From Alphaproteobacteria bacterium (lineage in GTDB: Bacteria > Pseudomonadota > Alphaproteobacteria > Caulobacterales > Hyphomonadaceae): a stretch of 33,093 nt of DNA. Shown piece after piece: positions 1-33,093 of the stretch; position 1 is the first letter of the stretch, and each line of letters starts with the position of its first letter. The notes beneath the pieces are model-generated. The model was not told where the DNA came from, did not search any database, and saw only the letters and a list, made by a program, of their open reading frames with translations. Where the stretch lies: NCBI GenBank assembly GCA_018969425.1, contig JAGWYJ010000036.1, positions 1 to 33,093 on the forward strand. Reading direction: 5' to 3'. Both the position numbers and the translations under genes were made by a program.

Positions 1-1468
1 GTGAGAGCGCGCCAACCGGATTGTTCTGGAAGACTGTCAGGAAGGCTGGAGACGAACCGGCCTTCACGCGCGAGACGAGGAAACCGTCCTTGTCGTCAGA
101 GGAGTAACGCGCGCCGGCGGTGAGACGCAGATCATCGGTCACATTCCAGGTCGCCTGCCCGAAAAGGGCCGCCGATTGTGTCTTTTGGGAATAGAAGAAG
201 GTGGAGTTATCTCCAACCAGCAAGGCACGGCCAGGCGCGGGAGGAAACTTGCGATTGCCATGCTCGGCGATCGTCAGAGAGGTTGTGTAGGTCAGACTCT
301 GGGAGAAGAGATAGACCCCAGCAAGGTAGCTGATGGTCTGATCGACCGGCGAAGCGATACGGATTTCTTCGCTCCAGCCCTCAGATCTGAGGGACTGCGA
401 GCCCGTCGCAGTCGCCTGTGGGAGACCGTCAGCCGCCAGCTTCCGGATATCGTCCTTGTAGCCGTTATAGGCGGTGATCGAGGTCAGCGTATGACCGTTC
501 TCCAGATCCCAGTTGAACGAGGCTGACGCCCCGTAGACATCGGTGACGTTGTCGCCCTCATAATCGTCGTCCACGACATGATCGCCGCTGGTGAAGTTTC
601 TGAAAGGCCTTCCGATGGCGGTCGCAGCAGCGAGGAAGCCGCTCGTCGCAATGCCGGTTGAGGCGGTGGGATTGATCTGATCCGCTGTGCAGCAATTGGC
701 GTCGATGCGGGACATATAGCCGATGAAATCCGCTGTCAGCGTATCTGAAGGCTTCCACTGCAGGCGCCCGCGAACGCCCATCTGAGACTGGCCGTTGACA
801 TCATCGCCGTCATAAAGGTTCGTCTCATACCCGTCCCGGTCGGAGTACCAGGCCGACACGCGGCCCGCGAGGGTGTCGGATAAGCCGCCGCCGATAAAAC
901 CGCTGATTCGCTTCTCGGAGTAATCGCCAAGACCGATAGTGAGGCCCTTCTCCGCCGTCTGGGTCGGAGCGCGGGTGGTGATGTTCACGGCGCCGACAGG
1001 CGTGTTGCGACCGTAGAGCGTGCCCTGAGGACCGCGAAGAACCTCGACCGCATTGACATCCTGGAGGTTACCCTGAATGGGCCCGGCGGCGATGATATAG
1101 ACCCCGTCGATAAAGATACCGACGCTCTGCTCGATGCCCGGGTTGGTTCCCGAGGTTCCGATGCCGCGAATGAACACCGTCGAGTTGCGATTGTTGTTCG
1201 ACTGCGTGATCGACAGGCTGGGGATCGACTTCGCCAGTTCGGCGACGTTGGCGATCCCGGCCTCCTCGAGATAGTCGCCGCTGACCGCCGACACGGACAT
1301 CGCGACATCCTGAATGTCCTCGGTTCGCTTGGACGCCGTCACGACGATCGTATCTCGCCGCGTCTCGAGCTGGGCCTCCTGGGCCGTCGCCTCGAGAGGC
1401 GCTCCGGCCCCCAGCAAAGCTGCAAGCGATGTGCTCGCAAGCGCACCGAAACGAATTCTGGCGGTCAT
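1..1468 (-). CDS. TonB-dependent outer-membrane receptor, N-terminal 489 residues (3' end outside window)
   Basis: The reading frame is open from the ATG at 1468 to the left edge, so about 489 of an expected 700-850 residues are present. A signal peptide (residues 1-30, ending ATAQ) is followed by a TonB-box-like DTIVVTA (39-45). Next comes a plug domain (about 50-165) with the usual RGIGTSG, FIDGVY and EVLRGPQGTLYGRN motifs, then the start of the beta-barrel. The family imports siderophores, glycans or hydrophobic substrates across the outer membrane using TonB-ExbBD energy. Lack of any iron-uptake neighbour and presence of many catabolic genes favour an organic substrate (inference). The start is backed by a GGGGAGGG ribosome-binding site. 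A palindrome shared with three other promoters lies about 90 bp upstream. Family call is secure; substrate unknown. Confidence 0.95.
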   Translation of the reverse strand, partial: MTARIRFGALASTSLAALLGAGAPLEATAQEAQLETRRDTIVVTASKRTEDIQDVAMSVSAVSGDYLEEAGIANVAELAKSIPSLSITQSNNNRNSTVFIRGIGTSGTNPGIEQSVGIFIDGVYIIAAGPIQGNLQDVNAVEVLRGPQGTLYGRNTPVGAVNITTRAPTQTAEKGLTIGLGDYSEKRISGFIGGGLSDTLAGRVSAWYSDRDGYETNLYDGDDVNGQSQMGVRGRLQWKPSDTLTADFIGYMSRIDANCCTADQINPTASTGIATSGFLAAATAIGRPFRNFTSGDHVVDDDYEGDNVTDVYGASASFNWDLENGHTLTSITAYNGYKDDIRKLAADGLPQATATGSQSLRSEGWSEEIRIASPVDQTISYLAGVYLFSQSLTYTTSLTIAEHGNRKFPPAPGRALLVGDNSTFFYSQKTQSAALFGQATWNVTDDLRLTAGARYSSDDKDGFLVSRVKAGSSPAFLTVFQNNPVGALS

Positions 1469-1828
1469 GCAGTCCCTCCCCTTTTTTGTCCCTCGCCTGC
1501 CTCATTTATCCCCCGGATCGGTTTCGACCCGGGCTCGGGGACAGTTTCTATATCCGGAAACAGAGTTCCGCTTCTGATTAGCTTGCAGAGCGCATTCCTT
1601 GTCAAGCCGAGCTGCAGCGTGAACCTAAGCCCAAACCCGAAGGAATGCCCGGCCAGCGGCGATCGCCCCGAAACTCGCTTCGACAGAGGAAACGCCTGAA
1701 GGCGTCCATGACCGCTGCGCTTCCTTGTGAAGGCAACTCAAATTCGCCCCCTCGCGCGGCGGCGGAAGTCGGGGGCGATGAGGGCCAGTTCGGCGGCGGC
1801 CTTACAAGCCGAGGCGCCCGCCCCGCGG
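1469..1828. other. Intergenic stretch: receptor promoter region and 3' flank of the GNAT gene
   Basis: There is no credible gene in these 360 bases; ORFs here lack family features and ribosome-binding sites. The part next to the receptor carries the shared inverted repeat (1555-1570) and a TATAGA element read on the minus strand (1552-1547). The rest is unremarkable GC-rich sequence. Confidence 0.6.
1554..1570 (-). promoter_or_regulatory. Candidate TetR-type operator (site A) upstream of the TonB receptor
   Basis: On the minus strand the site reads CGGAActctgtTTCCGG, two half-sites separated by six bases. It is followed one base later by TATAGA and AAAC. The same half-site arrangement, in the same direction, occurs at 5100-5116, 10191-10207 and 12754-12770. 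Sites A and B also share the downstream ATAGAAAC, which fits a -10 element next to a repressor site. Confidence 0.6.
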
Positions 1829-2299
1829 TCAGACCGGACTGAAACGTTTTTCCATGAAAACGTTAAAGTCTGTGGCTTCATAATCGGCGAAGGGATCGCA
1901 CCACTCAAAGCCGTAACGCAGATAAAGGGAGTGCGCGGCGGCGAAACTCTCGCCTGTTCCCGTTTCGAGGAAGAGGCTCGCATAGCCGCGCTCCCGCGCC
2001 GTTCGGATGATCTCCTCAAGAACCGCCTGCCCCACGCCCTGTCTCAGAAAAGCCGTCCGGGTGCGCATCGACTTGATCTCGCCGGAGCGCGAATTGAGGG
2101 CCTTAAGTGCGCCGCAGCCGCATAGCTGATCGCCTTTCCAGACCGACCAGAAGGTGACCTCAGGCCTGCGTAGCCCCTCCACAGCCAGCGCATGAACAGT
2201 GCCGGGCGGCGAGGCGCCGGTCATGCCTGCCAGATGCTCAGCGATCAGCGCCGCGACATCAGGACCGGACAGATCATCGATACGGACCTCGAAGATCAT
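1829..2299 (-). CDS. GNAT-family N-acetyltransferase
   Basis: This 156-residue protein has the normal size of a single-domain GCN5-related acetyltransferase. The acetyl-CoA pyrophosphate-binding motif is RQGVGQA (residues 86-92), following strand 4 (IKSMRTR). The C-terminal part has the typical LETGTGESFAAAHSLYLRYGF segment. It would transfer an acetyl group from acetyl-CoA to an amine. The closest remembered relatives are small YsnE/ElaA-like GNATs of unknown substrate. It lies alone between the receptor promoter and the MFS gene on the same strand, 227 bp from the latter, with only a weak AAGG ribosome-binding site. A link to the catabolic genes is not evident. Confidence 0.88.
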   Translation of the reverse strand: MIFEVRIDDLSGPDVAALIAEHLAGMTGASPPGTVHALAVEGLRRPEVTFWSVWKGDQLCGCGALKALNSRSGEIKSMRTRTAFLRQGVGQAVLEEIIRTARERGYASLFLETGTGESFAAAHSLYLRYGFEWCDPFADYEATDFNVFMEKRFSPV

Positions 2300-2485
2300 G
2301 TGCGCCTTTCAGCGATCCGGCCGACAGGAGGCGAAGCGGGACCGACGCGGCCGTCATATCGCACAAACCGCGCGCTCGCACCTGCCTGACGACAGGACGT
2401 CGGGGGGCCTCTTTCGCGGGAGTGAGGCGTCAGAAGGCCACGCCAGAGCGCACCCACCGACAGTCGCGAGAGGACCTGTCCCGGA

Positions 2486-2499
2486 CCTGAAGGTTCAGG
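2486..2499 (-). terminator. Small hairpin after the MFS gene
   Basis: CCTGAA-GG-TTCAGG is a perfect short inverted repeat 28 bp past the MFS stop codon. There is no clear U-tract, so a terminator role is tentative. Confidence 0.3.
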
Positions 2500-2526
2500 A
2501 GACTTGCCCGAAGGACCGTTCGCATC

Positions 2527-3822
2527 TCAGCCCGCCCCCACCTTGGCGGAAGCCCCGCCCTCAGCGGCGCGAGCCTCAAGGCTTCGTCCCGCGACATAAA
2601 ACCGCCAGACGGCGAACACCTTCAGAGCAACGACAACCAGAAGAGCGAGGCGCAGGCTGCCCGCCCCGGAGGTCGGGGCGAAAGCGTCCGACAGCATACC
2701 GATCAGAACCGGTCCCCCGCCCTGTCCGACCAAGCCCAGAACGAAGAGAAGGATAGCGGCCGCCATGGCCCGCATGGCGGGCGGCGCCAGGGTCTGAACG
2801 GCGCCGTAGACCGGTCCGGTGAACGCGTTTGTCAGGAAGGTCGGGATAGCCAGCCACATCAGCGCGACCATGAAGGACGGCGCGCTGAAAACAAAGAAAT
2901 AGAAGGGAATGGTGATCAGGATCTGAAGTCCCGGGATCCAGGCATACCAACGCATGCCGCCCTTCCCGAAATAATCCGCCAGCCAGCCTCCGAGAAACGT
3001 TCCCGCTCCGCTGAAGACGCCGATGGTGAGCCCAAGATAAAGGCCGACCTCAGCCGTCCCGAGCCCGTAGGTGCGGATGAAGAAGCTCGGCATCCACTGA
3101 GTGATGCCGTAGGCGGTGAAGGCCTGAATTGTCGCGGCGATAACGAGGTCCCGGTAGGCCTTCATTTTCCAGAGGTGCGAAAACACCATGCGGACGCTGG
3201 GCCGATCCTCCTTGGCGACAGAGTAGGACCGTGTCGGCTCACGGACAACCAGTCCGAAAACCACAGCAAGCAGAACGCCGGGCAGACCGACGACGAAGAA
3301 CGCCGTTCGCCAGTCAAAGGCCTCATTGATCCAGCCGCCGGCTGCAAGTCCCACGAGAATGCCAACCGGCACCCCGCAGCTGTAAATGGCCAGAGCCACG
3401 GCACGTTTTCCATGGGGATAGAGATCCGCCAGCATGGAGTGCGTGGGAGGGCTCGCCCCAGCCTCCCCGACCGCAACCCCGATCCTCGCGAGCATAAGCT
3501 GCAGGAAGTTCTGCGCAAACCCGCAGAGGGCCGTCATGGCGCTCCAGGCGGCGAGCGAAGCCATGATGATCCTTCGACGGGAAGCGCGATCAGCCAGTCG
3601 GGCGAGCGGTATGCCGAAGACGGCGTAAAACAGAGCAAAGGCGAAACCCGTCAGCCAGCCGAGCTGAGAATCCGAAAGCTTGAGGTCTTCCTTGATGGAC
3701 TGAAGCAGGATGGAAAGTATCTGCCGGTCGACATAGTTCACGACGTTGATCAGAAAGAGAAAGGCAAGCGCAATCCCCGCAGCTCGGGCGACAGGCGGTC
3801 CGGAAGCGTCGGTCTGGTTCAT
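2527..3822 (-). CDS. MFS transporter, spinster-like
   Basis: A 431-residue polytopic membrane protein with a hydrophobic pattern fitting 12 transmembrane helices. The major-facilitator loop 2-3 signature appears as GIPLARLADRASRRR (residues 70-84), and the first helix contains NVVNYVDRQILSILL, typical of the spinster-like subgroup common in sphingomonads and Caulobacterales. It would move a small organic molecule or acid across the inner membrane by proton coupling. The start is supported by GGGGAGAG eight bases upstream. It sits between the GNAT gene and a GST on the same strand and may serve the catabolic locus as importer or exporter. The substrate cannot be deduced. Confidence 0.93.
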   Translation of the reverse strand: MNQTDASGPPVARAAGIALAFLFLINVVNYVDRQILSILLQSIKEDLKLSDSQLGWLTGFAFALFYAVFGIPLARLADRASRRRIIMASLAAWSAMTALCGFAQNFLQLMLARIGVAVGEAGASPPTHSMLADLYPHGKRAVALAIYSCGVPVGILVGLAAGGWINEAFDWRTAFFVVGLPGVLLAVVFGLVVREPTRSYSVAKEDRPSVRMVFSHLWKMKAYRDLVIAATIQAFTAYGITQWMPSFFIRTYGLGTAEVGLYLGLTIGVFSGAGTFLGGWLADYFGKGGMRWYAWIPGLQILITIPFYFFVFSAPSFMVALMWLAIPTFLTNAFTGPVYGAVQTLAPPAMRAMAAAILLFVLGLVGQGGGPVLIGMLSDAFAPTSGAGSLRLALLVVVALKVFAVWRFYVAGRSLEARAAEGGASAKVGAG

Positions 3823-3838
3823 GTCTCTCTCCCCTTAA

Positions 3839-3898
3839 GCGTCATGCCTGTTATAAATTTTCAGTCGGCTTTATGACGCAGAAAACACCTCATGACGC
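3839..3898. promoter_or_regulatory. Repeated GCGTCAT/ATGACGC elements upstream of the MFS gene
   Basis: GCGTCAT at 3839-3845 is followed by its complement ATGACGC at 3873-3879 and again at 3892-3898. The first two form an inverted repeat with 27 bases between arms; the second and third are direct repeats 19 bases apart. The cluster lies 17-76 bp before the MFS start codon, where a regulator would bind. This differs from the CGGAA/TTCCG motif found elsewhere in the window. Confidence 0.4.
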
Positions 3899-3944
3899 TG
3901 ACACGTCGAACGGGACCCATGAAACGCCCTTTGTTGGCGTATTG

Positions 3945-5000
3945 TCATGACTGAAACAGGGCGTCACAACCCGTCTCGCGCAGAACCCGGTCCAGTCTCT
4001 GCCGGTCATCCGGACTCAGAGTGTCACGACTCGCTCTCAGCCAGCCGAGGCATTTGACCTGATAGGCGAAAGGCTGCTGGGTCCATCGCGCTCCGTCGAT
4101 GACCGTATCAACCTCCGAAGCGCCGCTGCGGATCGCCCGCTCATTGGCGAGGAGAAGAGGAACATAGACCCGGCCGATCTCAGCAATGAGAGCCAGAAGC
4201 GTCGAGGGAAGATCCGACATCTCGACCCAGTCGCTGTCCTCAGGCTCAAGGCCGGAGAGATCTTCGACCGATCCGGTGTAACCGTAAACCCGCGGCGCGC
4301 GTTCCATAGTGACCGCCATGCTCGTCGGATCAAAGTGAGCGAGCTGGGTCAACTGACCGAACATCCCGAAATCCGATCCGCCCGGACGGGCGCCGAGGCA
4401 GTACCGGTGGGACTTCAGATGCTCTTCGAAAATGTCGAGATAACGGTGATAGCTGGCCTCGATGATCGGACCTGTCGTCTCGTTGGACCCGACATAGCGC
4501 AATCGCGGGATCTGACGGGAGGAGACCATGGCGCCGGCGGCGGCGAGCTCCTCATCGCTCATCGGCTTGCGAGACCAGGTCGGCAGGACGCGCGAGGCCT
4601 TGTCGATGTCGGCGGCGTAGGCCCAGCGATAGTGGAACATCGCCTTGGTCAGCCACTCGTCGGCGTAATCCTCAATCAGCAGATCGATGACCTTGAGGGC
4701 GGGATCGACAGGCCGGACGGACCGGTGCGCAACCTCACGCTCGAAACGGTCGATCAATGGCGTGCTGTCTGTGACCGCCTCGAGCCGTCCGTCGGATCCG
4801 GGGAGAAGGAAGGTCGGCAACAGCGGCGGCTTCGCCATCGGGATATTGCCGGTCACCTGGGATCCGAGCACCATGCGGTAGGGAATACGCCGGTAACGAA
4901 GGACGGCCGCCATCTTGCGCGTATAGGGAGATCCGGGAACACCGAAGAAGGTGACCACCCCATCCCGCAGGATCTCTTCCGCATCGAGCGTCCGGACCAT
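3945..5000 (-). CDS. Long glutathione S-transferase family protein (GST-1)
   Basis: The protein has about 351 residues. It has a thioredoxin-fold N-terminus (VTFFGVPGSPYTRKMAAVL, with SPY at the usual glutathione-contact position), a proline before the next strand (PLLPTFLLP), an STPLIDRFE motif, and an all-helical C-terminus. It is 100-130 residues longer than classical GSTs. The extension ends in RETGCDALF and is shared with GST-3 (RIMTETGCDPF), so the two are paralogues. An in-frame ATG at 5018 exists, but the ATG at 5000 is preceded by GGAGAA at proper spacing and is preferred. It is divergent from the DUF1330/acyl-CoA ligase operon across a 156-bp promoter region. It may conjugate, isomerise or cleave an electrophilic pathway intermediate (inference). 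Confidence 0.88.
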   Translation of the reverse strand: MVRTLDAEEILRDGVVTFFGVPGSPYTRKMAAVLRYRRIPYRMVLGSQVTGNIPMAKPPLLPTFLLPGSDGRLEAVTDSTPLIDRFEREVAHRSVRPVDPALKVIDLLIEDYADEWLTKAMFHYRWAYAADIDKASRVLPTWSRKPMSDEELAAAGAMVSSRQIPRLRYVGSNETTGPIIEASYHRYLDIFEEHLKSHRYCLGARPGGSDFGMFGQLTQLAHFDPTSMAVTMERAPRVYGYTGSVEDLSGLEPEDSDWVEMSDLPSTLLALIAEIGRVYVPLLLANERAIRSGASEVDTVIDGARWTQQPFAYQVKCLGWLRASRDTLSPDDRQRLDRVLRETGCDALFQS

Positions 5001-5099
5001 GGCGCCGTTCTCCCACATCGACTTATATGTTCTCCGCCAGAGGACCGGCGACGAGCTTTAGGACCGGCTAATTGAAAACGCCGGGAAACAAAAGTAAAG

Positions 5100-5116
5100 C
5101 GGAGTTGTGATTCCGG
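5100..5116 (+). promoter_or_regulatory. Candidate TetR-type operator (site B) before the DUF1330/ligase operon
   Basis: The plus strand reads CGGAGttgtgaTTCCGG, immediately followed by TATAGA (5117-5122), a plausible -10 element. A strong AGGAGG ribosome-binding site follows at 5141-5146, before the ATG at 5157. The site lies between divergent genes, so it could also control GST-1. One position of the left half-site deviates from CGGAA. Confidence 0.6.
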
Positions 5117-5156
5117 TATAGAAACAAACGGGATCCGCCAAGGAGGAGAGACGAGG

Positions 5157-5609
5157 ATGGAGCTTCACAACGCCCTGATGCCGAACCCGGACGTCGCTAT
5201 GCGGTTCCGCTCAAGCGCCGATCCCACCCCTGTAGTGATGCTGAACCTTCTCAGGTTCCGGCCGCGAGCGGTTTATGCGGACGGACGGCAGAGCGATCTC
5301 ACGGGCGAAGAAGCCTTCATGATCTACTCGGCCGCGATGAATAAGATCGTGACAGGTTTTGGGGGACGCTTCATCGTCTCCGCCCTCGTCGACGAACTGG
5401 TGATCGGCTCAGGAGAGCTTGTCTGGCATCGGGTCGCAATGGTCGAGTATCCTTCAAGACAAGCCTTCATAGCTGTCGCCTCCTCCCCTGAGGTGAAGGA
5501 GGCTGCAGTCCACCGCCATGCGGGTCTTGAAGGTCAGCTTCTGATCTCAACGCGTCTGCAGTCTCTCCTGGGAAAGCCGGTCGGGGCGGGCGAAAGGGCG
5601 TCGGCATGA
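5157..5609 (+). CDS. DUF1330-like small alpha/beta-barrel protein
   Basis: A 150-residue soluble protein. The segments PVVMLNLLRFRPRA, GEEAFMIYSAAM and WHRVAMVEYPSRQAFIAVASSPEV match the pattern of DUF1330/dimeric ferredoxin-like proteins, which often sit beside oxidative or CoA-dependent catabolic genes. No signal peptide is present. It is the first gene of a two-gene operon: its TGA overlaps the ATG of the acyl-CoA ligase by four bases, implying translational coupling. AGGAGG lies ten bases before the start. No enzymatic function is established for most of the family; a role as a small isomerase, decarboxylase-like or ligand-binding partner of the ligase pathway is inference. Confidence 0.8.
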   Translation: MELHNALMPNPDVAMRFRSSADPTPVVMLNLLRFRPRAVYADGRQSDLTGEEAFMIYSAAMNKIVTGFGGRFIVSALVDELVIGSGELVWHRVAMVEYPSRQAFIAVASSPEVKEAAVHRHAGLEGQLLISTRLQSLLGKPVGAGERASA

Positions 5610-7165
5610 GACCGATGGATACCTCCATGGCGGGTCTCATTGACCGCCATGTCCGGGAACGTCCTGAGGCTGTGGCGATCCGGTTCAACGGTCGAGACAC
5701 CACCTTTAAAGCCCTTGAGAATCTGTCGAACCGGATGGCGAACGCGATGATCGCCGAAGGCCTTGAGCCCGGTGACCGGATCGCGATTCTCGCGAAGAAC
5801 TCGGACCAGTATCTGGCCATGGTTCTCGCCTCAGCGAAGGCCCGGGTATGCGCTGTCACCCTGAACTGGCGACTTGCGCCATCTGAAATCGCCTACATTC
5901 TCGAGCATAGCGACGCGAAGCTTCTGTTTGTCGAACCGGAGTTTCTCGCCTCCCACGCTGCGCCGATCGAAGCGGCTGGTCAGCTGCGACGCTGCCTAGA
6001 ATTCTCTCCCGACAGCCCCGGCTCCGTCGCGGAGACATGGTGGATGTCCGCCCCGGCGACACCCCCGGCGACTGTCAGTGAGGCCAGCGACGATTTCGTG
6101 CAGATGTATACGAGCGGAACCACCGGCCTCCCCAAGGGCGTGGTTCTGACCCATGGCGGCTATCTCGCCGCCTATGTCGCCGTGAATGCGCTCGCCTGGG
6201 CGCGGTATGACGAGACCGACACCATCTTCCCTCCAAGTCCGTTTTTCCATGTCTCGGGGCTGAATGTGGCGCTGCGCGCGCTCAACACCGGAGCGCGGGT
6301 GATCCTGCGTCCGATGTTCATTCCGACCGAAGCCCCGGACGTCATCGTCCGCGAGGGCGTGACGCGGGCGCTGATGGTGCCTGCGGTCATCGCGCAGCTC
6401 CTGGCGACGCCGAGCGTCCGGCAGCTCGACTTCTCGCGTCTCAAAATGATCACGTATGGCGGCTCGCCCATGCCTCCGAAAGTCCTCGAAGAAGCGCAGC
6501 AGGTCTTCGGGTGCAGTTTTGTTCAGGGCTATGGCCTGACCGAAACCGGAGGCCAGGCGACCTTCCTCGATCCGGACGATCACCGGACCGGCGGACGCCG
6601 GCTGGGATCCTGCGGCCGCCCGACGCCCGGCTGCGAGGTTCGCATCTGCGACCCCGACGGGCAGACGCTTCCGCCTGAGACCGTCGGTGAGATTCAGATC
6701 CGCTCGACCAGCATGATGAAGGAATACTGGAAAAACCCCGAGGCGACGAGCGCGACCATGTCGGGGGACTGGCTGAAGACAGGCGACGCCGGTTACCTGG
6801 ATGCCGACGGCTATCTCTACATTCATGACCGGGTGAAGGACATGATCGTCTCAGGCGGGGAGAACATCTATCCCACCGAGGTGGAGAACGCCCTGTCCTC
6901 CTATCCCGGCGTGGCAGAGGTCGCCGTGATCGGCGTTCCTGATGAAAAATGGGGCGAAGCGGTCAAGGCGCTCGTCGTGCCCAAGCCCGGCGCTCAGATC
7001 GACACCGCCGGGCTGATCGCTCACGCACGCGAAAGGATAGCCGGGTACAAGCTCCCCAAGTCCGTCGACTTTGTATCGCCCCTGCCCCGCAACGCTTCGG
7101 GGAAAATACTTCGACGCGCCTTACGCGAACCTTTCTGGGCGGGACGGTCCAAACAGGTCGGCTGA
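5606..7165 (+). CDS. AMP-forming acyl-CoA synthetase (fatty acid or aryl acid CoA ligase)
   Basis: A full-length ANL-superfamily enzyme of 519 residues. Seen motifs are the P-loop YTSGTTGLPKG (168-178), GYGLTETGG (308-316), the hinge/core TGDAGYLDADGYLYIHDRVKDM (from 392), GGENIYPTEVE (418-426), and the C-terminal catalytic lysine in PRNASGK (K500). It would adenylate a carboxylic acid with ATP and load it onto CoA in the cytoplasm. Sequence style fits medium/long-chain fatty acyl or aromatic/steroid acid ligases; the acid cannot be specified. It overlaps the DUF1330 gene by four bases and converges with GST-2, leaving only five bases between stop codons. Its promoter carries operator site B, placing CoA activation under the same putative control as the receptor and the GSTs. 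Confidence 0.95.
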   Translation: MRPMDTSMAGLIDRHVRERPEAVAIRFNGRDTTFKALENLSNRMANAMIAEGLEPGDRIAILAKNSDQYLAMVLASAKARVCAVTLNWRLAPSEIAYILEHSDAKLLFVEPEFLASHAAPIEAAGQLRRCLEFSPDSPGSVAETWWMSAPATPPATVSEASDDFVQMYTSGTTGLPKGVVLTHGGYLAAYVAVNALAWARYDETDTIFPPSPFFHVSGLNVALRALNTGARVILRPMFIPTEAPDVIVREGVTRALMVPAVIAQLLATPSVRQLDFSRLKMITYGGSPMPPKVLEEAQQVFGCSFVQGYGLTETGGQATFLDPDDHRTGGRRLGSCGRPTPGCEVRICDPDGQTLPPETVGEIQIRSTSMMKEYWKNPEATSATMSGDWLKTGDAGYLDADGYLYIHDRVKDMIVSGGENIYPTEVENALSSYPGVAEVAVIGVPDEKWGEAVKALVVPKPGAQIDTAGLIAHARERIAGYKLPKSVDFVSPLPRNASGKILRRALREPFWAGRSKQVG

Positions 7166-7170
7166 CCCGC

Positions 7171-8328
7171 TCAGAGAACGGCGAGACGGTTTCTCACGCG
7201 GGTCAGCCGGCGAGCAGGCCTGAGACCGACGAGATCCCCGGCGCCGCACTCAAGGGCGAAGCGATCAGCCTGCTCCCGCTCCGGCAGAGAGAGACCATCG
7301 CGCCAGTCCAGGATCCTCTGAAGCATCCATAAAGGATGCAGGGGCGCATTGAGCTCCATGGGCCGCCCCCTCAGCACGATGCGGGCCGGACCGACCGGAG
7401 GCTGATCCAGATCCGCCTCCGAGATCACGCTTCCTGACGGCAGATCCGGGTGAGCTTCGACCCAGTCTGAAAACAGGCGGGCGCTTTGCTTATAAAGATC
7501 GGTCCAGTCCGAACAGTAACGGCGCAGCATCTCCTTCACAGAAGAGGGAACTTCGTCGTGTCCGAGATAGGCCTGCGGATAGTCCCAGAACTCAGGCGAA
7601 ACAATCTCCGGGGCGTTCATGTGTTCAACCCAGCGAAACACCCTGGGCGCTCGTCGCTGCATCACATGGAGGGGATAAGGGTCACGGCCCAGATGGGCGA
7701 ACAAGGGCCCCATGAGAGCAAAATCCGCCATGGAGGGCAGACCGCCGAAGAGATATGGCAGGTCCCGGAAGTGCTGCTCGAGAGTGTCCAGCCATTCAAG
7801 GTAGATCTCCTCGAGAACGGGGAAGATCTCCGGCGTAATCCCGAACACCGAGGCGTATCCGCTCATCCGGTCTGCGATCAGCCCCCCATAGCGATCGACC
7901 TCCTCATCGCTTCCCCTTGGACTGAAGCTCCGTCCGAACTCCGTGCGCACGAAATGCGCATTGGTCTCCATGAAGTTCCAGCGATAATGCCAGGCGACCT
8001 TGGAGTTCTCGCTGAAGAAGAGATCAAGAAGGTAGGCGGCAAGCGACTGCTGAGGGCCCGGGGGCGTCGCCGGCGGATCGGGATAGCGCGCCTCGAGATG
8101 GTCGAAGATGGCTGTGGTGTCCTGAACGATCAGGCCGTCGGCGTCCTCGATGATGGGAATGCGTTTGGATTCAGCAGTGGGTCGCACGACAGAGCGGAAA
8201 CGCGGGTGAGACGGCGGACGCTCCACAAACGGAATGCCTTTCTTGCGCAGATAGCTCCGTGTCTTGGCCGTGTAGTAAGAAGCGTAAGATCCGTAGAGCG
8301 TCACCATTCGCCGGTCTTCGCCTGACAT
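7171..8328 (-). CDS. Long glutathione S-transferase family protein (GST-2)
   Basis: A 385-residue protein with an N-terminal thioredoxin-like domain (MVTLYGSYASYYTAKTRSYL near residues 9-28, then RIPIIED and VQDTTAIFDHLE) and a long helical domain with LPYLFGGLPSMADFALMGPL, the N-capping-box region of GSTs. It is much longer than classical GSTs and resembles GST-1 and GST-3 in layout, but its C-terminus diverges and lacks the ETGCD tail. GGGAGGA just upstream supports the start. A 165-bp gap separates it from GST-3, and an imperfect relative of the operator (half-site TTCCG) lies 63 bp upstream, so it may have its own promoter. Substrate is unknown. Confidence 0.86.
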   Translation of the reverse strand: MSGEDRRMVTLYGSYASYYTAKTRSYLRKKGIPFVERPPSHPRFRSVVRPTAESKRIPIIEDADGLIVQDTTAIFDHLEARYPDPPATPPGPQQSLAAYLLDLFFSENSKVAWHYRWNFMETNAHFVRTEFGRSFSPRGSDEEVDRYGGLIADRMSGYASVFGITPEIFPVLEEIYLEWLDTLEQHFRDLPYLFGGLPSMADFALMGPLFAHLGRDPYPLHVMQRRAPRVFRWVEHMNAPEIVSPEFWDYPQAYLGHDEVPSSVKEMLRRYCSDWTDLYKQSARLFSDWVEAHPDLPSGSVISEADLDQPPVGPARIVLRGRPMELNAPLHPLWMLQRILDWRDGLSLPEREQADRFALECGAGDLVGLRPARRLTRVRNRLAVL

Positions 8329-8493
8329 GTCGTCCTCCCGAAACGGATAAAACCTGACGCGAGATCAGCTTATGAAACGTCTGGAGCGAGCGGAACCGGT
8401 CGTCCCAGACCTGCCCGCGTACGCGTGCCGCGAGAAACGCCAGAGCTTAGGATGGTCATGGTGTCGCTCCTCCAGTTGCGTTGTCGTCTGCGA

Positions 8494-9486
8494 TCAGACG
8501 AGAAAAGGATCACACCCGGTTTCGGTCATGATCCTTGCCAGATCGCCATCGGATCGTGCGGCGGCGTAACGGTCGCGCAGAACAGCCAGAGAGCGCGCAT
8601 GATATTTCTGCGGCCCCTGGACGTAGGCGCCTCCCGGAAGATCGACGCTGAAAGACGCCTCTCCCGCGCCCAGCGCCGCGGCGTTGGCGCGCGACCAGGG
8701 CAGAAAGTGCTCAGCCACATAAGCGAGGATCGGTGTCAGAGTGCCCTCGAGATCCTCCCAGCGTTCAAAAGGGCCGTCCTGGCGGGGGTCGAGCATCCGG
8801 TGGCACCAGTCGAGAACCGCCGGGCCGCGTGCGCGCAGGCCGGCGCCGCAGGTCGGATCAACGGACGCTTCATAGAGCTGCGCTGCGAGCCCGAAATCTC
8901 CAAAGCACGGACGTCCGCCGAGGAGGTAGCGCCTTGAGGAGAAATGGGCCTCAAGGAGGTCAACCAGATCAAAGAAGTATCGCGTGATCAGGGGCGCCGT
9001 CTCAGCGCTCGAGCCGACGAAGCTTCCGCGGCCGGTCATACGCGAGCGTATGACAGCAGCTCTTTCCGTCGTCTCCTCAGGTGTCGCCTGAGGCAGGGAC
9101 AGACGGGCGAGGACAAGCGAGGCGGCGGCCTGATCGACCGGATCCCACCACCGGTGATGGAACATCAGCTTATTGCCCCACTCGTCTCCAAACTCCTCGA
9201 GAAGATACGAGATGAAGCGCAGAGCAGGATCGACAGGATGGATCGACGGATCGGGAAACAGCGGATCAAGATGCTCGATAATCGGGGTCGAATCCTGAAT
9301 GCCCTCGCCCGACGGGGTCGCCACGGTCGGGACGATGGGGAGGCGGGAGTAGCGCTTATACTCCTCATCGTTTTCCGCTCTCCGGGCGATCCAATGATGG
9401 GGGATCGCCTTGTACCGGAAGTAGGATCGCACCTTCACCGAATAGGGCGACATCTCGGATCCGAAGATACGGAACATCTCTGTCAT
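8494..9486 (-). CDS. Long glutathione S-transferase family protein (GST-3)
   Basis: A 330-residue GST-fold protein. The N-terminal domain shows FRIFGSEMSPYSVKVRSYFRY (with SPY as in GST-1), LPIVPTVATP and GIQDSTPIIEHLD; the helical domain has RRYLLGGRPCFGDFGLAAQLYE. Its C-terminal extension ends in IMTETGCDPFLV, matching GST-1. The ATG overlaps the stop codon of the upstream GST-4 gene by four bases (ATGA), so the pair is translationally coupled. The two proteins are different GST subclasses, which argues for two successive glutathione-dependent steps rather than a simple duplication (inference). Confidence 0.88.
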   Translation of the reverse strand: MTEMFRIFGSEMSPYSVKVRSYFRYKAIPHHWIARRAENDEEYKRYSRLPIVPTVATPSGEGIQDSTPIIEHLDPLFPDPSIHPVDPALRFISYLLEEFGDEWGNKLMFHHRWWDPVDQAAASLVLARLSLPQATPEETTERAAVIRSRMTGRGSFVGSSAETAPLITRYFFDLVDLLEAHFSSRRYLLGGRPCFGDFGLAAQLYEASVDPTCGAGLRARGPAVLDWCHRMLDPRQDGPFERWEDLEGTLTPILAYVAEHFLPWSRANAAALGAGEASFSVDLPGGAYVQGPQKYHARSLAVLRDRYAAARSDGDLARIMTETGCDPFLV

Positions 9487-10172
9487 GTCGGATTTCCTTC
9501 AGCCGGCGCCGCTGGATCTGCAGCACCTTTCATCGCGGACTGTCTCCGCGCAAAATCTTCCTTGCCGATATTGGCGCCTCTCACGACCGCCTCGCGGGCG
9601 CCGACGTCCTTGAACCAGCGGCGAACGGCGGGGAACTCGGCCAGATCGATCCCCAGCGACTTGTAGCCCCGGATCCAGGGCCAGCACGCCATGTCCGCGA
9701 TCGAATACTCTCCGGCAAGATAGGGCGCCTCGGCGAGCCGGCGATCCATCACCCCATAGAGACGGCGAGCCTCCTTGCCATAGCGCTCGACCGCATAGGG
9801 GATCGGATCTTTCATATAGCCGAAATGCGCCGCCTGACCGAGCATGGGCCCGAGACCCGCGCACTGCCAGAAGAGCCATTGCTCGACGAGCGAACGCTGG
9901 CGGCGGTCGGAGGGATAAAACCGCCCTGTCTTCTCTCCGAGATACTGAAGGATGGCCCCGCTTTCGAACACCGACCAGGGCTCACCTCCCGGACCGTCAT
10001 GATCTACGATCGCCGGCATGCGGGCGTTAGGAGAGATCGCGAGAAAGGCGGGAGAAAACTGCTCGCCCTGGCTGAGATTGACCTCAGACAGGCGATAATC
10101 GAGGCCCGTCTCCTCCAGCATGATGGTGATCTTCCAGGCGTTGGGCGTCGGCCAGAAATGGAGTTCGATCAT
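9483..10172 (-). CDS. Classical-size glutathione S-transferase (GST-4), nu-class/YfcG-like
   Basis: From the ATG at 10172 the protein has 229 residues, the normal GST length. It shows LHFWPTPNAWKITIMLEETGL (thioredoxin helix 1), SPNARMPAIVDHD (cis-proline) and SVFESGAILQYLGEK (glutathione gamma-glutamyl contact ES), then a C-terminal domain with APYLAGEYSIADMACWPW. This pattern fits the bacterial YfcG/YghU-type disulfide-bond oxidoreductase or beta-etherase-like GSTs. An in-frame upstream start at 10223 is possible but would place the operator inside the gene; GGAGAGG before 10172 supports the shorter form. It follows the tetR gene by 61 bp, with operator site C in between. Confidence 0.92.
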   Translation of the reverse strand: MIELHFWPTPNAWKITIMLEETGLDYRLSEVNLSQGEQFSPAFLAISPNARMPAIVDHDGPGGEPWSVFESGAILQYLGEKTGRFYPSDRRQRSLVEQWLFWQCAGLGPMLGQAAHFGYMKDPIPYAVERYGKEARRLYGVMDRRLAEAPYLAGEYSIADMACWPWIRGYKSLGIDLAEFPAVRRWFKDVGAREAVVRGANIGKEDFARRQSAMKGAADPAAPAEGNPT

Positions 10173-10190
10173 GTCGGAGCCTCTCCAGAA

Positions 10191-10207
10191 CCGGAATCGT
10201 ACTTCCG
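10191..10207 (-). promoter_or_regulatory. Candidate TetR-type operator (site C) between tetR and GST-4
   Basis: The minus strand reads CGGAAgtacgaTTCCGG, with both five-base half-sites perfect. It ends 19 bases before the GST-4 ATG, so binding would block initiation. Same spacing and orientation as sites A, B and D. Confidence 0.65.
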
Positions 10208-10233
10208 ATATCTGAAAGCCCACCGCCCCCTTG

Positions 10234-10911
10234 TCAACGACTCTGGGGAAGGGATTGAGGATCCAGCCTGAGATAGCCCCAGAGCAGCGCTGTCAGAGAC
10301 TCAATCGTCTCCGGAGTGCTCAGCTTCGGACGCTCACGCTGACTGAGAATGAGGCGCTGAATAAGAACGGCCTCAATCGACTTGATCGCAAAAACACACG
10401 CCTCATCGAGATCCGGACGATCAGAGGCGCCGACAGACCGGAGAAAACCGGCGAGCCGCCGCCCGGCATGCTCATCCGTCTGGCGAAGGGTCTCCACTCC
10501 TGCGATCGGCATACCCGCCAGCGATCTCTGAAACAGGGCGCGGAAGAAGCCGGCTCGCCGCTCGATAGCCCGGGTGGTGTTGCCCACGAGAGTGTAGACG
10601 AGCTCTCCTGCCGAGGCGCTCCGCCATTTCGGCATGTCGAAAAACCGGTCGATATTGATCAGAGCGCGATTGACGAACTCGATCTGCAGAGCGTGGAAAA
10701 GAGCGTCCTTGTCCCGAAAGCGCCGATAGAAACTCCCGATCGAAACATTGGCCGCCGCGGCGATGTCGCTGACATGGGCGCCGTCATACCCCATGCGCGC
10801 AAACACCGCCTCTCCCGCCTGAAGCAGACGCTGCTGGGCCTCCCGGCTTCGCACCTGACGAGCCGGTATGACGCCGTCGATTGTCTCAAGCTCTGAGAGA
10901 GAGGCGGCCAT
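10234..10911 (-). CDS. TetR-family transcriptional regulator (TetR-1)
   Basis: A 225-residue regulator with a TetR N-terminal helix-turn-helix: QRLLQAGEAVFARMGYDGAHVSDIAAAANVSIGSFYRRFRDKDALFHAL spans about residues 27-75, including the conserved FYRRFRDKD recognition-helix end. The C-terminal ligand-binding domain is variable. It lies 30 bp after the sulfatase stop and 61 bp before GST-4, on the same strand, so it is embedded in the gene set it probably controls. The palindrome repeated at four promoters is the natural candidate for its operator, though this is inference. Its ligand may be the pathway substrate or a CoA ester. Confidence 0.92.
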   Translation of the reverse strand: MAASLSELETIDGVIPARQVRSREAQQRLLQAGEAVFARMGYDGAHVSDIAAAANVSIGSFYRRFRDKDALFHALQIEFVNRALINIDRFFDMPKWRSASAGELVYTLVGNTTRAIERRAGFFRALFQRSLAGMPIAGVETLRQTDEHAGRRLAGFLRSVGASDRPDLDEACVFAIKSIEAVLIQRLILSQRERPKLSTPETIESLTALLWGYLRLDPQSLPQSR

Positions 10912-10941
10912 GATCAGGGGCTCCGTGACACGGACTTTGCG

Positions 10942-12570
10942 TCAGTTGCCCCAGTATACATAATCATCTTCCGGCATCTGGATAGATGCGAGGGAGTGAT
11001 CAATCGACACAGGGCTCGCCCCCAGCTCTGGCCAAAGGGGCGGCGCCTGATCCTGGTCGTGGCGGGCGATCAGCGCCTTCAGCTCGGCGACCTTCTCAGG
11101 CATCGCCCCAGCCAGATCGCGACGCTCCGTCGGATCGAGGGCCAGATTGAACAGCCAGTCCTTTTTCGGAAGTTCGCTGGTCTGCAGCTTCCAGTCCCCG
11201 GAGCGAACGACCTTGTAAGCGCCGGTGCGCCAGAAGAGCGTCTGATGCGGGCGGCCCGCCTTCTTCCCCCTGACGAAAGGCGTAAGGTCGACCCCGTCGA
11301 TGACCCGGTCGGAGGGCGCTTTGCCGCCGGCGGCGGCGAGCGCCGTCGAGAACAGATCGAAATGATGCACCGGGGCCTGATAGCGGGTCCCGGCGGGGAT
11401 CACGCCCGGCCACTTGATGAAGTAGGGCGTGCGGATGCCGCCCTCAAAGAAAGTCTGCTTCCACCCCCGAAACGGCTTATTTATGTCTTCAAGACCGATG
11501 TAGTGAGCTCCGCCATTGTCGCTGACGAACATCACGATGGTGTCTTTCTCCAGTCCGTTCTCCTCAAGAGCGCCAAGGAGGCGTCCGACATTACGATCGA
11601 GAGACCGGATCATCGCCGCATAGACTCTCAGCCGGTGATCCTTGATGTGCGCCAGCGCGTCATAATCGGCGCGCGAGGCCTGAAGCGGATTATGAGGCGC
11701 GAAGTAGGCCATGTAGAGGAAGAAGGGGCGGTTCCTGTTGGCCTCAACCGCACGAATGGCTTCGTCGGTGAAGTAATCCGTCGTGTAGCGTTTGGGCGCG
11801 AAACGGGGTCCGCCGTCCTTGATCGCGGCGAACGGCATAGAGTTCCACAGGAACGTGTCGATGGGATCAAAGGTCTGCACCGCATTGACGACCTCGGGAT
11901 GATCTTTCGGAAGATAGAGCGATCCGCCGGAAGGGATTTCGAGGGATTCGTCAAAGCCCTGGGCGCGCGGCGAGAGATTGGGGGTGCTCCCAAGGTGCCA
12001 CTTTCCGATATGGACGTTATAGTATCCGACCTCGTGCAGAGCTTCAGCGAGCGTCACCTCCGTCTCGGGAACGCCCATACGATCGGGCGAAGGAACTGAT
12101 GCGTCCCGATCCGGATAGGAGACGGGATTGCGGATCCCGTACTGATACGAACGGATGAACTGCGACATGCCCGGAGGCGTCGGCGTGAACTCGTAGCCGA
12201 ACCTCGTTCCATACCGACCTGTCATGAGAGCCGCGCGGGACGGAGCGCAGGTGCCGTGGGCGGTATATCCCTGAGCGAACGAGACGCCTTCGCGTGCAAG
12301 GGAGTCGATGTTTGGCGTCGGAACGCTTCCTCCGGCGACACCGCCGCCCTCAAAGGTCAGGTCGTTGAACCCCAGATCATCAGCGACGATGAGAATGATG
12401 TTGGGCTTGCGCTTGCCCTTAGGCGCCGTCGCAGGACCTTTGGTCCACACGATATCCTGCGGCGGCCCCACCGGCGGCGCAGCGGCGCGAGGCGGGGCCT
12501 GAGCGCTCGCCGCGGATGCAAGAAGCCCGATGCCAAGGATAACGGCCCTGACCGTGTGGATGGTCTTCAT
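10942..12570 (-). CDS. Exported type I sulfatase (arylsulfatase family)
   Basis: From the ATG at 12570 the protein has 542 residues with a signal peptide (MKTIHTVRAVILGIGLLASAASA). The sulfatase core starts with PNIILIVADDLGFNDL (metal ligands D64, D65). It contains CAPSRAALMTGRYG (about 108-121), in which C108 is the residue oxidised to formylglycine, then HIGKWHLG and FVSDNGG. The enzyme would hydrolyse sulfate esters in the periplasm or outside the cell and needs a formylglycine-generating enzyme, not seen here. The longest reading frame begins at a TTG at 12750, but GGGAGAGG before 12570 and the signal peptide fix the start there, leaving a leader of about 180 bases after operator site D. 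The substrate is unknown; the neighbours favour a sulfated organic compound. Confidence 0.93.
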   Translation of the reverse strand: MKTIHTVRAVILGIGLLASAASAQAPPRAAAPPVGPPQDIVWTKGPATAPKGKRKPNIILIVADDLGFNDLTFEGGGVAGGSVPTPNIDSLAREGVSFAQGYTAHGTCAPSRAALMTGRYGTRFGYEFTPTPPGMSQFIRSYQYGIRNPVSYPDRDASVPSPDRMGVPETEVTLAEALHEVGYYNVHIGKWHLGSTPNLSPRAQGFDESLEIPSGGSLYLPKDHPEVVNAVQTFDPIDTFLWNSMPFAAIKDGGPRFAPKRYTTDYFTDEAIRAVEANRNRPFFLYMAYFAPHNPLQASRADYDALAHIKDHRLRVYAAMIRSLDRNVGRLLGALEENGLEKDTIVMFVSDNGGAHYIGLEDINKPFRGWKQTFFEGGIRTPYFIKWPGVIPAGTRYQAPVHHFDLFSTALAAAGGKAPSDRVIDGVDLTPFVRGKKAGRPHQTLFWRTGAYKVVRSGDWKLQTSELPKKDWLFNLALDPTERRDLAGAMPEKVAELKALIARHDQDQAPPLWPELGASPVSIDHSLASIQMPEDDYVYWGN

Positions 12571-12753
12571 GATCGCCTCTCCCTCATATGTCATCACGCT
12601 CTGACGGCGTCCGATGACTTCAGCGCCCTGTCGCCTGCCTCTGGTCACGTCGATCTCGTCCCCAAAGAACCAGCCAGGGACGGACCAGACATACGCGTGC
12701 CGGCATAAGTCCGGCGACGCCTCACGAGAACCGCTACAATGGCCGTCCAAAGA

Positions 12754-12770
12754 CCGGAATCTTAATTCCT
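12754..12770 (-). promoter_or_regulatory. Candidate TetR-type operator (site D) upstream of the sulfatase
   Basis: The minus strand reads AGGAAttaagaTTCCGG. The gene-proximal half-site is perfect and the distal one differs at one base. It lies about 185 bp before the start codon, just downstream of a possible promoter. Confidence 0.55.
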
Positions 12771-12776
12771 GTTAGA

Positions 12777-12803
12777 TGTATAATCCGACATTCGGATTGT
12801 AAA
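12777..12803 (-). promoter_or_regulatory. Possible sulfatase promoter with an internal 17-bp palindrome
   Basis: A perfect inverted repeat, AATCCGA-CAT-TCGGATT (12782-12798), sits between TTTACA and TATACA read on the minus strand. These resemble -35 and -10 elements, though their 15-base spacing is short. A regulator bound to the palindrome would cover the promoter. Its sequence is unlike the CGGAA/TTCCG motif, so a second regulator is possible. Confidence 0.4.
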
Positions 12804-12957
12804 TCCGCCGGATCCGCCGTCACCGGAAGGAACAATGATGACAAGGCAGGCGAGTCCGCCTGTGCTGACGTCCGCGCGCGTCCCATCGGGCCAGATATCC
12901 GGACCGCCGTCGCGAGACCCGGGGGGATCGATCTTGAAAGACTAAATCCCGAATAGT

Positions 12958-12987
12958 CCCGCCGCAGGAATAACCCAGAGCGGCGGG
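12958..12987 (-). terminator. Hairpin after the 13047-14084 gene
   Basis: Perfect eight-base arms CCCGCCGC and GCGGCGGG enclose a 14-base loop, 60 bp past the stop codon of the upstream minus-strand gene. Only scattered T residues follow on the minus strand, so it is a plausible but not classical intrinsic terminator. Confidence 0.45.
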
Positions 12988-13046
12988 TCTGCCCGAAGAG
13001 GAGCGCCAGCCTTCACCGTCTCAACAGCGCGTTAAAGCGCTGAGGG

Positions 13047-14084
13047 CTACTGACGATCAATCCGCGAGCGAGGGGCCGTCACCGCCGCCTTGCGTCCTTC
13101 ACGCTCCATCTGCCGGGCGCCGACGAAGATGTTCTGCGTGGAGTAGTTGCCCTCATGGCAGGCATACTCATGGATGCGTTCATTGCTCCGACGGAAGGTA
13201 AGCTCACCCTTCCAGGGCTGCGTGTAGGCGTCCGGATCCTCGACAGTGAACTCGTAGTGCATCTCCTCAGGCCCTGTCAGCGTGAACCGCTCCGTCACCT
13301 TCGACTCGGGAGAGACCCACAGGAACAACCCGAAGTCGACCCGCAGGGCGTCAAGCGGCTTGAAACCCTTGGTTTCGGCAACGAGCGTATCTCCATCCCA
13401 CCAGGCGATGGTGTCGCCCAGATACTGTTTCAGAGCCTCCGGCCGATACTGACCGCCAATCCTCAGAATCCGGGTGTCGTGGATCATCTCGATGTTGATG
13501 GCGACGGCGTCGGGCGTCTGGATGAACTGATGATGGTTGTTGTAGAGCGCGTTCAGCATCGGCGGACCGCCGGTCGAACCAAACCCCACGATGCAGCGCT
13601 CGTTAGCGATCCTCTCTTCGGGATTGTCATATGAGTTGAACGTCGAGACCGCCTTCATCATCGCTGACCGGGCCGCAGGCTTGTACGGCACGCGGCCATT
13701 TGGGGGATCGATGATCCAGGAGGACCTGAGTTCGCCCTTGACCTTGCCGACGCGCGTACCCGGATCGATCCAGAAATAGTTGTAACCCTCCGGATCCTTC
13801 CCCGCCTCAGGCGCACCCTCCGACGGATCGGTTGCAGCGCTGTCCTCTGCTGCGATGCTCGCCGCTTCCTTCTCCCAGTCGAGCGCCTGCTCGGGCGTCA
13901 GGACGAGCTCCTTGAACTCCGGCACGCGCTCGAGACGCGTCAGCGAGGCGTTAGTCCAGACGCCCTGGAAATCAGGCTTTCCCCAAGCGGTTCGGGGCGG
14001 CTCGTACCCGCCGCCCGCCTGCGCCGCAGCCGGCGCAGCGACCAGACACAGGCAGCTTGCAGTCAGACACAGAAGACGGATCAT
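13047..14084 (-). CDS. Exported protein of unknown function
   Basis: From the ATG at 14084 the protein has 345 residues. It has a clear signal peptide (MIRLLCLTASCLCLVAAPAAAQA), then TAWGKPDFQGVWTNASLTRLER. Later segments such as ALYNNHHQFIQTPDAVAINIEMIHDTRI, YLGDTIAWWDGDTLVAETKGF and YEFTVEDPDAYTQPWKGELTF recall a recurring family of secreted proteins of about 300-400 residues. That family is found beside TonB receptors and dehydrogenases in sphingomonads and acidobacteria. I know no assigned reaction. The repeated GDT/TLV strands suggest a beta-rich fold. The upstream ATG at 14108 would add eight polar residues before the signal peptide and is less likely. It is divergent from the NylB-like gene, and a hairpin follows its stop. 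Confidence 0.82.
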   Translation of the reverse strand: MIRLLCLTASCLCLVAAPAAAQAGGGYEPPRTAWGKPDFQGVWTNASLTRLERVPEFKELVLTPEQALDWEKEAASIAAEDSAATDPSEGAPEAGKDPEGYNYFWIDPGTRVGKVKGELRSSWIIDPPNGRVPYKPAARSAMMKAVSTFNSYDNPEERIANERCIVGFGSTGGPPMLNALYNNHHQFIQTPDAVAINIEMIHDTRILRIGGQYRPEALKQYLGDTIAWWDGDTLVAETKGFKPLDALRVDFGLFLWVSPESKVTERFTLTGPEEMHYEFTVEDPDAYTQPWKGELTFRRSNERIHEYACHEGNYSTQNIFVGARQMEREGRKAAVTAPRSRIDRQ

Positions 14085-14311
14085 GCTGTTCCCCGAGGAT
14101 TGAAACACGTTTGGGTAAGTGTCTCACGGATCCAGCTTGCGGGCGAGATCTGACCCAACGTCAAGATCGGACGATACTGACTGAGGCCTCTTCCCGAACG
14201 GCCCGAGACGACACCCGTCCGTCTCTGAGCAGTTGACAACACCTTGGCGAAGTCTCCAGCCTGCTTGCGTTCACTCTGGTCCCGTTTCCCGAAACCAAAG
14301 GCTTCATTCCG

Positions 14312-15574
14312 ATGCATCCTTCATTCGTCGCGCTCACGGCAACAAGCCTGTGCCTCATGGCTCTGGCAGGATGCGAAAGGGGTCCGAGTACCGCAACGAC
14401 ACCCGAATTCGACGCCGACGCCGCAGCCGCAGCGTTCAAAAAATCGGCCGACGACGCCGCATTCGTGCAGGCGGCCTCCCGCGTCCTCTTCTGGACGCGC
14501 GAAGAACAGCTCGCCGGCTATCCCAATATGGAAAAGCAGTTCCCCGCCAACACAGTTCGCAAAGGCGACACCGTCTCGGCCCTGCCCGTGTCGCCGACGC
14601 CGGTGAGCATCAGCTATACCTATCAGGGAAAACCCTGGAGCACGGACACCTATCTGGAGCAGAACAACGGCGCAGGGCTCCTCATTCTCAAAGACGGCCA
14701 GATCGTTTTCGAGGACTACGCCTTCGGCCTCGATCAGACGTCCCGATGGACCAGTTTCTCGGTCGCAAAATCCTTCTCCTCGACCCTGGTCGGCGCCGCC
14801 ATTCGCGATGGCTTCATCGGTTCGCTCGACGATCCAATCACCCAGTATCTCCCGGGCCTGTCCGGGTCCGCCTATGAGGGCGTCAGCGTCCGCCAGCTCC
14901 TGCAGATGACCTCGGGCGTGAAGTGGAACGAGGATTACGGCGACCCCAATTCCGATGTCGCTCGTTTCTCCGCCGAGCCCTCGGTGGACGGATCTGATCC
15001 GGTGGTCTCCTACATGGCGCGCCTGCCGAGAGAGGCCGCTCCGGGAACCAAATGGGTTTATAAGACAGGCGAGACCAATCTGGTCGGATCTCTCGTCCGC
15101 GCCGCCGTCAAAAAGCCGCTGGCCGAGTATCTCTCCGAAAAGATCTGGGTCCCGCTCGGAATGGAAGCGGACGCTTACTGGATGACGGATCTGGGAGGCG
15201 GAGAGATTGCGGGCTGCTGCCTGTCGGCGACCCTTCGCGACTATGCGCGCTTCGCCCACTTCTTCATGAACGGCGCGAAGATCAACGGCGTATCGATCAC
15301 CCCGGACAACTGGACGACCGAGGCGGTGACCTCAACCCCTGAGGCTCTGACGGCGATGAACGGCCAGACAGGGTATGGCTATCAGTGGTGGACCTCCCCT
15401 GGCGGGATCTATGAAGGCCAGGGCATTTTCGGCCAGCGCATCACCATCAATCCCGCCAAACAGCTGGTGGTGGTCAGCTGGAGCGCCTGGCCGGGAGCGA
15501 CCGACCCGGGAAGCGAAAGCGCCCAGGCCGCCCTCATGGCCGCTATCGACGCCCACTACCCCGCCGGAAAATAA
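14312..15574 (+). CDS. Serine hydrolase, class C beta-lactamase/NylB-like lipoprotein
   Basis: A 420-residue protein with a lipoprotein signal (SLCLMALAGC, lipid-anchored C21). The catalytic fold shows FSVAKSFSSTLVG with S150 and K153 as the S-x-x-K pair, and WVYKTGETN with Y250 as the expected base. The late GQGIFGQRITINP replaces the beta-lactamase KTG box, as in 6-aminohexanoate-dimer hydrolase (NylB) and related esterases. It would hydrolyse an amide or ester at the periplasmic face; real beta-lactamase activity is unlikely given the family. It converges with the VOC gene, from which it is now separated by an islet. TTGACA at 14233-14238 may be a -35 element. The substrate is unknown. Confidence 0.9.
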   Translation: MHPSFVALTATSLCLMALAGCERGPSTATTPEFDADAAAAAFKKSADDAAFVQAASRVLFWTREEQLAGYPNMEKQFPANTVRKGDTVSALPVSPTPVSISYTYQGKPWSTDTYLEQNNGAGLLILKDGQIVFEDYAFGLDQTSRWTSFSVAKSFSSTLVGAAIRDGFIGSLDDPITQYLPGLSGSAYEGVSVRQLLQMTSGVKWNEDYGDPNSDVARFSAEPSVDGSDPVVSYMARLPREAAPGTKWVYKTGETNLVGSLVRAAVKKPLAEYLSEKIWVPLGMEADAYWMTDLGGGEIAGCCLSATLRDYARFAHFFMNGAKINGVSITPDNWTTEAVTSTPEALTAMNGQTGYGYQWWTSPGGIYEGQGIFGQRITINPAKQLVVVSWSAWPGATDPGSESAQAALMAAIDAHYPAGK

Positions 15575-15603
15575 TCCCGCCCGCCTGAAAACAGGAACAC
15601 GAT

Positions 15604-15630
15604 GTCTCCGGCCCTGACCGGGTCGGAGAC
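15604..15630. terminator. Hairpin terminator after the serine hydrolase gene
   Basis: Arms GTCTCCGGCCC and GGGTCGGAGAC pair over 11 bases (one G-U) around a TGACC loop, 30 bp past the stop codon. There is no U-tract. The right part belongs to a 39-bp direct repeat; the second copy sits at the 3' end of the convergent VOC gene, so this was probably once a shared terminator for both genes. Confidence 0.6.
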
Positions 15631-15646
15631 GCCTCAGCCGCTGGCG
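15608..15646. repeat. 39-bp direct repeat, left copy (islet boundary)
   Basis: This segment matches 17503-17541 at 38 of 39 bases (C versus T at the single mismatch). On the minus strand it contains GCC AGC GGC TGA, the last codons of the VOC gene located at the other copy. The two copies bracket about 1.86 kb carrying a LuxR-type remnant and a VapBC pair. Confidence 0.85.
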
Positions 15647-15648
15647 TA

Positions 15649-15852
15649 TCAGAGCCCGAACCTCACGAAACGGGGCGCGAATGCCTGAGCCTGAGGGGCC
15701 ATGGCGCAATCGGGGGTGAAATCTCCGACCGCCTGTGCATCGACGTTTCAACCGTGTGCGGACATCTCGACCAGGCCAAACTCAGACTCGGTGCGAAATC
15801 CCGCGAGTGCGCAGACAATCCTGGCGCGGCAACACGGCGGATCACGCAATGA
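15649..15852 (+). pseudogene. Remnant of a LuxR/GerE-type helix-turn-helix protein
   Basis: The frame translates to a recognisable C-terminal LuxR-type DNA-binding domain: HETGRECLSLRG, then GEISDRLCIDVSTVCGHLDQ and AKLRLGAKSRECA. This has the family pattern EI..L.I...TV..HL..A..KLGA..R..A. No start codon or N-terminal domain precedes it: the frame begins two bases after the 39-bp repeat. It was probably cut at the recombination point. Several usual positions are altered (GHGAIGG where a KEI-type loop is normal), as expected for a decaying copy. Confidence 0.6.
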
Positions 15853-15941
15853 GGCGGCGAACTCTTCAGATTGGGTTGGCGCTCGTTAGCGTTGCGCTGA
15901 CCGCCGCCTCGCTTCTGCCGCTCCGGGCGCTCTTCGGCTGA
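15849..15941 (+). CDS. Possible 30-residue single-membrane-helix peptide
   Basis: The ATG overlaps the stop codon of the LuxR-type remnant by four bases. The product, MRRRTLQIGLALVSVALTAAS followed by LLPLRALFG, is a basic N-terminus and one hydrophobic segment, a plausible membrane peptide. No ribosome-binding site apart from the overlap is seen, and chance is possible in this GC-rich sequence. Confidence 0.3.
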   Translation: MRRRTLQIGLALVSVALTAASLLPLRALFG

Positions 15942-16398
15942 AGCTTCCCAGCCTTCAGACCAGCCAGACCCCAGCGGACTCTCCCCCGCAGGTGGACGAG
16001 GAGCGACGGGCTTGCGGTCGAACCGTCACGTGAACGACGCACCGCCTTGTGTGATCGCGGCGTCCTCAAAGGCGGGCGTCTGCTGATGAAAAGCGTCTCC
16101 GCCGCTTCTGGGGACGAGGCTAGCCGTGAGCGCGGACGTTCGGACCAATGGACGTCTTGCAGCCAAGGCTCGGCTGACGAGTTCATCCGGAGCGCCGTTG
16201 CCGTCCTGGAGCGGTTGCCAACGGCTTGGGCCGCAGGACATTCTCCGTCTCGATCAGGCGGATGGCTCGTTCGACGGGCGCTATATCGGCATCAAGGGCG
16301 CGGACGACATCGTCGTCCCGCTCGCTCCGCTATTGCCTCTCGGGGTCGGACGGAGCCGAAAGTAGCCGCCCCATAACCTGCTATTTGCCCATCGAGGA
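15942..16398. other. Islet stretch without a recognised gene
   Basis: Reading frames on both strands overlap extensively and none has a family signature. A plus-strand frame (16126-16365) ends in a protein-like DGRYIGIKGADDIVVPLAPL segment that could be the tail of a decayed gene, but I cannot identify it. The region ends just before the VapB operator. Confidence 0.4.
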
Positions 16399-16420
16399 GG
16401 CATATGCTACGACATATGCC
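16399..16420. promoter_or_regulatory. Palindromic operator upstream of vapBC-1
   Basis: Perfect eight-base arms, GGCATATG and CATATGCC, flank CTACGA, ending 17 bases before the GTG start. VapB/AbrB antitoxins typically repress their own operon by binding such AT-centred palindromes, so autoregulation is likely. Confidence 0.7.
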
Positions 16421-16437
16421 ATACCGAGGGGTGATCC

Positions 16438-16671
16438 GTGACTGCCGAACGCAAGGTGAAGATCTTCAGGAACGGCCGCAATCAGGCGGTCCGCATCCCC
16501 CGGGAGTTCGAGCTTCCGGGGGAAGACGCGGTCATGCGCAAGGAAGGCGAGCGGCTCGTCATCGAGCCCGCCGCGCCCCAATCGCTATTGGCTTTGCTCA
16601 AGACCCTAAAACCGATCGACGAGGACTTCGCGCCGATCCCTGACCCGGCGCCGGAGCCCGTCGAGCTATGA
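16438..16671 (+). CDS. vapB: VapB-type antitoxin (SpoVT-AbrB domain)
   Basis: A 77-residue protein starting at GTG with GAGGGG upstream. The N-terminal swapped-hairpin AbrB domain reads KVKIFRNGRNQAVRIPREFEL and EGERLVIEP (residues 6-45). The proline-rich tail would wrap the toxin. It neutralises the VapC encoded next and represses the operon. Its stop overlaps the vapC ATG by four bases. It sits inside the repeat-bounded islet. Confidence 0.92.
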   Translation: MTAERKVKIFRNGRNQAVRIPREFELPGEDAVMRKEGERLVIEPAAPQSLLALLKTLKPIDEDFAPIPDPAPEPVEL

Positions 16672-17072
16672 CCGCGCGCTTTCTGCTCGACACCAACATT
16701 GTCTCCGACCTCGTGCGCCACCCGCAGGGACGCGCGGCGGCAAGGATCGCCGAGCTGGGCGAGGATGCAGTTGCAACAAGCATCATCGTCGCCGCCGAGC
16801 TTCGTTACGGCGCCGCAAAAAAAGGATCGGCGCGGCTCGCAATCCAACTTGAAACAATCCTGGGAGCGCTGGAAGTCATCCCCTTTGATGCGCCGACGGA
16901 CGCGATCTATGGAAATGCGCGCGTCGCGCTGGAGGCGGCAGGTACTCCAATTGGAGGGAATGACCTTTTGATCGGCGCGCAGGCGCTCGCGTTGGATATG
17001 GTTGTTGTGACAAACAATGAGCGTGAGTTCGCGCGTGTTGCTGGGTTGAAGATCGAAAATTGGCTCAGTTAG
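16668..17072 (+). CDS. vapC: VapC-type PIN-domain ribonuclease toxin
   Basis: A 134-residue PIN-domain protein of the normal size. The acidic Mg-binding residues are visible: D8 in LLDTN, E44 in AAELRYG and D99 in GGNDLLIGAQA, with VTNNEREF (114-121) at the fourth position, as in FitB/VapC enzymes. It would cleave tRNA or rRNA when free of VapB. All catalytic residues are intact, so it is likely functional. GC content drops somewhat toward its 3' end. Position within a repeat-bounded islet suggests it was acquired with it. Confidence 0.93.
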   Translation: MTARFLLDTNIVSDLVRHPQGRAAARIAELGEDAVATSIIVAAELRYGAAKKGSARLAIQLETILGALEVIPFDAPTDAIYGNARVALEAAGTPIGGNDLLIGAQALALDMVVVTNNEREFARVAGLKIENWLS

Positions 17073-17502
17073 CCATGTCTCGTTGCATGAACACACATCA
17101 AGCCCGTGCACACCAGGAGCCTTTGACAGGCCAGGCGCTTACGCGCTCTTTCGCGTTGGCTGGACAAGACCATCTGATATCTTGTGCTCTGACGCCCTTT
17201 ATCAGACTGTCGGGAAGCAGTCGTCGATCATGACGACGAGCTGACGTCTGACAGCGGGCTATTCACGCACGGAGCGCTGCTACTCAATCAAAGTCGCATT
17301 CAGCTCCAGATCAACCAATTTCGCGGTCGCCTCATCGCCTGAACAATGACCCTGTGTTCGCCCAGCGCGACGGATCCTCGGGTTCAAGACCTCGATGCCT
17401 TTGGTGGCGCAAATCTCTGCGTCCCTCGGGCGGACGGTTGAGGAAGGGGACCGCCTTCTTCCATGCCGGTCTCCAGCTCGGCGCGATCGTGGGCTGACGC
17501 CC
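17073..17502. other. Islet stretch without a recognised gene
   Basis: These 430 bases between vapC-1 and the right direct repeat show no supported gene, no transposase fragment and no tRNA. They may be decayed sequence imported with the islet. Confidence 0.5.
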
Positions 17503-17541
17503 CCGGCCCTGACCGGGTTGGAGACGCCTCAGCCGCTGGCG
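17503..17541. repeat. 39-bp direct repeat, right copy, overlapping the 3' end of the VOC gene
   Basis: The copy matches 15608-15646 at 38 of 39 bases and contains the VOC stop codon (17529-17531). The left arm of the hairpin seen at 15604 is missing here and replaced by unrelated bases, consistent with an insertion that separated VOC from its terminator. Confidence 0.85.
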
Positions 17542-18584
17542 AGCCGCCCGAGCGGAACTGCCGAATAGGGCGAAGAGGTATCGACCTGAAGGAAGCCCAG
17601 GAGATTGCCGTCGGGGTCCCGGCCGAACGACATGATGCCGGCGTCGATGGTCTTTGCATCCGAGACGAGCTCTCCGCCCGCCTCGACCAGTTTCTTCGCG
17701 GCGAGAGCGGCATCCGAGACGTCCAGAACGATCATGTTGTAGCCGAGCGCCTGGACTGGACGCGCCGTGACCGGAGCGGACGCCGGATGATTGAGATATT
17801 CCCAGATCTCAAGCTCGAGATTGCCTAGATTGTACCAGGCGACGTCGAGCTTCACATTGTCGAGGTCGGCGGTCGTATCGAGCGTCTTGTTGACCAGATT
17901 AGAGCGCCGCTCACGGGGATCTCGTCCCAAAACGTGCGTATAGAATGCAACCGTCCGATCGATATCCCGCACGCAGATCGCCACATGACGCATCCGATAG
18001 GACCAGGGCAGGCCTTCCGCCATGATCTGCTCGACCTCCAGCATGGTGCCGTCCGCATCGCGCGCATATCCGTAGAGAACCGGCACATCCGGGCGAAGCT
18101 GTACGAGGTCGCCCGTGCGAGAAACGGGCTTTGCGCCGGCCGCCACGAACTTGCCCCAGAGATTCCGATCGAGCGGAGACTGATGGCAGACATGGGTGAT
18201 GCCCGGCCCCTGAACCGGAACCACACCCGCCTCCCTCGCCGCGCGGGACGGCATGGAAAACTCCATCAGACGGATCTGACCCGTCGCTCCGCGCAGCAGC
18301 CTCGAACGCAGAGGCAGGCTCATCTTCTCAACCACGTAAAAATGTCGGCCGCCCTGGAAGCCGCCCTCTGCAACCGCCTCAAGCCCGCCGGTGGACGTAT
18401 AATACGCCGTGGCGGCTTCAAGGTTGCTGACGGACTGGCCGATATAGGCGATCCCCCGAACCAGCGGTCCTGCCTCGGTCGCAGCGACAGGCGGCGCCGG
18501 TTCAGCGCTCACGCACGCCCCGATCGATGCGAGGCCTGCGCCTGTCGCTCCAAGAAGAAACGCCCGTCGCGTACCCGCCATCAT
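17529..18584 (-). CDS. Tat-exported VOC-superfamily (glyoxalase/dioxygenase-fold) lipoprotein
   Basis: A 351-residue protein. The N-terminus has a twin-arginine motif (TRRAFLL, R6-R7), a hydrophobic stretch and a lipobox (SIGAC), so it is likely exported folded and lipid-anchored. Two vicinal-oxygen-chelate domains follow. The first (about 43-170) is GIAYIGQSVSNLEAATAYYTSTGG through THVCHQS. The second (about 193-340) is MRHVAICVRDIDRTVAFYTHVLG through LELEIWEY and FGRDPDGNLLGFLQVD. H and E positions at strand starts fit metal ligands. It could be an extracytoplasmic isomerase, lyase or extradiol-type enzyme; exported VOC proteins are uncommon. It is 33 bp downstream of the quinoprotein gene on the same strand, with AGGGGAG before its ATG, so probably co-transcribed. 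Confidence 0.85.
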   Translation of the reverse strand: MMAGTRRAFLLGATGAGLASIGACVSAEPAPPVAATEAGPLVRGIAYIGQSVSNLEAATAYYTSTGGLEAVAEGGFQGGRHFYVVEKMSLPLRSRLLRGATGQIRLMEFSMPSRAAREAGVVPVQGPGITHVCHQSPLDRNLWGKFVAAGAKPVSRTGDLVQLRPDVPVLYGYARDADGTMLEVEQIMAEGLPWSYRMRHVAICVRDIDRTVAFYTHVLGRDPRERRSNLVNKTLDTTADLDNVKLDVAWYNLGNLELEIWEYLNHPASAPVTARPVQALGYNMIVLDVSDAALAAKKLVEAGGELVSDAKTIDAGIMSFGRDPDGNLLGFLQVDTSSPYSAVPLGRLASG

Positions 18585-18617
18585 GTCGACATCTCCCCTG
18601 ACTTACCCTCATCACCT

Positions 18618-20546
18618 TCAGTCCGCGCTGAAGGCGAGCAGAAGATTACCAGCCTTCTGGCCGAACCGGTCATATCCTGAAACTGCGTAGACGGCATCGC
18701 CCGCAACCACGGGACCGGCTGAATCAATTCCTCCCCCAGCCCCGCGCACGCCGTTGACCGTCTCAAACTCCTTATTGGTGTCGAACGTCCATAGGACGCG
18801 CCCGTCAGAGGCGGCGAATGCACGAAGCTGACCATCGAGGGAGGCGCCGAAGATCACGCCTGGCGCGAGGGTCGCCGGCGCAGACAATCCTGGAGAACAC
18901 CTCCAGCTTGTCTCTCCACAGGTATTGGGCAGAACATTCGACCAGAGGATCCGTCCGGTCGCCAGATCGAGAGCATGGAGGCCAGACTGAGGCGGGAGAT
19001 GAGCATCCTGCGGATAGGCGGTCAGATCCGATACCGGCGCGTAAAGAACGTCTGCGTTCGCGGTCATGCCCCAGTGCACCCCGCCCATAATGCCTCCACG
19101 TCCGGGCTTCGCCTTCCAGACAAGCGCGCCCTGGCGATCCGGATCGAGAGCATAGACATAGCCCGACTTCTGACCGGCAAGGACGAGACTTCCGCCGCCT
19201 GGGCGATCGACAAGAACCGGCGGCGCCCCGAAGTCGTAATCGGGTCCGGTATTGACCGGACAATTGGCGCCGCTGGCGCAGGCCGCATTCCAGACATCCT
19301 GACCCAGCGCCTGAAAGCTCCACTCGATCCGGCCTGTGCCCATATCGAGCGCCACGATCGAATCGCTCTTGTCAGACGCCGGATGGGAATAGTTCTCGCC
19401 TGTCCCGACATAGATCCTGCGACGCGCAAGATCGAGCGTAGGCGACCCCCAGACGGGCGCGCCTGAAGGACCGAACATCTCGGCGCCTTCACGGTTAATC
19501 CCCTGTCGGGTCGGCGTTTCCGAGACCATATAGGTCTTCCATCGGAGTGCGCCCGTGCCTGCATCCAGCGCAGCGACCGCGCCCCTGAAGGTGCAGCAGG
19601 GATACTTGCCGTCCATCGCCGCGACCACCTCGAGAGAGGAGATCGGAACGTAAAGAACGCCCTCATGGAGTCTCGGAGCGCCGGTGATGGTGGTTTGCGC
19701 ATGCCCCTCCGGCCGAACGCTCCAGAGGAGGCTGCGGGACTGGATATCGAGAGCATGAACCCATCCGCCGTAATCCCCGAAATAGAGCCTCATAGCCTGT
19801 CCGGCGGCATCGGCCTCGACGATGAGGGAGGAGCGGATCTCACGCTCAGTTGCAAGGCTCCAGCGTATGCAGCCTGTTTTCGCATTCAGCGCATAAACGA
19901 CCCCGAACTGATCCGCAGTGAACAGAGTGTCTCCCGCAATCGTCGGCTGGACCCGGGCGCGGGAAGCGTTGGGAAAGGCGAAGACCCATTTAAGACTAAG
20001 CCGCGCGGCGGTCTCAACCCCGAGGGAGGTTGTCTCAGGTCCGACGGCGCGGGTGTTACGGGACGACATGCCCCAGTCGGACACCAGCACAGGCCCAAGG
20101 CGTGCCGTCTCACCCGCCGGACAGAGGCCAGCCTCGGCCACGCCCTGAGCCGGCGCGTTGGCCTCCGCCTTCGAAAGATAGCGCGCCACCGCCTGGCGCT
20201 CATCGGAGCTCAGCCCCGCCGCCTGAACCCGCATCACGCCCTGCTCCATCGCGCTCACGATGCGGGACGCCGGGAGCGCCGTCAGCGCTGCGCGCAAGGG
20301 CGCCTGCGAAACGCCTCCGTCATGACAGGACGCGCAGGCGCGCTTATAGACGGCCTCGCCCAGGTTTGCACCCTCATGGACAAGCGCATCAGCGGCCGCC
20401 GCGCTCGCCTGATGGGTCTGGGCCGAGGGAGGCGCGGAACCAACGCAGCCTCCGATGACAAGAAGCGCACCCCAGAGACCTGCCAGCGCAAACGAGACGC
20501 CCGCCCTGCGGCCGGAAGATCGTCCAGAGACCTGCAACCGGATCAT
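18618..20546 (-). CDS. Cytochrome c-PQQ quinoprotein dehydrogenase, polyvinyl-alcohol-dehydrogenase-like lipoprotein
   Basis: A 642-residue protein. The hydrophobic N-terminus ends in a lipobox (LVIGGC, C34). Residues 60-130 form a small cytochrome c domain with heme motif CASCH (71-75). The remainder is an eight-bladed PQQ beta-propeller with repeated segments such as GVVYALNAKTGCIRWSLATE, GWVHALDIQSRSLLWSV, AVAALDAGTGALRWKTYMV and SIVALDMGTGRIEWSF. The order, heme first and propeller second, is that of polyvinyl-alcohol dehydrogenase (EC 1.1.2.6). It would oxidise secondary alcohols in the periplasm and pass electrons to the heme and respiratory chain. The true substrate may be another alcohol or polymer. 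It heads an operon with the VOC gene and is divergent from TetR-2, which may regulate it. Confidence 0.9.
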   Translation of the reverse strand: MIRLQVSGRSSGRRAGVSFALAGLWGALLVIGGCVGSAPPSAQTHQASAAAADALVHEGANLGEAVYKRACASCHDGGVSQAPLRAALTALPASRIVSAMEQGVMRVQAAGLSSDERQAVARYLSKAEANAPAQGVAEAGLCPAGETARLGPVLVSDWGMSSRNTRAVGPETTSLGVETAARLSLKWVFAFPNASRARVQPTIAGDTLFTADQFGVVYALNAKTGCIRWSLATEREIRSSLIVEADAAGQAMRLYFGDYGGWVHALDIQSRSLLWSVRPEGHAQTTITGAPRLHEGVLYVPISSLEVVAAMDGKYPCCTFRGAVAALDAGTGALRWKTYMVSETPTRQGINREGAEMFGPSGAPVWGSPTLDLARRRIYVGTGENYSHPASDKSDSIVALDMGTGRIEWSFQALGQDVWNAACASGANCPVNTGPDYDFGAPPVLVDRPGGGSLVLAGQKSGYVYALDPDRQGALVWKAKPGRGGIMGGVHWGMTANADVLYAPVSDLTAYPQDAHLPPQSGLHALDLATGRILWSNVLPNTCGETSWRCSPGLSAPATLAPGVIFGASLDGQLRAFAASDGRVLWTFDTNKEFETVNGVRGAGGGIDSAGPVVAGDAVYAVSGYDRFGQKAGNLLLAFSAD

Positions 20547-20664
20547 CTCGCCTCCTGGATCCTCACAAACATGGCCCGCCCCCGTCGACGCAGACTGTGG
20601 TTCATTACTGGACAGGAGGTCAATAGAGACAAAGAGAATGACGCAGATGACTTGACCTTGACGC

Positions 20665-20687
20665 TCGGGAGCTCTTGATAGAGCCCG
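20665..20687. promoter_or_regulatory. Imperfect palindrome between the quinoprotein gene and TetR-2
   Basis: CGGG(A)GCTC and GAGCCCG flank TTGATA in the 176-bp divergent intergenic region, 36 bp before the TetR-2 start. A TetR-2 operator is possible, but the bulge and short arms make this uncertain. Confidence 0.3.
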
Positions 20688-20722
20688 GATCGGGTCATAT
20701 GCGCGACCGATGGTAAGGACCG

Positions 20723-21394
20723 ATGTCTCAAATGGCTCAGCGCCCCGTCACACGGACACGCACCCGCCTTTCGCCCGAGATACGGCGTGAGCAGATCCTC
20801 GACCATGCCGGCCGCATTGTCGCGACCGAAGGACTGACCGGCGTCAGCATGGAGCGCATTGCGCGTGAAGCCGGGATTTCGAAGGCGCTCATCTACGCCT
20901 ATTTCTCAAACCAGACCGTGTTGCTCAAGGATCTGTTGCGTCGGGACCTCGAGCGCATTCAGACGGAGCAGATGGCGGCGGCGACATCCGCCCGGACATT
21001 CCCGGAGCTTGTAAGGAACACGACCCATGTGGCCCTGATAGAAGCCGAGCGCCGCGGCGGCCTGATCAGCCGCCTTCTGGAAGAGCCCTCTCTTGATACG
21101 GTGCGCACGCACCGTCACGCATCAAACGTCCGATATCTCGCCCGGCGTATCGCTGAAGAGTTCGGGGTTTCCATGCCTGACGCCCTCGCCCTGACCGAAA
21201 TCGGCCTCGGCCTGACCCGGGCGGCCGGCGAGCTCATCCGCCGCTCGGGAGCGCGTCGGGAAGATATTGAAGACATGACCGTTGAGATGATCATCGGCGC
21301 AGTCCGCTCCGGCGCAGCTCAGAGACGCAGGCGCGAAAAAGACGCCCCGTCCGTGCGCCGGCGCAGGACGAAAAGCTCGTCATCACGCACTTGA
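20723..21394 (+). CDS. TetR-family transcriptional regulator (TetR-2)
   Basis: A 223-residue protein with an N-terminal TetR helix-turn-helix: RREQILDHAGRIVATEGLTG, then VSMERIAREAGISKALIYAYFSNQTVLLKDLL (about residues 21-72). The ligand domain is helical, and the C-terminus is a highly basic tail rich in R, K and S. It is divergent from the quinoprotein gene and is followed within 53 bp by an SDR gene on its own strand. Control of both directions is the simplest reading. Its HTH differs from TetR-1, so the two probably recognise different operators. Confidence 0.92.
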   Translation: MSQMAQRPVTRTRTRLSPEIRREQILDHAGRIVATEGLTGVSMERIAREAGISKALIYAYFSNQTVLLKDLLRRDLERIQTEQMAAATSARTFPELVRNTTHVALIEAERRGGLISRLLEEPSLDTVRTHRHASNVRYLARRIAEEFGVSMPDALALTEIGLGLTRAAGELIRRSGARREDIEDMTVEMIIGAVRSGAAQRRRREKDAPSVRRRRTKSSSSRT

Positions 21395-21447
21395 AATCCG
21401 GACCATCAAACGCCGCGCCCTAACAAGTTCTCGTCAGGAACCCGATC

Positions 21448-22215
21448 ATGGACCTCCAGCTCTCCGGAAAACGCGTCATCATCACCGGCGCCACCCGCGG
21501 CATCGGGCGCGCCATCGCCGAACGGCTGGCTGAGGAAGGCGCCTCGATCGGATTTTGCGCCCGGACACCCGAGGCGGTGAAGGAAGCAGAGACATCCCTG
21601 CGCGCGCGCGGGGTCCAGGCGTTCGGAGAGGCTCTCGATGTTCGCGACGCATCGGCGTTCAACGCGTGGTTTTCCCGCGTCGTCGATCAACTGGGCGGTC
21701 TCGACATCGCCATCAGCAATGTCTCAACGCGTCCGACGCTCCAGGGCGAAGCAGGCTGGCGCGAAGCGTTCGAGACCGACTTCCTGCAACATGTGCGCTT
21801 CTCCGATCTGGCCCTGCCGAACCTCAAATCAGGAGAGAGCCCCAGCCTCCTCTTCGTCTCTTCCATCGCCTCGGTCCTGACCACCCTGCCGCCCGGGGAG
21901 GACGGCTATGGAACCATGAAGGCGGCCCTTCTGTCTCTGACCGGCCAGCTGGCCGCGAAGTGCGGATCACGCAACATCCGCGTGAACGCCGTCTCGCCCG
22001 GACCGATCTTCTTTGCCGGGGGCGTGTGGGACCAGATCCGGCAGGGCGCACCGGCGCTGTTCGAGCGCGCCGCCCAGTTCAGCGCGCTGGGACGCCACGG
22101 GCGGCCCGAAGAGGTCGCTGATGCAGTCGCCTTCCTGGTCAGCCCCAGAGCCTCCTATATCACCGGCGCCAATCTCCGCATCGACGGCGGCGCGCTCAAG
22201 ACTGTGAACTTCTGA
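21448..22215 (+). CDS. Short-chain dehydrogenase/reductase (SDR)
   Basis: A 255-residue classical SDR. The cofactor-binding motif is TGATRGIG (13-20), the NNAG position reads SNVS (90-93), and the catalytic serine lies in FVSSIAS (S138/S139). The active-site pair is Y154 and K158 in YGTMK, and the C-terminal YITGANLRIDGG is present. R39 after the second strand (CART) suggests NADP(H), tentatively. It would interconvert an alcohol and a ketone in the cytoplasm. AGGAAC lies upstream of the ATG. It lies 40 bp before the epoxide-hydrolase-like gene and 53 bp after TetR-2, forming a likely three-gene operon. Confidence 0.93.
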   Translation: MDLQLSGKRVIITGATRGIGRAIAERLAEEGASIGFCARTPEAVKEAETSLRARGVQAFGEALDVRDASAFNAWFSRVVDQLGGLDIAISNVSTRPTLQGEAGWREAFETDFLQHVRFSDLALPNLKSGESPSLLFVSSIASVLTTLPPGEDGYGTMKAALLSLTGQLAAKCGSRNIRVNAVSPGPIFFAGGVWDQIRQGAPALFERAAQFSALGRHGRPEEVADAVAFLVSPRASYITGANLRIDGGALKTVNF

Positions 22216-22255
22216 GACGCAGGCGACCTTTCCTCCAGTCGAAGGACACCTTTCG

Positions 22256-23212
22256 ATGATCCGCATCCGCGCCGCAGCCCTGACCCTGGCTCTCTTCCTG
22301 TCGACGGGCGCGGCGGCGCCGCCCTGGCTCAGCGAGGCGGAGGCGCAGGCAGTCTCCTCCGCCCCCGCAAAGGCGGCGGACAGCCGGTATGCAACCGCCC
22401 CGGACGGGGTGAAGATCCATTACACCGCCACCGGCGAAGGGCCTCTGGTGGTGATGATCCACGGCTTTCCCGATTATGCCGGCACCTGGTCGAAACTGAT
22501 CCCCGCCCTCAGCGACAATTACCGGACCGTCGCGATCGACACCCGCGGCTACAATTATTCGGACAAACCGACGGATGTGGACAGCTACAGACGCGACCGT
22601 CTCGTGGCCGATGTGGAGGCCGTCATCCACGCCGAGGGGCGCACGAAAGCTACCGTGATCGGTCACGACTTCGGGGCCTTCATCGCCTGGTTCTTCGCCT
22701 TCGATCGTCCGGAGATGACCGCCTCTCTTGTGATCCTGTCCGTTCCCCATCCGGCCAACTTCGCCAACGAGCTGGCGACCAATCCAGAGCAGATGCGCAA
22801 CAGCCAGTACGCCCTCGCTCTTCAGGCGGAGGGATCCGAGCGCGCCCTGAGCGCGGAGCGCTTCGCTGCTGGCCGGACAGACCCTGTCGAACGGCAGGCC
22901 TATCTCGAGGCGCTGAAGCGGTCGGATTTTCGGGCCATGACGAACTATTATCGGGCGAACTTCCCCATCGGCCCCAACGCGCCGAAACCAGGCGAGCCGC
23001 CAGCTCAGTTCCCGCCAGTGACGGCGCCGGTCCTGGTGATCCACGGGGTGAAGGATCCCTATCTTCTCGCCTCGGGTCACTCCCGCAGCTGGGAGCGCAT
23101 CAGCCGTGACAGCACCTTCCTGATGATCCCGGACGCCGATCACAACGTCCATCTCGACGCGCCAGCCCTCGTGAACAGAACGATCCGCGACTGGCTCGAC
23201 GCCAGACGGTGA
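22256..23212 (+). CDS. Exported alpha/beta-hydrolase, epoxide hydrolase/haloalkane dehalogenase type
   Basis: A 318-residue protein with a signal peptide (about residues 1-32, ending EAEAQA). The oxyanion motif is HGFPDYAGTW (69-78). The nucleophile elbow is GHDFGA with aspartate D138, not serine, as in epoxide hydrolases and haloalkane dehalogenases. D267 (GVKDPY) and H296 (DADHNVHLDAP) would complete the triad, and DTRGYNYSDKP is the usual strand-4 region. It would open an epoxide or displace a halide with water. A predicted periplasmic location is unusual for this mostly cytoplasmic family. AAGGA precedes the ATG. It is the last gene of the TetR-2/SDR operon. Confidence 0.9.
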   Translation: MIRIRAAALTLALFLSTGAAAPPWLSEAEAQAVSSAPAKAADSRYATAPDGVKIHYTATGEGPLVVMIHGFPDYAGTWSKLIPALSDNYRTVAIDTRGYNYSDKPTDVDSYRRDRLVADVEAVIHAEGRTKATVIGHDFGAFIAWFFAFDRPEMTASLVILSVPHPANFANELATNPEQMRNSQYALALQAEGSERALSAERFAAGRTDPVERQAYLEALKRSDFRAMTNYYRANFPIGPNAPKPGEPPAQFPPVTAPVLVIHGVKDPYLLASGHSRSWERISRDSTFLMIPDADHNVHLDAPALVNRTIRDWLDARR

Positions 23213-23394
23213 ACGCGAGGGAACTTCCCCGGATCCGAGGTCAGACTGAGACGAAAAAGCCGCTGGACGCCTCACGGCTTGCAGGAGATGGGACGCAAAA
23301 GGACCGAAAGTGAAGATCGCGCCTACTCCTGATGATCCGCGGCGCTTACGACCGCGGCGGCCACTCTACGACCGGTCTACGAGATTCAGCGAAC

Positions 23395-23829
23395 TCAGCA
23401 GGGGTCATCACCGCTTCCAGCTCCTTGAAGAAACCTCCTCAGGAACCTCGTCGCCTTCGGCAAGGTCATACGATTTCGGACGTCCGCCTTATTTAACTGC
23501 ACGCCTTCACCTGCGTACCTGTCATGTATGAGCGCCAGACTGTACTGAGTCGCTGGATCGCCCTGCCCAGCGGCGAGATGATGCCAGCCGACGGCCTCGA
23601 CCTATTGGAGACCATCTCTCTCCGGCACGCCCAGCCCTTCCCGGTTCATTAGCCCCATGATGGTGTGGGCGGCTGCGTCGTCCGTCTCTGCGGCGAGACA
23701 ATACCAGAGCACAGCCTCGAGATGGTTCCGTGGCGCGCCCAGGCCCTCATGGAGCATACAACCCACGCTGCTCTGGGCCTCAGGATTGCTCAGCTCTGCG
23801 GCAAGGCGATGGGGCCGCACGGCCGCCAC
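23395..23829 (-). pseudogene. Sel1-repeat protein pseudogene with in-frame amber codon
   Basis: The minus strand encodes Sel1-type repeats: NPEAQSSVGCMLHEGLG, LEAVLWYCLAAETDDAAAH and MNREGLGVPERDG. A TAG follows (23604-23602), then in the same frame VEAVGWHHLAAGQGDPATQY and AGEGVQLNKAD before a final TGA at 23397-23395. The repeat pattern continues across the stop, so the gene is interrupted rather than merely short. No good start or ribosome-binding site is seen at 23829, and a stop lies just upstream, so the N-terminus is also missing. Intact relatives often act as scaffolds near the cell envelope. Confidence 0.65.
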
Positions 23830-24449
23830 AGGTCACGCCAACTCGGGTGGGCGTCGCCATGCGCGACGCCCGTGGCATCCACGGCACACGGGTCTATGCT
23901 GATGAGGAACACCGTGACCACATGCCGCCATCAAAACGAGAGGTCGACTGGGACAGCGGGTCGTTCAACCAAGCCCATCGAGACCTGTTCGCTGCGCATA
24001 GCTAATTCGTCAATGCCGCCCAGGTCGGACAAACCGTAGCGCCTGGCATAGCCTTGCATGGCCTTGCCAGACCAGGCCGAGGCTCGGGGTGGCGGCGCCA
24101 GGCCTGCCGGGTGAGTATCGTGCCATGCAGCCCATGCGTGCCCCACATGCCACGACCACCGAGCCCCTTGAGAACGCCATGCGTGTCGTCGCACTTCTCA
24201 TCTAGACTGCTGGGGATGCCTTCTGGCCCGTGCCCGAACGGCTGCAGGCAGAGCACGCGGCGCTGGTGAGCCGACAGGCTCGGCTTGACCTCTATCCTGG
24301 ACGCGGGCGCTTCGCTGCCGAACCACGCCAGCGGGTGTTGGGTTGAAGCTCCCGTCCTGAAGTGCGCGCGGCCAATCGGTGATTGAACGCAACGACGCAG
24401 CATGACGGTTCGACCGACCCCGGCCTCAGTTGACGGAGGTCGCTGCGTC
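23830..24449. other. Scrap region without a recognised gene
   Basis: Between the Sel1 pseudogene and the vapBC-2 operator there are overlapping frames on both strands but no family signatures, ribosome-binding sites or repeats that I can support. Likely decayed sequence. Confidence 0.45.
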
Positions 24450-24476
24450 ATGGTATATACCAACGATATATATCAT
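24450..24476. promoter_or_regulatory. Palindromic operator upstream of vapBC-2
   Basis: Arms ATGGTATATA and TATATATCAT (one mismatch) flank CCAACGA, ending 17 bases before the antitoxin ATG. The AT-rich core also resembles a -10 element, so antitoxin binding would block transcription. The sequence differs from the GGCATATG palindrome of vapBC-1. Confidence 0.65.
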
Positions 24477-24493
24477 ACTTCGGGGGCTCGACC

Positions 24494-24751
24494 ATGACTG
24501 CGACAGCCAAGGTGTTCATGCATGGCCGATCCCAAGCCGTGCGCCTGCCCAAAGAGTTCCGGTTCGAGGGCAAGGAAGTACGGGTCAGCCGCCAGGGTAA
24601 CAAAGTGATCCTTGAACCGTTGGAAACCGCTCGGGATTTTGATCCTGTCGTATTCTGGGCCAAGATCGATGCTCTTGGGCCATTTGATTTTCCTGATGAC
24701 ATTGATAACGGATTGCGTCCCGACCTCGATGAAGCTCCGTCGTTCGCGTGA
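24494..24751 (+). CDS. vapB: VapB-type antitoxin (SpoVT-AbrB domain)
   Basis: An 85-residue antitoxin. The AbrB-type N-terminus reads [20 protein letters not shown] and NKVILEPL (residues 5-43), followed by an acidic toxin-binding tail with [14 protein letters not shown]. It would bind and inhibit the adjacent PIN toxin and repress transcription through the upstream palindrome. It shares the fold but little sequence with the antitoxin at 16438, so the two modules are probably not cross-acting. Confidence 0.92.
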
Positions 24752-24757
24752 GCCGTG

Positions 24758-25165
24758 ATGTTGTCTCTGGATACGAACATCATCATTGGCCTTCTGAACG
24801 GACGAAATCCGGCCCTGCGCGCGCATTATACGATGGCGCGCCGGGACGACGTGTCGCTCATGCTCTCGACAGTGGCCTACTATGAACTGCGCCTGGGCGT
24901 GGCCAAAAGTTCCCGAGCACGCGAGACCGCCGAGGCGCTCGACAATTTGCTGGCTGCCAACATCGACATCCTGCCCTTCACGGCCGATGACGCTTCGGAT
25001 GCGGCGGATATCAGGGCAGGACTTGAGCGCGAGGGCACGCCAATCGGCCCCTACGACATCCTTATCGCTGCCCAGGCCCGCCGACGCAGTCTCGGTCTTG
25101 TGACGCTCAACACCCGCGAGTTCAACCGCGTGCCGGGTCTGACGGTTGTGGACTGGTCTATGTGA
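24758..25165 (+). CDS. vapC: VapC/FitB-type PIN-domain ribonuclease toxin
   Basis: From the ATG at 24758 the protein has 135 residues; a GTG one codon earlier is an equal alternative. PIN-domain acids are D5 (LSLDTN), E43 (YYELRLG) and D100 (GPYDILIAAQA), followed by LVTLNTREFNRVPGL at the fourth metal site. The gene begins six bases after the antitoxin stop and looks intact. It would act as an Mg-dependent endoribonuclease. It lies between the Sel1 pseudogene and the decayed AbiE pair, so this may be the only working gene set in the scrap zone. Confidence 0.93.
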   Translation: MLSLDTNIIIGLLNGRNPALRAHYTMARRDDVSLMLSTVAYYELRLGVAKSSRARETAEALDNLLAANIDILPFTADDASDAADIRAGLEREGTPIGPYDILIAAQARRRSLGLVTLNTREFNRVPGLTVVDWSM

Positions 25166-25218
25166 TCGATCCGGGGGGCTCGCTCACCCGGACCACCTGA
25201 GGAACCACGGATTAGATC

Positions 25219-25458
25219 GTGATCTCCCGCAAACTGGAAAAGCTGCTGGCGTCCTGCACGAGCATCAAGGTCAAGCGCCTCTTTTTCATTCTTGCCGACA
25301 AACACGGACACGCCTGGCGGCGGCATCTGTCGCCCGGTCTATTTGACCTCGGCTACGGTCCGCGCGCCCTCTTTGAAAAGGGACAGTTTCATCCGCAGTA
25401 TGGGGTCTGTATGCCGCCTGAACTGATGCCCCACAGGGACGACGAGACTGGCGCGTGA
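25219..25458 (+). pseudogene. C-terminal remnant of an AbiEi-type antitoxin
   Basis: The 79-residue frame matches the end of AbiEi-family antitoxins: KLEKLLASCTSIKVKRLFF, ADKHGHAWRRHL and GHA..DLGYGPRALF..G.FHPQY. Full-length family members have roughly 200-300 residues with an N-terminal winged helix; that part is missing here and a TAG precedes the GTG. AbiEi normally represses and neutralises the AbiEii nucleotidyltransferase, whose remnant follows directly. This is a recognisable but truncated copy. Confidence 0.65.
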
Positions 25459-25465
25459 GCGATAT

Positions 25466-25735
25466 GTGAACCAGATTCGACTGCTGGTCGACATCATGCC
25501 AGCCTTGGCGGTGGAAGAAGACTTCGCTTTGAAAGACCGTACGGCAATCAACCCCTTCTATCGCGAACTTCCACGCCTGTCCGTCGATGTCGACCTCACC
25601 TTCCTTCCGATCAAGGATCGCGCGCAGTCCCTTACCGAAATCGACGCCGCCATGGTCAGCATTGCCGGCGAAGGATCCGGCGCCCTAACTCCGACCATGA
25701 GAGCACATACAAGAACCGTCACAGCCTTCCGATAG
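25466..25735 (+). pseudogene. N-terminal remnant of an AbiEii-type nucleotidyltransferase toxin
   Basis: The frame begins NQIRLLVDIMPALAVEEDFALK, as in AbiEii toxins, and keeps the LPRLSVDVDLTFLP strand with its D-x-D metal motif. The preceding nucleotide-binding loop, normally KGGTAIN, reads KDRTAIN, so both glycines are lost. After about residue 70 (SIAGEGSG) the family similarity stops, and the frame ends by running into the 3' end of traF on the opposite strand. Family proteins have about 300 residues. The gene is therefore both truncated and mutated. Confidence 0.65.
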
Positions 25736-26225
25736 GCTCCACGACGCCGATGACCGAGCTCAGGGGCGCGAGGCCGAAGGAGCGCCCATCCCATGAGCGG
25801 GATCCATCGCCCAGCAGCAGAACTTCGCCCTCTTTGAGTCGGCGGCAGACCTCCCCCCCGCCAAACAGACCGGGTCCATACCCATGCGGGACCAGAGCCC
25901 CGAGAGGAGCGCCATTGCGTTCAAGATGTCCGTTGCGTTCACAGAGGACATCGCCTGCACCGGCGGCAAACGTCTTGATGAGAAGATCGTCGGGACGCAT
26001 CACGCCCAGCCGCACCCCGAGCTCGCGTATGTCATCCGGCGGCCGCACGGCGACCCGCCGACCGATCTCAACGGCGTCGGGGACCAGCCGGTAAAGACCG
26101 ATCGGCGCGCTTGGCGTGGCGTTCCAGATGAGGACCGGGGTACGCGCATCAGGCGGGATGGCAAGCATCGCCAGAGCGAGCGCTGTCAGAGAGACGATCG
26201 ACCACGACCTCCAGCCGCCCTTCAC
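25719..26225 (-). CDS. traF: Conjugal transfer signal peptidase TraF (S26 family)
   Basis: A 168-residue protein with one N-terminal membrane helix. The S26 active site is visible: S39 in NATPSAPIGLYR and lysine K84 in LLIKTFAAGAGD, then DGRSFGLAPLSSVIGVVEPI near the end. TraF processes or cyclises the TrbC pilin in RP4/Ti-type conjugation, and a trbC gene is present at 28332. The start is a GTG with GGGAGA eight bases upstream. It is oriented away from the trb operon, separated by a 1.1-kb gap. Its last codons overlap the AbiEii remnant. Confidence 0.92.
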   Translation of the reverse strand: MKGGWRSWSIVSLTALALAMLAIPPDARTPVLIWNATPSAPIGLYRLVPDAVEIGRRVAVRPPDDIRELGVRLGVMRPDDLLIKTFAAGAGDVLCERNGHLERNGAPLGALVPHGYGPGLFGGGEVCRRLKEGEVLLLGDGSRSWDGRSFGLAPLSSVIGVVEPIGRL

Positions 26226-27345
26226 ATGCGCTCTCCCGTTCAGGGGCCATTACGATGGCGTCACGCACAAATCATTCCATCTCATCACACCCGGCCGCCC
26301 CGGTCAGAGGGTCCTGCACGACTTTTCCGATTTAGATGATGCGCGTCGTCGCCATGCCGGCGACGAGGCAAGAGATCGGCCTTGCCTGTGCGCAGACTTT
26401 CAGGAACTGACGTCAGCCCGGAGATTTGGAGATATCGATAACAGCGGCTCCGGACGGAGACGCTCTGCGACCTGTCGTCATCAACTCTTACGTCTGACCG
26501 AACCATCATGCAGAGACAATCTCAGGCGAGCCGACCAGCGACAGATCGCAACCAGAGCGCCCGGACGCAGGACGATTGTCCGTCACTCTGCGCCGCCAAA
26601 GCCGACAGCCTCTGCCGCCACGTCTGATGGCGCAGAGCAGTCGTTCCAGAACTGAACAGAGAGGATCGCGCTCAGGCCCAACGTCTTCCCAGACGCCAGG
26701 TCAGCGTCCGGCGATGATCCATCCTGCGACACTGCACCTCACATGATCCGGATCGTTCGGGCGCGCTCGCACCTTGCTCTTCGGAACAACACTCCATAGA
26801 AACCGCGCGCCTAGTTAAAGAAATTTACACCATAATTTAGAATGCACATTATATGCATTTTAAAATACAATTAAAATTATGGTTCATAAACTCTTAAAAT
26901 AACTCTGGCCCGCGCCTTGCATCGCCTGTTTCAGGAGACAAGGGCGAACGCATGAGCCGACCGACGCCATCCTTCATTCCATCCCCCGCCGGTCGCAGCG
27001 TTGCGTTCGGCCGGCCCCTGATTGCGAGACGCAGATGGAAAGAACCGCCGCCGACAGGATGGCGCACGCCCCGCCCTGAGCCGGGCGCAGCGCCAGGGCC
27101 CCTCACCCGATCCGTCCGCTCGCCCAGACCGGACCAGGGCGGAGGGACACCCCCCGCGGACCGGGAAGGATAGGATCCCGCGCCATGGCCCCGCTTCGCA
27201 TGTCACACAGCGCATCCGGACGAACGGCCACAGGCGGATCTCTCAGGACGACGACCCGAAGCCGGGGCACGCCCACAGCTTTGAACGACAGACCTCCGGC
27301 GCCGAGGCGCGCTCCGTCTCGCTCTTCCACGAGGGAGGCGACGCC
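26226..27345. other. 1.1-kb gene-poor gap between traF and trbB
   Basis: No gene is supported here. The first part (26226-26800) is GC-rich, with a TCGTCGCC/GGCGACGA hairpin at 26346-26366. A sharply AT-rich island follows (about 26810-26905) with nested inverted repeats. The last 440 bases are very GC-rich. A 73-residue frame at 26952-27173 is dominated by P, R and G and looks non-coding. The gap probably carries the trb promoter and could hold an origin of transfer, but no nic site was recognised. Confidence 0.5.
26829..26883. promoter_or_regulatory. AT-rich nested inverted repeats upstream of the trb operon
   Basis: Outer arms ACCATAATTT (26829-26838) and AAATTATGGT (26874-26883) are perfect over ten bases. 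Inside them lies AATGCA (26841-26846), CATTATA, TGCATT (26854-26859). The surrounding DNA is GC-rich, so this island stands out. It could be a promoter with operator, an H-NS-like/MucR target, or an origin element. Confidence 0.5.
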
Positions 27346-28335
27346 ATGAGCGATTCCCTTCCGGCCGCACGCATCGACATCGCGGCGCGGGGCGCGGACA
27401 TGCTGGCCGCCGCTCTGGGCGCGGAAATCCGCCTCTGGCTGGAGGCGCCGGACACTCTGGAGATTCTCGCCAATCCCGATGGCTGGGTGTTTCTCGAGCG
27501 CGAAGGGCTCGGACGCGCACGCACGCAGCTTCGTCTCCCTCCATCCGGCGCCGAAAGGATCATCCGCCTCGCGGCGGGCCTGTGTCCGGCCCCGCAGGCC
27601 GGAGGCGGCCTCATCGTGACCGCAGAGCTCCCCCCGCATGGCGATCGTTTCGAGGGTCTTCTGCCGCCGGTCGTCAGAGCCCCCTGCTTCGCGATCCGGC
27701 GGCCCACGCGCTCGCGGCCCTCTCTGGAGGATTATGTGCGCGCCGGCATCCTCTCCCCGACGCAGGCGTCCCAGCTGCGCGCCGCCATAGCGGGGCGCGC
27801 AAACATCCTGATCGCCGGCGGCGCCGGATCGGGCAAGACAACGCTCGCCAACGCCCTGCTCGCGGAAATGGCGCGACGATCAGAGCGCATCGTGGTGCTC
27901 GAGGACACGCGCGAGCTCGGGTGCGACGCCGAAGACATCGTTCATCTGCGAACGCTCCCCGGACAGGTCAGCCTCAACGATCTGGTCCGCTCGACGCTGC
28001 GTCTTCGCCCGGACCGGATCATCGTCGGCGAGGTTCGCGGCGGAGAGGCCCTCGAACTGCTCAAAGCCTGGAACACCGGGCATCCCGGAGGGCTCGCCAC
28101 CCTGCACGCCAACTCCGCGGAGGCCGCCCTCTCACGCCTTGAACAGCTGACCCTCGAGGTCGCATCGACCCCGCCGACGCGCCTGATCGAAGAGACCATC
28201 GATCTGGTGACGTTCATCGAACGCGGCGGGCCCGGCGGCCGCATCGTTTCACAGATCCTGGCGCCGTCCCGGCGCCAGTCCACCCGGAGCGCGGGGTCGA
28301 CGCGCTCATCCCTCACACAAGGACGCCATCCATGA
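27346..28335 (+). CDS. trbB: Conjugal transfer ATPase TrbB (VirB11-like)
   Basis: From the ATG at 27346 the protein has 329 residues, the usual TrbB length; the frame is open upstream to 27022, but the extra 108 residues are non-family and GAGGGAGG before 27346 fixes the start. Motifs are Walker A GGAGSGKTT (158-166), the Asp box VLEDTREL, Walker B-like RPDRIIVGEVRGGEALELLKAWNTGH and the His box GGLATLHAN. It is a hexameric traffic ATPase that powers pilus assembly and substrate transfer at the inner membrane. Its stop overlaps trbC by four bases. It is the first gene of the trb operon. Confidence 0.96.
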   Translation: MSDSLPAARIDIAARGADMLAAALGAEIRLWLEAPDTLEILANPDGWVFLEREGLGRARTQLRLPPSGAERIIRLAAGLCPAPQAGGGLIVTAELPPHGDRFEGLLPPVVRAPCFAIRRPTRSRPSLEDYVRAGILSPTQASQLRAAIAGRANILIAGGAGSGKTTLANALLAEMARRSERIVVLEDTRELGCDAEDIVHLRTLPGQVSLNDLVRSTLRLRPDRIIVGEVRGGEALELLKAWNTGHPGGLATLHANSAEAALSRLEQLTLEVASTPPTRLIEETIDLVTFIERGGPGGRIVSQILAPSRRQSTRSAGSTRSSLTQGRHP

Positions 28336-28664
28336 CCATCCTCACAACCCGATCCGCGCGCCGGATCATCGCCGTGGGCCTTCTCGCCGCCCTGGCGCCG
28401 GGCGCCTATGCGGCTACCACCGCCGCCGGCGGCATGCCCTGGGAAGATCCGCTCAACGCCGTCATGCTCTCCATCACAGGCCCCACAGCGCGCATCATCG
28501 CCATTCTGATCATTGTGGCCGCCGGCCTCACCCTCGCCTTCGGCGACATCGGACAGGGCTTCAAGAAGCTCCTTCAGATCCTCTTCGGCCTCGCCATCGC
28601 CTTCGCTGCGGCGACCTTCTTTCTCCCCCTCGTCGGCGGCGCCGGCGCGGTCCTGCCGTCCTGA
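28332..28664 (+). CDS. trbC: Conjugative pilin TrbC (VirB2-like)
   Basis: A 110-residue prepilin. A signal peptide (residues 1-27, ending GAYA) precedes two hydrophobic helices: ARIIAILIIVAAGLTLAFG, then LQILFGLAIAFAAATFFLPL. This is the TrbC/VirB2 layout. After cleavage and processing by TraF-type peptidase it forms the pilus subunit. It is translationally coupled to trbB through an ATGA overlap. Confidence 0.93.
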   Translation: MTILTTRSARRIIAVGLLAALAPGAYAATTAAGGMPWEDPLNAVMLSITGPTARIIAILIIVAAGLTLAFGDIGQGFKKLLQILFGLAIAFAAATFFLPLVGGAGAVLPS

Positions 28665-28679
28665 CCGCAGGAGAGACCC

Positions 28680-28943
28680 ATGACCGAGCCTGATCCGCAT
28701 GGATTTTCGGCGCCGCTCCGGCAGGCCCTCATCCATCCTCTGAAGCTGGGCGGCGCGCCGCGAAGCTGGGCGATTCTGAACGGCGCCCTCAGCGCCGCCA
28801 TCGTCTTCTCCGGAGCGCCCCTCGCCGGACTTCTTGCGGCCTGTCTCGGTCATGCCCTCGGGGTGTGGCTCTGCCGGAAGGATCCCCTGGCGCCGACCCT
28901 CATCGCCAGGGCGATGCGCCTGCCGGCCCGCTTTGAACGGTGA
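28680..28943 (+). CDS. trbD: Conjugal transfer inner-membrane protein TrbD (VirB3-like)
   Basis: An 87-residue protein with the short VirB3/TrbD layout: a soluble N-terminus (GFSAPLRQALIHPLKLGGAP), a hydrophobic pair (WAILNGALSAAIVF, GLLAACLGHALGVWL) and a basic tail. It assists the TrbE ATPase in the mating channel. AGGAGA lies eight bases before the start. The stop lies five bases before the trbE ATG. Confidence 0.92.
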   Translation: MTEPDPHGFSAPLRQALIHPLKLGGAPRSWAILNGALSAAIVFSGAPLAGLLAACLGHALGVWLCRKDPLAPTLIARAMRLPARFER

Positions 28944-28948
28944 CATCC

Positions 28949-31453
28949 ATGTTCTCACTCGCCCCCTATCGCCATCACCCCTCGCGTCTCGAGGATTATC
29001 TGCCCTGGGCGATCCTCGTCGCCCCGGGCGTCATCCTCGACAAGGACGGATCGTTTCAGGCGACGGCCCGCTTTCGGGGCCCCGACATCCGCTCAGCGAC
29101 GCGCGCAGAACTCGCCTCCCTCGCGCTTCGCGCCAACAATGTGATCTCCCGTCTCGGGCAGGGATGGACGGTCTGGATCGAGGCCCGCCGCGAAGAGATA
29201 GCGCCCGAACATGAGGGGGTCTTTCCCGACGAGTTCTCCCGTCTGATCGAGGCCGAGCGCGCCGCCGCCTTCGAGCACGCCGGCCAGTCCTTCGAGACCC
29301 TTCATCACCTCACCCTGCAATGGACCCCGCCCAGCGACGTCCAGAGACGGGCGGCCGCCTTCCTGTTCTCCACCCGCTCAAAGCAAACGGATGAGAGATC
29401 GGCAGGATCAGCGCGCGAGGCGCTGGAGACCTTTCGTCGTCAGGTCTCATCGGCCTTTGCGCTCTTCTCCTCCCTGTGCGCCGAGTTCGAGGCGCTCGAC
29501 GATGACGAAACCCTGACCTATCTGCGCGCCTGCGTATCGCCCCGGCCCCACCCTGTGCGCGCGCCGGCCGGGCCAGCCCTTCTCGACAGCCTCCTCACCG
29601 ATGCGCCGCTTTCCGGGGGGCTCCATCCGCGCCTGGGAGACATGCACCTGCGGACCCTGACCGTGACAGGATTTCCGGCCACCTCCTTTGCAGGCATGCT
29701 GAACGACCTCAACGCCTGTCCGCAGACCTTCCGGTGGATGACGCGGTTCATCCGTCTGTCGCGCGAGGAGGCGGTGCGCGAACTTGAACGCAAGCGCCGT
29801 CAGTGGTTCTCCCAGCACAAATCCTTCGGCGCGCTGCTCCGCGAAACTCTGACGCGCGAGCCGTCCGCCTTTTCCGATCCGGACGCCCTCGCCAAGAGCG
29901 CAGAGGCCGACGCCGCGCTCGAGGACCTCGGATCCGACGAGGTCGGGTTCGGATACCTCACCTCGACGGTGACCGTGCTCTCTCCCACGGCGAAGCAGGC
30001 CGATCAGGATCTCGCCCGTCTGAGCCGCCGCCTCGAGTTGGCGGGGTTCACGGTCATTCCCGAGACCTTCAACGCCGTCGAGGCCTGGCTCTCGAGCCTC
30101 CCGGGACATGTCCACGCCAATGTCCGCTGGCCGCTCGTCTCCACCCTCAACATGGCGCACATCGCGCCCCTCGCCTCCGTGTGGGCCGGAGAGGCGAGGT
30201 GCCGCCATCTCTCCGGTCCTGCGCTCATCCTCGCCGAAACGGAAGGCGCAACGCCCTTTCGCCTCAACCTTCATGTCGGCGATGTCGGCCACACCATGAT
30301 TGTGGGACCGACCGGCGCCGGCAAATCCGTTCTCCTCGCCTTTCTCGCTCTACAATGGCGGCGTTACCCGAACGCGCAGGTTTTCATTTTTGACCGCGGA
30401 GGGTCGGCGCGGGCCGCCTGCCTCGCCATGGGAGGGACCGTTCTGGATCTCTCCCCGGAGGAGACGCGTCCCCTTCAGCCCCTCGCCGGGCTCGACACGC
30501 CTCAGGGACGCGCCCGCGCCATGGACTGGCTGAGCGAGCTTATCGCACTCGAAGGCCTCAGCCTCACCCCGGCGCGCCGGGATGCGCTGTGGACAGCGCT
30601 GATGAGCCTCTCGGGCGCCCCTGTTGCGCATCGGCACCTGACAGGCCTGCGCCTCCTCGTCCCGGACAGCGAACTCAAGGAGGCTCTGAGCTCCTATACT
30701 CATGAAGGGCCTCTGGGTTCTCTCTTCGACGGAGACGCCGATCCTCTTGCGCTTTCCGACATCAGCCTTTTCGAAATGCAGGACCTCCTTGCCCGGCCGA
30801 AGGCCGCAGCGCTCGCGCTCCATTATCTGTTCTCACGCCTCGAAGAGAGGTTCGACGGACGTCCCACGCTGATCCTTCTCGATGAGGCCTGGACGCTTCT
30901 GGATACGCCGGTGTTCGCCGCCCGCCTGAAGGACTGGCTGAAGACGCTGCGCAAGAAGAATGTGGCGGTCGTCTTCGCCACCCAGTCCCTTGCCGACATC
31001 GCATCCTCTTCCATCGCGCCGCAGCTGATCGAGAGCTGCCCCACCCGCATTTTCCTGCCCAACGAGCGCGCCCTCGAGCCCCAGCAGCAGCGCGTCTATG
31101 AAGCGTTCGGGCTCAACGCGGCCGAACGCGAACTGCTCGCCTCCGCAATTCCCAAGCGGGACTATTATTATCAGAGCCCGCTCGGCCGGCGTCTCTTCCA
31201 GCTGCGCCTGGGCGAGATCGCCCTCGCCGTCTGCGCCGCCTCCGACCCCGAAACGCTCCGCCTTGTGGCGGCCTGCGAGGCCCGGCGCGGGCCCCATCCC
31301 TTCTGGCGGGTTTTTCTGTCGGCGCGGGGACACTCGCCGATCCTTGAGGCGATCGACGCCGGCGCCGACGCCTCCGCCCCTCCTGACGAGAACGAGGGCC
31401 TGTCCGAAAGCCAGCCCGTCCTTATCGCCCCGATGGAGCCCGTCCTCCCATGA
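28949..31453 (+). CDS. trbE: Conjugal transfer ATPase TrbE (VirB4-like)
   Basis: A full-length 834-residue VirB4-family ATPase. The chosen ATG gives MFSLAPYRHHPSRLEDYLPW, matching the family start; a GTG three codons earlier (28940) would overlap trbD. Walker A is GPTGAGKS (453-460) and Walker B is LILLDEAW (D645, E646), followed by KNVAVVFATQSLAD. It energises pilus biogenesis and substrate movement through the type IV secretion channel. Its stop overlaps the trbJ start by four bases. No frameshift is seen. Confidence 0.96.
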   Translation: MFSLAPYRHHPSRLEDYLPWAILVAPGVILDKDGSFQATARFRGPDIRSATRAELASLALRANNVISRLGQGWTVWIEARREEIAPEHEGVFPDEFSRLIEAERAAAFEHAGQSFETLHHLTLQWTPPSDVQRRAAAFLFSTRSKQTDERSAGSAREALETFRRQVSSAFALFSSLCAEFEALDDDETLTYLRACVSPRPHPVRAPAGPALLDSLLTDAPLSGGLHPRLGDMHLRTLTVTGFPATSFAGMLNDLNACPQTFRWMTRFIRLSREEAVRELERKRRQWFSQHKSFGALLRETLTREPSAFSDPDALAKSAEADAALEDLGSDEVGFGYLTSTVTVLSPTAKQADQDLARLSRRLELAGFTVIPETFNAVEAWLSSLPGHVHANVRWPLVSTLNMAHIAPLASVWAGEARCRHLSGPALILAETEGATPFRLNLHVGDVGHTMIVGPTGAGKSVLLAFLALQWRRYPNAQVFIFDRGGSARAACLAMGGTVLDLSPEETRPLQPLAGLDTPQGRARAMDWLSELIALEGLSLTPARRDALWTALMSLSGAPVAHRHLTGLRLLVPDSELKEALSSYTHEGPLGSLFDGDADPLALSDISLFEMQDLLARPKAAALALHYLFSRLEERFDGRPTLILLDEAWTLLDTPVFAARLKDWLKTLRKKNVAVVFATQSLADIASSSIAPQLIESCPTRIFLPNERALEPQQQRVYEAFGLNAAERELLASAIPKRDYYYQSPLGRRLFQLRLGEIALAVCAASDPETLRLVAACEARRGPHPFWRVFLSARGHSPILEAIDAGADASAPPDENEGLSESQPVLIAPMEPVLP

Positions 31454-32145
31454 AAGCAATCCCCGTCCTTTTCAGCGTCTGCGCGCTGACATGCCTCTCA
31501 TCCGCCCTCGGCCAGGTCGCAGTCATCGACCCCAGCAATCTGGTTCAGAACGCGCTCTCTGCGGCGCGCAGTCTTCAGCAGGTCGCAAACCAGGTGAAGA
31601 GCCTCGAGAACGAGGCAAGAAATCTCATCGCCCTCGGCGACGGATCGAGCCCGGATCTGATCGACCGCCTCTCTGAAATGGAGAGGCTCATCGCCTCCGC
31701 CACCGACCTTGCGCGCGACCTGTCGGCCGCGCGCGCAGCCATGGAGCATCTCGCCCCGCCGGGCGGCGCCGGATCGACACGCGCCGATCGCCAGCGCCTC
31801 GCCGCCGCCCAGGAAGCCGCCATTCGCGACGCCCTCGCCCAGACGCTGGCCGTCCAGGCGCTGGTCTCCGGAGAGATCGCGCGCGATCAGGCGGCGCTGG
31901 CCAGAATGGCGGACGCGAGCCTCGCAGCGGAGGGGTCGCTGGCCGCCCAGCAGGCCGGAAACGAGCTGCTCGCCCTTCAGGCGGCGCAGATGATGCGCCT
32001 CGAGGCTCTGCTCTCGGCCTCCGCCCGCACGCAGGCCCTTGAGGGAGCGCGCGCTCTGGAGGCCGAAGAGACGGCGCGCCGGCGTCATGAGCGCTTCTTC
32101 GGAGGCGCCGACCGGGCTCATCCCTCAGCCCCGCCCTGGCGATAG
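31450..32145 (+). CDS. trbJ: Conjugal transfer protein TrbJ (VirB5-like)
   Basis: A 231-residue exported protein. A signal peptide (residues 1-22, ending SALG) is followed by QVAVIDPSNLVQNALSAARSLQQVANQVKSLENEARNL, typical of TrbJ, and a long alanine/glutamine-rich coiled-coil region up to a C-terminal RRRHERFFGG. It is a minor pilus or channel component in the periplasm. The gene overlaps trbE by four bases and is followed by trbL after nine bases. Confidence 0.92.
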   Translation: MKAIPVLFSVCALTCLSSALGQVAVIDPSNLVQNALSAARSLQQVANQVKSLENEARNLIALGDGSSPDLIDRLSEMERLIASATDLARDLSAARAAMEHLAPPGGAGSTRADRQRLAAAQEAAIRDALAQTLAVQALVSGEIARDQAALARMADASLAAEGSLAAQQAGNELLALQAAQMMRLEALLSASARTQALEGARALEAEETARRRHERFFGGADRAHPSAPPWR

Positions 32146-32154
32146 GAGGCCGTC

Positions 32155-33093
32155 ATGGAGGACTTCTCCGCCATCGACACCTTTCTGGAGACCTTCACCC
32201 GGTACATCGACAGCGGGTTCGGCCTGATCGAGGGCGATATCGCCTCCCTCGCCTCGATCCTGATCGTCATCGACGTGACCCTCGCCGCCCTGTTCTGGGC
32301 CTGGGGAGAGCAGGAGGACGTTCTGCGCAGCCTCGTGCGCAAGACGCTCCATGTAGGGGCCTTCGCGTTCATCCTTGGTCAGTTTCAGCCGCTTTCAGAA
32401 ATCGTGTTCGCAAGTTTCGCAGAGCTCGGCCTCAAGGCCAGCGATGCGCCGTTCGGACCGGCGGACCTGTTCAGGCCGGGCCTCGTTGCAGCCGAAGGGG
32501 TGACCGCCGCCCGGCCCATCTTCGATCACATCAGTCTCGTGGCGCCAGGGTTTGTGGAGGTCTTCGCCAATCTCCCTGAGGTGATCCTCCTCTTCGCCTC
32601 CGGCCTTATTGTGATCGCCGCCTTCTTCGTGCTCTCCCTTCAGCTGTTCATCCTGATCATCGAGTTCAAACTGACCACGTTGGTCGGGTTTGTCCTCATT
32701 CCCTTCGCCTTCTGGAAACAGACGACCTTCCTCGCCGAACGCGTCCTCGCTCAGGTTATGGCCTCAGGGGTCAAGGTGCTCGTGGTGGCGGTGATCATCG
32801 GAATCGGGTCGGGACTGTTCGGAGAGCTTCGAACCGCCCTCTCAGCCGACGACATCACGATCGAACAGGCCCTCAGCGTTGTGCTGGGTGCGCTTGTTCT
32901 GGCAGGGCTTGCGCTCTTCTGTCCGCGGCTCGCGACGGGCATTCTCTCCGGGGCCCCGCAACTCTCCGCAGGGTCGGCCGTCCGGGTCGTCCGCAATGTG
33001 AGCGCCGCCTCAGCCGCCGTCGGCGCCGGCGCCATGATCGGGGCGCAGGGCGCAGCCCGCATGGGCCGGGCCGCGCCCGGCGCTCTGGCGGAT
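32155..33093 (+). CDS. trbL: Conjugal transfer channel protein TrbL (VirB6-like), 3' end outside window
   Basis: The frame starts at ATG 32155 after a strong AGGAGG and is open to the right edge (313 residues seen of an expected 400-600). The product is a polytopic membrane protein with MEDFSAIDTFLETFTRYIDSG at its start and several hydrophobic helices (LASILIVIDVTLAALFWAW, VFANLPEVILLFASGLIVIA, LQLFILIIEFKLTTLVGFVLIPFAFWKQ). A small-residue-rich segment follows. It forms the inner-membrane channel of the mating-pair apparatus. In related operons trbF, trbG and trbI follow. Confidence 0.94.
   Translation, partial: MEDFSAIDTFLETFTRYIDSGFGLIEGDIASLASILIVIDVTLAALFWAWGEQEDVLRSLVRKTLHVGAFAFILGQFQPLSEIVFASFAELGLKASDAPFGPADLFRPGLVAAEGVTAARPIFDHISLVAPGFVEVFANLPEVILLFASGLIVIAAFFVLSLQLFILIIEFKLTTLVGFVLIPFAFWKQTTFLAERVLAQVMASGVKVLVVAVIIGIGSGLFGELRTALSADDITIEQALSVVLGALVLAGLALFCPRLATGILSGAPQLSAGSAVRVVRNVSAASAAVGAGAMIGAQGAARMGRAAPGALAD

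Follow-up and report, generated by a model that had tools for sequence, protein, structure and literature searches.

Operators and genes of the locus

The question raised by this locus is whether the receptor, transporter and enzyme genes that lie together on one alphaproteobacterial contig (the window, which is the whole stretch of 33,093 nucleotides that was analysed) are switched by a single regulator acting at four similar palindromes, and which protein that regulator would be. Searches of the window for Rfam families (gathering thresholds) and for tRNA genes returned nothing.

The four palindromes proposed in the sequence-only reading are present at the coordinates and on the strands that it gave, and each has the claimed perfect right half TTCCGG and a six-base spacer. 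Operator A, CGGAACTCTGTTTCCGG (1554–1570, minus strand), is upstream of the gene of a TonB-dependent receptor (2–1468, minus; PF07715, 1.8e-17), which is cut by the window end, and has a TTGACA box at 1600–1605. Operator B, CGGAGTTGTGATTCCGG (5100–5116, plus), with a TTGAAA box at 5072–5077, lies between two divergent units: on the plus strand its first gene encodes a DUF1330 protein (5157–5609; PF07045, 8.5e-9), followed by an AMP-binding acyl-CoA ligase, ACS (5606–7165; PF00501, 1.5e-86), and on the minus strand it faces the glutathione S-transferase-like GSTa (3945–5018) and, 122 bp after it, an MFS transporter (2527–3822; PF07690, 1.8e-53). The assignment of this site to the DUF1330/acyl-CoA ligase pair is therefore possible, but in a divergent region GSTa-MFS could be served as well.

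Operator C, CGGAAGTACGATTCCGG (10191–10207, minus), is found 18 bp before the ATG of GSTd, with a TTGACA box at 10232–10237. GSTd (9483–10172, minus) is similar to glutathione-dependent disulfide-bond oxidoreductases (244 bits against that model, under its cut-off of 332), and its stop is overlapped by GSTc (8494–9486, minus), which is followed after 165 bp by GSTb (7171–8328, minus); both of the latter are glutathione S-transferase-like. Operator D, AGGAATTAAGATTCCGG (12754–12770, minus), with a TTTACA box at 12798–12803, is upstream of the sulfatase-tetR genes. The sulfatase (10942–12570, minus; 542 aa; PF00884, 9.1e-56, 189.8 bits) carries the maturation motif C-x-P/A-x-R as CAPSR at residue 108 (12235–12249), in keeping with a formylglycine-dependent sulfatase, and the sulfatase-maturation family PF03781 has five matches elsewhere in the genome. 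The notion that every site is directly upstream of a pathway gene needs a correction for D, which is 183 bp upstream of the sulfatase ATG.

Conservation in a sister genome and in a second family

A scan of named genomes found one locus, in a sister genome of the same genus (G100; a MAG, uncultured Alphaproteobacteria bacterium isolate Loclat_bin-04076). None of the 44 half-site bases is changed there, compared with 5 of 24 spacer positions and 87 of 490 flank positions (Fisher 4e-4, half-sites vs flank). Operator A is identical at 17/17 bases, while 54 of 130 positions in its flank differ; B, C and D keep their half-sites and have changes in one, two and two of the six spacer bases, respectively. 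The sequence ATAGAAAC, described as common to A and B, is indeed shared by both in the window, but it has been lost at A in the sister genome, and for this reason it is rejected as a functional element.

A matrix trained on eight sites from the two same-genus genomes was applied to a second bacterial family, where it found 60 sites, some of them overlapping. The scan covered 419 kb in 13 stretches from 12 genomes, and sites occur in 12 of these stretches. Forty-nine of the 60 lie in the 300 bp preceding a homologous gene, a territory that makes up 6.2% of the bases, and none lies inside homologous coding sequence, though this accounts for 32%. The real matrix compares with a mean of 3.8 sites and a maximum of 32 for 300 column-permuted matrices, and 200 kb of control sequence gave no hits. 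In this test, three stretches with GSTb but no TetR1 (G475C25, G477C147 and G480C214) served as negatives, and two paralog stretches and five weak-hit stretches were excluded from the cluster counts. G475 has a TetR1 homolog on a different contig than its negative stretch.

Operators precede many GSTa homologs, and many of the sites in the second family are asymmetric, of the form GTGAAYN4ATTCCGG. The common orientation noted for the four sites of the window is true of them, but it is not kept in the second family, where the stronger half often faces the other way, so that a fixed orientation has been dropped as a rule. A division in which one TetR type would use symmetric sites and the other GTGAA sites was likewise abandoned, because both site forms occur in genomes of either kind.

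Conservation in the sister genome, together with the recurrence of the motif before homologous genes of a different family, gives strong support, at the level of sequence, to a shared regulation of the named genes. Since this switch also precedes the corresponding genes for uptake, desulfation and glutathione enzymes in the second family, one co-regulated degradation pathway is very probable. Searches among plasmids gave no match for TetR1, one match (35%) via GSTb, and 12 records, each under 60%, via the sulfatase.

The candidate regulator

The protein most likely to bind these sites is encoded by tetR1 (10234–10911, minus strand; 225 aa; PF00440, 1.3e-15), which has an N-terminal TetR_N helix-turn-helix at residues 29–75 (57.3 bits vs a cut-off of 24) and a C-terminal part that matched no Pfam model at E≤0.001. 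Members of the family are typically of about 200 aa, with ligand and dimer functions in a C-terminal domain. The gene starts 30 bp after the sulfatase gene, and the two are therefore probably cotranscribed from the D promoter. Its ortholog in the sister genome is 88% identical, and in its own genome TetR1 at E≤0.001 matches only itself and one paralog.

The association between this regulator and the sites was evaluated in 101 genomes of a genus of the second family, 18 of which have TetR1 homologs at E≤1e-20 and 21 of which have GSTb homologs at E≤1e-60. Of the 18 genomes that have a TetR1 homolog, 15 contain sites, compared with 5 of the 83 that lack one; counting only genomes from which no training site was taken, the figures are 5/7 and 5/83 (Fisher 1e-4). 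When only GSTb-positive genomes are considered, model hits are found in 11 of the 12 with TetR1 and in none of the 9 without. In 9 of the 18 TetR1-positive genomes the sole homolog belongs to a type more distant from TetR1 (best E 1e-27 to 1e-32), and the association is thus with the TetR1 group and not with its closest relatives alone. All seven homolog-bearing genomes outside the training set carry only this distant type, which slightly lowers the probability of the account preferred below. Of 72 site-gene pairs, 10 have a TetR1 homolog of either type as their gene. The earlier proposal that TetR-1 is the likely binder is supported by this association, and the tetR at 10234–10911 is the best candidate.

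These counts depend on how the scans were made. Model R2 was built from 46 sequences, namely the 8 same-genus sites and 38 of 45 second-family sites of at least 14 bits, leaving out 7 that were weaker or overlapping. In its scan of the 101 genomes, strict filters lose weak matches and the best 80 candidates per genome were scored; in the other genome scans with R1 and R2 the best 150 per genome were scored. G412, G427 and G455 gave no R2 match in the strict scan, yet local scans saw sites there. R1 at E≤10 likewise found no site in three of four second-genus genomes that have TetR1 (G133, G399 and G121), where the local scans again saw sites. R2 at E≤3 missed site A in its own and in the sister genome alike. 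Counting against TetR1, five genomes of the second genus without it have R2 hits, and weak hits were also obtained in same-genus genomes without TetR1 (G093, G096 and G103 with R1; G091, G093 and G101 with R2).

Promoter geometry and alternative explanations

Of 58 distinct sites, 26 have a TTGACA-like box (at least 5 of 6 bases) that starts 36–45 bp before the site centre; among them are all eight same-genus sites and thus the four described here. By site-gene pairs, 27 of 72 show the box, whereas shuffling gave 2.3 on average and never more than 10. Promoter occlusion by an operator-bound predicted repressor is likely, because of the position of this box relative to the operator centre. A generic promoter scanner found nothing at A, B or C, and near D it gave a match at 12823–12796 on the minus strand with hexamers other than those proposed; that match would place operator D slightly further downstream of the start.

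Short palindromes in a GC-rich genome could be chance matches or a general repeat. The bare core is indeed common: CGGAAN6TTCCG with at most one mismatch occurs at 216 places in the genome (vs 155 for the reversed control), and CGGAAN6TTCCGG with at most two mismatches gives 21 matches in the window, vs 17.6 expected, which is no richer than shuffles. The short consensus is too common in the genome to serve as evidence by itself, and it was rejected in that role. A matrix run on a 100 kb control from the same genome gave three hits, of 13.0 to 16.1 bits. The joint pattern MGGARN5WTTCCGG, which was written from these four sites, occurs at 13 places in 3.245 Mb, four of them within the 33 kb contig (P about 7e-6 for at least 4 of 13). 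In the same genome the whole-site model R1 (E≤10, best 150 of 982 first-look candidates scored) returned the four sites and only one extra copy, a near-copy of operator D at G000:C46:4-26, which might serve a second sulfatase. The rarity of the whole site, the conservation of its half-sites and its recurrence at homologous promoters of a second family together refute, in our reading, an origin by chance or repetition, to which we give a very low probability.

If the operators are real, they could still be read by another regulator, TetR1 being a mere neighbor. The candidates would be a 53% paralog of TetR1 on contig 64 of the same genome, the TetR at 20723–21394, or one encoded elsewhere, and the sites in the nine genomes of the second genus whose sole homolog is of the distant type speak for this idea. 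The paralogs in the two same-genus genomes (G000:C64 and G100:C25; 52–53%) could be binders themselves, but no clear site lies near them, and the cluster stretches of the second family contain no match to the TetR at 20723 at E≤1e-12. The sites, in contrast, track the TetR1 group as described above, and both TetR types share a similar segment (SIGSFYRRF, SIGTFYARF or SIGTFYGRF vs SVGSFYRRF) where we presume the recognition helix to be. We thus consider another reader of the operators unlikely. Some TetR-family proteins activate, and TetR1 might be an activator or a dual regulator; nevertheless, the operator follows the TTGACA-like box and lies over the likely start region, so that a protein bound to it would hinder transcription and not promote it, which makes this possibility very improbable.

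Proposed mechanism

The account that we regard as highly probable on the sequence evidence takes the four sites for the operators of a repressor of the TetR family, most probably the tetR1 product. A TetR1 dimer would bind both half-sites of the consensus AACCGGAATNNNNATTCCGGTT and cover the -10/start region, blocking the transcription of five units: the TonB receptor, GSTa-MFS, DUF1330-ACS, GSTd-GSTc-GSTb and sulfatase-tetR1. Since the last of these is among its proposed targets, TetR1 would be self-regulating. A small molecule from the pathway would release the repressor, and the regulated genes would then import a large or sulfated substrate and cut off its sulfate ester, after which the product may be activated with CoA while glutathione handles reactive intermediates. 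We infer from the sequence that the named genes constitute one inducible pathway.

Comparison with known systems

The targets of the TetR-family regulator KstR include uptake and CoA-activation genes, and its operator is presumably a different sequence from the one described here. TetR1 resembles KstR weakly, with 27.6 bits against the KstR equivalog model, which has a cut-off of 280, and the targets here differ in that they include a sulfatase and four glutathione-transferase-like proteins. Like KstR, whose local repressor regulon serves cholesterol degradation in mycobacteria (PMC1995591; PMC3068626), TetR1 would be a TetR-family regulator that controls catabolic genes by way of a motif shared among several promoters. 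Other TetR regulons of Proteobacteria (PsrA, FadP, FabR, LiuQ and RutR) were reconstructed by comparative genomics on evidence of the same type as here, namely sites predicted in front of orthologous genes, in a study whose main text contains no occurrence of the terms sulfatase, glutathione or CGGAA (PMC5343134).

Against the beta-etherase model GSTb matches weakly (23.3 bits vs a cut-off of 440). Beta-etherases belong to the glutathione-transferase family. The glutathione-dependent beta-etherase system of sphingomonads, as described for Novosphingobium MBES04, shares with the pathway proposed here the use of glutathione-transferase-like enzymes in the breakdown of a natural compound, and differs in that the word sulfatase is absent from that paper (PMC10866074). 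Among the matches listed in the open-access literature there was no description of this regulon, which is a new local example of an already known type.

Implications

We propose tentatively, at somewhat short of even confidence, that one TetR repressor governs an undescribed catabolic pathway for sulfate esters, comprising TonB uptake, desulfation, CoA activation and up to four glutathione-transferase-like enzymes, and that the whole regulon and its operators are common to two families of one order, perhaps by transfer. What were loose enzyme genes would become one functional unit, defined by a switch that can be read in the sequence. With the operator model the full gene set can be sought in other bacteria, and in one of them the model already adds a sulfatase-maturation enzyme gene. 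The repressor, through the molecule that releases it, may provide a handle on the natural substrate.

Four putative operator sites that are rare elsewhere in the genome

The sequence-only reading had described four palindromes upstream of four genes, all sharing a TTCCGG without mismatch and a spacer of six bases, and all were recovered at the positions given: site A (1554..1570, minus strand), site B (5100..5116, plus strand), site C (10191..10207, minus strand) and site D (12754..12770, minus strand). By a loose definition they are not special: allowing up to two mismatches, the window contains 21 matches where 17.6 are expected, and CGGAAN6TTCCG, with up to one mismatch, turns up 216 times across the genome (3.245 Mb), versus 155 times for the reversed pattern. 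MGGARN5WTTCCGG occurs 13 times in the whole genome, and four of these occurrences fall in the window contig. R1, a profile covering the site in full, was trained on the four window sites, four sites of a sister genome and the reverse complements of all eight, so its result reflects the rarity of such sequences elsewhere and not the discovery of these sites; at E≤10 its only matches in the own genome were the four window sites and a near-copy of D at the edge of contig 46 (among the best 150 of 982 candidates). A second profile (R2), drawn mostly from sites of another family of the same order, at E≤3 matched the near-copy and every window site except A. With a matrix built from the eight same-genus sites alone, the window sites score 23.2 to 28.5 bits, and 100 kb of control DNA from the same genome gave three matches, of 13.0, 13.2 and 16.1 bits.

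Bases 1-100 of contig 46 (G000:C46:1-100, L062) are 96% identical to window positions 12748-12847, near-copy of D included, and are followed by unrelated genes whose translations resemble those of a type I secretion ABC transporter and of its membrane-fusion partner. Contig 56 carries at 19424-20899 (L176) another sulfatase, with 53% identity, that is broken off at the contig end; the two contigs might therefore be joined, forming a fifth target. The neighbouring block of the window (14312-23212) contains no operator copy at 9 bits or more; it encodes a beta-lactamase-fold hydrolase, a glyoxalase, a PQQ-type protein with a cytochrome domain, a second TetR, an SDR and an alpha/beta hydrolase.

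Conservation in the sister genome and transfer to a second family

The sister genome (G100), a MAG of the uncultured Alphaproteobacteria isolate Loclat_bin-04076 from the same genus, retains the gene order of the cluster and all four sites. Between the two genomes, 0 of 44 half-site positions have changed, as have 5 of 24 in the spacers and 87 of 490 in the flanks (gaps counted), the difference between half-sites and flanks giving a Fisher value of 4e-4; the flanks of site A have changed at 54 of 130 positions while its TTGACA and operator stay intact. Identity to the sister genome is approximately 90-92% over window positions 1-14359, the regulon half, and 96-97% over 14445-33093; the regulon block may have had a different history or evolved faster.

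A search of 398 genomes of the order for homologs of the TetR-family regulator TetR1 (10234..10911, minus strand) found them at E≤1e-20 in six: the own genome, the sister genome and four that all belong to a single genus in another family. The second-family clusters hold varying sets of homologs of the TonB receptor, the sulfatase, the glutathione-transferase-like proteins (GSTa-d), the acyl-CoA ligase (ACS), the MFS transporter and DUF1330. The eight-site matrix, with a threshold of at least 12 bits, was applied to 13 stretches, 419 kb in all, from 12 genomes and each with a TetR1 homolog, and returned 60 sites, a few being overlapping pairs, in 12 of the 13 stretches; the sole stretch without a site was G121C3. 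Forty-nine of the 60 are at most 300 bp upstream of a homologous gene, in a class of sequence that makes up 6.2% of bases, and none is within homologous coding sequence, which makes up 32%. The same matrix found no site in control DNA (200 kb, taken from two of the scanned genomes) or in 61.5 kb from three GSTb stretches that lack TetR1. Over 300 trials, column-permuted palindromic matrices averaged 3.8 sites, with a maximum of 32.

Association of the sites with TetR1 and the probable binder

Across 101 genomes of the second genus, a TetR1 homolog is present in 18 (in nine of these only as a more distant type, E 1e-27 to 1e-32), an R2 match at E≤0.5 in 20, and both in 15. When genomes that had supplied training sites are set aside, leaving 90, R2 matches in 5 of 7 with TetR1 versus 5 of 83 without (Fisher 1e-4), all seven carrying the distant type. 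Local scanning placed a site immediately upstream of the GSTa homolog in six of these seven; in G121 the locally scanned site adjoins no listed homolog. None of the five TetR1-negative genomes with R2 matches has one upstream of a homolog. A GSTb homolog (E≤1e-60) is present in 21 genomes, and among these R2 matches in 11 of 12 with TetR1 and 0 of 9 without. Counting against the association, R1 at E≤10 found nothing in the TetR1-bearing second-genus genomes G133, G399 and G121, and weak matches appear in genomes of the window's own genus that lack TetR1 (R1: G093, G096, G103; R2: G091, G093, G101).

Near-identical, strong site-like sequences also occur in three genomes without TetR1, distant from homologous genes (L163, G478:C89, 1745; L162, G414:C68, 981; L165, G413:C52, 10550), and are perhaps the operator of another TetR. 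As for the putative binder of the window sites, which had been proposed to be TetR1, the only other own-genome protein matching TetR1 at E≤0.001 is a 53% paralog on contig 64. In the own and the sister genome alike, a paralog of this type (52-53% identity) has a DUF1330 gene in its vicinity (G000:C64:5039-5653; G100:C25:19641-20264). Since no clear operator copy was found near it in either contig and tetR1 is located behind operator D, TetR1 is the better candidate for the binder.

Promoter-like boxes, suggested transcription units and putative pathway content

TTGACA-like boxes cluster 36-45 bp upstream of the site centre in 27 of 72 site-gene pairs, versus a mean of 2.3 and a maximum of 10 in shuffled controls; by distinct sites the count is 26 of 58 (8/8 same-genus, 18/50 second-family). 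Given this placement, the usual promoter spacing would put the operator over the putative start region, the position of a repressor. A generic promoter scan listed a different promoter-like match near D. Three second-family clusters (G133, G371, G412) have two sites 23 bp apart ahead of the TonB gene, which would permit paired binding. Intergenic gaps, taken from the ORF table and the sequence, suggest five units (TonB; GSTa-MFS; DUF1330-ACS; GSTd-GSTc-GSTb; sulfatase-tetR1) served by the four sites, B lying between two divergent units, and TetR1 would autoregulate through site D.

The sulfatase carries a CAPSR motif, and the sulfatase-maturation family PF03781 has five matches elsewhere in the own genome. 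In the second-family cluster of G445, a sulfatase-maturation (FGE-like) gene at 14148-15224 (L137, G445:C163 14148-15257) has a site ahead of it at 15236, 11 bp upstream of the called start, which adds weight to the idea of desulfation. None of the glutathione-transferase-like proteins reached the cut-off of an NCBIfam model.

The sites are real and conserved, and with their genes they very probably form a local TetR regulon. No description of it was apparent in the literature searched, among the matches listed. The regulon is ordinary in kind, and its value lies in the definition of an uncharacterised pathway.
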